Origin: Methylocella sp.
GTDB lineage: Bacteria; Pseudomonadota; Alphaproteobacteria; Rhizobiales; Beijerinckiaceae
Direction of reading: 5' to 3'
NCBI GenBank assembly: GCA_037200525.1
Contig: JBBCGG010000001.1
Location: 2,646,501 to 2,710,500 of the forward strand
Length of the DNA stretch: 64,000 nt
Part shown: positions 1-64,000 of the stretch, piece after piece
Layout: each line of letters begins with the position of its first letter
Numbering within the stretch: position 1 is the stretch's first letter
Program-made: the position numbers and the translations under genes
The notes under the pieces: model-generated
Told to the model about the DNA's origin: nothing
Databases searched by the model: none
What the model saw: the letters and a program-made list of their open reading frames with translations, nothing else

Positions 1-1310
<1,310 letters not shown>

Positions 1311-1313
<3 letters not shown>

Positions 1314-1334
1314 TCGCCGTGCAAACGGGGATCA
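1311..1334 (+). terminator. GCAA-tetraloop hairpin at the pyrG stop
   Basis: Ten-base arms (1311-1320 and 1325-1334) with one mismatch close on a GCAA loop, and the hairpin starts on the pyrG stop codon. No T-run follows, so it may be an RNA 3'-end stabiliser or a Rho-type end rather than a classical intrinsic terminator. Confidence 0.4.
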
Positions 1335-1419
1335 ACTTGCGGCGCCTCGCTTGAGCGCGAAAGTCCAAAGCGCTAGCTTGTTCGTACAATAGAAATTCTT
1401 CAGACGATCGGAGCCATAC

Positions 1420-2463
1420 ATGGAATTGCGCCGTCTTGGCCAAACTGACCTGCTTGTTTCGGCGCTCTGCCTCGGAACCATGACCTGGGGCCAGCAGAAC
1501 ACCGAAGCCGAAGGCCACGCGCAGATGGACTATGCGCTGAACCGAGGGATCAATTTTTTTGATACGGCGGAAGCCTATGCGATCCCTCCGCGCGCAGAAA
1601 CCCAAGGCTCGACGGAGCGCATAATCGGAACATGGTTCAAGGCGCGCAAGAACCGGGACAAAGTGATTCTCGCGTCGAAGGTCGTCGGGCGCAGTCAGAT
1701 GAACTGGCTGCGCGGAGGGCCAACTGAGCTCAATCGCAAACACATAACCGCGGCCATCGAGGGCTCGCTCCAGCGGCTGCAGACCGATCATATCGATCTC
1801 TATCAATTGCACTGGCCCGATCGCCCGATGGCCTTGTTCGTTGATCAGACCACCACGTTTCGCGACTTGCCGAAGGGTCCTGAAAACTCAATCGAGGAGA
1901 TCGTCGAAATTCTCGGCGACCTCGTGAAGGCCGGCAAGGTGCGCCATGTCGGCCTCTCCAACGAGACCTCGTGGGGAACCATGCGCTTCGTCAATGCGGC
2001 CGAAGCCGGCAAAGGCCCGCGCGTCGCTTCGATTCAAAACGCCTATAATCTCTTGAACCGCACTTTCGAAATCGGCCTTGCCGAAATCGCATTGCGCGAA
2101 CAGGTCGGGCTGCTTGCCTATTCGCCGTTGGGGCAAGGCTATCTCACCGGCAAATATCAGCGCGGCGCGCGTCCGGCGGGGGCTAGGACGACTCTCTTTG
2201 AGCGTGGTCAGCGTTATGAAAAGCCGGGCGTTGAGGAGGCGATCGATACATATTCGGCATTAGCCAAGGAGTTCGGCCTCGATCTGGTGCAGCTGGCTTT
2301 GGCTTTCGTGACGACGCGGCCCTTCGTCACCTCAAACATCATTGGCGCGACGACGCTCGAGCAATTGAAGAGCGACATTGATTCAATCGAGGTGAAGATT
2401 GCGCCGGACCTTGAAAAACGGATCGACGCCATTCACCACCTTCACGGCAATCTCGCGCCGTAA
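1420..2463 (+). CDS. Aldo/keto reductase (Tas-like)
   Basis: This is a 347-residue NADP(H)-dependent oxidoreductase of the aldo/keto reductase superfamily, expected to fold as a TIM barrel. Its N-terminus ELRRLGQTDLLVSALCLGTMTWG is typical of the Tas/YghZ branch. The catalytic Asp/Tyr are visible in FFDTAEAY, the Lys in LASKVVG and the His in LYQLHWPDR. The C-terminal phosphate-binding region (NIIGATTLEQL) is present. A GGAG lies about ten bases before the ATG. The physiological substrate cannot be read from the sequence. It stands alone between pyrG and the convergent queF, with 13 bp separating the two stops. Confidence 0.9.
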   Translation: MELRRLGQTDLLVSALCLGTMTWGQQNTEAEGHAQMDYALNRGINFFDTAEAYAIPPRAETQGSTERIIGTWFKARKNRDKVILASKVVGRSQMNWLRGGPTELNRKHITAAIEGSLQRLQTDHIDLYQLHWPDRPMALFVDQTTTFRDLPKGPENSIEEIVEILGDLVKAGKVRHVGLSNETSWGTMRFVNAAEAGKGPRVASIQNAYNLLNRTFEIGLAEIALREQVGLLAYSPLGQGYLTGKYQRGARPAGARTTLFERGQRYEKPGVEEAIDTYSALAKEFGLDLVQLALAFVTTRPFVTSNIIGATTLEQLKSDIDSIEVKIAPDLEKRIDAIHHLHGNLAP

Positions 2464-2476
2464 GTAAAGCTGTAGG

Positions 2477-2938
2477 TCAGCCGCGCCCGCGATAGGGCGG
2501 AACTCCCTGATCAGGAACCCAGGTTCCGGGCGGCAGCTCTCCATGCGCCCAAAACACATCGATCGGAATGCCGCCGCGCGGATACCAATAGCCGCCAATC
2601 CTGAACCAGCGCGGCTCGAGCGCGGCGACGAGATCCTTGCCGATCCGTACGGTGCAATCCTCGTGAAAAGCGCCATGATTGCGAAACGAGTTCAAATAGA
2701 GCTTGAGCGATTTCGATTCGATGAGCCATGACCCCGGCAAATAGTCGATCACAAGCACCGCGAAATCGGGTTGGCCGGTGACTGGACAGATCGAAGTGAA
2801 TTCCGGGGCGGTGAAGCGGGCGATATAGGCTTCCCCCTCATGCGGATTTCGCACCCGTTCCAAGGTCGCCTCGTCGGGCGATTGGGGCGCAGCCGCGCTG
2901 GCGCCGAGCAGGCTGGTCCCTGTGTGCATTTTGACCAT
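2477..2938 (-). CDS. queF: NADPH-dependent 7-cyano-7-deazaguanine reductase
   Basis: QueF reduces preQ0 to preQ1 in queuosine biosynthesis. The protein is the short, single-domain type of about 153 residues. The active-site Cys is in [14 protein letters not shown], and the family signature [15 protein letters not shown] and the later AFHEDC segment are present. I start it at 2938 because a GGAGG sits six bases upstream and the residues before it do not look like QueF. The frame is open further upstream to 3112, but that would add unrelated sequence. It is followed upstream by a separate lytic transglycosylase gene on the same strand, with no overlap once this start is used. Confidence 0.93.
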
Positions 2939-3077
2939 GCGAAGCCTCCAGAAAATAACAATCGCGGCTCGGCCCAAAAGCCTCGACGCCGCGTCAGATG
3001 GCGCCACAACGCCTGGAGGGGCTGTAGGCTCGGCGAGGGCAAACTGCAACTGCAAGATCAGGCGACGGGCGCTGAGA

Positions 3078-3872
3078 TCAGCGCGAGGCCATTTTTCGCC
3101 ATTTGGCTTCAATTCTTGCCGAGATCGCCTTTACCCTTGCCTCCTGCGTGGCCCAGAAAGCCCGGCTCACCGCCGCCGTGCGAATGCGCGGCGCTCGCCT
3201 CAGAGCATGGGCGCGAGGCGTGATAATATCGAAGACCATGGGAACCGTGACGCCCGCCGCAAAGGGCGAGCCGATGGCGGCGAGATGCGCACGAGCCCGG
3301 CCGCAATAGGAGACCGAAAGCGCCGTCATTTCCTCTTCGCCATGACCGGCGCGATATTTCATCAAGGCGCGGCAGAGATCGCCGTTGGCGAGACGCCAAG
3401 CCTCCGCCAAATAAGACACGCCATAGTGAATATTGACCTCGGGCTTGGCCAATTCGGAGAGATTGCCCTTAAATCCCATCATCGCAGCCGTTTCGGGCCG
3501 CACCTGCATCAAGCCGATCTCGCCGACTCCGCCTATGGCGGCCGGATCATAGCCGCTTTCGATCGCCGTGACGGCATCGGCTATATCGAGGGGAAGACCC
3601 GCTTTTGCGGCTTCGAGTCGCAATAAAATGCGGTAGTTTTGCCGCGCGGGCCAGCTTGCCTCACTCATTAGATCGGCGGCCCGTATGGCGGGCGTTTCTT
3701 TGGGTGATTCGGCGCGTTCAGCCTGGTCTTGGGCTTGTCCGGAAAGATTCGGCGGCCTCGCGATTGGCAGCGGCGGATTTTCGAGGGGGAGAGGGGCGCC
3801 CGCATAGGCTTCCCCCGCCAAAACCGCGCACAAAACGCCTACTGACGCAAAAGCAGTTTTGCCAGCGGACAC
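3078..3872 (-). CDS. Exported SLT-type lytic transglycosylase
   Basis: This 264-residue protein has an N-terminal signal peptide (hydrophobic stretch ending AYAGAP) and a soluble lytic transglycosylase domain in the middle. The catalytic Glu is in [11 protein letters not shown], followed by the diagnostic [13 protein letters not shown] motif and the later [18 protein letters not shown] segments. It should cleave peptidoglycan glycosidic bonds in the periplasm with 1,6-anhydro product formation. The likely start is GTG at 3872 with GAGAGGG a few bases upstream. The C-terminal 60 residues are basic and Ala/Arg rich with no recognisable domain. It is divergent from eno. Confidence 0.88.
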
Positions 3873-3967
3873 TTGACCCTCTCGTTACGAGCTCGGCGAT
3901 AATAACGTCGAAAGGCTTAACAGGAATTGTCGGAGCGCTAGCTCAAACGGAATTCCCACAACTGCCC

Positions 3968-3996
3968 TTGGCCAAGCTTACGGGAAACTCTATAGA
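3968..3996 (+). promoter_or_regulatory. Candidate sigma-70 promoter of eno
   Basis: TTGGCC at 3968-3973 and TATAGA at 3991-3996 are separated by 17 bases, about 170 bp upstream of the eno start. The rest of the 294-bp gap between the transglycosylase and eno shows no other signal. Inference from consensus only. Confidence 0.45.
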
Positions 3997-4127
3997 AAGC
4001 ACCATCAAGGTTCGGAATTGGATGATTGTCCACATACGTCCTTTTAGCGTCAATTGTCCGCATTATTCGTTTTTATCGTTCAAACCGTGCCTGATAAGGG
4101 CTTTTTTCCTCGGGTGCATAGTCGTAA

Positions 4128-5449
<1,322 letters not shown>

Positions 5450-5450
<1 letters not shown>

Positions 5451-5471
5451 GGGCGTCCCTTTTTGCGCCCT
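5450..5471 (+). terminator. Weak hairpin after eno
   Basis: Six-base arms AGGGCG (5450-5455) and CGCCCT (5466-5471) flank a loop that itself contains a T-run. The stem starts at the stop codon. A short, weak candidate for the eno 3' end. Confidence 0.25.
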
Positions 5472-5622
5472 GATCGCAGGCGTACTTTGATAACGCCCGA
5501 AACCAATCGGCATTTCGTTAACCTTAGTGAAGGCCAATGGACCCTAATATTGCCGCGAACGGGCGACATGATCGAGGCTCGTTAGTCGTTTCGCCATTGC
5601 TGCGTCAGCTGCGGAGGAGTTA

Positions 5623-5934
5623 ATGCCGAGAAATTTGGCTAAATCTATCAGGTTCGGTTTGGCTTTGAGCTTTACAGCCGCCGCGTTGGCGACGGCTTCT
5701 GTCCCGGCCCAGGCCCAAGATGGGGGCGCGGTCGCCGCCGGCCTTCTCGGCGGCTTGGCTATCGGCGCCATCGCCGGAGGCGCCATCGCCGGCGCTGCGC
5801 CGCCGCCGCCTTACGGGCCTTACGGCTATTATGCTCCGGCTTACGCGCCGCCGCCGCCGCGCTGCTGGTGGCAGCCGCAACAGGTGTGGAACGGCTACGC
5901 CTATGTCGTTGAGCGCGTCCGCGTTTGCAACTGA
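5623..5934 (+). CDS. Small exported Gly/Ala- and Pro/Tyr-rich protein
   Basis: This 103-residue protein has a signal peptide ending near VPAQAQ, then a Gly/Ala stretch with a GGLAIGAIAGGAIAG pattern that looks like a glycine-zipper membrane segment. A Pro/Tyr-rich region with two short poly-Pro runs follows. It ends with a short conserved-looking tail (RCWWQPQQVWNGYAYV) holding the only Cys residues. Similar small proteins are frequent in Rhizobiales, but I know no assigned function. GGAGG lies upstream of the ATG. The location should be periplasm or outer envelope. Confidence 0.7.
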   Translation: MPRNLAKSIRFGLALSFTAAALATASVPAQAQDGGAVAAGLLGGLAIGAIAGGAIAGAAPPPPYGPYGYYAPAYAPPPPRCWWQPQQVWNGYAYVVERVRVCN

Positions 5935-5960
5935 GATTCGAATCGGACCGATTTATAAAA

Positions 5961-5984
5961 ATGGGCCGCTTTTGGGCGGCCCAT
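5961..5984. terminator. Shared terminator between two convergent genes
   Basis: Nine-base perfect arms (5961-5969 and 5976-5984) enclose a TTTTGG loop. A-rich sequence precedes and T-rich sequence follows, so it can act on both strands. It lies in the 67-bp gap between the small exported protein gene and the convergent MFS gene. Confidence 0.7.
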
Positions 5985-6001
5985 TGCTTTGTCAGGCGAT
6001 C

Positions 6002-7714
6002 TCAATCTTCGGCGTAAATGGCGTAAATATTGCGGCTTTTGGTTTCCGGCAGGAAAAGCACGCCGATGACGAAACACGCCGACGCGATGACGATTGGATA
6101 CCATAGCCCGAAATAAATATCCCCGGTTTGCGCCACCATCGCAAAAGCCGTTGCGGGCAGAAGGCCGCCGAACCAGCCATTGCCGATGTGATAGGGCAGG
6201 GACATCGACGTGTAACGAATGCGGGTCGGGAACAGCTCGACGAGCGCGGCCGCGATCGGGCCATAGACCATCGTCACGTATAAAACGAGCACGAACAAAA
6301 GCCCGATGATCTTTGCGACTTGCGGCCGGAATACATCGAGCGGGTTGCCCATTTTGACGATGCCCGGATCGGTGTTTTTTGGATAGCCGGCGGCTTGCAG
6401 AGCTGCGAGAACCGTCTTGTCGAATTCGGCTTTCGCCGCTTTCGGATCCGCTACTTTCGCGGCGTCGTAGGCGGCGATCTCCTGCGATCCGACCACGATC
6501 TTAGCCGGCTCGCCAGCTGGCCCATCTACGCGCGTATATTTAACCGAGCTTTTGGCCAAAAAATCGCGGGCAATATCGCAGGGGGCCGTGAAGACGCGGG
6601 TGCCGACTGGATTGAACAGATTGCCGCAGTCTCTAGGATTGGCGACCACGGTGACATTGATGTTTTCCAAGGCCGCTTTAAGCGCAGGGTTGGCGTAGGT
6701 GGTGATGCGCTCAAAGATTGGAAAATAGGTCAGCGCGGCGATCAGGCAGCCGAACATTATGATCGGCTTGCGGCCGATCTTGTCCGAAAGCCAGCCGAAT
6801 ACGACGAAAAAGCCTGTGCCGAGAATCAATGCCCACGCGATGAGAAGATTGGCTGTGTAGCCATCGACCTTGAGGATCGATTGCATGAAGAACAGCGCGT
6901 AAAACTGCCCTGTGTACCAGACGACGCCCTGTCCCATTGTAAGGCCGAGCAGCGCGAGCAGGGCGATCTTGGCGTTGGACCAATTGCCGAAGGCTTCGCT
7001 GAGAGGCGCTTTCGAGCCGGTTCCGTCCTCCTTCATTTTGAGGAAAGCGGGCGATTCGTTCAGTTGCAGGCGAATCCACAATGATACGCCGAGCAGAGCG
7101 ACCGACACGAGGAAAGGAACGCGCCAGCCGAAGCTCGCGAAATCGGCCTCGCCGTAGATCGTGCGGGTGAACAGGATAACAAGGAGCGATAGAAACAGGC
7201 CGAGCGTCGCGGTTGTCTGAATCCACGATGTGTAGAATCCTCTGCGCCTTTGCGGCGCGTGTTCCGCAACATAAGTCGCCGCCCCGCCATATTCGCCGCC
7301 AAGGGCGAGCCCCTGCAGCAGCCGAGCCGCGATCAGTATGATCGGCGCGGCGACGCCGATGGAATTATAATTGGGCAACAGGCCGACGACGAAGGTCGAA
7401 AGGCCCATGATGAGAATGGTGACGAGAAAGGTGTATTTGCGGCCCACAAGATCGCCGAGCCGGCCGAAGACAAGCGCGCCGAAGGGGCGAACGAGGAAAC
7501 CCGCAGCGAAGGCGAGCAGGGCGAAAATATCCGCCGTCGCCTTTGGAAACTGACTGAAGAACTGCGCGCCGATGATGCTGGCGAGCGATCCATAGAGATA
7601 AAAATCATACCATTCGAAAACTGTGCCGAGCGAGGAGGCGAAAATCACTTTCTTCTCGGCGCCTGTCATTGCCCTCGCGTGGTCGCTTTCCTTCCCCGAA
7701 ATTGATATTGTCGC
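6002..7714 (-). CDS. MFS transporter, metabolite:H+ symporter type
   Basis: This inner-membrane permease of the major facilitator superfamily has the MHS-family opening (ASSLGTVFEWYDFYLYG) and the two MFS signature loops (GRLGDLVGRKYTF; GWLSDKIGRKP). The membrane segments number about 12. Between the second half's early helices lies an insertion of roughly 120 residues with two Cys and many charged residues, likely periplasmic. The start is taken at 7714 because AGGA precedes that ATG; the frame is open to 7780 with other ATGs at 7744 and 7780. MHS members carry organic acids, osmolytes or sugars acids; the substrate here is unknown. No co-oriented neighbour gives a hint. Confidence 0.88.
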   Translation of the reverse strand, partial: ATISISGKESDHARAMTGAEKKVIFASSLGTVFEWYDFYLYGSLASIIGAQFFSQFPKATADIFALLAFAAGFLVRPFGALVFGRLGDLVGRKYTFLVTILIMGLSTFVVGLLPNYNSIGVAAPIILIAARLLQGLALGGEYGGAATYVAEHAPQRRRGFYTSWIQTTATLGLFLSLLVILFTRTIYGEADFASFGWRVPFLVSVALLGVSLWIRLQLNESPAFLKMKEDGTGSKAPLSEAFGNWSNAKIALLALLGLTMGQGVVWYTGQFYALFFMQSILKVDGYTANLLIAWALILGTGFFVVFGWLSDKIGRKPIIMFGCLIAALTYFPIFERITTYANPALKAALENINVTVVANPRDCGNLFNPVGTRVFTAPCDIARDFLAKSSVKYTRVDGPAGEPAKIVVGSQEIAAYDAAKVADPKAAKAEFDKTVLAALQAAGYPKNTDPGIVKMGNPLDVFRPQVAKIIGLLFVLVLYVTMVYGPIAAALVELFPTRIRYTSMSLPYHIGNGWFGGLLPATAFAMVAQTGDIYFGLWYPIVIASACFVIGVLFLPETKSRNIYAIYAED

Positions 7715-8040
7715 CATTTGTTTATCCTGGCTGATGGCTGCCATCGCAGCGGAGCCGTTATTAATAAAGCGGCTTGTCAATAATTAATCATGGCGGCAAG
7801 GTGTCAATACTCGAAATTCAACTGAGTCTGTCGCCAAAATGGCTGCGGCCTGGCGCGAGCCTTGATCGTCGCCTGTCAAGACAGGGTTTCGCCAAAGTGA
7901 TCGACATTTAAAAAGAAGGTCATGACCTTGTCTTAACTGAGGGATCGGCTGGCGCGCGCGCGAAGCGGCGATGCTGGAAAACGCTTCCGCCCTTGCGTTA
8001 CTTGCAGTCCAAGATAAAACAAATGGTTTCGGAGGTTCTC
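7715..8040. other. Divergent intergenic region
   Basis: This 326-bp region separates the MFS gene from the small exported protein at 8041. On the minus strand a TTGACA (plus 7802-7807) with AATTAT 16 bases on (plus 7780-7785) is a possible MFS promoter; if used, the start at 7714 rather than 7780 is favoured. Nothing else was recognised. Confidence 0.35.
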
Positions 8041-8445
8041 ATGCTACGCCTATCCGCAGCGCCCATCTGGTTCTCGCTTTTTGCGCTGATGTCGCCGGCA
8101 TCGGCGGTTACAGATGGCGTTCCCAAGCTCGACGTGGCGCAATCATGCCGCGAAGCGCAAAATTTCGGCGGCGAGGATAATAACCTCGCCTACAAAGGCT
8201 GCATGCAGGATGAGCAAGACGCGCTGAAGCAGCTCCGCCAGAAATGGTCCAGTTTCAAAGCGGAGGATCGGCGCACCTGCATCGCCCAAGGCATTTCGCC
8301 GATGCCGAGCTATGTCGAAATCCTGACTTGCATCGAAATGTATGACGACGCCAGCGTGCTCTATAAGCCGGGTTCAGCGCCTGGCGGGTCGGGATCGGCT
8401 CCGGCCAGTTCTCCCGCTATGGTTCCTGACGCAGCCGTCAAATAG
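8041..8445 (+). CDS. Conserved-looking exported protein, function unknown
   Basis: The product has 134 residues: a signal peptide (LSAAPIWFSLFALMSPASA), then a soluble region with four Cys (QSCREAQ, YKGCMQDEQ, RRTCIAQG, ILTCIEMYDD) and a low-complexity Pro/Ser/Gly tail. The paired Cys spacing suggests disulphides in the periplasm. I chose the ATG at 8041 because GGAGG sits five bases before it; an in-frame ATG at 8023 has no such site. I recognise the look of a small Rhizobiales exported family but cannot give it a role. Confidence 0.65.
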   Translation: MLRLSAAPIWFSLFALMSPASAVTDGVPKLDVAQSCREAQNFGGEDNNLAYKGCMQDEQDALKQLRQKWSSFKAEDRRTCIAQGISPMPSYVEILTCIEMYDDASVLYKPGSAPGGSGSAPASSPAMVPDAAVK

Positions 8446-8892
8446 GCGGAGCCAAAGACTAAAAACAGAAAAGAGCGAAGATGCATTGGGCATCCTCACT
8501 CTTGTCCGGCTTCGTCCTTGACCTATTCTCGCTTTGCCTTCGCAGGCTACGCCGCAATGTGGCGAAAGCGTAGAATTCGGCGTCCTCCCGAGACTTGGAC
8601 TCATGCGCCGATTTATGGCTGGCACCGTTCTTTCGGCTTAGACATTCTTTAGCTTATGTGTGACGGATTGTCACGCCAATTTAGTTGTAATTTCTCGAAA
8701 GAGATTAAAAAAGAGAGAGAGTTTCTCCCGAACCGTCATCGATACCCGTCGATCGCATCAACCTGAATGTGCTATCATGTTTGGGTGGGTCTGGGCGTGG
8801 TTAAGGTTTCACCCGAGCTCTATCTTAAGACTTGTTTTCGGCCTGTTTAGGCGCGGATCGCGCCAGGGCCCGCTGAGGCTTGGGGGCGAACC
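8446..8892. other. Intergenic region without a supported gene
   Basis: This 447-bp stretch has an imperfect hairpin about 30 bp after the preceding stop (near 8474-8500, GAGCGAAGATGC pairing with GCATCCTCACTC, mismatched). An open frame at 8660-8896 is Arg/Ser-rich, without a ribosome site or family resemblance, and I do not call it. The upstream promoter of the DUF502 gene should lie here, but I could not pick one. Confidence 0.4.
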
Positions 8893-9628
8893 ATGACGCA
8901 ACTTCCGCCGCAGACGCTACCTCAAGGGCAAGACGCCGGGGGCGGCCCCGGCTCGAAGGGATCTGGTCTCGGCGGCCGGATTCGCAATTGGTTTCTAACC
9001 GGCGTGGTCGTCGCAGGCCCTCTCGCGGTGACCGCCTATATCGTGTGGTGGTTTATCGACACTGTCGATAATTGGGTCCGCCGCCTCGTTCCAATGAATA
9101 TTTGGCCGGACACCTATTTGCCGATTCGCCTTCCTGGCCTCGGCGTTATCGTGGCTTTTCTCTCCCTACACTCTGTTGGGTTTTCTCGCAGCCAATCTTG
9201 CCGGCCGTAGTTTGCTGAGGCTTGGCGAAGCGATTCTTGCGCGAATGCCAATTGTGAGATCGATCTATAAAAGCGTTAAACAGATTTTCGAGACGATGTT
9301 TTCCCAATCGGGAACGGCGTTCCGCAAGGTTGGGCTCGTTGAGTTTCCACACAAAGGATCCTGGTCGATCGTTTTCATCGCGGCGCCTCCCGGCCAGATC
9401 ATTGGGGAGCATCTTCCCCCGGGCGAGGACTATGTTTCGGTGTTCTTGCCGTGCACGCCAAATCCGACGACGGGATTTTATTTCTTTCTGCCTGCGCGCG
9501 AGGTGATCGAAATGCCGCTCAGCCCCGATGCCGCCGCCAAGCTCATCATGTCGTGCGGCGTCATCCAGCCGGACGCGCCGGCGATCATCGCGGCTATGGC
9601 GCAGACTCCCGTGCACCAGGCGGCTTAA
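8893..9628 (+). pseudogene. DUF502 membrane protein, interrupted by a frameshift
   Basis: Two adjacent frames together make one DUF502-family protein. The first part (8893 to about 9166) has a cytoplasmic Gly/Pro-rich N-terminus, a membrane helix (WFLTGVVVAGPLAVTAYIVWW) and the start of the second helix (LPGLGVIVAFLS). The family continuation (LLGFLAANLAG, ARMPIVRSIYKSVKQI, then the FLPCTPNPTTGF motif) is in the frame ending at 9628. Removing one C from the CCC at 9164-9166 would restore a single protein of about 244 residues, the family's usual length. Either a real frameshift or a sequencing/assembly error. Function of the family is poorly defined. Confidence 0.8.
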
Positions 9629-9760
9629 GCAAGCACAGGGTTCTGGCTCAAGGCGCGCATGCAGGTTTGACCTGTGCCGTCAGGGTGGCTACTAACACTG
9701 GCTCCGAGATCCACAGGCCTGCAAGAGACAGGTTGTTCCTTTGTCCGCACCGGATGCGCT

Positions 9761-10726
9761 ATGGCCGTTTACACCGAAGTTCTCGACGCGGATTTGGCCG
9801 CATTCCTCGAGGACTATCAGCTTGGCCGCGTCCTTGCGCTGAAAGGTATCGCCGAAGGGGTCGAGAACTCCAATTATTTCCTGCACGTCGACGCCGGTTT
9901 TTTCATTCTCACGCTCTATGAAAAGCGAGTCGATGAACAAAGCTTGCCGTTTTTTCTGGGGCTCATGGAGCATCTCGCCGCGCGCGGACTGAACTGCCCG
10001 CAACCGGTCAGAATGAAATCTGGCGCAGCGCTTGGAAGGCTGGCGGGGCGTCCGGCGGCGATCGTGACGTTTCTCGAAGGCATCGGGCGCAATCGACCCA
10101 ATGCCGAATGCTGCGCCACCGTCGGCGGCGCGCTCGCCAAGCTGCATCTTACGGGCGCCGATTTTGCCGGCTCTCGCGCCAACGCCTTGAGCCTCAGCGC
10201 ATGGCCGGGCCTATTCGCTCAGGTGGGGGCGAGAGCCGATGAAGTTCACCCTGAGCTTGCCGCCGCGATCGCCGCGGAGTTGGCTTTTCTGCAGTCGAAC
10301 TGGCCGACGGGTTTGCCGCGCGGCGTGATCCACGCCGATCTTTTTCCCGATAATGTTCTCTTCCTCGGCGACGAAATATCGGGGCTCATCGACTTCTATT
10401 TCGCCTGCACGGACGATTTCTCCTATGACCTTGCGATCTGCCTCAACGCCTGGTGTTTCGAGGGGGATGGCGCGTTCAACATCACTAAGGCGATCGCCAT
10501 GTTCGATGCTTACGCAAAGGTGCGTCCGTTGCAGAGAGAGGAAATCGAGGCGATCCCGATCTTCGCTCGCGGCGCCGCCCTGCGCTTTGCGCTGACGCGA
10601 CTCGTCGACTGGCTGAATGTTCCGGCCGGGGCCTTGGTGCATCCCAAGGATCCGCTCGAATATGTGCGGAAATTGCGCTTCCATCAGAAAATCGCCAGCC
10701 CGCGTGAGCTTGGCTTGTTGCGATGA
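9761..10726 (+). CDS. thrB: Homoserine kinase (APH-fold type)
   Basis: This is the alphaproteobacterial ThrB of about 321 residues, built on the aminoglycoside phosphotransferase fold rather than the GHMP fold. It phosphorylates homoserine for threonine synthesis. The opening [19 protein letters not shown] is typical, the N-lobe follows (GVENSNYFL), and the catalytic loop and Mg ligand are in [14 protein letters not shown] and GLIDFYFA. The frame is open further upstream, but the ATG at 9761 matches family starts. Its stop overlaps the rnhA start by four bases, so the two are coupled. The next enzyme, ThrC, is encoded at 18650-20107 on the other strand. Confidence 0.95.
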
Positions 10727-11193
10727 GCCGCGAGGTGACGATCTTTACCGACGGCGCTTGTTCCGGCAATCCGGGTCCGGGCGGCTGGGGCGCAATCCTG
10801 ACCTTTGGCGATCAGGAAAAGGAGTTGTGCGGGGGCGAGCCCGCGACGACGAACAACCGTATGGAGTTGACCGCCGCGATCATGGCGCTCGAGGCCCTGA
10901 CGCGTCCTTGCACGGTGCATCTTTATACCGACTCGAATTATCTCAAGGGCGGCATTACAGGCTGGATTGCGGGCTGGAAACGAAATGGCTGGCGCACGGC
11001 GGACAAAAAGCCCGTCAAGAATGTCGAGCTGTGGCAAAGGCTGGAGGAGGCGGCGGCGCCTCACGCCATCGATTGGCGCTGGGTGAAGGGCCATGCCGGG
11101 CACGATATGAACGAGCGCGCCGATGAGCTCGCGCGCAAAGGCATGGCGCCGTTCCTGCCCGTTCGAGCCGGAGCGGCGCCGAAGTTCGGCTAA
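10723..11193 (+). CDS. rnhA: Ribonuclease HI
   Basis: RNase HI cuts RNA in RNA/DNA hybrids. The 156-residue protein has all catalytic acids: Asp in [17 protein letters not shown], Glu in NRMELTAAI, Asp in LYTDSNYL, and the final [16 protein letters not shown] with the His and Asp. It overlaps thrB by ATGA, a conserved pair in Rhizobiales. Confidence 0.97.
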
Positions 11194-11253
11194 GCCGAAA
11201 AGTCCCGGTCTTTCGGGAATGAGAATCACGTAGGGCGAGGCGGCGGCGATGCG

Positions 11254-11739
11254 CTAGAATTGCGCCAGTAGGGCCTCGGCGCTTGACGTTTCGGCGGTGC
11301 CCGGCGCAGCTTCGACATTGAGCTTGCGCACCACGCCATCCTCGACAAGCATTGAATAGCGTTGCGATCTGACGCCAAGGCCACGTTCGGAGAGATCGAG
11401 CGTCATTCCGATGGCTTTGGCGAAATCGGCGCTGCCATCGGCGAGAAAGGCGATCTTGTCCGCCGCGCCTGTAGCCTTCGCCCAAGCGCTCATGACGAAG
11501 ACGTCATTGACGCTGGTGACCGCGATCTCGTCGATGCCTTTGAGCTTGAAATCGGCGACCTTGTCGGCAAATCCCGGCAAATGAATATTGCTGCAGGTCG
11601 GCGTGAAGGCGCCCGGCACGCCGAGAAGCACAATTTTGCGGCCTTTGAAGATTTGCTCTGTGGTCCGCTTGCTTGGGCCTTCTGGCGTCATGACCGTGAA
11701 AGTGGTGTTCGGGATCGCGTCGCCGACTTTAATCGTCAT
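11254..11739 (-). CDS. Peroxiredoxin of the Prx5/AhpE-like class
   Basis: The protein reduces hydrogen and organic peroxides. The peroxidatic Cys is in GVPGAFTPTCSNIHLPGF, the classic PxxxTxxC of Prx5, and the catalytic Arg lies in the GVRSQRYSMLV segment. Length is about 161 residues. The second of two adjacent ATGs (11739) is chosen because it is better spaced from the AGGAGG-like site. It converges on rnhA with 60 bp between stops; the hairpin-like CCCG/CGGG in that gap is weak. Confidence 0.92.
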   Translation of the reverse strand: MTIKVGDAIPNTTFTVMTPEGPSKRTTEQIFKGRKIVLLGVPGAFTPTCSNIHLPGFADKVADFKLKGIDEIAVTSVNDVFVMSAWAKATGAADKIAFLADGSADFAKAIGMTLDLSERGLGVRSQRYSMLVEDGVVRKLNVEAAPGTAETSSAEALLAQF

Positions 11740-11794
11740 CATTTCCTCCGGGTGATGTATCTCAGCGCAGCTGCTCATGCGGAATGAGCTGCGC

Positions 11795-12730
11795 TTATTC
11801 CGTCTTGGCGGTCGGCGGGGGGCTTGCTAACGGTGTTCGAGAATCGGCCTCGAGATCTATCGCAAACTCGTAGCTTTGGCCCGGCTGCGCCAAAGTTAGA
11901 GTTACAGGAACGGCGCCGGCGCTGTCCAGCTTTGGCCGCTCCACTTCGACGATCAGGAATTCGTTCGGCCGGTCGCCTTTTTTTGTCTCGAAATACCAGC
12001 CTTCGGGAGCTTCAGCGAATAGGTCGAGCTTTGCGGATTCCGGTTCGCCCGCAACGTGGGCGTCCTCGCGCAAACTCATCCGCCATGTCGGCTTCTCCGC
12101 CTGCTCGTCCCGTTTGACGGCGACCTTGGCGTCGCGCTCGGCCGGCGTGAGCCGCAACGGCACTCTCGTCTCCGCCGCCGTGATCGACGTCTGTTGCGGG
12201 ATGCTTGCGCCTTCGTCGGGGCGCGTAGAAAGCGGCAGCTGAATGTCGGCCGTGACTGGAAGGCAAATCTTGCCGCAGACGGCATATTGCAGGCGTAACG
12301 CCAGAAGCGCCGGGCGCGCCGCGTCTTTTACTGTGACGAGCAACGGGAACGTCACTTCGCCGCTATAACCGAACGCATCCAATCCTGCTTCGTCGATGCG
12401 CGTCGGAATCGGATAGAGAACCTTTACTCCGGCGATGTTTTCTGAGCTGTCGAACACGAAAACGGGAGCGGCGCCGGCGTCGCCCGGCGTCCGCCAATAA
12501 GTGTGCGAGCCGGCATCAAGCCGGACCTCGACGCCGGCCCGGAAGACGCCCTCTACCGGAGCCTGCGCAGCGACGATCAGCCGCGCAGCCGATTTTTTTC
12601 CAGTTATCCACGGGCTCGCGTATGGATCTGCGCTTAAATTCGCCACGAACGCCATTCCAAATAACGCTGCGGCGACGAGCGTCGCGCCGCATCTGGCGAC
12701 CGCCTTGGAAAAATGGAGAGACATTTGCAT
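11795..12730 (-). CDS. Exported DsbD N-terminal-like (DsbC_N) protein
   Basis: This roughly 311-residue protein has a cleavable signal (GATLVAAALFGMAFVANLSADP). Its body resembles the periplasmic alpha domain of DsbD: LIVAAQAPVEGVFRAGVEVRLD, HTYWRTPGDAG, YAVCGKICLPV. The two Cys in CGKIC would be the redox pair; this form lacks the membrane and C-terminal thioredoxin domains, as is common for a Rhizobiales family annotated as protein-disulfide reductase domain. A role in periplasmic thiol or cytochrome maturation is inference. It is divergent from yqgE. Start at 12730 (or 12724) because earlier in-frame codons give no signal peptide. Confidence 0.75.
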   Translation of the reverse strand: MQMSLHFSKAVARCGATLVAAALFGMAFVANLSADPYASPWITGKKSAARLIVAAQAPVEGVFRAGVEVRLDAGSHTYWRTPGDAGAAPVFVFDSSENIAGVKVLYPIPTRIDEAGLDAFGYSGEVTFPLLVTVKDAARPALLALRLQYAVCGKICLPVTADIQLPLSTRPDEGASIPQQTSITAAETRVPLRLTPAERDAKVAVKRDEQAEKPTWRMSLREDAHVAGEPESAKLDLFAEAPEGWYFETKKGDRPNEFLIVEVERPKLDSAGAVPVTLTLAQPGQSYEFAIDLEADSRTPLASPPPTAKTE

Positions 12731-12899
12731 AGGTGATCTGCGATCGCTGGCTGCTTGAGATCTCAACTTATTTTGCATGTAGGGAAGCCGCAACCTACAT
12801 TGCAGTGATGAGGCGAGGCGATACATTGGTGAGACTGACGGTGCACGCGACGGAGATTGAACTGAGGCGGCGCAATTTCGGCGGGATGAGGCGGATAAA

Positions 12900-13520
12900 A
12901 TGGGATCGATAAAGCCTCCTGAAGGTGAAGGGCGCGGCTGGTGCGGCTATCTTGACGGGCAATTGCTCGTCGCTATGCCCGGCGCGCAGGACAACCGATT
13001 TGCCCGTTCGGTGATTTACCTTTGCGCTCATTCCGAAGAGGGGGCGATGGGAATCATCGTCAATCGCCCCGCGCGCAAAGTGACCTTTTCCGAACTTCTG
13101 GTTCAACTCGAGGTGATTGGTCCCGACGAGGCGATTCGCTTGCCGGCGCAAGCTGGCGCGGTTCAGGTTCTGAAAGGCGGCCCGGTCGACACGGGCAGGG
13201 GCTTTGTTCTCCATTCCAATGATTTTTTTATTGACAATTCGACTTTGCCGATCGATGGCGGCGTATCCTTGACCGCGACGATCGACATTCTGCGCGCCAT
13301 TGCGCGCGGAGATGGCCCTGACCAAGCGCTTCTTGCATTGGGTTATGCCGGTTGGTCGCCGGGGCAACTCGAAGCCGAGATGCAGCACAATGGCTGGATC
13401 AATATTCCTGCCGATCCGGATCTGATTTTCGATCAGGCTTTGGGCTCAAAATATGAGCGCGCGCTGCATAAGGTCGGTATTGATCTTGGGCGGCTGTCAT
13501 CCGAGGCGGGACACGCCTGA
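12900..13520 (+). CDS. YqgE/AlgH family protein
   Basis: A 206-residue cytoplasmic protein of the UPF0301 family. The hallmarks are present: [24 protein letters not shown] near the N-terminus, then [10 protein letters not shown], the [14 protein letters not shown] motif, and [15 protein letters not shown]. The biochemical role is not settled in the literature I know. GGCGGATAAA precedes the ATG, which is a weak ribosome site. It lies head to head with the DsbD-like gene, a neighbourhood common in this order. Confidence 0.92.
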
Positions 13521-13575
13521 GGCATCGGCCTGCATCGATCACCAGCTCCAGCGTGGAGGGTGCGCGGTTGTCGCC

Positions 13576-16458
13576 TCAGGCCGCTATGGTTGCGGCGCCA
13601 ACCAGTTTCCGCGCCTCCATCGCGTTGATCGGATTGCCGAACGCGAAGCCCTGCGCATATTCGCAGCCGAGCTGGTAAAGCTCGATGGCGTCGGATTCGG
13701 CCTCGGCTCCTTCAGCGACCACCTCCATGCCAAGGTCATGCGCTAGCGTCACCATCGAACGCAGGATGACAGGGCGCGCGCCTGTTCCGGTCTGGCGCAC
13801 GAAGGATCGATCGATCTTGATGGTGTCAAAGGGAAAGCGTTGCAAATAGGCGAGCGACGAATAGCCGGCGCCAAAATCATCGAGGGAAAGCCCGGCCCCG
13901 AGGTCGCGGATGCGAGTCAGAATTTGCGCCGCGTATTCCGGGTTCTCCATGACGAGGCTTTCGGTCAGCTCAAGTTTCAAAGTGCCTCGGCTGACTTCAA
14001 CGCGCGACAGCACCGCCTTGACGTCCTGCACGAGCTCGTGCCGGAGCAATTGCCGCGAAGACACATTGACGCTGGCGAACATGGGCGGATCGACATCAAG
14101 CGCGCGCTGCCAGGCGGATAGTTCGCGCGCGGTGCGCTCCAGCGCGAAGATGCAGAGATCAACGATAATGCCGGTTTCTTCGGCGACCTCTGTGAATTCG
14201 CTTGGGTTGAGGCGGCCAAGACGCGGGTGATCCCACCGCAGCTGCGCCTCGAAACCTGCGACCGTACGATCCTCGAGCCGCACGATCGGCTGAAAATAGA
14301 CCTTCATTTCGCCGCGCTCGAGCGCGCGGCCGAGATCGGCGGCAAGGCCAAAGCGATCTGAGCGCAGGGTCCGCATTGTGGCTTTGAACACTTCGATGCG
14401 ATCGCCGCCCATGCGCTTGCCATGCCGCATGGCGATCTCTGCATCTTTCAGCATGTCCTCGCGCTTGGCGTGCAATTGTGGATCGTAAAGCGCGATGCCG
14501 ATCGAGGCCGTCAGCGGAATTTCCTTGTCTCCATAGGTCACTGGAGTTGAAGCGACGCGGCGAACCACATTGGCGAGAGCGGTGATTTGATCGGTATCGG
14601 ATTCCGAAATGATCAAGGCGGCGAATTGATCGCCCGAAAGGCGCGCCAGCGTGTCTTGCGGTTTTAGAATGCGGCCGAGACGACGCGCCAAGGTGAGTAG
14701 AATCGAATCGCCGGCGGAAAGCCCCACCGCCTCATTGATTTGTTTGAAGCGATCGATGTCGATGCTGATGACGGTCGGCCGGATTTGGGGATCGGTCTGC
14801 GCGAACGCCAGCGCCGCTTCGAGGCGATCAAAGAAGAGCTCGCGATTGGGCAAGCCGGTCAGATTGTCGTGCACCGCGTCATGCAGCAGCCGTTCCTCGG
14901 CGATCTTGCTCTCGGTGACGTCGCTGAGCGCGCCGACGACGCGCAACACCTCGCCATCGAGGCCGATTACCGGCCGCGCCTTCATGCGGAACCAGAAATG
15001 CTGGCCATCGGCCGCCCGCAGGCGAAAGTCCTGATTGATCCGGCCCCGCCTCTGTTCGAGCATTGCATCGAGACAGGCGCGATATCGATCCCGCTCGAGC
15101 GGATGCAAGACGTCGAGCCAAATGGAGGCGGGCCCTTCGAGCGAACCGCGGGGCAGGCCCAATTGGGCCTCGACCTCTGGGCTGACGAAGACCCGGTCGG
15201 CGGCGACATCCCAATCGAAGATGATGTCGCCGCTTCCCGTAAGGGCGAGCGCCTTGCGTTCGACATCGGATATGGCGCCCTGGCCAAGGACGCCGCCGAC
15301 GAAGGCATTTTGCATGATCGTGAAGCCGATCAACATCACGATGAGCACGAGGCCGCCGATAAGCGCGGGCGAGACGAGATCGTTGGTCAGGGTCCCGGTT
15401 ACGGTGAAGGCGGCGCCGATGATCCAGGCGAGCAACAGGAACCATGTCGGAATGAGCATAACCGCGCGGTCATAGCCATGCATGGCGAGATAGAGCACGA
15501 GGACGAAGCCGACGACGCCGATTGTCGCCAGCGAGATGCGCGCAACGCCTGCGGCGACAGGCGCGTCATAGACCGAAAGGCCAACCAAGGCGAGCAGGAA
15601 GACCAGCCAGATGGCGGCGACATGCGAGGCCCGCACATGCCAGCGATTGAGGTTCAGATACGCGAACAGAAAGACCAACAGCGTCGCCGCGAGAACCGTC
15701 TCCGTTCCGGCGCGCCAGATCCGGTCGGATTGACCGTCGGTGCCAAAAATCTTCCCCCAGAAGCCAAAGTCGATGCAGACATAAGCGAGCACGGTCCAGG
15801 CGAGCGCCGCGGCGGCCGGAAAAATCACCGCCCCCTTGACGACGAAGACGATGGTGAGAAAGAGCGCCAGCAACCCAGCGACGCCGATGACGATGCCCTT
15901 ATAAAGGGAGAGGCTGGTCATTCTGTCTTTATAGGCGTCGGGTTGCCAAAGATGGAGCTGCGGCAGGTTCGGTGTGCGCAATTCCGCGACATAAGTGACC
16001 GTCGTCGCCGGATCGAGGGTCAGCCGGAAAACGTCGGCGTCGGCGTTTTCCTCGCGCTCCGGGGCAAAACCCTGACTGGCGGTAATCGCGGAAATGCGCG
16101 AGGCGCCGAGATCGGGCCAGACGACGCCGGAGCCGACCAGCCGGAAGTGCGGCGCAACGATCAATCTCTCGATTTGTTCGCTGGTGTCATTGGTCAGCGC
16201 GAAGACGATCCAATTTGGCCGCCTTCCTTCCTCTCTGGCGCGCACCTCGATGCGGCGAACGATGCCATCGGAGCCAGGCGCGGTCGAGACGAGCAGGCGG
16301 TCGCCGGCCGAATGATAGCTTTCGATCGCCTTGGTGAGATCGATTACCTGGGCATCGAGCGGAACCCTAATCGATTCGATCGCCTTGGCCGGAAGCAGCC
16401 CGCCGCAAAGCGCCGCAATGAAGATCAGGCAACGGAGATAAAGCGCGATGCTCGGCAA
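13576..16458 (-). CDS. Membrane-bound 7TMR-PAS-GGDEF-EAL protein
   Basis: A 960-residue cyclic-di-GMP signalling protein. Order: signal peptide (1-25), a periplasmic 7TMR-DISM-like beta domain (about 30-180), seven membrane helices (about 185-390), a PAS domain with PAC segment (about 400-525), GGDEF (about 535-700) and EAL (about 720-955). The GGDEF signature is degenerate, SGDQF at 608-612, so cyclase activity is unlikely. EAL reads EAQ at 737-739, but the metal and catalytic residues look present (NVSSRQL, ELTES, DDFGAGYSS, IKIDRSFV, VVAEGAE), so a phosphodiesterase or sensor role is plausible. Periplasmic signal unknown. Converges on yqgE. Confidence 0.92.
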   Translation of the reverse strand: MPSIALYLRCLIFIAALCGGLLPAKAIESIRVPLDAQVIDLTKAIESYHSAGDRLLVSTAPGSDGIVRRIEVRAREEGRRPNWIVFALTNDTSEQIERLIVAPHFRLVGSGVVWPDLGASRISAITASQGFAPEREENADADVFRLTLDPATTVTYVAELRTPNLPQLHLWQPDAYKDRMTSLSLYKGIVIGVAGLLALFLTIVFVVKGAVIFPAAAALAWTVLAYVCIDFGFWGKIFGTDGQSDRIWRAGTETVLAATLLVFLFAYLNLNRWHVRASHVAAIWLVFLLALVGLSVYDAPVAAGVARISLATIGVVGFVLVLYLAMHGYDRAVMLIPTWFLLLAWIIGAAFTVTGTLTNDLVSPALIGGLVLIVMLIGFTIMQNAFVGGVLGQGAISDVERKALALTGSGDIIFDWDVAADRVFVSPEVEAQLGLPRGSLEGPASIWLDVLHPLERDRYRACLDAMLEQRRGRINQDFRLRAADGQHFWFRMKARPVIGLDGEVLRVVGALSDVTESKIAEERLLHDAVHDNLTGLPNRELFFDRLEAALAFAQTDPQIRPTVISIDIDRFKQINEAVGLSAGDSILLTLARRLGRILKPQDTLARLSGDQFAALIISESDTDQITALANVVRRVASTPVTYGDKEIPLTASIGIALYDPQLHAKREDMLKDAEIAMRHGKRMGGDRIEVFKATMRTLRSDRFGLAADLGRALERGEMKVYFQPIVRLEDRTVAGFEAQLRWDHPRLGRLNPSEFTEVAEETGIIVDLCIFALERTARELSAWQRALDVDPPMFASVNVSSRQLLRHELVQDVKAVLSRVEVSRGTLKLELTESLVMENPEYAAQILTRIRDLGAGLSLDDFGAGYSSLAYLQRFPFDTIKIDRSFVRQTGTGARPVILRSMVTLAHDLGMEVVAEGAEAESDAIELYQLGCEYAQGFAFGNPINAMEARKLVGAATIAA

Positions 16459-16763
16459 ATGTGGTCTGTCCTGCCTGTCGAATAGGTGCGGGAGAAAATG
16501 AATAGTTCAAGGTTGACCGTAACGAAGACTGGTAAGGCCTATGCCGCCATCGGGCAAGACCCCTGCAACTAATGAGCGATTGGGTCAGTTTTGAGGTGCA
16601 TCCCTGTGATCAGGATGATTTATCCGCAAGCCTCAGAATGCGTCCGGCGGCGACTGCGGCGGGGCGGCAAGAAACAGATTTATACAGCGATAAGCTTCCA
16701 TCGAATGCTATGGTTCATGATGGACATCCCATCATGGCTCGTTTTCGCCGCCTGGCGCATCGC
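16459..16763. other. Upstream region of the GGDEF/EAL gene
   Basis: A 305-bp gap between two minus-strand genes. It must hold the 3' end of the GNAT gene and the promoter of the GGDEF/EAL gene. No convincing hairpin, promoter or small gene was seen; frames here overlap the GNAT gene antisense. Confidence 0.35.
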
Positions 16764-17375
16764 TCATGGTTTGCCCTGACGCGGCAGGCGCAGAGGCGCC
16801 GGGTCAGACTCGAGCAATGCATAAAGCAGGTGATCCTCCCAGACTCCATTGATGCGCAGATAAGCGCGGGCGTAGCCTTCGCGGGTGAAGCCCATTCGCT
16901 CCAGCAGCCGGATCGAGGCTCCGTTGTGGGGCAGACAGGAGGCCTCGATGCGATGCAGGCGAAGCGTGCCGAAAGCAAAGCCGACCGCCGCCTTGACCGC
17001 ACGCGACATAAAACCTTGCTGCGCGTTGGGGGCGCCTATCCAATAGCCGAGGGTTGTCGCCTGGACGACGCCTCGCTTGATCTGGCCGAGCGTCAGTCCG
17101 CCGAGCAGCATGTCGTCATCGCGAAAAACGAGAAACGGAAAGGCTTCGTTGTTCTCGATCTCCTGCATGTGGCGGCGCACGCGGCGTCGGAACGAGGCTC
17201 GCGTCAGATCATCGGGCGGCCAGGTCGGCTCCCAGGGCGTTAGAAAAGCGCGGCTGCATTCGCGCAGCGCCGCCCAGGCCTCGAAGTCGCGCATTTCGGG
17301 CGGCCGCAGATAAATGCCTTCGCCACGCACGAAAGGAGCGCTTTCACTGGTCGGCCCGAGTCGAAATAGAGCCAA
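16764..17375 (-). CDS. RimJ/RimL-type GNAT acetyltransferase
   Basis: A 203-residue acetyltransferase of the RimJ/RimL branch, likely acting on protein N-termini or small amines. It shows EGIYLRPPEMRDFEAWAALR at the start, the acetyl-CoA pyrophosphate loop region GYWIGAPNAQQGFMSRAV, and the closing LERMGFTREGYARAYLRING found in this family. The 12-bp gap to the upstream M16 peptidase gene indicates co-transcription with thrC-M16. The substrate is unknown. Confidence 0.88.
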   Translation of the reverse strand: MALFRLGPTSESAPFVRGEGIYLRPPEMRDFEAWAALRECSRAFLTPWEPTWPPDDLTRASFRRRVRRHMQEIENNEAFPFLVFRDDDMLLGGLTLGQIKRGVVQATTLGYWIGAPNAQQGFMSRAVKAAVGFAFGTLRLHRIEASCLPHNGASIRLLERMGFTREGYARAYLRINGVWEDHLLYALLESDPAPLRLPRQGKP

Positions 17376-17387
17376 TAGGCCGATCCT

Positions 17388-18653
17388 TCAAATGGCGCGC
17401 AGCCGGTCGGCGACGCGGTCGGGAGCATAGACCTTGCTGACCGGCCCAATCGCCGCGACGGTTGGAGTCGAAGTCAGCGCGCCTGCGCCAGCGCGGCGGA
17501 TGTGCGCAATATCCAGACAGTCGATGCCAGCAATGATTTCCTCTCGCGTTAGAACGCGATCGAAAGCCATCAATTGCCGGGCGATCTGCTCGCATCGGGC
17601 GGATGGCGACTCAAGCGCGGCGAGAAGCGAGACCTTCATCTGCGCCTTGGCGCGCCGCGCCTCGGCTTCGCTCAAGTTTTGCGCCGCTTCGGCGAGGCAA
17701 TCCAGCGCCACCGGCATCAATTCCGCGACATCCTTGGCGCCCGTTGCGGCATAAAAACCAAACAGCCCGGTATCGGAATAACCCCAGTGAAATGCGTGGA
17801 TGGAGTAAGCAAGGCCGCGCGTCTCGCGCACCTCCTGGAACAGACGCGAGGACATGCCGCCGCCAACCGCATTGGCAAATACCTGGAGCGCATAGAAATC
17901 GTCATGGCCATAGGCCAGTCCCTCGAAACCGATGACGATATGGGCTTGTTCGAGCCGGCGTTTGAGGCGGACTTCGCCGCCAAGATACTGCGCCGGCGGC
18001 AGGTTCTGCGGCGCCATCTCAAGGGAAAGGCCAGAAAAGCGCTTTTCAGCCTCGTCGCAAATGCGGTCGTGCTCAACCGCTCCGGCGGCGCCAATCACAG
18101 TCGCGAGGCTGCTGTAATGTCTGTCGAGATAGGCCCCGATCGCATCCCGGCTGAAGTGCGAGATCTGCTCGGGCGTGCCGAGGATAGGCCTGCCGATCGG
18201 CTGATCGGGAAATGCGGAGGCGTTGAAAAGATCGAAGACCAGATCGTCGGGCGTATCTTCGACCGCGCCGATTTCCTGAAGGATGACGCCTTTTTCGCGC
18301 TCCAATTCCGCGGCGTCGAATATGCTATCGGTGAGGATGTCGGCGAGAATGTCGAGCGCCAGCGGCGCGTCTTCGGCGAGCATATGGGCGTAATAGGCGG
18401 TATGTTCCGTGCTGGTCGCGGCGTTGAGATCGCCGCCCGCCGTCTCGATTTCCTCGGCGATTGCGCGCGCCGAGCGTCGCCGGGTGCCCTTGAAGGCCAT
18501 ATGCTCCAGGAGATGCGAAAGCCCGTGTTCGCTCGGGCGCTCGTGGCGCGAGCCGGCCTTGACCCAGACGCCGAGCGAGGCGGTTTCGAGATGCGGCATC
18601 TCGTCAGTGACGATGCGCAGGCCGGAGGGCAAAGTGGTGATCCGCGCGCTCAT
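17388..18653 (-). CDS. M16 family zinc metallopeptidase (MPP-like)
   Basis: A 421-residue protein related to the mitochondrial processing peptidase beta subunit and bacterial PqqL/YmxG-type proteases. The inverted zinc motif HLLEH is at 47-51 and the distal Glu lies in EREKGVILQEIGAVEDTPDD. The second, inactive half follows (GGEVRLKRRLEQAHIVIGFEG; GGMSSRLFQEVRE; RGLAYSIHAFH). It overlaps the thrC stop by four bases, so translation is coupled. The conserved linkage with thrC in Rhizobiales does not explain its role; processing of exported peptides is inference. Confidence 0.93.
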   Translation of the reverse strand: MSARITTLPSGLRIVTDEMPHLETASLGVWVKAGSRHERPSEHGLSHLLEHMAFKGTRRRSARAIAEEIETAGGDLNAATSTEHTAYYAHMLAEDAPLALDILADILTDSIFDAAELEREKGVILQEIGAVEDTPDDLVFDLFNASAFPDQPIGRPILGTPEQISHFSRDAIGAYLDRHYSSLATVIGAAGAVEHDRICDEAEKRFSGLSLEMAPQNLPPAQYLGGEVRLKRRLEQAHIVIGFEGLAYGHDDFYALQVFANAVGGGMSSRLFQEVRETRGLAYSIHAFHWGYSDTGLFGFYAATGAKDVAELMPVALDCLAEAAQNLSEAEARRAKAQMKVSLLAALESPSARCEQIARQLMAFDRVLTREEIIAGIDCLDIAHIRRAGAGALTSTPTVAAIGPVSKVYAPDRVADRLRAI

Positions 18654-20107
18654 GATGCGGCCCTCGCCGCAGGCGCGGCGGCGCTCTGCGAGACTCTTGC
18701 GTGGATAAAATGCTCGATTTCAGTCTGATCGTTCGGCAGAATTGAAAAATGCTCCTGTTTGTCGAGTAATCCGGCAAGATGGCCGGGTAAAGGCGGCCGG
18801 AAGCCGACGGCGGCCTCGATCGCATCGGGAAATTTGGCGGGATGCGCTGTGCCGAGGACGACGAGGGGAGTTTTGCTCCGCCGCGCTTCAGCGTGTCGGC
18901 GCGCCGCATTGAGGCCAACCGCCGTATGCGGATCGCATAAATAGCCGGCATCGCGCCAAAGTCCCGCGATTTCCCGCGTGGTCTGCGCTTCGCCGACGCT
19001 GAATGCGTCGAACTCGGCGCGAATGGCCTCGAGGGGGACGGGGTCGATGGCGAAGCTGCGAGATTGCTGTAGCTGCGCCATTTTCCTGCGCACCGCGCCG
19101 GCCTCGCGCCCATATGCCTCAAACAGAAGCCGCTCGAAATTCGATGAAACCTGAATATCCATCGATGGCGATTGCGTCGCATGGACCCCGGTCACGGCAT
19201 AGGTCCCGCTGGCGACGGCGCGGGGCAGAATATCGTTGGAGTTGGCGGCGATGACGAGCCGGTCGATCGGCAGACCGATGCGCTTCGCAATCCAGCCCGC
19301 GAAAATATCGCCGAAATTGCCCGTCGGCGTAACGAAGGATATTGGCCGATGCGGGGCGCCGAGAGCGACGGCGCTGGTAAAATAATAGACGGTCTGGGCG
19401 AGGATGCGGGCCCAGTTAATCGAGTTGACGCCGCAAAGATTCAGCTCTTCGCGCAGAGCCTTGTTGTTGAATAAGGCTTTGATGGATGCTTGTGCGTCGT
19501 CAAAAGTTCCCTCGATCGCGATGGCGTGAATATTGTCGGCCTCGACCGTCGTCATCTGGCGGCGCTGCACATCGGAGACCCGGCCGTGCGGATAGAGAAT
19601 GAACACGTCGACCTGCGGCAGACCACGAAAAGCCTCGATCGCCGCAGCGCCGGTATCGCCCGAGGTCGCGCCGACAATGGTCGCCCTCTCGCCGTGCGTT
19701 TTTAGGGCGTGGTCGATGAGGCGCGCAAGGAGCTGCATCGCGAGGTCCTTGAACGCCAAGGTCGGGCCATGAAACAGTTCGAGCGCGAAGAGATTATCGT
19801 CCAGTTGCGCGAGCGGAGCGATAGCGGGATGCCGAAAGGTCGCGTAGGCGGCGTCGATCATCGAGCGCAAGGCGGAGGCCTCGATTTCGCCCGCCAGGAA
19901 AGGCGACAAGACCGCCTCGGCGACATCCGCATAGGATTGGCCGGCGAAACCCGCGATCTCGTCTACGCTGAATTGGGGATAGGATTGCGGCAGATAAAGG
20001 CCGCCGTCAGGCGCGAGGCCGGCGAGCAGCGTCTGCACGAAAGAGAGCGGAGCGGCCTCGCCGCGCGTCGAAATATATTTCACAGGACGATCAGGGCTCC
20101 AAAGCAA
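18650..20107 (-). CDS. thrC: Threonine synthase
   Basis: ThrC converts O-phosphohomoserine to threonine, a PLP fold-type II enzyme. The 485-residue length fits the long class I form. The PLP lysine is in FHGPTLAFKDLAMQ and the phosphate cup in GATSGDTGAA. The start MLWSPDRPVKYISTRG could be trimmed; the likely family start is the MKYISTRG region, but the next Val/Met choice is not marked by a clear ribosome site. The last four bases overlap the M16 gene. SURF1 is about 115 bp upstream on the same strand. Confidence 0.95.
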   Translation of the reverse strand: MLWSPDRPVKYISTRGEAAPLSFVQTLLAGLAPDGGLYLPQSYPQFSVDEIAGFAGQSYADVAEAVLSPFLAGEIEASALRSMIDAAYATFRHPAIAPLAQLDDNLFALELFHGPTLAFKDLAMQLLARLIDHALKTHGERATIVGATSGDTGAAAIEAFRGLPQVDVFILYPHGRVSDVQRRQMTTVEADNIHAIAIEGTFDDAQASIKALFNNKALREELNLCGVNSINWARILAQTVYYFTSAVALGAPHRPISFVTPTGNFGDIFAGWIAKRIGLPIDRLVIAANSNDILPRAVASGTYAVTGVHATQSPSMDIQVSSNFERLLFEAYGREAGAVRRKMAQLQQSRSFAIDPVPLEAIRAEFDAFSVGEAQTTREIAGLWRDAGYLCDPHTAVGLNAARRHAEARRSKTPLVVLGTAHPAKFPDAIEAAVGFRPPLPGHLAGLLDKQEHFSILPNDQTEIEHFIHARVSQSAAAPAARAAS

Positions 20108-20222
20108 ACGGCGATTTCAGTTATCTAACATAGATCACCGAGGCCAGCTGCAAACAGAAAATCATCGGCGCCGATTTTACAGCGCCGCTTTAGGCGAAAA
20201 GGATTCCGCTTCAGTGGGGCGG

Positions 20223-20978
20223 TTAGCGCTTTTGCCGGGCGAAGGCGATAAAGACCCCAAGCAGCGCCAAAGCAAGGCCGAACCACGTCAAGGCGTAAGA
20301 CAAATGGTTGTTGGGAAAGGCGAGTGCGGTCGCGCCGCCTTTCGGCCAGCCGCCGGGGGGGAGGGGCGCGGCGTCCGCGTCTATGTTGAAGGGCGCGGCG
20401 TTAGAGAGGCCGAAATGCGCCGCGATCAAGGCCGGATCGCGAGTGAAATACTGCCCGGTTGCGGGATTGTCTGCGGGGGTAAAAAAATTGCGGGATTCAG
20501 GTTGCCGCATCAATCCCGTGATGTGGTTCGGACCTTCGGTCTGCCCGGCGAGGCGCGCGCCGGGCATTTTGTTGGCCTCCGTCACGAAGCCGCGATTGAC
20601 GATGACATAGGCTCCCGAGGCGAGCCTCAGCGGGGTCAGGACAAGATAGCCGGGTTCTTGCATCAGGCCGCCGCCGGAGGGGCGAAAAACCAGCGCCTCT
20701 TTGTCGTTTTCCAGCGTTCCATCGAGTTCGACGTGGCGATATTCATAAGACTGCGGGTCGAGGCTCGGCCATTGATTGGGGGCGGGCAGGGGCGTCGGGG
20801 GCGCTTTCGCGCGCGCTTCGATCTGCGCGATCAATCCTTCTTTCCAGGCGAGCCTCTGCAATTGCCAAATGCCGAGCGAGACCAGAAAGGCGCAACAAAG
20901 ACCGGTAAAGAGGGCCGGCCAGAACAAGCGCGTGCGAAAGAGGTTCGCTCCAATGCGGCCGGTGGCTGACGTCTCCAT
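20223..20978 (-). CDS. SURF1 family cytochrome oxidase assembly protein
   Basis: SURF1 helps insert heme a during assembly of aa3 oxidase in the inner membrane. The protein of about 251 residues has the expected plan: N-terminal helix (LFWPALFTGLCCAFLVSLGIWQLQRL), periplasmic domain with YEYRHVELDGTL, GAYVIVNRGFV and the C-terminal helix (LSYALTWFGLALALLGVFIAF). The frame is open to 21149, but family proteins start shortly before the first helix, hence 20978. In relatives it usually lies just after ctaE; here the NRPS island separates it from ctaE by almost 18 kb. Confidence 0.9.
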   Translation of the reverse strand: METSATGRIGANLFRTRLFWPALFTGLCCAFLVSLGIWQLQRLAWKEGLIAQIEARAKAPPTPLPAPNQWPSLDPQSYEYRHVELDGTLENDKEALVFRPSGGGLMQEPGYLVLTPLRLASGAYVIVNRGFVTEANKMPGARLAGQTEGPNHITGLMRQPESRNFFTPADNPATGQYFTRDPALIAAHFGLSNAAPFNIDADAAPLPPGGWPKGGATALAFPNNHLSYALTWFGLALALLGVFIAFARQKR

Positions 20979-21437
20979 TTTCAACTTCGAGCCGCCTCGT
21001 TCCGCCTTGATGCAACGCTGCCGGACGGCCAGAACGCCCTCCAAGGAATGCAAAAGGCCGATGCGGACAGCGAGAGTCAAGGGAAGAAATAACGCCGGAT
21101 GAGCCCGCATCGGCGGCTCATACATCGGCGAAGTCGAGGCCAAGTCCACAAAGGTCGCAACTCGGCGCTCATTTGGTCAAAAAGATTGCCGCGGTCGCGC
21201 TAAAGACGTTGTCCTGAATTTTCCATTATGAGAATTGACTGATTGCAATAATCGTCACGCCAACTCATCACGCATCCTTGAAAGCTCATTTGGTTTAAAT
21301 TAGAAAATGATTGCTCAACGATGCGGCGCGCTTCCTTTTTTGGGTCCGGCGCGCAATGGTCTCATCCAAGGACTGCTGCTTTTTTCGATTATGTCTGTTT
21401 ACGCCGACAAGGAGCGCTTAAATGGGTTATGCATTAT

Positions 21438-21465
21438 TTGCGAAAATCGGCGATGATCGTATGAT
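21438..21465 (+). promoter_or_regulatory. Candidate promoter for the NRPS/PKS operon
   Basis: TTGCGA (21438-21443) and TATGAT (21460-21465) are 16 bases apart, about 160 bp upstream of the first synthase start. A five-base inverted repeat, TGATC-GTAT-GATCA at 21454-21467, covers the -10 and could be an operator. Confidence 0.35.
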
Positions 21466-21487
21466 CAGATTGCATAATTGTCTTTAA

Positions 21488-21502
21488 ACAATTTTAAATT
21501 GT
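21488..21502. promoter_or_regulatory. AT-rich palindrome, possible operator
   Basis: ACAATTT and AAATTGT form perfect seven-base arms around a single T, about 20 bp downstream of the candidate -10. The size and symmetry suit a dimeric regulator, but no cognate regulator gene is nearby. Confidence 0.35.
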
Positions 21503-21625
21503 ATTGCCTCGACCTTATGATTTAGCGACCTGATAGTCCGCATTCATTTGAAATTTGGCGCGCGGTCTTGTCCGGAAAACCGGTCCGGGCAAACGATCCG
21601 CTGTTTCTGAAGCAAGGTGGTTGCA

Positions 21626-23572
21626 GTGTCGCATCGTTTCGCAGAGATCGAGAAGAGCTCAGCTACCGCGACATTTGACGCAAGCCGCACCATTCATTCC
21701 TATTTCGCGGATGTCGTACGGAAGCATCCCGAGAAGCCGGCAATATTTTTCGGCGATGGTTTTATTTCCTATTCTGATCTTGACTGTTCATCTAACCAAT
21801 TCGCTCGATTCCTGACGTCAAAGGGCGTTCGCGCAGGCTCGCTGGTTGGACTGTTTCTGCCGCGCTCGCTGGATGCGGTCGTTGCGATGTTGGGTATTTT
21901 GAAAGCCGGCGCCGCCTTCGTCCCGCTGGATCCGGCCTATCCTTTCGATCACCTCTCATTCATTGCATCAGACGCCAAACCAATTGTCATGGTCACCGCC
22001 GCGCATATGGTCTTATCCGCGCAGCCTCGGCCGTGGTCGGCGCCGACAGTTTTCATCGATGCCGAGGAGGACGCCATAGCGCTTGAAAGCGCAGCGCCCT
22101 TGGCTGAGATCGCGATGGGCGATGATCTCGCCTATGTCATGTATACATCTGGAACGACGGGACGTCCGAAAGGCGTCATGGTTCCGCATCGCGGCGTGAC
22201 GCGCCTCGCTTGCAACAGCTTCGTCGAGCTTGGGCAAGGCGACGTGGTTTTGCAGCTCGCGCCTTTGGCCTTCGATGCCTCGACATTCGAGATCTGGAGC
22301 TGCCTCCTCAACGGGGCGGCGCTCGCTATCGTCGGCCCCGCCCAGCCGAGCTTTGGCGAGATCGGCGAGGCCATCGAAAAACACGACGTTACCACAGCCT
22401 GGCTCACCGCCAGCCTGTTCCACGCAATTGTCGATCATCAGCTCGAGATATTGCGCCCGCTGCGCCAACTGATCGCTGGCGGCGACGTCTTGTCGCCGCG
22501 CCATGTGCGCCGCGTGCTCGACGCAATGCCGCAATGCCGTCTCGTCAACGGTTATGGCCCGACTGAAAACACCACATTCACCTGCTGCCATACGATTGCG
22601 CGCGACGCCCCCGCCGATGCCCCGACGCCGGTCGGCCGCCCGATTGACCATACCCAGATTCATGTCCTCGATCTGGACCTCCGCCCAGTTGCGCGCGGCG
22701 AGATCGGCGAACTCTTCGCAGCCGGCGAGGGCGTAGCGCTCGGATATCTCAACCGGCCTGATCTCACGGCGGAGAAGTTCCTGCCCGATCCTTTCTGCGG
22801 CCAATCAGGGCGACTGATGTACCGCACTGGCGACCTTGTTCGGCAACGACCCGATGACGTGGTCGAGTTCGTTGGCCGCACTGATCGTCAGGTCAAGATC
22901 CGCGGCAAAAGGGTCGAACTTGACGAAGTAGAAGCGCTCGTCCGGCGCCTTCCAGAAGTCGCGGATGCCGCAACGGATGTGCGCGCCCGCACAGGCGGAG
23001 AGCGTAAGATTGTCGCCTATGTGACAATGAAGATTTGTTCATCATTTGACGCGGCGGAATCGCGACGGAAAATGCTCGAATTCGCGCCAAACCATATGAT
23101 CCCCGCGCATTTCGTGATTCTCGAAGAGCTGCCGCGCACGCCGAATGGCAAGGTAGATCGCGCCGCGCTTCCCGATCCGGTAGATGCGGCGGAGGCGGAG
23201 GCCCAGCCTATCGCGGCATTGAGCGAGGTCGAGTCTGCTCTCGCCGCGATTTGGAGCCGACTGCTGAAAATCGGCTCAGTTGGCCTCGACGCCAACTTCT
23301 TCGATCTTGGCGGCGCCTCGCTCGATGTGATGGCGCTGCAAGAAGAAATCAGAACGCGGTTTAGCCGCGAATTGCCGATGACCGCACTCTTCGAATTCAC
23401 CACAATTCGCGCGCTTGCGGCTCATCTGCAAAAGCAGGATCCGGCGCCGAGCCGAAGCGCTGCGGAGTCTCCCGACGGCGGATTAGCGATGGACGACATC
23501 AACAACCGCAGGCTCCGTCAGGCCGAGGCGCTCCGGCGCGTTGCTCGAAACCGCGCGAGGGCAGCGCTTTGA
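21626..23572 (+). CDS. NRPS loading protein, A-T (valine predicted)
   Basis: A stand-alone adenylation plus carrier protein of about 648 residues. It lacks a condensation domain, so it probably starts the line. Core motifs: A3 YTSGTTGRPKG, A4 FDASTFEIW, A5 NGYGPTEN, A7 YRTGD, A10 PNGKVDR with Lys at 512 (counted from 21617). Pocket residues by alignment to GrsA read D-A-F-W-I-G-G-T-F-K, which I recall as a classic valine code. The carrier serine is in GGASLD (568). The C-terminus ends in a basic helix, possibly a docking element for the next protein. GTG at 21626 is preferred (AAGGTGG upstream); GTG 21617 is possible. The stop overlaps the next gene by TTGA. Confidence 0.92.
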   Translation: MSHRFAEIEKSSATATFDASRTIHSYFADVVRKHPEKPAIFFGDGFISYSDLDCSSNQFARFLTSKGVRAGSLVGLFLPRSLDAVVAMLGILKAGAAFVPLDPAYPFDHLSFIASDAKPIVMVTAAHMVLSAQPRPWSAPTVFIDAEEDAIALESAAPLAEIAMGDDLAYVMYTSGTTGRPKGVMVPHRGVTRLACNSFVELGQGDVVLQLAPLAFDASTFEIWSCLLNGAALAIVGPAQPSFGEIGEAIEKHDVTTAWLTASLFHAIVDHQLEILRPLRQLIAGGDVLSPRHVRRVLDAMPQCRLVNGYGPTENTTFTCCHTIARDAPADAPTPVGRPIDHTQIHVLDLDLRPVARGEIGELFAAGEGVALGYLNRPDLTAEKFLPDPFCGQSGRLMYRTGDLVRQRPDDVVEFVGRTDRQVKIRGKRVELDEVEALVRRLPEVADAATDVRARTGGERKIVAYVTMKICSSFDAAESRRKMLEFAPNHMIPAHFVILEELPRTPNGKVDRAALPDPVDAAEAEAQPIAALSEVESALAAIWSRLLKIGSVGLDANFFDLGGASLDVMALQEEIRTRFSRELPMTALFEFTTIRALAAHLQKQDPAPSRSAAESPDGGLAMDDINNRRLRQAEALRRVARNRARAAL

Positions 23573-26500
23573 AAGAAGATCCGTCTGGCTCCGCCTCGCC
23601 GCTTCCTCCCGGCATCGCCATCATCGGCATGGCTGGCAGATTTCCCGGCGCCGCCGATATCGCAACGTTCTGGCGCAACTTGCGCGAAGGCGTTGAATCT
23701 ATAACGCGCTTCAAAGATGCGGAGTTGGAGGACGCTTTCGACTCGAGCGTTCGCAATGATCCGAACTTCGTCGGCGCCCGCGCCGTGCTGGATGGGATCG
23801 AGCAGTTTGACGCTGGCTTTTTCTCCATGCATGCGCGGGAAGCGGAGCTCACCGATCCGCAGCATCGCGTCTTTCTGGAATGCGCCTGGCAGGCGCTAGA
23901 GGATGGCGGCTACGACCCGGCGACCTATAAGGGGGCCATCGGCGTCTTCGCCGGGTGTAGCATGAATTCCTACTTCCTGCGCAATGTCTGCCAGGATCGA
24001 GCGGCGGTGGAGATCTTCACCAGCGACTACCAGATTGGCAGCTATCCGGAATTGCTGGGCTCGTTGCAGGACTTTCTCGCGACGCGGGTGTCCTACAAGC
24101 TCGATCTGCGTGGGCCGAGCGTCAATGTGCAGTCGGCCTGCTCGACCTCTTTGGTCGCCGTCGCGCAAGCTTGTCAGAGCCTCATGCTTTATCAGTCCGA
24201 CATGGCGCTGGCGGGAGGCGCGTCAATCACGCTGCCGCAGCGGCGCGGTTATCTCGCGCAAGAAGGCGCCATGGCCTCGCCGACCGGGCGATGCAGCACC
24301 TTTGACGCCAAGGCCGACGGCACGGTCTTCGGCAATGGGGCCGCCGTCGTCCTGTTGAAACGGATCGAGGATGCGCTCGAAGACGGCGATCATATTTATG
24401 CGGTTATCCGTGGTTCAGCACTGAACAATGACGGGGGCGCCAGGGCCGGCTTTACGGCGCCGAGCGCGAGCGGGCAGGCCAACGTAATCGCGGCTGCGCA
24501 TGCGGCCGCCGAGGTCGATGCGCGCACCATCAGCTATGTCGAATGTCACGGCACGGCGACGCCGCTTGGCGATCCGATTGAAGTTGCCGGACTGACCCGC
24601 GCCTTTCGCGCCAGCACCGAGGACGTTGGTTTCTGCGCTCTTGGCTCGGTGAAGCCGAATGTTGGTCATCTCGACGTCGCGGCCGGCGTGACCGGCCTCA
24701 TCAAAACGGCGCTGGCGTTGCAGCATAGGCAACTGCCGCCGACGCTTTTTTTCGAGACGCCAAATCCGCATATCGCTTTTGATGGCGGGCCGTTCTACGT
24801 CAACACGCAATGGCGCGATTGGCTGCGCGGCGACGAGCCCCGGCGAGCGGGGGTCAGCGCCTTCGGGGTCGGCGGCACCAATGCGCATGTCGTGCTGGAG
24901 GAGGCGCCCTTCGCGGTCCCGGAGCCTTTGGCCCGGCCAGCGCAAATCATTTGCGTTTCGGCGCGCAGCGCTACGGCGCTTGAGGCGGCGCGACGCAATC
25001 TGGCGCGCCACCTCAAGTCCAATCCCGATCTCCCGCTGGCCGATGTCGCTTATACGACGCAGATTGGACGGCGCGCTTTCGGACATCGCGCAGCCGTTGC
25101 CGTCCGGGATATTCAAGCGGCGGCGGCAATGCTGGAATCAGGCCAGGGCGTGGCCTATGGCGAGCAGTGCGCGGCCAGGACCATCGCTTTCATGTTCCCG
25201 GGCCAGGGCGCGCAATATCCCGGCATGGGGATTGACCTCTACCGCACGGAAGCTGCGTTTCGCTCCAGCATGTGGCGCAGCGCCGAGATTTTGAAGCCAG
25301 CGCTTGGCCGCGATCTTTGCGCGCTTCTTTATGGCGAAGGATCCGAACGTCTCGACTCCGAAGCCTTGCAGGCGACGGAGATCGCGCAGCCTGCTTTGTT
25401 CGCGGTTGGCTATGCCCTCGCGGCGCTGTGGCGGAGCTGGGGCGTTGCGCCGCAAATGATGATCGGCCATAGCGTCGGCGAGTTCGTGGCCGCCTGCATC
25501 GCCGGCGTTTTTTCGCACGAGGACGCGCTCGGACTCATCGCCGCTCGCGGCCGTCTGATGCAGGAGATGCCGCGCGGCTCGATGCTGGCCGTACGCCTGC
25601 CCGAAGCCGAGCTGGCGCCATTGCTCGCCGCGCCGCTGGCGCTCGCCGCGATCAACGGGCCAAAACTCTGCGTGGCTGCGGGGCCTGACGAGGCCGTGGC
25701 GGCGCTCGAGAACGAATTGACGGCGCGCGGGCTCATGAGCCGCCGGCTGCACACCTCGCATGCCTTTCATACCCCGATGATGGACCCGGCGGCCGCGGCT
25801 TTGCGGAAGCAATTTGCGGGCGTCAGGCTGTCGCCGCCGAAGTTGCGCGTCATTTCCTCAGTGACTGGCGACTGGCTCAGCGAATCTGAGGCGACCTCGC
25901 CGGACTATTGGGCGGAGCATTGCCGCGCGCCGGTGCGTTTTGGCGATGGGTTGGCGGCGCTGTTGCGCGAAAGTTCGTCAAACAAAGGCTCCAGCGCGGC
26001 CCGCGCGCCGATCCTGATTGAGACTGGGCCGGGGGTTACATTGTCCTCGCTGGCGCGGCAGGGCGGAGCCGGCAGCGGCCCCGACGCGGTTCTGGCCTCG
26101 CTGCCGGACGCATCGCGGGAGGCGGCCGACGAAGATGTGATGGCGAGCTCCGCGGCGCAGCTTTGGTGCGCCGGCGTTTCCATCGACTGGCGCGGCGTCC
26201 ACGCCGGCGCGCGGCGACGGCGCACGCCATTGCCGACCTATCCGTTCGAGCGCACGCGCCATTGGATCGATGCGCCTCCGACTACGCGCCAAACCGGCGC
26301 CGCGCCCGCGCCCGCGCGCGTCGAGCCTGAGTCCATCAATTCCCATTCCGCTGTCGAAACATCATTGACCGAGATATCTGTGAAAATGAATGCAGCGCCG
26401 GGCGCGATCGCCCATCCGGAAGTGAACATGGCTGCACCCGACGGCGCCAAGCTGCGCGAACGGGTGGTCGAGCTTTTTGAGAACCTTTCAGGCGAGTCGA

Positions 26501-29500
26501 TCGCAGGACTTGATCCTGAGACAAGCTTTCTCGAAATGGGCTTCGACTCACTGTTTCTCAGTCAAGTGACGCAGCAATTGCTGCGCGATTTCAAGGTCAA
26601 GCTGACTTTTCGCCAGTTGCTCGGCGATTTCTCGACGATTCCGGCTCTCGTCGCTCATCTCGCCGAAAATCTACCCCGTGAGATTGCGGCGGCTTCTGCG
26701 CCGCAACCCGCTGCGGTTCAGCTCGTCTCGGCATTGCAGCCGATCTCCGCGCCGCCGCAAGGTTTGTCTTCGCCGCCGCGTGGGGTCATTGGGTCCGATG
26801 CGGTCGAACAGGTCATCCGCGATCAGCTCGACGTCATGAGCCGCCTCATGGCGCAGCAGCTCGATGCCCTGCGCGGCGTTGGCGCTACAGCGCAACCTCA
26901 GAGCGCGGCCGCGATGCGGCAGCCTCAGACTATGACGCCAGCGACGGCTCCTGCGTCCGTCGCGACGCCGCCTTCGGCTTCGGTTTCCGCGTCCGCGCCG
27001 CACGACGAACCAAAATCCCGCTTCGATATGATCGCCGCGGCGCGCTCGGCGCCCGCCGCGGAAATGAATGAAATACAGCAGCGCGCGCTCGCCGAGTTGA
27101 CCCTGCGCTTCAATGCGCGCACGCCGGAGTCAAAGCGCCTCACGAAAGACTATCGGCCTGTTCTTGCCGATCCGCGCGCCGCCGCCGGGTTCCGCCAGGA
27201 ATGGAAAGATCTCGTCTATCCGATGGTCAGCGACCGCGCCAGCGGTTCGCGGATCTACGACGTTGACGGCAATGAATACGTTGATCTCGTCAATGGCTAT
27301 GGGCAGACCTTCTTCGGCCACGCGGCGCCTTTCGTCGTCGAGGCGGTCGGCGACCAGTTGCGCAAGGGTTTCGCAATAGGGCCGCAGTCGGCGCTGGCGG
27401 GGCGCGTCGCGGCGCTGTTCAGCGAGATGACCGGCAATGAGCGGGTGACCTTCTGCAACACCGGGTCGGAAGCCGTAATGGCGGCGATGCGAATCTCCCG
27501 CACGGTGACGGGCCGCTCGCTCATCGCCACTTTTACGGGCGATTACCACGGTCAGTTCGACGAGGTCCTTGTCAAAGGGAGCTTACGCTCCGGCGTTGCG
27601 CGCCCGATGGCCGCCGCAGCCGGCATTCCAGCGGAATCAGTGCAGAACATGGTTGTTCTGCCCTATGGCGCGCCGGAATCGCTCGATTGGATCCGCGCTC
27701 ATGCGGAAGAGCTGGCGGCCGTTCTGGTCGAACCGGTGCAAAGCCGCCATCCCGATCTGCGGCCGGTTGAGTTCCTCAAAGAAATCCGCGCGATCACCGA
27801 GACGACGGGAGCCGCGCTGATCTTCGACGAGGTGGTCACCGGCTTCAGGATGCATACCGGCGGCATGCAGGCGCTGTTTGGCATTCGCGCTGATCTTGCA
27901 ACCTACGGCAAGGTCGTCGGCGGCGGCCTGCCGGTCGGCATTCTGGCCGGCAAAGCGGCCTTCATGGACGCGCTTGACGGCGGCATGTGGCGGTATGGCG
28001 ATGATTCCTACCCCGAAGTTGGAATGACCTTTTTCGCCGGTACCTTCGTGCGCCATCCTCTGGTGATGGCGGCTGTGTGGGCCGTTTTGAACCACCTCAA
28101 GGAGCAGGGGCCAGCCCTGCAGGAAAGCGTCAGCGCGCGCACGGCTGGACTAGTGCGGCGCTTGAGCAATTTCGCGCGTCAGCGCGGCGTCGACTTCAAA
28201 ATCGAGACTTTCGGCAGTCTGTTCTTCTTCAACATCAGCGGCGTCAGCCGCTACGCCAGCCTGTTCTATCCGCATATGCTCGAACGCGGCGTTTATATCC
28301 AGGAGCACTATCCTTGCTTCCTGACGACGGCGCATAGCGACGCCGACGTTGCTGCGATCGCCGAGGCGTTTGAAGACAGCATCGTCGCGATGCAAAAAGC
28401 GGATTTCATGCCTGCGCCCGCCGGCATGGGGGCCCCGGAGCAAACCGATTTCCCGCTGACCGAAGCGCAGAATGAAATCTGGCTTGCAGCTCAGCTCTCT
28501 GACGAGGCCTCATGCGCTTTTAACGAGTCGATGACTCTTCGCCTGCGCGGCGCGCTTAATCGCGAGGCCTTGTCGAAAGCGCTGGATGAAGTGGTCGCCC
28601 GGCATGACGCCTTGCGGGGGGCCTTCCAGCCGAATGGCGAGCAAATGCGCATCCTGCCATTGCTGGAGCTTGCACTCACCGAATGTGACTTTGCGGGCCT
28701 GTCGCAGCAAGAGGCGGAGGCCGCTTGGCGCGATCTGTTGGCGAGCGATGCGGGGACGCCATTTGATCTCGCGAATGGGCCGCTCGTGCGAACGAAGCTG
28801 GTTCGCTTTGGAGCCGATGATCACGCTCTGGTTCTGACGGCGCATCACATCATTTGCGACGGCTGGTCATTCAACGTCATCATCGACGAGCTGGCCAAGC
28901 TATATGAGGCGGCGCTGACCGGCGCCGCCGCGGATCTGCCAACGCCAATGTCCTTCAGCCGCTACGGCGTCGAGGAGCGCATCCGGCAGGCGCGGCAGGG
29001 GCCCGCCGTCGATGCGTTCTGGCTGCCGCAATTCACGCCGCCGCCCCCCTCGCTCGACCTGCCAACCGACCGGCCGCGCCGCATTCAGAAAAGCTTTGCC
29101 GGCGCGACCTTGACGCGGACCATTGACGCGGATCTGACGCAGCGTTTCCGCAAAACCGCTGCGCGGCAGGGCTGCACTTTGTTCGTTGCGCTGCTGGCGA
29201 CATTCGAAACTCTGCTCGGGCGACTCTCCGGCCAGAACGAGGTCGTTGTCGGCATCCCCGCGGCGGGACAGTCTGTCGTTGACGGCGATAGCCTCGTCGG
29301 CCATTGCGTCAATTTTCTTCCGCTGCGCGGACGCTGGAGCGACGAGACGACTGTCGCCGAGCATCTGGCTGCGACCCGCCAGATTGTGCTCGCCGCTTAC
29401 GAGAACCAGAGCTTTACGCTCGGCACGCTCGTGCGCAAAATGGCGTTGCCGCGAGAAGCCGGCCGGCGGCCGCTGATCGAAGCGCAGTTCAACCTCGAGC

Positions 29501-31623
29501 GTCTAGGCGGCAAGATAAGTGCGCCGGGACTTGAGATTGACGCCAGGTCCAATCCAAAGCGTCATGTGATTTTCGACTTGTTCTTCAACATCACCGAACA
29601 GGACGGCGGTCTGCGCGTTGATTGCGACTACAACACCGACCTCTTCGGTGAAGCGACGATTGAGCGTTGGATTGGCCATTATCGCACGCTGCTCGTCGAG
29701 ATCGCGACCAATCCCTCGCAGCCCGCATCCGCGCTGCCGCTGATCTCGGCGACGGAGCGCAGATGGCTGACGCATGACCTCAATGATTCGGTCGCGTGCG
29801 ATCTCGACATGCGGCCATTGCATGAGCTGATCGCGGCGCAGGCCGCTCGCACCCCTTCAGCCATCGCTGCGCGCTTTGGCGATGCAGCTTTGACTTATCG
29901 CGAACTCGACGAGCGCTCCAATCGCCTCGCCAATCATCTGCGCGGCGTCGTAACGCAATCGCAAGCCCGCATTGGCATTGCGACGGAACGTTCGCTCGAT
30001 ATGCTGGTCGGCTTGCTGGCGATCATGAAAAGCGGGAGCGCCTATGTGCCGCTGGATCCGCATCATCCGGTGGCGCGCCTGCGTCTCGTAGTCGAGAGCG
30101 CAGCCATCTCCGCGGTGATTTGCGACAACGCCTTTGCCGCGGAGATAGCCTCTGGTTTGCCCATCATTCGGATCGATGCGGACGCCGCCGCAATCGCGGC
30201 CAATCCGGCGAGCGCTCCGCTCGTTGTGGGCGACGTCGAGCGCGCCTGCTATGTCATCTTCACGTCGGGCTCCACGGGGACGCCGAAAGGCGTCGAGATC
30301 GCTCATCGCTCGGTCGTCAATCTTTTATGGTCGATGGCGCGGACGTTGAAATTCGGGGGCGAGGACGTGTTGGTCGCGGCGACGACGATCGCATTCGACA
30401 TCGCGGCGCTCGAATTGTATCTGCCGCTGATCACCGGCGCTCAAGTTGTCATAGCGAGCCGCGACGATGTCCGCGGCGGCTTTGGGCTTGCCGCCCTCAT
30501 CGAGAACTCAAAAGCGACTCTGGTTCAGGCGACGCCTTCGCTGTGGCGGATTCTCATCGAAGCCGGATTTAAGGCCCGCACCGGTTTGAAAATGCTCTGC
30601 GGCGGCGAAGCGCTGCCGCGCGATCTAGCGGACGCGCTGCTGCAAAACGGCGATGAACTGTGGAACGTCTATGGCCCGAGCGAGACCACGATCTGGTCGA
30701 GCATCGGCAAGGTTTCGCAAGGATCGCCTATCACGATTGGCGCGCCGGTGTTGAATACGCAGCTCTATGTGCTCGATAACCGCTATGAGCTGGCGCCGGT
30801 CGGCGTGATCGGGCAATTGTTCATTGGCGGGGACGGGTTGGCGCGCGGCTATTTTCGCCGCCCCGACCTCGACGCAGCAGCGTTCTTCGATATTGCTGTG
30901 ACCGATGGCGTCCCGCAGCGCTTGTATCGCACCGGCGATCTCGCGCGGCGTCTGCCCAATGGCGACATTGAAATGCTTGGCCGCGTCGATGCTCAAGTGA
31001 AGCTGCGCGGATTCCGCATCGAACTTGAGGAAATCGAGGCCGTCATGCGGCAGTGCGAGGGCGTGTCCACCTGCGCGGCGGTGATCGACGCGCAGGTAGG
31101 CGAAACGCCGCGTCTCGTCGGATATTTTGTGCCGGCAACCGGTCAACAAACGCCTTCGCCATCAGCGTTGACGGCCCATGCGGTTCTCCATTTGCCCGAC
31201 TATATGGTGCCTCCGATTTGGGTCAGCCTCGATGCGCTGCCATTGAGCCCTAATGGGAAGCTTGATCGCAAGTCCTTGCCGCAGCCTGACCCGGCGCATG
31301 CGACCGAAAAGCGCGTCATTACCGCGCCGCGAACGCCGCTTGAGAGCAAGCTCGCAAAGATCTGGCGCGAAGTCTTGCAAATTGAAGAGATTGGCGTTCA
31401 CGATAATATCTTCTCGCTCGGCGCCGACTCAATTGACCTCTTTCGCATCGCGGCGCGCATGATGGCGGAAGGCATCGGCCTTGAGGCTCGGCATGTGATG
31501 CGCCTGCCGACGATTGGCGAACTGGCGCGAGCCGCCGATGATCAACCCATCGTCGTCGCTCAGACGGCGCCTTCGTTGAGAAGCTTCAGACGCGGCGTGC
31601 AAGCCAAGGAGCCGTCTGCATGA
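23569..31623 (+). CDS. Hybrid PKS-NRPS: KS-AT-ACP-AMT-C-A-T
   Basis: A 2684-residue synthase, start TTG overlapping the previous stop. Domains: KS about 14-445 (Cys191 in QSACSTS, His in ECHGTAT and KPNVGH); AT about 530-890 (Ser635 in GHSVGEF; HAFH suggests malonyl-CoA); ACP about 955-1035 (Ser994 in GFDSL); Pro/Ala linker to about 1165; class III aminotransferase about 1175-1610 (PLP Lys1448 in YGKVVGGG); C about 1625-2050 (HHIICDG at 1759-1765); A about 2090-2560 (FTSGSTGTPKG); T about 2585-2655 (Ser2621). A-pocket reads D-I-L-Q-L-G-V-I-W-K, one off the glycine code I recall. No KR, DH or ER. The KS-AT-ACP-AMT-C order recalls McyE and mycosubtilin MycA. Confidence 0.95.
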   Translation: MKEDPSGSASPLPPGIAIIGMAGRFPGAADIATFWRNLREGVESITRFKDAELEDAFDSSVRNDPNFVGARAVLDGIEQFDAGFFSMHAREAELTDPQHRVFLECAWQALEDGGYDPATYKGAIGVFAGCSMNSYFLRNVCQDRAAVEIFTSDYQIGSYPELLGSLQDFLATRVSYKLDLRGPSVNVQSACSTSLVAVAQACQSLMLYQSDMALAGGASITLPQRRGYLAQEGAMASPTGRCSTFDAKADGTVFGNGAAVVLLKRIEDALEDGDHIYAVIRGSALNNDGGARAGFTAPSASGQANVIAAAHAAAEVDARTISYVECHGTATPLGDPIEVAGLTRAFRASTEDVGFCALGSVKPNVGHLDVAAGVTGLIKTALALQHRQLPPTLFFETPNPHIAFDGGPFYVNTQWRDWLRGDEPRRAGVSAFGVGGTNAHVVLEEAPFAVPEPLARPAQIICVSARSATALEAARRNLARHLKSNPDLPLADVAYTTQIGRRAFGHRAAVAVRDIQAAAAMLESGQGVAYGEQCAARTIAFMFPGQGAQYPGMGIDLYRTEAAFRSSMWRSAEILKPALGRDLCALLYGEGSERLDSEALQATEIAQPALFAVGYALAALWRSWGVAPQMMIGHSVGEFVAACIAGVFSHEDALGLIAARGRLMQEMPRGSMLAVRLPEAELAPLLAAPLALAAINGPKLCVAAGPDEAVAALENELTARGLMSRRLHTSHAFHTPMMDPAAAALRKQFAGVRLSPPKLRVISSVTGDWLSESEATSPDYWAEHCRAPVRFGDGLAALLRESSSNKGSSAARAPILIETGPGVTLSSLARQGGAGSGPDAVLASLPDASREAADEDVMASSAAQLWCAGVSIDWRGVHAGARRRRTPLPTYPFERTRHWIDAPPTTRQTGAAPAPARVEPESINSHSAVETSLTEISVKMNAAPGAIAHPEVNMAAPDGAKLRERVVELFENLSGESIAGLDPETSFLEMGFDSLFLSQVTQQLLRDFKVKLTFRQLLGDFSTIPALVAHLAENLPREIAAASAPQPAAVQLVSALQPISAPPQGLSSPPRGVIGSDAVEQVIRDQLDVMSRLMAQQLDALRGVGATAQPQSAAAMRQPQTMTPATAPASVATPPSASVSASAPHDEPKSRFDMIAAARSAPAAEMNEIQQRALAELTLRFNARTPESKRLTKDYRPVLADPRAAAGFRQEWKDLVYPMVSDRASGSRIYDVDGNEYVDLVNGYGQTFFGHAAPFVVEAVGDQLRKGFAIGPQSALAGRVAALFSEMTGNERVTFCNTGSEAVMAAMRISRTVTGRSLIATFTGDYHGQFDEVLVKGSLRSGVARPMAAAAGIPAESVQNMVVLPYGAPESLDWIRAHAEELAAVLVEPVQSRHPDLRPVEFLKEIRAITETTGAALIFDEVVTGFRMHTGGMQALFGIRADLATYGKVVGGGLPVGILAGKAAFMDALDGGMWRYGDDSYPEVGMTFFAGTFVRHPLVMAAVWAVLNHLKEQGPALQESVSARTAGLVRRLSNFARQRGVDFKIETFGSLFFFNISGVSRYASLFYPHMLERGVYIQEHYPCFLTTAHSDADVAAIAEAFEDSIVAMQKADFMPAPAGMGAPEQTDFPLTEAQNEIWLAAQLSDEASCAFNESMTLRLRGALNREALSKALDEVVARHDALRGAFQPNGEQMRILPLLELALTECDFAGLSQQEAEAAWRDLLASDAGTPFDLANGPLVRTKLVRFGADDHALVLTAHHIICDGWSFNVIIDELAKLYEAALTGAAADLPTPMSFSRYGVEERIRQARQGPAVDAFWLPQFTPPPPSLDLPTDRPRRIQKSFAGATLTRTIDADLTQRFRKTAARQGCTLFVALLATFETLLGRLSGQNEVVVGIPAAGQSVVDGDSLVGHCVNFLPLRGRWSDETTVAEHLAATRQIVLAAYENQSFTLGTLVRKMALPREAGRRPLIEAQFNLERLGGKISAPGLEIDARSNPKRHVIFDLFFNITEQDGGLRVDCDYNTDLFGEATIERWIGHYRTLLVEIATNPSQPASALPLISATERRWLTHDLNDSVACDLDMRPLHELIAAQAARTPSAIAARFGDAALTYRELDERSNRLANHLRGVVTQSQARIGIATERSLDMLVGLLAIMKSGSAYVPLDPHHPVARLRLVVESAAISAVICDNAFAAEIASGLPIIRIDADAAAIAANPASAPLVVGDVERACYVIFTSGSTGTPKGVEIAHRSVVNLLWSMARTLKFGGEDVLVAATTIAFDIAALELYLPLITGAQVVIASRDDVRGGFGLAALIENSKATLVQATPSLWRILIEAGFKARTGLKMLCGGEALPRDLADALLQNGDELWNVYGPSETTIWSSIGKVSQGSPITIGAPVLNTQLYVLDNRYELAPVGVIGQLFIGGDGLARGYFRRPDLDAAAFFDIAVTDGVPQRLYRTGDLARRLPNGDIEMLGRVDAQVKLRGFRIELEEIEAVMRQCEGVSTCAAVIDAQVGETPRLVGYFVPATGQQTPSPSALTAHAVLHLPDYMVPPIWVSLDALPLSPNGKLDRKSLPQPDPAHATEKRVITAPRTPLESKLAKIWREVLQIEEIGVHDNIFSLGADSIDLFRIAARMMAEGIGLEARHVMRLPTIGELARAADDQPIVVAQTAPSLRSFRRGVQAKEPSA

Positions 31624-34517
31624 CAATGCGCTGCGCCGATGATTTGCAGGATCACGATCAGCACATTTCGGAGCAGCCGGTTTCTCGCGCTTCGACTGTC
31701 GCGGAATCTGTCTTCCCTTGCTCGACGGCGCAGCAGCGATTCTGGTTCATTGACGCGCTCGATCCCGCCAGTCCGTCGCTCAACATCGCTTTGCGGTGGG
31801 AAATCACCGGGCAGTTCAGCCCTGCGACGATTGAGAAGGCGTTCCAGACTATCGTCGAAAGGCACGAGGTTTTACGCACGAGGATCGTCGAGAAAGATGG
31901 CGATCCCATGCAGGAAGTCGCGGCCAGCTATAATTTCAAGCTGACCGTTATCGACCTGACGATTTTCCCTGAGGCGAACCGGTTGGACGAGGCGATGGCG
32001 TTGGCCCAGCGCGAAGCGCGCTTGCCATTTCACATCGACAGCCTGCCGTTGATTCGCGCGACCATGCTTCGCTTGGCGACGGATCGTGCATTCTTGCTGG
32101 TCACAGTCCATCACGTTGCCTTCGACGGCGCGTCGATTGGCATTCTCGCGCGCGAATTCGGCGATATAGTTTCGGCGCTCGACGCCAAACATAACTACGA
32201 CTTGCCCGAACTGCCGCTGCAATATGGCGATTTTTGCCTTTGGCAGAAAGAGTATTTCGCTAGCGGCAGCTTTGAGAAGGAAATCGCCTACTGGAAAAAA
32301 AGACTGACTGGAGCGCCGTATTTTCGGGTTCGTCCAGACCGTGAGCGGGCCGGCCGGCCGACGCATGGGGGCGAAATTCTCGGGACCACCGTACCGAAGG
32401 AGCTTGGCGAGAGGCTGGAGGAAGCCGCGTGCAAGCGAAATATGACCCTATTCAGTTTTTGTTGCGCGGTGGTGGCGGCGATGCTGCATCGCTTCACTGA
32501 CGAGACGGACATAGTTTTTGGCACTCAAATCGCGGGACGCGACGAGCCCGAACTGGAAAATTTGATCGGCGTCTTCATCAATGATCTCGTTTTGAGATTC
32601 GACGCCTCGGGCGACCCAACCTTTGCGGAATTTCTGCCAAGCGTGAATGAAACCGTCCTCGATGCGCTAATCCACCAGCGGATGCCGTTCCAGAAACTGG
32701 TTGAGATTCTCAATCCGCCGCGCGACTCTTCGCGCACGCCTCTCATCTCAGTCAATTTCACTGTCCTCGGCGACGTTCTGGAGCACAAAAGATACGGCGA
32801 TTTCAACCTTAGCGGACAGCCGTCGCTTTCGGCCGGCTCTCTCTACGACCTCAATTTGTTTCTGGTGCATTGGCCCTCCGGCTGGCGCATGGCTATTGAG
32901 TTCGACCCGAGTCTTTTCGAAAGGGATACGGCCGAGCGAATGCTCGCTTTCCTGATGTCCGTGTTCGAGTTCGCCGTTTCGACGCCCGGCGCAAAATTGT
33001 CCGCGCTGACGCCGCCGGTTCGTGAAGCGCGCGATGCTGAAGCGCGCCGCACGGATCTCGCCGCTGTCGAAGCCTTGCTGTTGCGTCATGCAGATGTGAA
33101 AGACGCCGTTGCAGCGCCATGGGCGAACGGGGGCGACGGAAGCCGATCCTACGCTTATGTCGCGCCGGCGCCCGATTTGCGCCTTCCGCTGGAGGCTCTG
33201 CCTGCAAAGCTGAAAGCCTATCTCGAGCATTCCTTGCCGCCTGGCGACGCCCCGGCAGGGGTTAGCGTCCTGCTCGCTTTGCCTCGCACAGCGGGCGGCG
33301 ATGTGGATTACGCGGCTTTGCCGCCACCGCGACCTCCTCCAGCTTCGTATGCGCCTTCCGGCGACGGATTGAGCGATGCCGAAGCGAAAGTGGCGGCGAT
33401 CTGGCGCGAACTGCTCAACGTGGACGCCATCGCGCCGACGTCGAATTTCTTCGAGCTTGGCGGCCATTCGCTTTTGACCATCCGGCTCATAAACCGCATC
33501 TCCAGCGTTTTTGGCGTCAAAGCCGATGTGATGAATCTTTTTCAGGCCCCGACCTTGCGGGAATTCGCTGCGAGCCTATCCGTCAGCGAAGCCAAAATCG
33601 AAGCGCCGCCGGATCGCTCCCGCCCTGATGTCTCTCGCCCCGGTGGCTCCCGCCTCGATGACTCCCGAATCGTCAAAATTCAGTCAAATGGCGACAAGAC
33701 GCCGATCATCGCCATCCACAATACGTTCATCTATTACAATCTTTCGAGGGAACTCGGCCTGGACCGCCCGTTTCTCGGAGTTCAGCTGTTTGATCCCAGC
33801 ATTCCACGTCTATTGCCTCCTCGCGGCCTAAGCGAGCTAGCGGCCGATTACGTTCGCATCATTCGCGAGGCTCAGCCTCATGGGCCTTATATTCTGTTGG
33901 GCTTGTGCGTGCCTGGAGCCATTGCCTACGAAGCGGCGCAGCAACTGCGAAAAACCGGAGAATTGGTCCCTCTAGTCGTGATGGCGGATGCTTGGCGCCC
34001 CGATTTATTGGCGAGTTTGACGGTTGGCCAACGTTTTCTCACCGAGCTGAGCTATAAGATCCATGTGATCAAGCATCGAATAGGTTTGTTCTTCAGCGGC
34101 AAACAATCGATCGCGCGAACGTTGGCTGCTTTTACCATCATCCGCAAAAGCAGAGTTCTGGATTTGGCTGCTTGGCTGCGCGTCATCGACCCGTCCGAGC
34201 AGGGACAAGATGATCGAGGAACCTGGCTGTTCATGCGCTATCTTGAGGCGGCGAAACGTCTCTACCGGGCGTCGCCGTCGACGGGCGATGTCGTTATTTT
34301 ACGAAGCGACGAAATCGTGACTGGTTTTTCCGATCCGAGCATGGGGTGGTCCGATTTGGTCAACGGCCGCGTCATACGATTGCATGTTCCCGGCTGGCAT
34401 GAAGGCATGTTCCAGGATGAGGGCGCGACTGTGATCGCCGAATGTCTACGGCCGTTGCTCGAAGAGATCGACGCCAAGCGATCGGCGAGCCATAAAGGCT
34501 TCGCCGTTCCGGCATAG
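31620..34517 (+). CDS. NRPS: C-(A remnant)-T-thioesterase with Cys nucleophile
   Basis: A 965-residue terminal protein, coupled by ATGA to the previous gene. C domain about 30-460 has an intact HHVAFDG (164-170). Residues about 475-570 look like only the small C-terminal subdomain of an A domain: VEALLLRHADVKDAV, KLKAYLEHSLPP, and GGDVDYAALP, where the A10 Lys is Asp561. No A1-A8 core is present, so it cannot activate an amino acid. T follows (Ser617 in GGHSLLT), then an Asp/Arg/Ser-rich linker and a type I thioesterase of about 260 residues. The TE elbow reads GLCVPG with Cys763 where Ser is usual; Asp790 and His927 complete a triad. The T must be charged in trans or by transfer. Confidence 0.92.
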   Translation: MTMRCADDLQDHDQHISEQPVSRASTVAESVFPCSTAQQRFWFIDALDPASPSLNIALRWEITGQFSPATIEKAFQTIVERHEVLRTRIVEKDGDPMQEVAASYNFKLTVIDLTIFPEANRLDEAMALAQREARLPFHIDSLPLIRATMLRLATDRAFLLVTVHHVAFDGASIGILAREFGDIVSALDAKHNYDLPELPLQYGDFCLWQKEYFASGSFEKEIAYWKKRLTGAPYFRVRPDRERAGRPTHGGEILGTTVPKELGERLEEAACKRNMTLFSFCCAVVAAMLHRFTDETDIVFGTQIAGRDEPELENLIGVFINDLVLRFDASGDPTFAEFLPSVNETVLDALIHQRMPFQKLVEILNPPRDSSRTPLISVNFTVLGDVLEHKRYGDFNLSGQPSLSAGSLYDLNLFLVHWPSGWRMAIEFDPSLFERDTAERMLAFLMSVFEFAVSTPGAKLSALTPPVREARDAEARRTDLAAVEALLLRHADVKDAVAAPWANGGDGSRSYAYVAPAPDLRLPLEALPAKLKAYLEHSLPPGDAPAGVSVLLALPRTAGGDVDYAALPPPRPPPASYAPSGDGLSDAEAKVAAIWRELLNVDAIAPTSNFFELGGHSLLTIRLINRISSVFGVKADVMNLFQAPTLREFAASLSVSEAKIEAPPDRSRPDVSRPGGSRLDDSRIVKIQSNGDKTPIIAIHNTFIYYNLSRELGLDRPFLGVQLFDPSIPRLLPPRGLSELAADYVRIIREAQPHGPYILLGLCVPGAIAYEAAQQLRKTGELVPLVVMADAWRPDLLASLTVGQRFLTELSYKIHVIKHRIGLFFSGKQSIARTLAAFTIIRKSRVLDLAAWLRVIDPSEQGQDDRGTWLFMRYLEAAKRLYRASPSTGDVVILRSDEIVTGFSDPSMGWSDLVNGRVIRLHVPGWHEGMFQDEGATVIAECLRPLLEEIDAKRSASHKGFAVPA

Positions 34518-34575
34518 CGCGGCAGACGCTGGTCGCGTCGCTACTCAGAAAAGACGTAAAGGGAATATTGCGGCG

Positions 34576-35892
34576 ATGCTCGATCTTCGTTTCGATCAGC
34601 TGCGCGACCGCTTTGGGTGGATGCTTGGCGCGCTTGTCATCGCCGGGACAGTCGTCGCCCTTATCGTTGCATATCGCTCCGGTCGCCCGCCGCGCATAGT
34701 CACGCTGTCGGCCTTGACGATGACGCTGGTTCTTGGCGGTTTGCTGATCGCTCCCGCCGCGCCGCGCCTCATCAGGGCGTTGCATCAACTCGCGACGGCG
34801 TCGCCGCCAACCGGTCCGTCGGGGCCTCTCCTTGTTGAGACCGTCAGCGTCTCGCTGCCGCCTGCGATGGGCGAGGGTCCCCCGATCATTGCTCAGATCT
34901 GGTATCCGGCCGCTGGCGATGGCGCTGCATCCGCATCCGACTTGACGCTCAACAATGTTGCGGAGATCGACTGCGCCGCAGTCATGCGCGATGCGCGTTT
35001 ATCCGCGGCCGAGCGATCATACCCGATCCTGCTCTCCGCACAGAGCGGAAGCGGTCTCAACCATGACAAGGCTTCGACTTCGGCGGAGCTCGCAAGCCAC
35101 GGCTATGTCGTGTTTGCGGTGGATGACGCCGATTATGAGTTCCGTCCCTTCAATTCTCAGGACGGGGAGGAAGCGCCGCCGCGATGGAATTTCGATTTTT
35201 CTTCCGCCGAGGCTTTCAAGGCGACCCTGCGCAACGCTGATCTCAAGGTGCATCGTTTAGCGGAGAAAACGCTAAAGGCGCTAGATCGGCTTGACGCCTG
35301 CGCCAACGCGGAATGGCGCGAAAAGCTGCGATTCGATCAAGTGGGCTTCTTCGGCTTTTCCATTGCGGGCGCAACGGCCGCGGAGGCGGGCGTGTTGGAC
35401 CCGCGCGTCGCCGCCGTAGCCAATCTCGACGGATGGTTGTTTGGCCGCGCCGCGACGGGCGCGCTGGACAAGCCGTATTTGATCCTAAATAGCGATGCGC
35501 CGCTTCCTGGGCCGCGCCAGCTGCAATCGCTCGACGTTAACGAGCGGTATGAAGCGACGTTGACCGATCGGGACTGGCGTGAAGAAGTCCGGCTGATGAA
35601 TCTGCCAGACGGCTACGGCTATTGGATCTATGGCGCGTCGCATGTAAATTTTTCCGATGGCGTCTTCGATCGCGGTTCCTATAAATACTGGTTGTTGGCC
35701 GACCCATTTCGCATCAAATCCATTGCAGATGCTTATTTGCTGGCATTTTTTGATAAATATCTCCGCAACATGAATAGCCCGCTGCTTCGCCAAACGCCGT
35801 CGCCCTATAAAGAAGTTGCTGTGCTGCACGGAAACGCGCATTGGCTTGCTGGAGAAATCGGACGTTCGCTGCGTTCTCTCCTCGGCTGGTGA
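34576..35892 (+). CDS. Membrane-anchored PAF-acetylhydrolase-like alpha/beta hydrolase
   Basis: A 438-residue protein with two N-terminal hydrophobic helices (about 15-35 and 48-68), a linker, and an alpha/beta hydrolase domain. The nucleophile elbow is GFSIAG with Ser262, in a segment (DQVGFFGFSIAGA) like bacterial PAF acetylhydrolase or dienelactone-hydrolase relatives; a possible catalytic His is in ASHVNFSD. VWYPA-like QIWYPAAG supports the PAF-AH link. It starts 58 bp after the TE gene, so is likely in the operon. It may act on the peptide product, for example deacylation or immunity, or on an envelope lipid. That is inference; substrate unknown. Confidence 0.8.
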   Translation: MLDLRFDQLRDRFGWMLGALVIAGTVVALIVAYRSGRPPRIVTLSALTMTLVLGGLLIAPAAPRLIRALHQLATASPPTGPSGPLLVETVSVSLPPAMGEGPPIIAQIWYPAAGDGAASASDLTLNNVAEIDCAAVMRDARLSAAERSYPILLSAQSGSGLNHDKASTSAELASHGYVVFAVDDADYEFRPFNSQDGEEAPPRWNFDFSSAEAFKATLRNADLKVHRLAEKTLKALDRLDACANAEWREKLRFDQVGFFGFSIAGATAAEAGVLDPRVAAVANLDGWLFGRAATGALDKPYLILNSDAPLPGPRQLQSLDVNERYEATLTDRDWREEVRLMNLPDGYGYWIYGASHVNFSDGVFDRGSYKYWLLADPFRIKSIADAYLLAFFDKYLRNMNSPLLRQTPSPYKEVAVLHGNAHWLAGEIGRSLRSLLGW

Positions 35893-35943
35893 CGCCTGCG
35901 GGCCGCGCGCGCCACAAGGGCCGCGCCATTTAACCAAGGGGGC

Positions 35944-37056
35944 ATGGTGACGTCGAGACTCAACGTTTTTTACAGAGTGCGCGGCGATGCCGGTACGATC
36001 GAAGCCCGCGCTCTCGCCATCGCGGTGGAGCAGAGCGTGGAGATGCCGCTTTCGGCGATCCGCGATCCGGCCATAGTCTCCGACATCGTCGGGCAGGTGG
36101 CCGCGATCGACGATTGCGGCGATGGCTGGTTCGACGTGCGGATCGACCTCGCCGCCGCGACCATAGGGGATGACGCGGGGCAATTGATCAATATGCTGTT
36201 TGGCAACACGTCGCTGCAAGATGACGTCATCCTGCGCGACGCTATATTGCCCGACGATCTGTTGGCGTGGTTTGGCGGTCCGCGCCTTGGGCTCGCCGGT
36301 CTGCGGGTGCGCGCGGATGCGCAGATGCGGGCGCTGACCTGCTCGGCGCTGAAACCGCAAGGACTGCCGGCGGCCGAACTCGGCGAGCTCGCCTATCAAC
36401 TGGCGCTAGGCGGCCTCGATTTCATCAAGGATGATCACGGGCTGGCGAACCAGTCCTATAGTCCTTTCGCCGACCGCATTCGCGCCTGCGCGGCGGCGAC
36501 GCGCAAGGCCGCCAAGGCGACTGGCCGCTCGACCCGCTACGTCCCCAGCCTAGCCGGCTATTACGATGAGATGGAGCGGCAGATCGGGCAAGCGCGCGAC
36601 GAAGGACTGGATACCGTTATGATTGCGCCGATGATCGCCGGGGTCTCGAATTTTCACGCGTTGCGCCGCTCCAATCCCGATTTCGCTTTTCTAGCCCATC
36701 CGACAATGACCGGAGCCGCACGCGTGTCTCCCGTCTTATTCGCTAGGCTGTTTCGGCTGTTTGGCGCGGACGCGTCGATATTTCCCAATTACGGCGGGAG
36801 ATTTAGTTATTCGGCGGCGACCTGCAAAGCGATCTCGCAGGGACTTCTTGGGCCTTGGGGCGCGTTAGCTCCCGCCGTCCCGACGCCGGCGGGTGGGATG
36901 ACTTTGCAACGCGTCCCGGAACTGCTTGATTATTACGGCCGCGACGTGATGCTGCTCATCGGCGGCGCCCTTCTTTCGGCTCCGCTTGGGGCGATCGCGG
37001 AAGAGACCGCTGGTTTCGTTCGCGCCGTCGCCGAACATGATTACGAGCGGTCTTGA
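35944..37056 (+). CDS. RuBisCO-like protein (form IV)
   Basis: A 370-residue member of the RuBisCO large-subunit superfamily, COG1850 type. The N-terminal ferredoxin-like domain covers about 1-115, the barrel the rest. The Lys175-equivalent is Lys137 in ALKPQG, but Lys177 is Gln139. The carbamylation loop reads DFIKDDHG: Lys162, Asp163 and Asp164 are kept while the Glu204 equivalent is His165. Loop 6 is replaced by IFPNYGGRF, without the Lys334 region. It therefore cannot be a normal carboxylase; RLPs act as isomerases, enolases or decarboxylases. It is 51 bp after the hydrolase, likely same operon. ATG 35944 or GTG 35947 both fit the AAGGGGG. Confidence 0.92.
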   Translation: MVTSRLNVFYRVRGDAGTIEARALAIAVEQSVEMPLSAIRDPAIVSDIVGQVAAIDDCGDGWFDVRIDLAAATIGDDAGQLINMLFGNTSLQDDVILRDAILPDDLLAWFGGPRLGLAGLRVRADAQMRALTCSALKPQGLPAAELGELAYQLALGGLDFIKDDHGLANQSYSPFADRIRACAAATRKAAKATGRSTRYVPSLAGYYDEMERQIGQARDEGLDTVMIAPMIAGVSNFHALRRSNPDFAFLAHPTMTGAARVSPVLFARLFRLFGADASIFPNYGGRFSYSAATCKAISQGLLGPWGALAPAVPTPAGGMTLQRVPELLDYYGRDVMLLIGGALLSAPLGAIAEETAGFVRAVAEHDYERS

Positions 37057-37060
37057 GAGA

Positions 37061-37957
37061 TCATGCTCTCATTTTATGGACAATATCCGCGAGCGTCCTG
37101 CGGATTGGAAGGGCTAAACCCATTGCGCGAGACTTGACTATATCGCCTCGAGGGTACGCTCCGGGAAGAGGCGGGTTGAGGGTCAGCCGCCGGAGGTAGT
37201 GATTGCAGGCCCGCACGCGTCCCCGCGCCCGCGAGGCGTCCGTCTCGAAAACGAAAGAATATGAGATTGAGCGGGATTTGCCCGTCTCGACCCAATGCGG
37301 CGCGTTTTGCGGCTGATGCAGACCCTTGCCTGGCTCGAGCGCAAAGACCTGCTCGCGCGACGGATCGCGCGTGGCCAAATCGACTTCGGCGATCGTCACG
37401 CCGCCGCTGCGGTAAAAGCGCTCCAATTCCGCCTCCCGCATGACGCTTGGCGAGTAGACATGATAGGTTTTCTGGCCTTCGATCTGAGTAAAGAAGGCAA
37501 TCTCCGGGTCGAAATGACACGGCGTCGTCGTCGCGCCGGAGCTTATGAAAAGGCCAGCCTCAAGCCGTACAACGCGCTCCCCGCCAAGTCCGCCAAGTCG
37601 ATCGACGACCTGCCCGAATAGTGCGTCAAGGAGATCTCGGAATCGTGCATCGTGATTTTCGGGGCGCTTCAATAATATGCGGTAGGAGCCGGACTCAAGC
37701 TGGTCGAGCGCTTCGTCGGGCCGATAGGACGCAATCGGAACGGAGTTGAAAGCAGCGCCAGGCGCGGTAGCGCTGTGCGCTATATAATAATCATGTTTGC
37801 AATCGGCGTATTTGCGCGCCAACGCATGAATATTGTCTATTGTGAACAGGTCAAGCTTATCAATTGAATGATTGAAGCTAAAGGCTTCTTGGTCAAATTG
37901 ATTTTTCAAGGCGTCGGAACGGAGGTCCAGACCCTCAAAATCATCGAGCGCACCCAT
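37061..37957 (-). CDS. JmjC/cupin-fold Fe(II)/2-oxoglutarate oxygenase
   Basis: A 298-residue protein with the JmjC-type metal triad: His148 and Asp150 in TPCHFDPEIAFF and a distal His221 in NAPHWVETG. The GQKTYHVYSP strand follows the first pair as in Cupin_8 hydroxylases. AAGGAAA lies eight bases before the ATG. Such enzymes hydroxylate amino acids, peptides or proteins. Its position converging on the RLP gene with only 4 bp between stops suggests it belongs to the island, and hydroxylation of the peptide or a precursor is the natural guess. It could also be unrelated to the pathway. The C-terminal 60 residues are basic and less typical. Confidence 0.82.
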   Translation of the reverse strand: MGALDDFEGLDLRSDALKNQFDQEAFSFNHSIDKLDLFTIDNIHALARKYADCKHDYYIAHSATAPGAAFNSVPIASYRPDEALDQLESGSYRILLKRPENHDARFRDLLDALFGQVVDRLGGLGGERVVRLEAGLFISSGATTTPCHFDPEIAFFTQIEGQKTYHVYSPSVMREAELERFYRSGGVTIAEVDLATRDPSREQVFALEPGKGLHQPQNAPHWVETGKSRSISYSFVFETDASRARGRVRACNHYLRRLTLNPPLPGAYPRGDIVKSRAMGLALPIRRTLADIVHKMRA

Positions 37958-38257
37958 CGCAATTTCCTTTTCAGCAATAACCTTTACGGCCCTCCTTGAC
38001 GAAGCAAAGGAGGTCAGCGGAAAGCGGATTAGCCTAGCGTAGCGGCGAAATGTATTTGGCCATTATAATGGATAATTGGCTCGAACGATGTGCGCTGCGT
38101 TACCGAATGTCAACATTACGGCCGTGGCGCTACGTTGCCTTGGGGCAGCAAATGTGCTCACATTTGGCGTCGGTTGGCCGGAACTCCAGCAGACAGCCTG
38201 CCTTCCTCGCGCCGCCACTTAGGATTAGGTGAAACAATCTCTGACACCCGCGATCAA
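37958..38257. other. Divergent region between oxygenase and cupin genes
   Basis: About 300 bp, partly AT-rich, with the promoters of both flanking genes expected here. No repeat or strong -35/-10 pair was picked. An in-frame ATG for the cupin lies at 38090, but the protein read from it before residue 57 does not look like the family. Confidence 0.35.
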
Positions 38258-38701
38258 TTGACGTCTCTCCGCAAAAGCGTCGAAGCCTGCCGATGGGAAG
38301 GCGTAGAGAATCGCCCCTATAAGGACGCCAATGACGCGCCCTTCAAGGCGATCTCCAGACAGGTTTTGTTTTCCGATCCGCGACAGCTCGGCGAATTGCG
38401 CTATTTCGAAATCGAGCCGGGAGGGTTTTCAACTCTCGAGCGGCATGAGCACATGCACGGCGTCATGGTGCTGCGCGGGCAGGGGGAATGTCTGGTCGGC
38501 GAGACGGTCAGCGCATTGAAGCTGCATGATCTGGTCACAATCGCGCCTTGGACCTGGCATCAGTTCCGCGCCGGCCCCGCGACGCCTCTTGGCTTTCTCT
38601 GCCTGGTAAATGCCGCCAGAGATCGGCCGCAGTTGCCGACAGATGAGGATTTGGCCGCGTTAAAGGCAAACCCCGCCGTAGCGGCGTTTCTTGGCGGCTA
38701 G
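38258..38701 (+). CDS. Small cupin-domain protein
   Basis: A single-cupin protein of about 147 residues. The metal-binding motifs are visible: cupin motif 1 in SRQVLF...FSTLERHEHMHGVMVLRGQGE and motif 2 in DLVTIAPWTWHQFRAG, with three His and a Glu. Relatives open with a segment like CRWEGVENRPYK about 10-15 residues in, which favours TTG at 38258; ATG at 38090 is the alternative and no clear ribosome site decides. Small cupins of this shape are often of unknown substrate. It is the last gene before the cytochrome oxidase block, so whether it belongs to the island is uncertain. Confidence 0.7.
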   Translation: MTSLRKSVEACRWEGVENRPYKDANDAPFKAISRQVLFSDPRQLGELRYFEIEPGGFSTLERHEHMHGVMVLRGQGECLVGETVSALKLHDLVTIAPWTWHQFRAGPATPLGFLCLVNAARDRPQLPTDEDLAALKANPAVAAFLGG

Positions 38702-38744
38702 CTCCGCGCCGCGCCGAATGCAAAGGGATAATGTGGTGAAAAAA

Positions 38745-38762
38745 AGGGCGGCCTCCCGCCCT
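38745..38762. terminator. Bidirectional terminator between cupin and ctaE
   Basis: Seven-base GC arms (38745-38751, 38756-38762) with a CCTC loop, preceded by an A-run and followed by GTGTTTTG. It fits both the plus-strand cupin gene and the minus-strand ctaE end. Confidence 0.75.
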
Positions 38763-38807
38763 GTGTTTTGATTACGCTGAACTTCGCGTCAGCGGCTGAA
38801 GCGCGCG

Positions 38808-39671
38808 CTAATGCTCGATCGGCGCGCCCCAAGATCCCCATACGTAAATGCACGCGAACAGAAAGAGCCAGACCACGTCGACGAAGTGCCAATACCAGGC
38901 GGCGAATTCGAGGCCGAGATGATGCTTCAGCGACAACTGACCGATAAGGGCGCGGAGCAGGCAAACGGCTAGGAAGATCGTCCCGATGATGACGTGGAAG
39001 CCATGAAATCCCGTCGCCATGAAAAAGGTGGCGCCGAAGATCGAGCCCTTGAACCCAAAGGGCGCGTTCACATACTCATAGGCCTGAACCGATGTGAACA
39101 GCAGGCCGAGCAGGACGGTGAGGAGAAGGCCGAGCTTCAGTCCTTTGCGATCGCCGTGGAGGAGGGCGTGATGCGCCCAGGTGACGGTTGTGCCGGACGT
39201 CAGAAGGATGAGCGTGTTGAGCAGCGGCAAATGCCAGGGGTCAATGGCTTCGACTCCCTTCGGGGGCCATATGCCGCCGGTGAATTCGGTGCGCGCATAT
39301 TCAATGGCTTCGCCCGGAAAAAGGCTGGCGTCAAAGAAAGCCCAGAACCATGCGACGAAGAACATGACTTCGGAAGCGATGAACAGGATCATGCCGTAGC
39401 GATGGCTGATCTGCACCACCCGGGTATGGTGGCCCTCAACGGTCGATTCTCTGATGACGTCGGTCCACCAGCGCGTCACGACAAAGAGGAGCAAGATAAC
39501 GGCTGCGCCGAAAATCAACCCATTGGGTTTGAAGTCCCCAAAGGTCATGCCCTTCATCCAGATGATGCCGCCGAGGGCCATAAAGAAAGCGGCTACGGCC
39601 GCCACGATCGGCCACGGGCTTGGATCGACGAGATGATAGTCGTGGTTCGGCTTTACGTGGGCGTCCGCCAT
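38808..39671 (-). CDS. ctaE: Cytochrome c oxidase subunit III
   Basis: CtaE is a core membrane subunit of aa3 oxidase, with seven helices and lipid sites. The 287-residue protein has the expected HDYHLVDPSPWPIVAA opening, MFFVAWFWAFFDASLFP, the GTTVTWAHHAL helix and the GFHGFHVIIGTIFL region. The start at 39671 has GAAGAGGG upstream; the open frame to 39716 is not needed. It is the last oxidase gene on the minus strand. SURF1, which normally follows nearby, is found only after the NRPS/PKS island. Confidence 0.96.
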   Translation of the reverse strand: MADAHVKPNHDYHLVDPSPWPIVAAVAAFFMALGGIIWMKGMTFGDFKPNGLIFGAAVILLLFVVTRWWTDVIRESTVEGHHTRVVQISHRYGMILFIASEVMFFVAWFWAFFDASLFPGEAIEYARTEFTGGIWPPKGVEAIDPWHLPLLNTLILLTSGTTVTWAHHALLHGDRKGLKLGLLLTVLLGLLFTSVQAYEYVNAPFGFKGSIFGATFFMATGFHGFHVIIGTIFLAVCLLRALIGQLSLKHHLGLEFAAWYWHFVDVVWLFLFACIYVWGSWGAPIEH

Positions 39672-39831
39672 ATTTGACCCTCTTCCCGCTTGGCTCAATG
39701 AGCCTGTCTTTATCAAAGCCGCCCGAAGCGCGGCGCTATGCTGATCGCGCTGAACTGCGCATTATCAGTGCAAGCTCGACTGATGCGTTTGCCTCGTTTG
39801 GCAGCGTTGGTCAAGAGAAACCGAACGTTGC

Positions 39832-40440
39832 TCAAAGCGGTTTTGCCGTTGCGCTGGGCTTCCCGCTGGCGGCGATGGGAGCCGCCGACTTAGAGGCAAA
39901 GAACGTGTAGGAAAGCGTAACCGTCTCGACGCCCGCCATCGTCTGATCCTTCTCAAGCGCTGGGTCGAGGAAAAAGACGACGGGGAGCTCCGCTGTTTCG
40001 TGCGGGCCGAGCGTTTGCTCGTTGAAGCAGAAACAGCTGATTTTATCGAAGTAAGCGCCTGCGGCGTCGGGGCCGACATTGTACATCGCCTGCGCCGCCG
40101 TCTCGTGATCCGACATATTGGTGACTTTGAAAAACACCGTCGCTGTTTTGCCGGTCCGCAATTTGATTTCCGCCGTCTCCGGCGAGAACGTCCAGCTGAG
40201 GCCCGGCGCGACATTGGCGTCAAAATGGACTGTCAAATCGCGCAGCCCTTGGGTTGCTGGGGCCGCATAGGCCACCTGCGTCGTCCCGCCATAGCCGGTC
40301 GCGGCGCAGAACATGCGGTATAACGGGACAGCCGCGAATGACAGGCCAAGCATCGCCAAGCTCGCTGCGACGGCAAGCGCAGCAACCAGTCGCTGGCGGC
40401 GAAACATTGGCGCTCGCGGCGGCTCCAACGATGCATTCAT
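39832..40440 (-). CDS. ctaG: Cytochrome c oxidase assembly protein (Cox11)
   Basis: CtaG delivers copper to the CuB site of subunit I. The 202-residue protein has one N-terminal helix (LVAALAVAASLAMLGLSFAAVPLYRMFC), and a periplasmic domain with the copper-binding CFCFNEQ motif and PVVFFLDP. The 14-bp gap to the upstream small gene marks an operon. Downstream, 160 bp separates its stop from the ctaE start. Confidence 0.95.
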   Translation of the reverse strand: MNASLEPPRAPMFRRQRLVAALAVAASLAMLGLSFAAVPLYRMFCAATGYGGTTQVAYAAPATQGLRDLTVHFDANVAPGLSWTFSPETAEIKLRTGKTATVFFKVTNMSDHETAAQAMYNVGPDAAGAYFDKISCFCFNEQTLGPHETAELPVVFFLDPALEKDQTMAGVETVTLSYTFFASKSAAPIAASGKPSATAKPL

Positions 40441-40454
40441 GGCGGAAGCGTTCC

Positions 40455-40619
40455 TTAAAGGGGACGATTGAGCACGCCAGGCCCGAGTTTAGCAATCGTC
40501 ACGACATAGATGAGCAAAACGAAACAGCCGATAGCAAGGCCGATAGCCACATTGCGCTGGCGCCTGCTTTTCAGTTGCGCCGGCGTCAGCGTGACGCCGT
40601 TAAGATTGTCAGGGGTCAT
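40455..40619 (-). CDS. Small one-helix CoxF/DUF-type oxidase protein
   Basis: A 54-residue protein with a charged N-terminus (PAQLKSRRQRN) and one membrane helix (VAIGLAIGCFVLLIYVVTIAKLG). Its place between ctaB and ctaG is that of the small CoxF protein of Rhizobiales oxidase operons. The stop of ctaB lies 4 bp upstream of its ATG. Too short for family certainty from sequence alone; position is the strongest evidence. Confidence 0.75.
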   Translation of the reverse strand: MTPDNLNGVTLTPAQLKSRRQRNVAIGLAIGCFVLLIYVVTIAKLGPGVLNRPL

Positions 40620-40623
40620 AGCA

Positions 40624-41577
40624 TTACCACGACAGAAGGCCCGCGCTTTGCAGGATCGCAAAAACGCGTTCGCCGACGATCTCGGCAAAAAGCAGCGAAA
40701 GATAGAGAATTGAAAAACCGAACAGCCGCATGGCCCATTTGTTGGCCTGCTCGCCAGTGCGGACAAGATAGACGCGCGCCGCGAAGAAAAGCATGAGCGC
40801 GCCAAGACCGAACGCAAGAACGCCATAGATCGGCGAGGCGAAACCGAGCAGCCACGGCGAAAGACCAAGCGGCGCAAGAACGGCTGTGTAGAGAAGGATG
40901 TCGCGGCGGGTGCGATCCGGCCCCTCCACATTCGGAAGCATCGGGATGCCGGCGCGGGCGAAGTCGTCGGCCTTGACCAATGCGAGCGCCCAGAAATGCG
41001 GCGGAGTCCAGACGAAAATAATCGCGAAAAGGGAGAGGCTGGCGATGCTGACATGCCCTGTCGCGGCGAGGTATCCGACAATCGGGGGAAAGGCGCCGGC
41101 TGCGCCGCCGATCACGATATTCTGCGGCGTCGAGCGTTTCAGCCACATCGTGTAGATGACGACATAGAAGAAAATCGTGAAGGCGAGGAGCGCAGCGGCG
41201 AACCAGTTGGAAACAAAGCCCAGCGTCAGAACCGAGAGACCAGACAGCGTTATGCCGAAGCTGAGCGCGTTTTCTCTCGTCAGTTTGCCCGCCGGTATCG
41301 GTCGTTTGCGAGTGCGCCGCATCACGGCGTCGATATCGGCGTCATACCACATGTTGAGGGCGCCGGACGCTCCGGCGCCGACGGCTATGGCGAGGAGCGA
41401 GGCGAAGCCGATGACCGGATTGACATGGGAAGGCGCGATCAAAACGCCAGCTAGCGCGGTGAAGATCACCAGCGACATAACGCGTGGCTTGAGCAGGGCG
41501 AAATAGTCGCCGGGACTTGCGATCGAGATCGAGAGATCGGGAGTGGCGTCGTCGCTGCTATTTGCGATCAAACTCAT
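40624..41577 (-). CDS. ctaB: Protoheme IX farnesyltransferase
   Basis: CtaB makes heme O from heme B in the inner membrane. The 317-residue protein has about nine helices and the UbiA-family Asp motifs: [19 protein letters not shown] for the first and the second in loop DD-containing [13 protein letters not shown]. Also [12 protein letters not shown] is characteristic. It lies at the head of the ctaB-coxF-ctaG run, 470 bp from ctaD. Confidence 0.96.
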
Positions 41578-42049
41578 GGTTCGGACTGCTTCAATGTTTG
41601 CCTAATGCATTTCCAATGTAGTCGAACCACGTCGAGGTTCTCCGGCGATCGAACGATGGGCGGCGCGAAAGCCTCTTCAGCTTTTAGTTTCGAAACCTCA
41701 CCCTCAGTTGAGCGCCGCGCCTTGGAGGATGATTTCATTTTTTCCGAGCGCCTTCATGCTCGCAACGGACCCATCTCAGCATGAAGGCTGAGGTTTTGGG
41801 GTAGGCCCCGAACAGGCTCCAAAATGACGCTTTAGACCGATTCAACGAAAACGCCAATCCCAGCCTTTACGCGATCTTATCGGAAAGCCGCCGGACTCTC
41901 GGATAAAATCATTTGCGACCGGCGAACAGATTCCCCTCGGACGCGAATATGGACCCTAGTTTCGGAGCATGATCGCATCAATGTGAAGCGATCATGCTCC
42001 GTTTTTCTCTGTTTCAGCCCAGGCCTATCGAGGGATGCCTGCAACCTTT
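41578..42049. other. Intergenic region between ctaD and ctaB
   Basis: This 472-bp region splits the oxidase operon and contains no supportable gene. The main structure is a 13-bp inverted repeat (41964-42000) described separately. A second short pair, CTTCATGCT and AGCATGAAG near 41750-41790, could also fold. A ctaB promoter may lie here. Confidence 0.5.
41964..42000. repeat. GCATGATCGC palindrome near the ctaD 3' end
   Basis: Perfect 13-base arms (41964-41976, 41988-42000) with an 11-base loop; a T-run follows on the plus strand. A related hairpin lies after acsA at 55171-55206. It could end ctaD transcription from the other side or be a dispersed repeat. Confidence 0.6.
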
Positions 42050-43717
42050 CTAGTGGTCCGAACCCGCAATCCGGGGCAAGGTTTCGAAGGTGTGGAACGG
42101 CGGCGGCGAGGACACAGTCCATTCGAGAGTGGTGGCGCCGACGCCCCAGGGATTGTCGCCCGCGACGCGTTTCTTGGCGAAAGCATCGTAGATCACGTAG
42201 AGGAAGAGGATGACGCCTATTCCAGAAAGATAAGAGCCGAAGGACGAAAGCCTGTTCCAAAGCGTGTAGGCGTCAGGATAGTCGATGTATCGGCGAGGCA
42301 TTCCCGCGAGGCCAAGAAAGTGCTGCGGGAAGAATGTCAGGTTCACGCCGATAAACATTAGCCAGAAATGCACTTTGGCGAGATATTCATTGTACATAAA
42401 CCCGGACATCTTCGGGAACCAATAATAGAAACCCGCAAACAGGGAGAACACGGCCCCGAGCGACAGCACGTAATGGAAGTGCGCCACGACATAATAGGTT
42501 TCGTGGAAGGCGCGATCGATGCCGGCGTTGGCGAGAACGACGCCGGTGACGCCGCCGATCGTGAACACCAGGATGAACCCGGCGGCCCAGATCATTGGGG
42601 CCCTGTAAGTGATCGAGCCGCCCCACATCGTGGCGATCCACGAGAAGATCTTCACCCCCGTCGGCACGGCGATCACCATTGTCGCGAAGACGAAATAGCG
42701 CTGCGTGTCGAGCGAAAGGCCGACCGTGAACATGTGATGCGCCCACACGACGAAGCCGACGACTCCGATAGCCACCATGGCGTAGGCCATGCCGAGATAA
42801 CCGAAAATCGGCTTGCGCGAAAACGTCGAGATGATGTGGCTGATGATGCCGAACCCCGGCAAAATCATAATGTAGACTTCCGGGTGGCCGAAGAACCAGA
42901 ACAGGTGCTGGAACAGGATCGGGTCGCCGCCGCCCGCGGGATCAAAGAATGTCGTGCCGAAATTGCGGTCGGTCAGCAGCATGGTGATCGCGCCTGCGAG
43001 CACCGGCAAGCTTAGCAAAAGCAAGAAGGCGGTGACCAACATTCCCCATACGAACAGCGGCATTTTGTGCAAGGTCATGCCTGGCGCGCGCATGTTGAAG
43101 ATGGTTGTGATGAAATTGATCGCCCCAAGAATGGAGGAGGCGCCGGCCAAATGGACGGAGAGGATTATGAAATCCATCGCCGGACCGGGGGTGCCGATGT
43201 TGCTCGAAAACGGCGGATACATGACCCAGCCGCCGCCGAAGCCCTTCATTCCTGGCGAGCCATCCATGAACATCGATGTGATGGTTAGCGCGAAGGCGGC
43301 GGGAAGCAGCCAGAACGAGATATTGTTCATGCGCGGGAAAGCCATGTCCGGCGCGCCGATCATGAGCGGGACAAACCAATTGCCGAAACCGCCGATGAGC
43401 GCGGGCATGACCATGAAAAAGATCATGATCAGGCCATGGCTTGTGATGGTCACGTTATAGAGGTTTTTCGCGGCGTCGAGCGCGGTCTCGGGCGAAGCGC
43501 CGTCGAAGACCTGGGAGAGATGGGTGAAGATCTGGATGCCGGGTTCCTGCAATTCCATCCGCATGAGGATCGACAGGAAGCCGCCGATGACGCCGGCGAA
43601 AATCCCGAAGATTATATACATCGTGCCGATGTCTTTATGATTGGTCGAATAGGCGTAGCGCCGCCAACCGGTCGGATGGGCGTGTTCTTCAGGATGAAGT
43701 GTCGTGCTCGTCGCCAA
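42050..43717 (-). CDS. ctaD: Cytochrome c oxidase subunit I
   Basis: The catalytic subunit of aa3 oxidase, 555 residues, twelve helices. The heme a His is in [18 protein letters not shown], the CuB region with the cross-linked His-Tyr in [18 protein letters not shown], the HHMFTVGL pair for CuB and the [11 protein letters not shown] pair for the hemes. ATG at 43717. The upstream ctaC ends 36 bp away. Core residues look intact. Confidence 0.98.
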
Positions 43718-43753
43718 CGGTAGTCTCCCTCGAATGCTGTTTTGTCGTCGCGC

Positions 43754-44647
43754 TTATCGAACTGCGACGGATGGCGCGTTGTTATCCGCGAAGTGAACCG
43801 AATCCGGGGTCTTCGTCGAAGCAAATTTCTTTGCGGCTTGAGCGAGCCAAGCCGTATATTTCTCTTCGCTTACGACGCGGACGGCGATCGGCATATAGGC
43901 GTGGTTCTCGCCGCAAAGCTTTGAACACTGACCATAATAGATCCCTTCGCGTTCGGCCTTGAACCAGGTTTCGTTCATGCGGCCGGGCACCGCGTCAATG
44001 CGGATGCCGAAGGACGGAACAGTGAAAGAATGGATCACATCTGCAGCGGTCACGAGCATATGAACGGTCTTGCCAATCGGCACGACAACTTCATTGTCGA
44101 CGGAAAGCTGACGGAGATCGCCGGGCTTCAGATCGGCGTCTTGGATGAGATAGGAGTCGAACTCGAACCCGCCGCCTTGATCCTTCGGATAATCATAGGT
44201 CCAGTACCATTGCTTGCCAGTGACCTTTAGCGTGATGTCCGCCGGCGGCACGACCAATTGATGGGTGAGGAGACGAAAGGAGGGAATTGCGATAACGACC
44301 AGAATCATGACCGGGAGCACCGTCCAGGCGACCTCGAGTATGGAGTTGTGAGTGGTCTGCGCTGGGACGGGATTATTTTTTTCGTTGAACCTGATCAACA
44401 CGTAGGCGAGCAGCGCCAGGACGAACAGGCAGATCGCGACGATGATCGGCAGCACGATCCAATTATGGAAAAAATGCATCTCCTCGGCGATCGGCGTCAC
44501 CGCTTCCTCGAACGTGATCTGGCCAGGAGTGGCAAATCCGTCGGCGAGCGCGGAGCCAGCGGGCAGCAACGCGAGGCAGGAGGCGGCTCGGAGGAGGACT
44601 GCGCGGAACCTTTGAATGTGACGCAGGGCTGTGCTGGCAAATCTCAT
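43754..44647 (-). CDS. ctaC: Cytochrome c oxidase subunit II
   Basis: The CuA subunit that takes electrons from cytochrome c. About 297 residues: a signal peptide, two membrane helices (IVLPIIVAICLFVLALLAYV; WTVLPVMILVVIAIPSF), then the cupredoxin domain with WYWTYDYP and the CuA ligands in YGQCSKLCGENHAYMP. The start at 44647 is chosen over the open frame to 44767, since it gives a plain signal and has GGAG about 12 bases upstream. It heads the oxidase block. Confidence 0.96.
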   Translation of the reverse strand: MRFASTALRHIQRFRAVLLRAASCLALLPAGSALADGFATPGQITFEEAVTPIAEEMHFFHNWIVLPIIVAICLFVLALLAYVLIRFNEKNNPVPAQTTHNSILEVAWTVLPVMILVVIAIPSFRLLTHQLVVPPADITLKVTGKQWYWTYDYPKDQGGGFEFDSYLIQDADLKPGDLRQLSVDNEVVVPIGKTVHMLVTAADVIHSFTVPSFGIRIDAVPGRMNETWFKAEREGIYYGQCSKLCGENHAYMPIAVRVVSEEKYTAWLAQAAKKFASTKTPDSVHFADNNAPSVAVR

Positions 44648-44981
44648 GAAAATCGAAGCTCCGGATGCGCAGATGACCGTTCCGCGCCTACCATTTCCCC
44701 TTCGCCCCGTCCAGAGGCAGAAGAGATAGTTGAAAACTATAAACGGGCGTTGAGCGCAATCAACCACCTCAAACAGTTCATGCGGCGCAAGGGTGCGACA
44801 AAATGGCCTCCTGCCGGTGGGCCGGATGAAAATTGCGCGACTTCGACCTCCAAGTCGGCTCGATTGGCTCGAACCGCCGAGCTTTGCTTGACACTTTGAG
44901 GCGATTTGCTAGGCAGCCATTGTTGGCCAAAGAAAACCATACAGAGCCGGTACGACGCATAAGTCGATTTTCGGAGAGAGC
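44648..44981. promoter_or_regulatory. Divergent region ctaC / IalB
   Basis: A 334-bp region. On the plus strand TTGACA at 44888-44893 with a poor TAGGCA 16 bases later may serve the IalB gene. The minus-strand ctaC promoter was not identified. No gene seen. Confidence 0.35.
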
Positions 44982-45515
44982 ATGACGCAGGCGGTCGAAC
45001 ACAAACAAAACAAGGTCGTCAAGCGCCTCTTGCGCGCATCTCTCATCGGCGTCGGGCTCATTGCAACCGGGGGCGCTGCCTTTGGGCAGGGCGTCGTCAA
45101 GTCCAAGAACGGCGACTGGGAATTGCGTTGCGAAACGCCGCCCGGCGCGGCGAAGGAGCAATGCGCGCTGTTGCAAAGCGTAGCCGCCGAGGACAAGCCG
45201 AACATTAACCTTGTCGTGATCGTGCTCAAGACCGCAGACGGCAAGAGCCGCTTGCTGCGCGTCATCGCGCCGCTCGGGGTGCTGCTGCCCTCCGGCCTAG
45301 GGCTCAAAATCGATGACGTCGATGTTGGGCGCGCCGGTTTCGTCCGTTGCCTCCCGACCGGGTGCGTCGCCGAGGTCGTGATGGAAGAAAAGCTGATCGA
45401 TCAGATGAGGAATGGCAAAAACGCCACCTTCATCATTTTCCAGACGCCGGAAGAGGGCATCGGCATTCCGCTGGCGCTGGCTGGGTTTAAGGAAGGCTTC
45501 GACGCGTTGCCCTGA
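44982..45515 (+). CDS. IalB-family exported protein
   Basis: A 177-residue member of the invasion-associated locus B family. The signal helix is at about 15-35 (LLRASLIGVGLIATGGAAFG), followed by GDWELRCETPPG, a Cys pair (QCALLQ) and VRCLPTGCVAE. The fold is a small periplasmic beta domain. The name derives from Bartonella; in free-living Rhizobiales these are common and their function is not established. A clear ATG at 44982. Its stop is two bases from the end of the convergent amidohydrolase. Confidence 0.88.
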   Translation: MTQAVEHKQNKVVKRLLRASLIGVGLIATGGAAFGQGVVKSKNGDWELRCETPPGAAKEQCALLQSVAAEDKPNINLVVIVLKTADGKSRLLRVIAPLGVLLPSGLGLKIDDVDVGRAGFVRCLPTGCVAEVVMEEKLIDQMRNGKNATFIIFQTPEEGIGIPLALAGFKEGFDALP

Positions 45516-45517
45516 AG

Positions 45518-46486
45518 TTATTCCGCAGCGGCGCGGTAAACTGTCAGCCGCGTTGCGGCGGCGGCGAGCGCGGCGGAAACTTTGGTTACAGCGGCGTTGA
45601 TTTCAGCGAAGCGGTGCGATTGCCTGACGCTTTGTTCGTCCATATAGAGGCCTCTGCAGACCTCGATTTGAATGGCGTGGCAATTGGCGCGGGGGTTGCC
45701 ATAGTGTTCGGTAATGAAGCCGCCGGCGTAAGGCTTGTTGCGAGCGACCTTATAGCCAAAGCGCTGCAATTCATCTTCGATGACATCGACTAGGAACGTG
45801 GCGCAGCTCGTGCCGTGCCGGTCGCCAATGACGAAATCGGCTTTCGCCTTCGGCTCGGCGTCATTGTAACAACGGGATACAGCGCTAAAAAGTCCGCCGG
45901 TTGGAGGCGTGCTCGCCGAGTGCGCGCCGGATGGCATCGAATGGCAGTCAACCAGAACAGCCAGCCCGAAAACCTGCTTCGCGCGTAGGATAAGCTCGCC
46001 GAGACGATCGTGATAGGGCTTGTAGAGTTTCTCGATGCGCCGCAACGCCTCGCCGAGAGGCAAGCGATCGGAATAAATCTCCTGCGCCTGGCCGACGACG
46101 CGCGGAATCGTTCCAAGACCCCCGGCGACCCGCATCGACCGCGTATTGACGAAGGCCGGCAGGCGTTCATCGAACATGCGCGGGTCCAGCTCATAGGGCT
46201 CGCGATTGAGATCAAGATAAGTGCGGGGAAATCGCGCCCGAATCAACGGCGCGCCGAGCGTGACGCCGCCGCCGAACAGAGCATCGACAAAGGCATCTTC
46301 CGAACGGCGCAACTGGATGGCGGCGAGCCGCGTGCGATCCAGAAAGCGGCGAGGATAAACATCCCCCGAATGCGGCGAGGAGAAAACCAAGGGGCAGCTC
46401 AGAACGTCCGGCTCGGTCACATCGAAACCCGGATCCAACTCCGGTTCGTGCGCTTCCTCACGTTTGCCTGGCGCCTCCGCAATCAT
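45518..46486 (-). CDS. N-formylglutamate amidohydrolase family protein
   Basis: A 322-residue FGase-family zinc hydrolase. The motif FSSPHSGDVYPRRFL holds a metal His, RFPRTYLDLNREPYELDP is the family core, and VDCHSMPSGAHS and HYGNPRANCHAIQIEVCRGLYM are further conserved blocks. HutG would remove formate from N-formylglutamate in histidine breakdown, but no hut genes lie nearby, so another N-formyl or N-acyl amide may be the substrate. ATG 46486 is the plain choice. It is followed upstream by cpdR on the opposite strand. Confidence 0.88.
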   Translation of the reverse strand: MIAEAPGKREEAHEPELDPGFDVTEPDVLSCPLVFSSPHSGDVYPRRFLDRTRLAAIQLRRSEDAFVDALFGGGVTLGAPLIRARFPRTYLDLNREPYELDPRMFDERLPAFVNTRSMRVAGGLGTIPRVVGQAQEIYSDRLPLGEALRRIEKLYKPYHDRLGELILRAKQVFGLAVLVDCHSMPSGAHSASTPPTGGLFSAVSRCYNDAEPKAKADFVIGDRHGTSCATFLVDVIEDELQRFGYKVARNKPYAGGFITEHYGNPRANCHAIQIEVCRGLYMDEQSVRQSHRFAEINAAVTKVSAALAAAATRLTVYRAAAE

Positions 46487-46725
46487 GGAATCTCCCTACA
46501 GAGCCATGGCTCTTGAAGCTTTTAGGTAAAATCAGGCAACGGCCTGTAATGTGACAAAGACGAGGCCTTCTGTCCAGATCCATCTTTATCAGTGCAGAAT
46601 TGTCACGGCCGCTGCGGAAAAAATCGAACCGGCAAACGGAAATGGGGCTGGACGATTTTACGCTTCGGATTTTCACATGATTTTTACTAAATGGGCCTTT
46701 CCTTGGCCGGATTGTGAGGCTCCCA

Positions 46726-47124
46726 ATGAACGATATGAACACTCCGACCCAGTCCAAGATTCAGCTCGGCAAGATTCTGCTCGCCGAGGACGATAATGAC
46801 ATGCGCCGCTTTCTCGGCAAGGCCCTCCAAAACGCGGGCTATGACGTCGCTACGTTCGATAATGGTCTTTCCGCTTATCATCGTTTGCGCGAAGAGCCGT
46901 TTGAATTGCTTTTGACGGACATTGTGATGCCTGAAATGGATGGCATCGAACTGGCCCGCCGGGCGACCGAACTCGACCCTGACATTAAAGTGATGTTTAT
47001 TACAGGCTTTGCGGCTGTGGCGCTTAATCCCGACAATAATGCGCCGCCGCAAGCCAAAATCCTCTCGAAGCCTTTTCACCTCAAGGATCTTGTCAATGAG
47101 GTGCAAAGGCTTCTTGCAGCCTGA
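46726..47124 (+). CDS. cpdR: CpdR-like single-domain response regulator
   Basis: A single receiver domain of about 132 residues. KILLAEDDNDMRRFLGKAL gives the acidic pair, LLTDIVMPEMDG the phosphorylated Asp, FITGFAAVAL the Thr-type switch and ILSKPFHLKDLV the Lys. The sequence is close to what I know of alphaproteobacterial CpdR, which when unphosphorylated directs ClpXP to cell-cycle substrates under CckA-ChpT control. ATG 46726 has GAGG upstream; an in-frame GTG at 46714 is less likely. Confidence 0.92.
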   Translation: MNDMNTPTQSKIQLGKILLAEDDNDMRRFLGKALQNAGYDVATFDNGLSAYHRLREEPFELLLTDIVMPEMDGIELARRATELDPDIKVMFITGFAAVALNPDNNAPPQAKILSKPFHLKDLVNEVQRLLAA

Positions 47125-47148
47125 GCGGACGGGGCGCTTCGCGTCCGC
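47125..47148 (+). terminator. Hairpin after cpdR
   Basis: Seven-base arms GCGGACG (47125-47131) and CGTCCGC (47142-47148) directly after the stop codon, without a clear T-run. A plausible RNA 3' end. Confidence 0.4.
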
Positions 47149-47186
47149 GGATTCGGATCGGAACGCCCGACTCCGCTGACCCGCGC

Positions 47187-47196
47187 GGGGGGGGGG
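47187..47196 (+). repeat. G10 tract before a transglycosylase gene
   Basis: Ten consecutive G, followed by AGGG, 11 bases before the ATG at 47208. It overlaps where the ribosome site would be, so length change could alter spacing of the SD. It is also a site prone to sequencing error. Confidence 0.55.
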
Positions 47197-47207
47197 AGGG
47201 CTCGCGG

Positions 47208-48470
47208 ATGCTCGCTTCCGCTCACGCCAGGATAAAGCTCTCGATGTTTTTTGCCAGCGCCATGCCAAGACGCGCCGTTCGTAGGGCGCTGCGGCTCGTC
47301 CCGATCGCCGTGCTTGCGGCCAAAATCCTAAACCCCGCCCCAGCGGCCGCCGCGAGTCTTCAGGATTGTCTCGCCGGTCTCCGCCCCCAGATTTTGGCGA
47401 GCGGCGTCGACGCCGCGACATTTGATAAAACGACGCGCGGTCTCGAAGCCAACCCGGACGTGCTTCAGTCATCGCAGGCGCAGCCAGAGTTCAAGACGCC
47501 GATCTGGGATTATCTCGCCGGCCTCGTCGATTATGAGAGGATCAACGACGGCCGCGCGATGATGCAGCGCTGGGCTCAGCCTCTGGCGACGGCGGAGGCC
47601 CGCTTCGGGGTCGATAAGGCGACGATCGTCGCTGTTTGGGGCGTCGAATCGGATTATGGCCGCAGCTTCGGCACGCGCCCCATCGTGCAATCGCTCGCCA
47701 CGCTCTCCTGCGGCGGCGGCCGGCAAGCGTATTTTCGCTCGGAGCTGATCGCCGCGCTGAAGATCGTCCAGCATGGCGATATCGCGCCGGAGCAATTTTT
47801 CGGGTCCTGGGCCGGAGCTTTCGGTCATACCCAGTTCATGCCGTCGACTTTCTTGCGCACCGCCGTCGATCTCGACGGCGACGGTCGCAAGGATTTGATC
47901 AATTCCGTTCCCGACGCGCTGGGATCGACCGCAGCCTATTTGCGCAAAGGTGGCTGGGTCGCCGGCGGCGAATGGGGCTTTGAGGTGCGTCTGCCTCAGC
48001 ATTTCGCGGGTCCGTCGGGGCGCGTTCACAAAGAGCCGATGGCGGCTTGGGCCGCGCGGGGCTTGACGCGGATCGATGGTTCGCCGCTCGGGGGCGGCCC
48101 AAACGCCGGCCTGCTGCTTCCCGCAGGGGCGGGGGGGCCGGCTTTCCTCGTCACTCGCAATTTCGATGCGATCTATTCCTATAACGCTGCGGAATCTTAT
48201 GCGCTGGCCATCTCGCTGCTATCCGACAGGCTGCGTGGGCGTCATGGCCTCGTGACCGCGTGGCCGACTAATGATCCCGGCTTGTCGCGCGCGGATCGTC
48301 GCGAATTGCAGACTCTTTTAATGCGCCGAGGCTACGACCTTGATGGCAAGGCGGATGGAGTCATCGGAAGCAAAACCAAGCAGGCGATCAGCGATTTTCA
48401 GGCGAAGTTGGGTCTTGCGCCAGACGGCCGCGCCAGCATCTCGGTGCTTACCGCCGCGCGGAGCAAATAG
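47208..48470 (+). CDS. Lytic murein transglycosylase, MltB-like, with PG-binding domain
   Basis: A 420-residue exported enzyme. Signal peptide with a basic start and LVPIAVLAAKILNPAPAAAA; SLT_2 catalytic domain about 55-345 with Glu in AVWGVESDYGRSFGT and the family block SWAGAFGHTQFMPSTF; PG_binding_1 domain at the C-terminus (ELQTLLMRRGYDLDGKADGVIG). It cleaves peptidoglycan to anhydromuropeptides in the periplasm. ATG at 47208 has G-rich sequence before it; an in-frame ATG at 47244 is an alternative that would still keep a signal. Stands alone. Confidence 0.92.
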   Translation: MLASAHARIKLSMFFASAMPRRAVRRALRLVPIAVLAAKILNPAPAAAASLQDCLAGLRPQILASGVDAATFDKTTRGLEANPDVLQSSQAQPEFKTPIWDYLAGLVDYERINDGRAMMQRWAQPLATAEARFGVDKATIVAVWGVESDYGRSFGTRPIVQSLATLSCGGGRQAYFRSELIAALKIVQHGDIAPEQFFGSWAGAFGHTQFMPSTFLRTAVDLDGDGRKDLINSVPDALGSTAAYLRKGGWVAGGEWGFEVRLPQHFAGPSGRVHKEPMAAWAARGLTRIDGSPLGGGPNAGLLLPAGAGGPAFLVTRNFDAIYSYNAAESYALAISLLSDRLRGRHGLVTAWPTNDPGLSRADRRELQTLLMRRGYDLDGKADGVIGSKTKQAISDFQAKLGLAPDGRASISVLTAARSK

Positions 48471-48599
48471 TGGCAACCGACCCTGACGCCTTCGAGTGAG
48501 GCGATCACGCCCTGCCTCTGCGTCGACGCATGATGTTATGCTTTAAGTTTAGAGTTAATCTCTATCTGACTGAATCTCGTGGGGTTTCCTCGGGCCGAA

Positions 48600-49208
48600 C
48601 TAAATGAAATAGATGTGGTCTGGCAATTCGTCTTCTCCGTCGCGGGGCGGAAAATGCTGGCCGAGCACGACGCCGCATTGTTCGACCGCTGAGACGAACC
48701 CGGTTGCCATGTCGCCGCTTTGGATATGGCCAAGCAGCGCGTTGACGGCGCCTTGCCAAACCGATTGATCGACTTTTGAGGCGATGCCGACGTCAGCGAC
48801 GATGCGGACGTAATGCTCGGCGAGGGAGACGAAAATCAGGACGCCGGCGCGATTTTCCTTGCGCGCCATGCCGCGGATCATGAATTGCTCCATCGCGGCG
48901 CGATGCGCCTGCTGGCGCCGGACCCCGCGCGGAACCAAAAGATGACGCAGGCGGGATTCCGAAAAAAGAAAGTAAAGCGCTGCAAAGACAAATGCCTGAA
49001 CCAGCAGGATCTGTTGCACTGACAGATGCGTGACGGCGATGAGCAGCCAGGGCGTAGCGAGCGCGACGAGGCCTGACCAGGCGATCGCGTAGGTCATGTA
49101 GTCAGAGGAGGCGCGGGCGAGGACGCAGACGATTTCGCCGGCAGTCTGCGTTTCCGCGGCCTTGATCGCCGCGCTGACGCGGCGTTGGTCGTCGATCGAT
49201 AAGATCAT
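48600..49208 (-). CDS. TPM-domain membrane protein
   Basis: About 202 residues. A TPM fold split by a hydrophobic pair of helices (TYAIAWSGLVALATPWLLIAV; VQQILLVQAFVFAALYFLF) after an N-terminal segment TAGEIVCVLARASSDY, then FMIRGMARKENRAGVLIFVSLAEHYVRIVAD. This matches the YgcG-type second TPM protein in LemA operons. The ATG at 49208 shares its first base with the stop of the upstream gene. It is the last gene of the operon; function is unassigned. Confidence 0.85.
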   Translation of the reverse strand: MILSIDDQRRVSAAIKAAETQTAGEIVCVLARASSDYMTYAIAWSGLVALATPWLLIAVTHLSVQQILLVQAFVFAALYFLFSESRLRHLLVPRGVRRQQAHRAAMEQFMIRGMARKENRAGVLIFVSLAEHYVRIVADVGIASKVDQSVWQGAVNALLGHIQSGDMATGFVSAVEQCGVVLGQHFPPRDGEDELPDHIYFI

Positions 49209-50200
49209 CACCAGCTCCCCGACGCGCCGCCGCCGCCCGACGACCCGCCGCCTCCGGAAAAGCCTCCGCCTCCGCCGCCGCCGTCCCATCCGCCGCCGCC
49301 ACGGCCCGAATTGATCAGCATGCCGAGAAGAAAGGAAAGGATGTTGCTGACCAGCGCGCCGCTTTGCTGCGGAGGGGCCGACGGACCCCAGCGCGACGAG
49401 CCGCGGCGGTCGAAGATCTCGCCCTGCTGACCGCCGCCCCAGCGGGGGTCGATTCCCGACATGTCGCTCTGCGCAGCGCGGCGTCTAGGCGAACGCAACA
49501 GCATGAAAATGACAAGGAGAAACAGGCCGAAGACGATCCAGGGCGTCAGCGATTCAGTTGGCGAATCTTGATGATCGAGCCGCAGATCGGGACGTTTCTG
49601 CCACTCGGACGCATCAGTCGTCAGGACCGTGATCACATCGTCGACCCCGCGCTCTATGCCGCCGCCGAAGTCGCCGGTCTTGAAGCGGGGTGCGATCGCA
49701 TTGGCGATGATGATTTTCGACAAAACATCGGTCAAGGTGCCTTCGAGCCCATAGCCGACCTCGATACGGACCTTCCGCTGCTTGGGCGCGACCAGAAGCA
49801 ATACGCCGTTGTTCTTTTTGCTTTCGCCGAGCTTCCAATCGCGAAACAGCGCATTGGCGTAAGGCTCGATTTCGTCGCCGTCGAGCGAGTTCACTGTGGC
49901 CACGACGAATTGAATGCCAGATTTGGCTTCGAGCTGCTCGAGCTTCGCCGTGATCGCAGTCTTGGCTTCCGGTGGTATGATATTGGCGTCATCGACCACC
50001 CGCCCGCTGAGCGGCGGGAAATTATAGGCGATGGCGAGGCTGGCGCAGAAAATGAAGACGAGGCAGGCAAGCGGCGCGCCTATTCCTCTGAGTCTAGACG
50101 TCCAGCGGGAAGATGTCCGGGCGCCCGGAACGAAAACCGGCGCAGCTGCGATGCTCCGGCGGCAGCGATTTTTCGAAAATATCGAATTCTCGGCGGTCAA
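49208..50200 (-). CDS. Exported TPM-domain protein with Gly-rich tail
   Basis: About 330 residues. A signal or anchor helix (LACLVFIFCASLAIAYNFP), TPM domain (LSGRVVDDANIIPPE; QFVVATVNSLDG; NNGVLLLVAPKQRKVRIEVGYGLEG), a membrane helix (WIVFGLFLLVIFMLLR) and a Gly/Ser-rich tail ending in GASGSW, typical of YgcG proteins. TTG at 50200 would overlap the lemA stop by TTGA; a start closer to the hydrophobic stretch is possible. The family is often linked to LemA and envelope quality control; role not established. Confidence 0.88.
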   Translation of the reverse strand: MTAENSIFSKNRCRRSIAAAPVFVPGARTSSRWTSRLRGIGAPLACLVFIFCASLAIAYNFPPLSGRVVDDANIIPPEAKTAITAKLEQLEAKSGIQFVVATVNSLDGDEIEPYANALFRDWKLGESKKNNGVLLLVAPKQRKVRIEVGYGLEGTLTDVLSKIIIANAIAPRFKTGDFGGGIERGVDDVITVLTTDASEWQKRPDLRLDHQDSPTESLTPWIVFGLFLLVIFMLLRSPRRRAAQSDMSGIDPRWGGGQQGEIFDRRGSSRWGPSAPPQQSGALVSNILSFLLGMLINSGRGGGGWDGGGGGGGFSGGGGSSGGGGASGSW

Positions 50201-50832
50201 AACTTCACTTGGGGCGCGGTTTGCGCCGCATCGCTTGCGGTGAAGGCTGCAAGCGGCTTCTTGCCGGCGAATATGGTTTTCGCCCAGAGAATTGATGGGA
50301 AAGTTTCAAGCGCCGTATTAAAGGCTCTGGCGGCTTCGATATAGTCGCGTCGGGCGACGGCGATGCGGTTTTCCGTCCCTTCGAGCTGCGACTGCAAAGC
50401 CAGGAAATTCTGGTTCGATTTCAGATCAGGATAATTTTCGCTGATCGCCAGCAGCCGGCCCAGCGCGCCCGACAATTGCTCTTGAGCTGCTTGAAATTGC
50501 TTGACTTTTTCAGGATCTGTCAACTCCGACGGGTCAACGTTGATCGAGGTCGCCTTGGCTCTTGCCTCGGTGACGGCGGTCAGCGTGTCCTTTTCCTGTT
50601 TCGCATAGCCTTGCACGGTTGCGACCAGATTGGGAATGAGGTCGGCGCGCCGCTGATATTGGTTCTGGACATCCGCCCATTTGGCCTTCGCGGCCTCTTC
50701 AAGGGTTGGTATCGCATTATAACCGCAGGCTGAAACGCTGACGCCCAGCACAACGACGACGAGCATGGCGAGCAGCCGGTTCATGGGGCGGGTCGAGGGC
50801 TGAGTTTGCGGCCGATTTTCGAAAAGCGTCAT
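50197..50832 (-). CDS. lemA: LemA-family lipoprotein
   Basis: About 211 residues. The membrane signal LLAMLVVVVLGVSVSACGYN has a lipobox, with Cys after VSA, then the LemA helical bundle (NQYQRRADLIPNLVATVQGYAKQEKDTL; QLSGALGRLLAISENYPDLKSN; RIAVARRDYIEAARAFNT). It starts at ATG 50832 with GGAGA upstream, or at ATG 50784 just before the signal. It heads the lemA-TPM-TPM operon, a common trio in bacteria. Confidence 0.93.
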   Translation of the reverse strand: MTLFENRPQTQPSTRPMNRLLAMLVVVVLGVSVSACGYNAIPTLEEAAKAKWADVQNQYQRRADLIPNLVATVQGYAKQEKDTLTAVTEARAKATSINVDPSELTDPEKVKQFQAAQEQLSGALGRLLAISENYPDLKSNQNFLALQSQLEGTENRIAVARRDYIEAARAFNTALETFPSILWAKTIFAGKKPLAAFTASDAAQTAPQVKF

Positions 50833-51185
50833 GCGCAGGTCTCCGGCTTTCAACAGGATGATCGTTTGAGCGGCTCGAACCTCTAACTGATGCACGATCC
50901 CGAAAAATTGAAGAGTTTCGGGAGAAAATATGCGCCTTTCCAAGAGCATGATACAGAAAAGCTGTAGGACTTCTCGAGACGACCATGCGCTTCAACTAAA
51001 GCACGATCTTGCCCAGAAAGTCGCGGGCTTTTCCCGGCGTTCGGCCTTGCGCCGCGACGATCCACCGCTTTTTTTACTACGCGTTGCGGCTGACCGCCGT
51101 GGTAACCACGATTTGACTGGCGTGAAGGGTTCGATTCTCTACTCTGGCGGTAAATGGAATTCGTATTAGAGACAGCGGCGCGACC
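50833..51185. other. Divergent intergenic region lemA / DUF1223 gene
   Basis: A 353-bp gap. It contains a GGTTCGATTC run near 51127-51136 that looks like a tRNA T-loop, but no acceptor or anticodon arm can be folded around it. No gene was recognised; promoters for both sides are expected here. Confidence 0.4.
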
Positions 51186-51962
51186 ATGGATCTTTTAAAC
51201 GGCTCTCAGCTTCTGCCTGGCGCCGGAGCCATGTCGCGAGCCGCGCTTCGGGCTTCATTCATTGTGATCGCCTGCTGCGGCATTGGGGCTGCGGCGCCGT
51301 CCGCTCCGACGACCGCGTCATGCGTCGTGGAGCTCTTCACCAGTCAAGGCTGTTCCTCCTGCCCGCCGGCCGACGCCCTGTTGGCGAGCATAGCGCGCAA
51401 ACCCGACGTCATCGCGGTCTCTTTTCCGGTCGATTATTGGGACTATATCGGCTGGAAGGATACGCTCGCCGCGCCGGCTTTTTCGTCGCGGCAGAAGGCC
51501 TATGCGACAGCGCATGGCGATGGACATGTCTACACGCCGCAGGCGGTGGTGGATGGGCTGGCCGGGGTGGTCGGCAGCGATAGCGCAGAGATCGAAGAGG
51601 CGATCCACGCCGGCAAAGGTCGCGACGGCGCGTTGAGTTTGCCGATGCGCATGTCCCGCTCCGCAGGTTCTCTATTCATCGAAGTGCCGGAAGGGGCGGG
51701 CGGTCCTGCCGCCGTTTTGGTGCTGCGCGTCATGCGCACCAAGACTGTCCATATCGGGCGCGGCGAGAACGCCGGGCGTAGCGTGACCTATGTCAACGTT
51801 GTGCGGGCGATTGAAAAGGTCGGCGAATGGACCGGCTCTAACGCTACCTTCGAGTTGCCCGATTCGCGCGGCGAGGATGAAGGCTATGTCGTTCTGCTGC
51901 AAAAAGGCACGCTGGAGAAGCCCGGCCTGATCCTCGGCGCGGCAAAAAGCTCTGGGCTTTGA
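51186..51962 (+). CDS. DUF1223 exported thioredoxin-like protein
   Basis: A 258-residue DUF1223 protein. After an N-terminal signal (FIVIACCGIGAAAPS) comes VVELFTSQGCSSCPPADALL, a CxxC redox motif of thioredoxin shape, then VIAVSFPVDYWDYIGWKDTLA and VYTPQAVVDGLAGVVG. This pattern is the DUF1223 core. A role in periplasmic thiol redox is inference; the family has no firm function. ATG 51186 or 51231 (the latter nearer to the signal). Confidence 0.87.
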   Translation: MDLLNGSQLLPGAGAMSRAALRASFIVIACCGIGAAAPSAPTTASCVVELFTSQGCSSCPPADALLASIARKPDVIAVSFPVDYWDYIGWKDTLAAPAFSSRQKAYATAHGDGHVYTPQAVVDGLAGVVGSDSAEIEEAIHAGKGRDGALSLPMRMSRSAGSLFIEVPEGAGGPAAVLVLRVMRTKTVHIGRGENAGRSVTYVNVVRAIEKVGEWTGSNATFELPDSRGEDEGYVVLLQKGTLEKPGLILGAAKSSGL

Positions 51963-52321
51963 ACCCATCGCGGAATGGCCCTCGCTCCGCGTTGTGCGCG
52001 CCATTCTGCGGCCGGTTGCAACGGGCGACGGCATTTTTTGCCGATAGGCCACTTTAGAGTTTGGGATTCCAGCTGGACTGGTCTTAGCTAGACTGGTTTT
52101 CACTAGACTTGGCCTCAACCGCTGTGGAACACTAGAGCCGAGTCCGAGGCTCGCTTTGGTTCCAGCTTTTCTCGCGGTCAACGCCGACTGCCTACCTCAA
52201 GGAAGTTTCACGAGCCGCATCCGGCTTTGTCCCCTTTCGCCTACTCCGCTCTCCCCCTATACAGGTTGCGATGATTCCTCCCCTTTAGCGCAAGGCGGCG
52301 GACAAGGAGTGTCATAAGCTT
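51963..52321. other. Intergenic region with a small tandem repeat
   Basis: A 359-bp gap between DUF1223 and the second IalB gene, both plus strand. It holds three 15-bp tandem units at 52073-52117 and nothing else that I could identify. The IalB promoter should be in the later half. Confidence 0.45.
52073..52117 (+). repeat. Three imperfect 15-bp tandem units
   Basis: Units start at 52073, 52088 and 52103 with cores CTGGACTGGT, CTAGACTGGT and CTAGACTTGG. The exact 15-bp period is visible; function unknown. Confidence 0.6.
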
Positions 52322-53017
52322 ATGAGTTTTCGTTCCTTTCTCGGCGCCGCTACTGTGTTCGCATCCACCCTTGCGGCGTTCTCCGCGTTTAGCCCTAGCG
52401 TCGCGGCGATCAATGAGGCGTCGGCGCAGCAAGCAGGCGCCGCATCGGAGGGCGGCGGGAGGCCGCCTTGGCTCGAAGCCACAAATGCGGATGCGAAATC
52501 GGATGATTCAAAGAAATCCGACGCGAAGAAGTCCGACGCCAAAGGCGATTCCAAATCGAGCGATTCGAAGAAAGCCGGCAAGCCCGTTCAGGTCGGCTCC
52601 TTCGGCGATTGGGGCGCTTTTCTTGCACAGGGCGCCAAGGACAAAACTTGCTACGCGCTGGCGACGCCAAAGGCTCGCGCGCCTGCTGCGCTCAAACGAG
52701 ATCCAGCCTATGTTTTCATCTCCAACCGGCCAAGTGAAAAGGTCCGTAATGAGGTGTCGATCATCATGGGCTTTGCGATAAAGGACGGCGGCGAGGCGCG
52801 GGCCGAAATTGGCAGCGCGAATTTCGATCTTGTCTCCAAAGGAAGCAACGCCTGGATCAAGAACCCGGCGGAGGAAACTCAATTCATCGAGGCCTTGAAG
52901 AAAGGCTCGAAACTGGTGGTGAAAGCGCCGTCGGTGAAAGGCAATGTCACCGTCGATAGCTATTCGCTCGCGGGCATATCCCAGGCGCTCGAGAGAGTTC
53001 AGAAGGACTGTCCGTGA
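52322..53017 (+). CDS. IalB-family protein with Ser/Asp/Lys-rich insert
   Basis: A 231-residue second IalB paralogue. A signal sequence (FLGAATVFASTLAAFSAFSPSVA) precedes a low-complexity linker rich in SDAKKSDAK-like repeats (about 60-85), then the IalB domain: VQVGSFGDWGAFL, KTCYALATPKARAP, IMGFAIKDGGEARAEIG and a terminal KDCP. Distinct from the copy at 44982: the domain is later and longer. Typical of Rhizobiales; function not established. ATG 52322 has AAGGAG upstream. Confidence 0.87.
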   Translation: MSFRSFLGAATVFASTLAAFSAFSPSVAAINEASAQQAGAASEGGGRPPWLEATNADAKSDDSKKSDAKKSDAKGDSKSSDSKKAGKPVQVGSFGDWGAFLAQGAKDKTCYALATPKARAPAALKRDPAYVFISNRPSEKVRNEVSIIMGFAIKDGGEARAEIGSANFDLVSKGSNAWIKNPAEETQFIEALKKGSKLVVKAPSVKGNVTVDSYSLAGISQALERVQKDCP

Positions 53018-53220
53018 CGACGTCGGCGGCGCGCCGCAGCAGCCGGAATGCGTCAATGGTCATTGCCGGGGCTCTTTTGGGTTTTCCGACATTGCGTGAC
53101 AGCGCGCGGCGGTCGCGGACAATTATGGATAATAATAATGTCATTGCGGGAGCCCGCGGCGCATAATTGCCTCAGTGCATAGGAAGACGCGGCAAACGCG
53201 CTACCCGGGAGGACAAATCA

Positions 53221-55158
<1,938 letters not shown>

Positions 55159-55170
55159 CGCGCATTCTGT

Positions 55171-55206
55171 GAAGCATGATTGCTTCAGATCAAGCAATCA
55201 TGCTTC
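55171..55206. terminator. Strong palindrome after acsA
   Basis: Perfect 15-base arms (55171-55185, 55192-55206) with a six-base CAGATC loop, starting 12 bp after the acsA stop; moderately T-rich sequence follows. It shares GCATGAT/ATCATGC with the palindrome at 41964-42000. Confidence 0.65.
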
Positions 55207-55412
55207 CAATCTTCGTTTCAACTTAAAAGCTTGTTTGAGGAATATGCAATTATTCAAGATACAGCTAAGCTGAAGCAGGAAGATAAGACGTAAATTTCAT
55301 TTTAACTTAAAGTAGAGGATTCCGCGCCAAGCAACGCTAGCTTTGATATTGTCGAATCGGCGGCTGAGTTCAATCCTGCCGCGGCTCGATTCGACTCCAT
55401 CGGTGCGACATC

Positions 55413-55973
55413 ATGAGCGAGGGGCGGAGAGACAGCGGATCGGTTTTCTCAATACCGAGCGGCGGCGCTGCCATTTTCGTGGGCTTAGGGGCGTGCATCG
55501 CATTGTTCTTGGCGATGACGGGCGCGACGGCGCGCGAAATCGTGGCGTTTCCACAGGCCTATCCGCCCGGGACGATCATCATCAAACAAAGCGAACGCAG
55601 ACTTTATCTGACCACCGGGGCGGGAACCGCGATCCGCTATCCGATCGCGGTCGGCAAGATGGGCATGAGTTGGCGCGGCGAGACCTTCGTCAACGGCAAA
55701 TATGTTCGCCCGGCATGGACGGCCCCTGCAGTCGTCCGGCAGGATCACCCCAATTTGCGCGGCGTGATTCCTGGCGGCTCATCGCGCAATCCCATGGGCG
55801 CCGCGGCGATTACCCTCGGGCTCTCGGAAGTCGCCATACACGGCACGACGGAAAACATGCGCAAATCCATCAGCACCGCCGCGTCTTATGGCTGCATTCG
55901 AATGTACAATGAGGATGTCGTCGACCTCTTTGGCCGCGTGCAGGTGGGAACGCGCGTCTTCGCCGTCCCTTGA
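55413..55973 (+). CDS. L,D-transpeptidase (YkuD)
   Basis: A 186-residue periplasmic L,D-transpeptidase. One N-terminal helix (FVGLGACIALFLAMTG), then the YkuD domain: IIKQSERRLYLTTGAGTAIRYPIAVGK, the His in EVAIHGTTENM and the catalytic Cys in SYGCIRMYNEDV. It forms 3-3 crosslinks in peptidoglycan or attaches envelope proteins. Many Rhizobiales have several such genes. ATG 55413; stands alone. Confidence 0.92.
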   Translation: MSEGRRDSGSVFSIPSGGAAIFVGLGACIALFLAMTGATAREIVAFPQAYPPGTIIIKQSERRLYLTTGAGTAIRYPIAVGKMGMSWRGETFVNGKYVRPAWTAPAVVRQDHPNLRGVIPGGSSRNPMGAAAITLGLSEVAIHGTTENMRKSISTAASYGCIRMYNEDVVDLFGRVQVGTRVFAVP

Positions 55974-56340
55974 AGCCGGGAAAGCCGCCGAATTTTCAAT
56001 ATCGGGATCACGCGTTGATACAGAGAAATTCAGAACGTGATCGATCCCGGACAGAACGATGACGTTCTGGCCGCCGCTGGTCTTTATTTCCGCGCCGGAT
56101 TGGCGTAACCAGCCAGCTTCGCCCTATGATTGATCTCGCGGCGCTCTGGCTTTCTGCATCTTTGCCTCGTATCGATCCGATAGGCAGAGTTGACGTTGGC
56201 CTGCAGGATGTGCTCGAGTCGGGAGATCGGCGGTTGCATGTCTTGGCGCTTTGAGATGCGGGCGATCGCTTGAGGAGCGCCCCGTTCTTATGCGCCGCGC
56301 GGGGCGTGTCTAATTTGGGCCATGGCGGAGGGGGTAATCG
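55974..56340. other. Intergenic region upstream of the acyl cassette
   Basis: This 367-bp gap precedes the ACP gene and should contain its promoter. Frames here are antisense to the ACP or short; none was accepted. A GGAGG lies directly before the ACP GTG. Confidence 0.4.
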
Positions 56341-56610
56341 GTGGAAACGAAGGATCTCGATCAGACCGAACTCGTCAATCAGATCACTGACGTCATCGTG
56401 AAGGAAGGAATGGTCGATCGCGACAAAGTCACTTTGGACGCGACGATCGAAAGCCTGAATCTCAAGTCGATCGATATAGTGATGATATTGACGGCGATCG
56501 AAGAAAAATTCGACGTCTATATCCCGATGGACGGCCCCTTTCACGACGCCAAAGACGTCAAAAGCCTGATCGACGCTATCGCCGCTTACATCATCAAAGA
56601 AAAAGGCTGA
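56341..56610 (+). CDS. Dedicated acyl carrier protein
   Basis: An 89-residue ACP starting at GTG with GGAGG upstream. The four-helix plan is visible (LVNQITDVIVKEG; TIESLNLKSIDIVMILTAIEEKFDVYIP; VKSLIDAIAAYIIKEKG). The phosphopantetheine Ser is Ser43, but the usual Asp-Ser-Leu reads Lys-Ser-Ile, which removes the acidic residue normally next to it. One base separates its stop from the ketosynthase ATG. It is not the housekeeping AcpP; the order ACP-ketosynthase recalls NodF-NodE. Confidence 0.85.
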   Translation: METKDLDQTELVNQITDVIVKEGMVDRDKVTLDATIESLNLKSIDIVMILTAIEEKFDVYIPMDGPFHDAKDVKSLIDAIAAYIIKEKG

Positions 56611-56611
56611 C

Positions 56612-57835
56612 ATGACGTCAACGCGGCAGGTTGTAGTTACCGGCATGGGCGCTGTCTCGGCCGCGGGGATAGGCGCGACCGCCTTGTGGCATGCGGCGCG
56701 AGACGGGCGCTCCTGTGTCGCCGAAACGCAATTCAAGCGGCCTTATCGCGGCCGCATCAAGATTTCGGCCCAGGTGCAAGGGTTCGATCCTGGAGCCCAT
56801 CTCGAAGCCAGCGTGTTGCCTTTCTGCGATCCGGTCACTCAATATCTTTTGACCGCCGCCGATGAAGCGGTCGCCCAGGCGGGTCTTTCGCGCTCCGAGC
56901 CGATGGGCCCGCGCACCGCCGCGATCATAGGCACTGGAGTCGGCGGCATGCATACGCTGGAAGACGGCCTTTATCTCGCGCTGGTCGAGCAGGGCCGTCC
57001 TACGCCTTTGACCGTGCCGCGCCTCATCCCCAGCTCCTGCCCATCGAATGTGAGCATCCGCTTCGGCGCCAGGGGGCCCTGTTTCGCCGTGGCCAGCGCC
57101 TGTTCCTCGGCGACGCAGGCGATTGGAATTGGCCTCCACCTCATCCGCTCCGGCCTGATCGATCGCGCTATTGTCGGCGGGACGGAGGATTGCATCACAA
57201 ACAGCTCGATGCTTGCCTGGGAAGCTTTGCGCGTGCTGACGCCCGATGTCTGCCGGCCTTTCTCCAAGGGTCGCAACGGCATGACTCTCGGCGCCGGCGC
57301 CGGAGTATTCATCCTTGAGGAAGCCGAAAGCGCGCGCGCGCGGGGCGCCAAAGCTCTCGTCGAACTTGCGGGCTACGGCACATCGAGCGACGCCAAGGAT
57401 CAGGTGCGGCCGGATGCGGAAGGGGCGGCCGAATGCATGCGCCTCACTTTGGCGGATGCCGGCGTCCTGGCTGATGAGGTGGACTACGTCAACGCGCATG
57501 GCACCGGAACGATCGTCAACGATTTGACGGAATCCGAGGCGCTTGGTCTCGTCTTCGGCAACCGGCTATCGCAACTGCCAATTTCATCCACGAAGCCAAT
57601 CCATGGCCATGGTCTTGGAGCCGGAGGCGCGCTCGAACTGATCGTCACCATCGGAGCCGTTCGCGATGGCGTGGCCCCGCCGACGATCAACTGGCGCGAG
57701 CCCGATGTAAAATGCCCCGTGGACCCCGTGCCGAACGAGGCGCGTCCGATGCCGATCCGCGTCGCCCTCACCAATTCATTCGCTTTCGGCGGAATCAACG
57801 CCAGCCTGATCGTACGTCGCGCCGAGGCGGCATGA
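56612..57835 (+). CDS. FabF/NodE-like beta-ketoacyl-ACP synthase
   Basis: A 407-residue condensing enzyme. Catalytic Cys164 is in ASACSSATQ, with His residues in NAHGTGTIVND and PIHGHGLGAGGALEL. The opening RQVVVTGMGAVSAAGIGATALW and the ending SFAFGGINASLIV are KAS II-like. It overlaps the next gene by ATGA and follows the ACP by one base, so should work on that carrier. Specialised FabF paralogues of this sort make signal or glycolipid acyl chains; the product is unknown. Confidence 0.92.
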   Translation: MTSTRQVVVTGMGAVSAAGIGATALWHAARDGRSCVAETQFKRPYRGRIKISAQVQGFDPGAHLEASVLPFCDPVTQYLLTAADEAVAQAGLSRSEPMGPRTAAIIGTGVGGMHTLEDGLYLALVEQGRPTPLTVPRLIPSSCPSNVSIRFGARGPCFAVASACSSATQAIGIGLHLIRSGLIDRAIVGGTEDCITNSSMLAWEALRVLTPDVCRPFSKGRNGMTLGAGAGVFILEEAESARARGAKALVELAGYGTSSDAKDQVRPDAEGAAECMRLTLADAGVLADEVDYVNAHGTGTIVNDLTESEALGLVFGNRLSQLPISSTKPIHGHGLGAGGALELIVTIGAVRDGVAPPTINWREPDVKCPVDPVPNEARPMPIRVALTNSFAFGGINASLIVRRAEAA

Positions 57836-58266
57836 GTCCGGAAATTGGTTCGCGCGGCGCCGCTGAGGGATCAGGCGATGCGCCTATTAATTTGCCCGAG
57901 ATCTCTGTGCGAACCGATGCCGCCCATGTCGCCGCTTTTCAGCGCGAGACTGGCGGCGCGCCGATCGAGGGACTTGTTCCGCTGACCTATCCGTTTTGCT
58001 GGCTGACGCTTCCCGCGGTGCGGCCGGCGCTTGCGCAGATGATCGGCGGTGCGGCCTTTCTGCCGATCCACGAGGCGCAGAGCTTTGATTATGAACGCCC
58101 GCTTGAAACCGACGCCGATTATCGGCTGGCGTTCGAGTTCCAGCGCAAGGCCGAGCCCGCGCGAGTGATCGTAAATGCCGTGATTTCGACGCCGCAGCGA
58201 GAGATTTGCGGTCGTTTCGAGACGGTGCTCCGCATTGTCCCCGTGGCTGCGGTCGCAAGCCCATGA
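57832..58266 (+). CDS. MaoC-like hotdog protein (N-terminal type)
   Basis: About 144 residues. It resembles the MaoC_dehydrat_N half of two-domain hydratases: VPLTYPFCWLTLPAVRPAL, FLPIHEAQSFDYERPLETDADY and the beta segment ARVIVNAVI. It lacks the catalytic Asp-His motif and probably pairs with the next gene's product to form a heterodimeric hotdog. ATGA overlaps join it to both neighbours. Confidence 0.75.
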   Translation: MSPEIGSRGAAEGSGDAPINLPEISVRTDAAHVAAFQRETGGAPIEGLVPLTYPFCWLTLPAVRPALAQMIGGAAFLPIHEAQSFDYERPLETDADYRLAFEFQRKAEPARVIVNAVISTPQREICGRFETVLRIVPVAAVASP

Positions 58267-58724
58267 ACGCCGCGCCGATTGTCGATGCGCCGATTGACCT
58301 TGCGCCCGCCGATTGGCCCAAAGTCGGGCAAACCATAGGCCGCTGCGACTTTGGTCCTTTCGGTCTTGAGCAGCTCGCTCGTTACGCCGAGGCGTCCGGC
58401 GACGATAACCCTCTGCATCTCGATCAGGATGTCGCCGCCGCCGTAGGCCTCAAAAAGCCGCCCATTCACGGCATGCTGATGATGAGTTGCTTTGAGCCGG
58501 CGCTGAGACAGTGGCGGCGCGATATCGTGATTAGCCGACTGGCGGGCAAATTTCTGCGGCCTGTCTTCGCCGGCGAAAGCATCAGCGTTAGCGGGCGCGT
58601 CGCGCTCTCTAGTCTCGCGCCGCAACCTGAACTTCTCCTGCGGCTGATGGCGCATGGCCCCAACGGCGATCTCGCCATATTGGCGGAGGCGACGCTTCGG
58701 CGCATCAGCAGCGGCGCGATCTGA
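58263..58724 (+). CDS. MaoC-like (R)-hydratase/dehydratase
   Basis: About 153 residues with the hydratase 2 motif: FARYAEASGDDNPLHLD-like segment (Asp, Pro, His catalytic set) followed by KPPIHGMLMM. It is the catalytic partner for the protein encoded just before, and would dehydrate a (3R)-hydroxyacyl group on the dedicated ACP. The gene starts on an ATGA overlap and ends one base before the SDR. Confidence 0.85.
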   Translation: MNAAPIVDAPIDLAPADWPKVGQTIGRCDFGPFGLEQLARYAEASGDDNPLHLDQDVAAAVGLKKPPIHGMLMMSCFEPALRQWRRDIVISRLAGKFLRPVFAGESISVSGRVALSSLAPQPELLLRLMAHGPNGDLAILAEATLRRISSGAI

Positions 58725-58725
58725 C

Positions 58726-59514
58726 ATGGCGCCGCGATCCGTCCTCATCACCGGCGCCTCGAGCGGCATCGGCCGCGCGCTGGCGCTTGCCTACGCCGGA
58801 CCCGGCGTAACTTTGGCGCTGATTGGCCGCAATTCCGAGCGGCTGGAGGCGGTGGGGGCAGCCGCTCGGGCGCGGGGAGCGGAAGTCGACATCGGGCTTT
58901 TGGACGTGCGCGATCAGGACGCCATGGCGCAATGGATCGGGGCCTCCGACGCGCGCCGCCGATTCGATCTCTGCATCGCCAACGCCGGCATCACCACGGG
59001 CCTCGCGCCCGGCGAGATTTCCGAGGACCCGCAGGCGGTTCGCGCCATTTTGAGCTCTAATCTCATTGGCGTCCTGAATACCGTCGAACCCCTCATTGGC
59101 CCGATGTGCTCCCGGAAAACCGGTCAGCTCGCTTTCATCGGTTCTATCGCCGGCTTGCGCGGTTTGCCCTATTCGCCGGCCTATTGCGCGACGAAGGCCG
59201 CCGTCCACGCCTACGCCGAATCATTGCGCGGTCGGCTTGAGTCGCAGGGGGTCTGCGTCAGTCTGGTGATCGCCGGCTTTGTGAAAACGCCGCTGAACGA
59301 CAGCATCCATGCTGTGAAGCCGCTCGAGATCAGCGATTCGCGCGCCGCGGCGATCATCCGCAGCGGTCTTGATCGCCGCAAGGCAGTGATCGCCTTCCCC
59401 TGGCCGCTCTATTTTTTGGCGCGTCTTGCCCGAATCTTGCCAGTCCGGCTCGTCGATCAGATCTTGTCGCACATTGAAGTCAGCGCGCCAAAAACCGAAG
59501 AACGGCCGCTTTAA
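58726..59514 (+). CDS. SDR-family reductase of the acyl cassette
   Basis: A 262-residue classical short-chain dehydrogenase. Cofactor motif TGASSGIGRAL, then LCIANAGITTG (NAG), Ser in FIGSIAGLRG, and the YxxxK in YSPAYCATKAAVH with Tyr and Lys. The C-terminal LYFLARLARILPVRLVDQIL is hydrophobic and recalls lipid-acting SDRs. It may reduce a 3-ketoacyl intermediate of the cassette. Its exact substrate is unknown. Confidence 0.88.
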   Translation: MAPRSVLITGASSGIGRALALAYAGPGVTLALIGRNSERLEAVGAAARARGAEVDIGLLDVRDQDAMAQWIGASDARRRFDLCIANAGITTGLAPGEISEDPQAVRAILSSNLIGVLNTVEPLIGPMCSRKTGQLAFIGSIAGLRGLPYSPAYCATKAAVHAYAESLRGRLESQGVCVSLVIAGFVKTPLNDSIHAVKPLEISDSRAAAIIRSGLDRRKAVIAFPWPLYFLARLARILPVRLVDQILSHIEVSAPKTEERPL

Positions 59515-59787
59515 CGGGTCTTTCGCTCAGCTTTGCAGCGCTGCGTCGCTTCTTTTGCGAGGCCTCGTCGGCGAACGCCGTGCAAGCAAATGCGACTCTT
59601 TTAAGGCTTTGTAAATCTTTGGGAATTACTCAATTCCTGAAACAATTCGTTGCAATTTGTTGGTTGTCCCACACGCTTATTTCATGGTTTCTCAGCTTGA
59701 GCACTTCTGTCCGCAGAGGCTGCTCGAGCATCCCGGTCCAGGCCGGCGCAGCGATCGCGCGAGGCTTGTAAGGGGGACCCTCGGGCA
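59515..59787. other. Gap between the acyl cassette and GT2 gene
   Basis: A 273-bp gap with an inverted repeat GGAATT-ACTC-AATTCC at 59622-59637 that may be an operator or short hairpin. A promoter for the glycosyltransferase may lie here; no gene called. Confidence 0.4.
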
Positions 59788-61215
59788 ATGTCTTCATGCG
59801 AACCTGCCGCCTTGTTTGGTCAAGCGAACCATAAAAGTTTGCGCCAAAGATCGCTGAAGCGGGCCGCGCGGATCGGAGAGCGAAATTCGCGGGGGCATTG
59901 CAACTTGGTTTTTTCCGATCTTTTGATATTGCTCAGCGAGACCAGTTTGGTCATTTCCGTATTCGGCCTTCTCTTTGTGGGCGGCGGATTTCTTATCCTC
60001 ATAGGCATCAACGTTTTCGAGCGGATCTCCGGCAAAACTCTTGGCAGGCCGCTGCGCCGCATGATTTTGACCGAGGCTGATTTGCCTCACGTTCTGGTGC
60101 AAATCCCGATTTTCAACGAAGCTGAAACGGTGGCCGGAGCTTTGCATTCGGTCGCCGCGCTCGATTGGCCGCAAGACCGCCTGCATATTCAGTTGCTCGA
60201 TGATAGTTCCGATGAGACCAGCGCCGTTGCGACGCGCGTCATCGGCGACCTTCATGCGCAAGGCTTCGATGTCCTTCATCTGTGCCGGGGCGATCGGTCC
60301 GGCTACAAGGCTGGCGCTCTAGCTGCGGGCTTGCTTCACTCCGATGCGCCTTATGTCGCCGTGCTCGACGTTGATTTCCGGCCGCCGTCGAATTGGCTGC
60401 GCAAAGTCATGCCAGCCCTGATCGCCGATCCGCGCGCCAGCTTCATCCAATCCCGCTGTGAGTTTTCCAACTACAAGACGAACTGGTTGACCCGCGCCCA
60501 GGGTTTGATGCTCGACGCCCATTATGCGTTGGAGCAGGCGACCCGTTTTCGCGCGGGCTGGCTGTTTCAATTCAACGGCACGGGCGGCGTCTGGCGCCGC
60601 GCCGCCATTGTCGCGGCGGGAGGATGGTCTTCCGATTCGCTGTGCGAGGACCTCGACCTCACCGTTCGCGCCGAAATCGCCGGATGGCATGGATTGTTTG
60701 CAATGGACCCGCCTGTGCCTGGTCTCGTTCCCGATCAGGTCAAGCATTGGCGCGTGCAGCAGCGGCGCTGGTCAAACGGTTTTGTGCAGGTGGCGCGCAA
60801 GCTGCTCAAGCAGGTCTGGACCGCCGATTGGTCCGTGCGGCGTAAAATCTCGGCAAGCTCCCTCATTCTCATACAAGCGTTTTATCCTTGCGCGGCAATT
60901 GCTTGCGTCTCGCTTTTTGCTTGTCTCCTTCTGCGCGGCGGCGACCCGGCGGCCTATATTCCGATCATCGATCTCGTTGCAATTGTGATTGCGATGGTTG
61001 CGGTCGGCATGACGTTGGCTCCTTACTTCATTCTGCGCCGCGGCTCCTTATCGCGTTATTTCGCGACCCTGGCCTCGCTGACGCCATTGATGATCTATGT
61101 CAGCGTCTCGAATGCGCCCTCGATCCTGAAAACAGTTTTCGGCGCCACCGAGACATGGAAGCGCACGCCGAAGACTAGCGCCATTGCGCCGACCGATTCG
61201 ATCAGCCGCTTCTAA
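59788..61215 (+). CDS. Membrane GT2 glycosyltransferase (CESA-like)
   Basis: A 475-residue processive-type family 2 transferase. After a first helix (LVISVFGLLFVGGGFLILIGI) comes the cytosolic catalytic region: VLVQIPIFNEAE, LLDDSSDETS with the first Asp pair, VLDVDFRPP as the DxD motif, and QQRRWSNGFVQ, a QxxRW motif. C-terminal helices at about 355-385 and 390-450 follow. The shape resembles cellulose synthase or ceramide glucosyltransferase types. It could add sugars to the lipid made by the upstream cassette or make a polymer; donor and acceptor unknown. ATG 59788 is not well supported by an SD; TTG near 59905 is possible. Confidence 0.87.
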   Translation: MSSCEPAALFGQANHKSLRQRSLKRAARIGERNSRGHCNLVFSDLLILLSETSLVISVFGLLFVGGGFLILIGINVFERISGKTLGRPLRRMILTEADLPHVLVQIPIFNEAETVAGALHSVAALDWPQDRLHIQLLDDSSDETSAVATRVIGDLHAQGFDVLHLCRGDRSGYKAGALAAGLLHSDAPYVAVLDVDFRPPSNWLRKVMPALIADPRASFIQSRCEFSNYKTNWLTRAQGLMLDAHYALEQATRFRAGWLFQFNGTGGVWRRAAIVAAGGWSSDSLCEDLDLTVRAEIAGWHGLFAMDPPVPGLVPDQVKHWRVQQRRWSNGFVQVARKLLKQVWTADWSVRRKISASSLILIQAFYPCAAIACVSLFACLLLRGGDPAAYIPIIDLVAIVIAMVAVGMTLAPYFILRRGSLSRYFATLASLTPLMIYVSVSNAPSILKTVFGATETWKRTPKTSAIAPTDSISRF

Positions 61216-61361
61216 AAATCCGGGCCGTGGCTGGCGCTCTGCGCAGGGACTGAACCCTTCGCTTAGAATTGGGGTCTAATCGGCCCATTCCTGACCTGGA
61301 GGTTTCACGCGAACTCATATAGAGCAGGAGTTTCGCGTGATTAGATCAGGAGCGGTTTTGG

Positions 61362-62000
61362 ATGCAGTTGGGCAGTATAATCCGCACGGCGAAAATATGT
61401 CTGGCTACTGGCGTGATCTTCGGGCTTAGCGGTCTCGCTGGCGGAGCCAACGCCGATTCAGGCGGTCTCTTCGACAATTTCAATCTCGGCGATTTCTTCA
61501 CGTATCACGGCGATAAGGATAAGGACAAGGATCCGGCGGCCCCCAAGGCTCGGCATTTGTTTTGTCCGGATATCCTCATTCTCGAAGGCACGGCGGCTTC
61601 GCAGGTCCATGCAGGCGCGCCGCCCACCACAATGAATTTGCGCTATCAATTTTCGCTTGGCGATGTTGTGCGCGAATGTTCGATCGAGGGCGAGCATCTC
61701 TCCATCAAAGTTGGGATCGCCGGCAGCGTGCTGCTTGGTCCGGCCGGGGCGCCAGCCAGCTTCAGTGTCCCGTTGCGCATCGCCATCGTCAACAAGACGA
61801 GTCATGAGCCGGTCGTAACCAAGCTCTACCATGCGGCCGCTACCATCGCGGCCGGGCAGGCCCAGGCCGCTTTCAGCGTCGTTTCCGAACCGCTGCTCGT
61901 CCCGTTCTTCCAGGATCGCTCGGACTATGATTACGACATCAAGGTCGGCATCGACGAAGCGGCCGAGGCTGAAAAGGCGGACAAAAAGCCAAAACACTGA
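61362..62000 (+). CDS. Exported hypothetical protein
   Basis: A 212-residue protein. Signal peptide ending near GGANADS, a charged Asp/Lys-rich short region (GDKDKDKDP), then a beta-rich domain: RHLFCPDILILEGTAASQVHAG, NLRYQFSLGDVVRECSIEG, IKVGIAGSVLLGPAGAP. The two Cys probably form a disulphide. The tail is Lys/Ala-rich. I know this type only as a conserved alphaproteobacterial exported protein with no assigned function. Single gene between the GT2 and the gcv operon. Confidence 0.7.
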   Translation: MQLGSIIRTAKICLATGVIFGLSGLAGGANADSGGLFDNFNLGDFFTYHGDKDKDKDPAAPKARHLFCPDILILEGTAASQVHAGAPPTTMNLRYQFSLGDVVRECSIEGEHLSIKVGIAGSVLLGPAGAPASFSVPLRIAIVNKTSHEPVVTKLYHAAATIAAGQAQAAFSVVSEPLLVPFFQDRSDYDYDIKVGIDEAAEAEKADKKPKH

Positions 62001-62043
62001 CGTAGGCGGGGCGCTGGTTGCGACAAATCAGCGCGCGATGCCA

Positions 62044-62072
62044 TTGACAAAAGAACTCGGCGCGCCAATAAT
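62044..62072 (+). promoter_or_regulatory. Sigma-70 promoter of the gcv operon
   Basis: TTGACA at 62044-62049 and AATAAT at 62067-62072 with a 17-base spacer, about 20 bp before the first riboswitch base. The -35 is perfect consensus, the -10 has one mismatch. A convincing match. Confidence 0.75.
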
Positions 62073-62092
62073 TTAGGCGTCAAACAAGATCC

Positions 62093-62305
62093 CAGCGGAA
62101 GAGTCCGCCTTGAGCCCTGCGCTCGAGTCGGCGCCGAAGGCGCAACCGCCCCGGAAACGCTCAGGCCCATGGACCGCTGGGAGATGACGCTCTGGAAAGC
62201 GATTTGCCGCGCCTTGCGGTAAATCCACCGACGGAGGCAGCTTCGCGCCGAAGCAAGGTTCGCGCGAGGGAACACTCTCAGGTCACCGGACAGAGGGGGC
62301 AAAGC
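62093..62305 (+). ncRNA. Tandem glycine riboswitch
   Basis: Two glycine aptamers lie in the gcvT leader. The first (about 62093-62200) has GCCGAAGGCGCAA, GGAAACGCTCAGG and GGACCGCTGGG-type blocks; the second (about 62229-62300) has GCCGAAGCAA, GGAACACTCTCAGG and GGACAGAGGGG. These are the conserved core motifs of the class. The pair senses glycine cooperatively in known examples and usually turns gcv on. A six-bp hairpin, GGGTGC/GCACCC (62327-62332, 62346-62351), lies just before the ribosome site and may be part of the expression platform. Confidence 0.9.
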
Positions 62306-62367
62306 GTTGCGTACGCAGCATTGGCTGGGTGCGCAGATCTTCTTTGCACCCGTCGACCGAGGATCCG

Positions 62368-63507
62368 ATGTCTGCCCATCAATCCGCCGCCGCGTCCGGT
62401 TTAGCGCATACGCCGCTCCACGATCTGCATATCTCCCTCGAGGCCCGCATGACGGCCTTCGCTGGCTATGACATGCCGGCGCACTACCCGCCCGGCGTCA
62501 TCCAGGAACATCTTCACACCCGCGTTCAAGCCGGGCTGTTCGACGTATCGCATATGGGGCAGGCGATTCTCTCCGGCTCGCACGCGGCGCAAAGCCTTGA
62601 AACGCTTGTCCCCGGCGATATCGAAACGCTCGCCGCAGGGCGAATGCGCTACACGCAGCTGCTCGATGCGGATGGCCATATCCTCGATGATTTGATTGTT
62701 ACGCGCCTTGATGACGAGGCAGGGCGGGAGCGTCTTTTCCTGGTCGTCAACGCCGCTGCGAGGACGGCGGATTTCGCTCTGATCGCCAAAGCTCTTCCCC
62801 ATCTTGCCCTTACAAGTCTCGACGACAGCGCCCTGCTCGCCTTGCAGGGGCCGAAGGCGGCGGCGGTCTTGCGGCGGCTCGTTCCCGGCGTCGAAAGCAT
62901 GTCCTTCATGACGTCGCGGCGCTTCGAGCGCCGCGGCTTATCCTTGCTGATATCGCGGTCCGGCTACACCGGCGAAGACGGGTTCGAGATTTCGCTGCCA
63001 GCCTCGGCGGCGACGGGTTTCGCCAAAGATCTGCTGGCTAACCCGGATGTGCGCCCAATAGGGCTCGGCGCCAGGGATTCGCTTCGACTTGAGGCCGGTC
63101 TCTGCCTTTACGGCCACGACATTGACGCGAGCGCCGATCCCGTCGAGGCGGGGCTGTCTTGGTCGATTTCCAGGCGCCGACGCGAACAAGGCGGATTCCC
63201 TGGCTTTGCGTCAATTGCGCGGGCTCTGGCTCATGGTCCCTCGCGCCGCCGCGTCGGGTTCCTGACGGAAGGCAAGATTCCGGCGCGCGAGGGAGCCGCG
63301 ATTCAAACGCCGGACGGGCGAGCCATTGGCCGCCTCACTTCGGGAGGTTTCGCGCCGAGTCTCGGGCGGCCGATCGGCATGGGCTATGTGGACGCCGCCT
63401 ATGCAAAAATTGGCGCGCCGGTCGAACTCATCGTGCGCGGAAAGCCGCTCGCGGCTAAAGTCGCAGCCATGCCTTTTATGGCGCATGCGTTTTATAGGGG
63501 AGCCTGA
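62368..63507 (+). CDS. gcvT: Glycine cleavage system T protein
   Basis: GcvT transfers the methylene of glycine to tetrahydrofolate. The 379-residue protein has GYDMPAHYPPGVIQEH, FDVSHMGQAIL, the ALLALQGPKAAAVL segment, SRSGYTGEDGFEISLP and LGARDSLRLEAGLCLYGHDID. ATG 62368 with GAGG upstream; residues before it, in frame to 62329, are not family-like. The last base overlaps the gcvH start. Controlled by the glycine riboswitch. Confidence 0.97.
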   Translation: MSAHQSAAASGLAHTPLHDLHISLEARMTAFAGYDMPAHYPPGVIQEHLHTRVQAGLFDVSHMGQAILSGSHAAQSLETLVPGDIETLAAGRMRYTQLLDADGHILDDLIVTRLDDEAGRERLFLVVNAAARTADFALIAKALPHLALTSLDDSALLALQGPKAAAVLRRLVPGVESMSFMTSRRFERRGLSLLISRSGYTGEDGFEISLPASAATGFAKDLLANPDVRPIGLGARDSLRLEAGLCLYGHDIDASADPVEAGLSWSISRRRREQGGFPGFASIARALAHGPSRRRVGFLTEGKIPAREGAAIQTPDGRAIGRLTSGGFAPSLGRPIGMGYVDAAYAKIGAPVELIVRGKPLAAKVAAMPFMAHAFYRGA

Positions 63508-63881
63508 TGCCGACGTTCTACACTAAAGATCACGAATATATCCGCGTCGAAGGGGATGCGGGCGTCGTCGGCATTAGCGATTACGCGCAGTCGGAACTTG
63601 GCGATATCGTTTTCGTGGAGCTCCCTTTGATCGGCAAGAGTTTGACCAAGGGAAGCGAGGCCGCCGTCGTCGAAAGCGTCAAGGCGGCGAGCGGCGTCAG
63701 CGCACCGGCCTCAGGCGAAGTTGTCGAGATCAACCGTGCGCTGGAGGATGCGCCCGCCCTCGTCAACGAAGATTCGAGCGGAAAGGGCTGGTTCTTCAAA
63801 ATCATGCTCTCGGACCCCGCCGAACTCGAGGCCCTGATGGACGAGGCGGCCTACCAAAACTACCTCAAATCCATCGACTGA
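63507..63881 (+). CDS. gcvH: Glycine cleavage system H protein
   Basis: The lipoyl carrier of glycine cleavage, 124 residues. The lipoylated Lys is Lys59 in VVESVKAAS; the DHEYIRVEGD, GISDYAQSELGDIVFVELP and NEDSSGKGWFFKI blocks are all usual. Starts on the last base of gcvT and is followed 46 bp later by the P protein gene. Confidence 0.98.
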   Translation: MPTFYTKDHEYIRVEGDAGVVGISDYAQSELGDIVFVELPLIGKSLTKGSEAAVVESVKAASGVSAPASGEVVEINRALEDAPALVNEDSSGKGWFFKIMLSDPAELEALMDEAAYQNYLKSID

Positions 63882-63927
63882 ACGCCCTCTCGATCAAACG
63901 CGCGACCACCCAAGAGATTGGAACTCC

Positions 63928-64000
63928 ATGCGCTATCTTCCTTTGACCCCTGATGATCGCATAGACATGCTGGCGCGCATCGGCGTTGCCGATATTGACG
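63928..64000 (+). CDS. gcvPA: Glycine dehydrogenase subunit 1, 5' end only
   Basis: Only the first 24 codons are in the window: MRYLPLTPDDRIDMLARIG. This opening is typical of the split P-protein subunit 1 rather than the long fused GcvP, so I call gcvPA. The operon order T-H-P supports it. The rest lies beyond the window end. Confidence 0.8.
   Translation, partial: MRYLPLTPDDRIDMLARIGVADID

Follow-up and report, generated by a model that had tools for sequence, protein, structure and literature searches.

What do three adjacent synthase genes in a Methylocella genome make, and which of their neighbors belong to the same pathway? The initial annotation of the window (the whole stretch of 64,000 nucleotides analyzed here, part of a single-contig genome of 5.24 Mb) grouped the synthases with a hydrolase, a RuBisCO-like protein (RLP) and a JmjC oxygenase as a candidate undescribed system. 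All six open reading frames are in the ORF list of the window, five on the plus strand and the last on the minus strand (Table 1). The synthase genes are coupled by TTGA and ATGA overlaps and the following gaps are 58, 51 and 4 bp, so the gene layout was described accurately, down to the hydrolase and RLP on the same strand and the convergent oxygenase. The locus is a real, conserved hybrid NRPS-PKS of a known chemical kind with an unusual end module. A fuller reading, to which we give slightly better than even chances, is that of a conserved alphaproteobacterial NRPS-PKS flanked by SURF1 and a housekeeping pair of RLP and cupin, making a vicinal-diamine product from valine, malonate and glycine.

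Table 1. Features of the locus, with positions in the window.
Feature	Position	Strand	Basis
SURF1, left flank of the cluster	20223..21149	-	Pfam
Protein 1, loading A-T	21617..23572	+	ORF; Pfam: AMP-binding, PP-binding
Protein 2, KS-AT-ACP-AMT-C-A-T	23569..31623	+	Pfam: KS, AT, two PP-binding, class-III aminotransferase, Condensation, AMP-binding
Protein 3, C-(weak A C-terminal subdomain only)-T-TE	31620..34517	+	Pfam: Condensation, PP-binding, Thioesterase
Alpha/beta hydrolase, PAF-AH-like	34576..35892	+	Pfam, 21.9 bits (cut-off 20)
RLP, RLP1 type, KDDH	35944..37056	+	Pfam RuBisCO_large
JmjC/Cupin_8-like oxygenase, variable accessory gene	37061..37957	-	Pfam JmjC_2, 26.3 bits (cut-off 22)
Cupin, MTXu-5P methylsulfurylase type, usual RLP partner	38090..38701	+	Best match Rru_A2000
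COX3-like gene, right flank	38808..39716	-	Named from reading and place beside CtaG, COX1 and COX2

The domain orders A-T, KS-AT-ACP-AMT-C-A-T and C-T-TE, together with the hydrolase, RLP and JmjC assignments, were confirmed by Pfam, and the synthase domains match far beyond chance (E down to 9e-90). In protein 3 the three named domains are there, but a weak C-terminal subdomain of an A domain had been overlooked. SURF1, threonine synthase and M16 peptidase genes flank the cluster on one side and cytochrome oxidase genes on the other. An ORF of 223 residues at 16572-17243 has no Pfam match and keeps the same place across the genus, 45-58% conserved. No PPTase or transporter gene was found among the cluster genes; the same genome has two ACPS-family genes at other places.

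Protein 2 carries its domains in line in one protein, and its AMT is closest to that of mycosubtilin MycA (PDB 6kfm, E 6.8e-124), which upholds the proposed likeness of the middle protein to MycA. Domain order and active-site motifs were observed directly. The motifs of KS, AT, ACP, AMT, C1 and T2 are present, with the meanings that we assume for them: TYGKVVGG at residue 1445 holds what is presumably the PLP lysine of the AMT, and HAFH in the AT is taken to mark the malonyl type. Protein 2 begins with the KS and has no acyl-activating start domain; the loading A-T is encoded by a gene of its own. The A1 code reads DAFWIGGTF, which we take to be valine, and the A2 code reads DILQLGVIW, of a pattern (DILQLG[MV][IV]W) that we take to be glycine-like. 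With codes read outside Aliiroseovarius, Variovorax, G111 and G119, the A2 pattern was found in 23 of 26 cases (exceptions in G011, G285 and G003), and A1 gave 16 different readings in 24; the reading of G011 comes from a degenerate domain. Because the code positions were set by motif context and read against general code tables, and no paper on the codes was found in the open-licence literature, we infer the substrates; product, order of steps and role are proposals of the same kind. Rearranged loci were seen in G011 (L109/L110) and G003 (L176/L177), where protein 2 and the TE end are fused into one protein whose second A code is presumably valine-like. Protein 1 of G011 has a degenerate A, a partial C and a second A-T.

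How might the parts work together? A1 would load valine onto its own T domain, and the KS would condense it with malonyl. The AMT would aminate the beta-ketone, which makes the acyl chain a beta,gamma-diamine (a vicinal diamine), and C1 would join this chain to the glycine that A2 has loaded. Protein 3, having no A core, would add no amino acid of its own; it would take the chain and release it via the Cys thioesterase. The predicted core is 3,4-diamino-5-methylhexanoyl-glycine (C9H19N3O3, 217.143, calculated) or a cyclized form. Processing or transfer of this product would fall to the hydrolase, which is probably anchored in the membrane; the JmjC-like enzyme may add a hydroxyl group to it. 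The RLP and the cupin would recycle methylthioadenosine.

The annotation had looked to a recurrent set in several genomes, and for the synthases such a set was found. What recurs is A-T / KS-AT-ACP-AMT-C-A-T / C-T-TE. The hydrolase often comes next and the oxygenase is sometimes nearby; the unit occurs in Hyphomicrobiales and Rhodobacterales. AMT matches were found in 13 of 397 genomes of the order (E <= 1e-90) and in 16 of 398 genomes of the phylum (E <= 1e-120), this genome included each time. The three-part order is kept in nine of the 12 other order-level matches, and in G025 up to the point where the contig stops; it is missing from G111 and G119. Six plasmid loci have it as well (three in Rhizobium, the others in Ensifer, Loktanella and, fused, Rhodobacter), among eight taken non-randomly from 50 matches (the top of the list and annotated records); those of Aliiroseovarius and Variovorax have a different layout. 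In the AMT tree, eight genus clusters of this site group with support 100/99, including that of G003, which has no RLP there, and four other genus clusters form a separate group. Between G008 and G009 there is purifying selection, with dN/dS of 0.10 for protein 2 (part), 0.12 for protein 3, 0.15 for the hydrolase and 0.14 for the RLP. The values for G002 and G014 are 0.16 for protein 2 and 0.15 for protein 3; that of 0.56 for protein 1 is based on very few changes. Judged by titles and abstract openings, neither the cluster nor NRPS/PKS genes in rhizobial polysaccharide loci are described in any paper that searches of the open-licence literature brought up. For Beijerinckiaceae methanotroph genomes, more type I PKS clusters have been reported, and the available part of that source does not name the present one (PMC11964084). 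The comparison points to a recurrent family of NRPS/PKS loci that keeps its glycine step nearly fixed, exchanges its starter and ends in an unusual termination module.

The termination module was compared by aligning 22 sequences of protein 3, this one included (those of G285, G382, G305, G231, G011 and G003 stand outside the alignment). Here the A C-terminal subdomain (PF13193) scores 23.6 bits, below the cut-off of 24.5 bits, and the A core is absent. The remnant stretch is found in 10 of the 22 (this one included; also Rhodobacter, Loktanella and Ensifer) and is seen by Pfam, under the cut-off, in the four of those ten that were scanned. A recently decayed C-A-T-TE protein of this species is ruled out by the occurrence of the remnant without an A core in those ten. 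The TE motif is GLCVPG with a Cys nucleophile, which is shared by all 22 sequences, and the triad Asp is at position I in 21. The end module varies between relatives, as protein 3 carries two C domains in G285, G382 and G305. From the alignment of C2, T, A remnant and TE, and from the published comparison of Cys thioesterases, protein 3 is read as a release module that would not use its own A domain to add a residue.

Could protein 3 nevertheless add a third residue, with its T loaded in trans or by A1 or A2 and C2 condensing? The motif HHxxxDG of C2 is present here and in eight others of the 22, and T3 is intact in this protein, all of which favor such a step, but HQ replaces HH in 13 of the 22, the T domain is missing in two (G025 and G396), and Pfam found no AMP-binding core in this protein 3 or in six relatives scanned. 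A third residue is on balance unlikely. The Cys nucleophile raises the further question of whether the thioesterase closes a strained ring, a beta-lactam or beta-lactone. In the available part of the published comparison, the SulM and ObiF thioesterases likewise use Cys with an unusual triad, the Asp of SulM lying after strand 7, and AB3403 has a Cys thioesterase with an ordinary Asp (PMC11298585). The aligned sequences have the catalytic Cys, and in 21 of the 22 the Asp keeps the ordinary position as in AB3403 rather than that of SulM, with which ObiF is grouped. A motif scan outside the alignment found Ser in G285 and G382 (and Cys in G011), so that ring closure of this kind appears improbable; a thioesterase of beta-lactam type is disfavored by the Asp position. 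The preferred reading remains that protein 3 is a release module.

The accessory enzymes had been presented as one set. Relatives of the hydrolase and of the JmjC-like enzyme recur beside synthases elsewhere, not universally, and both are therefore plausible accessories; the RLP most likely does not belong with them. The hydrolase has the motif GFSIAG and N-terminal hydrophobic stretches noted by eye, and its best PDB sequence match is the esterase 5yae (E 2.6e-10). The gene directly after protein 3 is a relative in seven of 10 genome loci outside the genus (27-34% identity); within the genus, G008, G009, G010 and G001 have one there at 42-51% identity, and G004 has a fragment. None was seen beside the cluster in G002, G014, G005, G011, G003, G396, G025, G426 or L161-L166, and the hydrolase profile had no match among 30 reference proteins taken from the plasmid loci with polysaccharide genes, synthase-adjacent genes included. 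JmjC relatives lie about 5 kb or less from the cluster in G008 (52% identity) and in G005, G011, G285, G382 and G305 (27-31%); none was found in the stretches of G009, G010, G001 and G003. Remnants of 71 and 74 matching residues, which look to be decaying, lie between RLP and cupin in G002 (L105) and G014 (L108). The HxD...H motif of the JmjC protein (H148, D150, H214 and H221, presumably the metal-binding residues) is invariant in three sequences. No PDB sequence matched the protein at E 0.01, and its predicted structure has a mean pLDDT of 35.5.

Does the RLP belong to the assembly line? Its best solved relative is PDB 3qfw (E 2.5e-122), which we take to be R. palustris RLP1, and the two have the KDDH motif in common. 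The cupin, which lies outside the range first annotated, best matches Rru_A2000 (PDB 3jzv, E 2.3e-53). Both mtnA and mtnP are in the genome, as is a second, true RuBisCO-type match elsewhere. The traits of an RLP of the MTA-isoprenoid shunt (DeepYkr) are found here: 3qfw as closest relative, KDDH, a cupin nearby with one gene between, mtnA and mtnP. In this shunt, as described in the available parts of two sources, the RLP1-type RLP is an MTRu-1P 1,3-isomerase and the cupin an MTXu-5P methylsulfurylase (PMC5893883; PMC4958253).

Separability of the RLP from the synthases was observed directly. Among the best 80 of 183 RLP loci, the cupin lies at most 1.4 kb downstream in 77; two of the three cupin-less loci end less than 300 bp from the RLP, and L098 has no cupin in the 10 kb downstream. 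Synthases occur at four of these best 80 loci, 47 of which, including all four, reach at least 9 kb upstream. Outside the genus, the RLP-cupin pairs of L122 (G033) and L121 (G039) have the same order, with no synthases in the 20 kb fetched. Co-occurrence was also tallied in 15 genus genomes. A genuine pathway role of the RLP, in tailoring or in precursor supply, could be argued from its position on the same strand at a spacing of 51 bp and from its adjoining the synthases in seven of the 15 (G000, G002, G005, G008, G009, G011 and G014). Against this, G001 and G010 carry both more than 400 kb apart, and in G003 the synthases lie between SURF1 and COX3, in a genome without any close RLP. G007 has both on separate short contigs; G004, like G003, has synthases without RLP, G006 and G013 have RLP without synthases, and G012 has neither (G004, G006, G007 and G012 are fragmented assemblies, with G006 88% and G012 77% complete). 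Because synteny decouples it from the synthases and its sequence is of the 3qfw type, the RLP is rejected as a tailoring enzyme; we regard that role as very improbable. The RLP looks like an isomerase of the MTA-isoprenoid shunt, kept with its cupin independently of the synthases, and is most likely a neighbor rather than a part of the assembly line. The grouping in the initial annotation thus holds for the synthases, a real unit, but not for the RLP. The claim of an undescribed system likewise stands in part: the synthases are without a characterized match in the open-licence literature searched, but the RLP half of the novelty is explained. A housekeeping RuBisCO-like gene is hereby separated from a biosynthetic cluster with which a plain sequence reading would merge it.

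What might the product do? In relatives it is probably connected with surface polysaccharide. All seven alphaproteobacterial plasmid loci fetched lie among polysaccharide genes (five by annotation, two by tblastn); the Variovorax plasmid locus has one glycosyltransferase and no export gene. A GINT1_N protein (L162, L165) or a Peptidase_S15 hydrolase (L161, L164) is nearby on some of the plasmids L161-L167. Within 35 kb, a limit picked after the distances were seen, a Poly_export gene is found in 10 of 22 genomes outside the genus, where 0.8 would be expected (G510 and G546 dropped from 24), and in five of the six genera with the three-part order (0.26 expected). In nine genomes, an export gene lies within 35 kb of eight of nine synthase loci versus four of 14 other condensation-domain loci (Fisher 0.007), and within 22 kb of five of nine versus two of 14 (Fisher 0.052); these counts were made by hand, and two of the controls are on one G285 island and several on short contigs. 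The alternative is a free secreted small molecule with no connection to polysaccharide, be it a signal, an antibiotic or a metal binder. The plasmid loci and the export genes of other genomes argue against it, and the genus itself argues for it: cluster flanks scanned there hold mostly housekeeping genes, and an export gene lies within 35 kb in only one of 11 genomes (G007 dropped from 12), namely G010, with housekeeping genes between cluster and glycan genes. For the present cluster the nearest polysaccharide export gene is 933 kb away, and we give a free product an even chance. Given 10 of 22 genomes outside the genus and one of 11 within it, the case for a polysaccharide link is good across the family, and for the present copy the link is unproven. 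A wider proposal, which we advance tentatively and hold to be improbable as a whole, is of a widespread alphaproteobacterial line that would pass a vicinal-diamine acyl-glycine with a lineage-swapped starter to a polysaccharide of the cell surface by way of an A-less C-T-Cys-TE module, as a nonribosomal exopolysaccharide decoration, with a stand-alone locus in methanotroph relatives. If the product is placed on polysaccharide, assembly-line chemistry gains a little-studied use in surface-glycan modification.

Several known systems resemble parts of this locus. The MTA-isoprenoid shunt of R. rubrum and R. palustris is alike in an RLP close to 3qfw, a cupin close to Rru_A2000, and mtnA with mtnP; here a JmjC gene separates RLP from cupin and synthases adjoin. 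The NRPS/PKS genes of rhizobial and rhodobacteral exopolysaccharide clusters, for which no product name was found, have the same gene order and domains. Unlike the present locus, they carry a PPTase and sugar genes, and a GINT1_N or Peptidase_S15 protein stands at or near the place of the hydrolase. The uncharacterized NRPS AB3403 (PDB 4zxh) shares the Cys nucleophile and the ordinary Asp position, whereas the termination module here is without an A core. Hybrids of the MycA/McyE type have an acyl-activating start domain in the same protein, and MycA, of the mycosubtilin synthase (iturin family), starts from an activated fatty acid and has the order KS-AT-ACP-AMT-C-A-T. The logic of protein 2 is the same, as is the kind of AMT matched; in contrast to MycA, the line described here has an amino-acid start from a separate A-T protein, a glycine-like A2 and a short C-(A remnant)-T-Cys-TE end.
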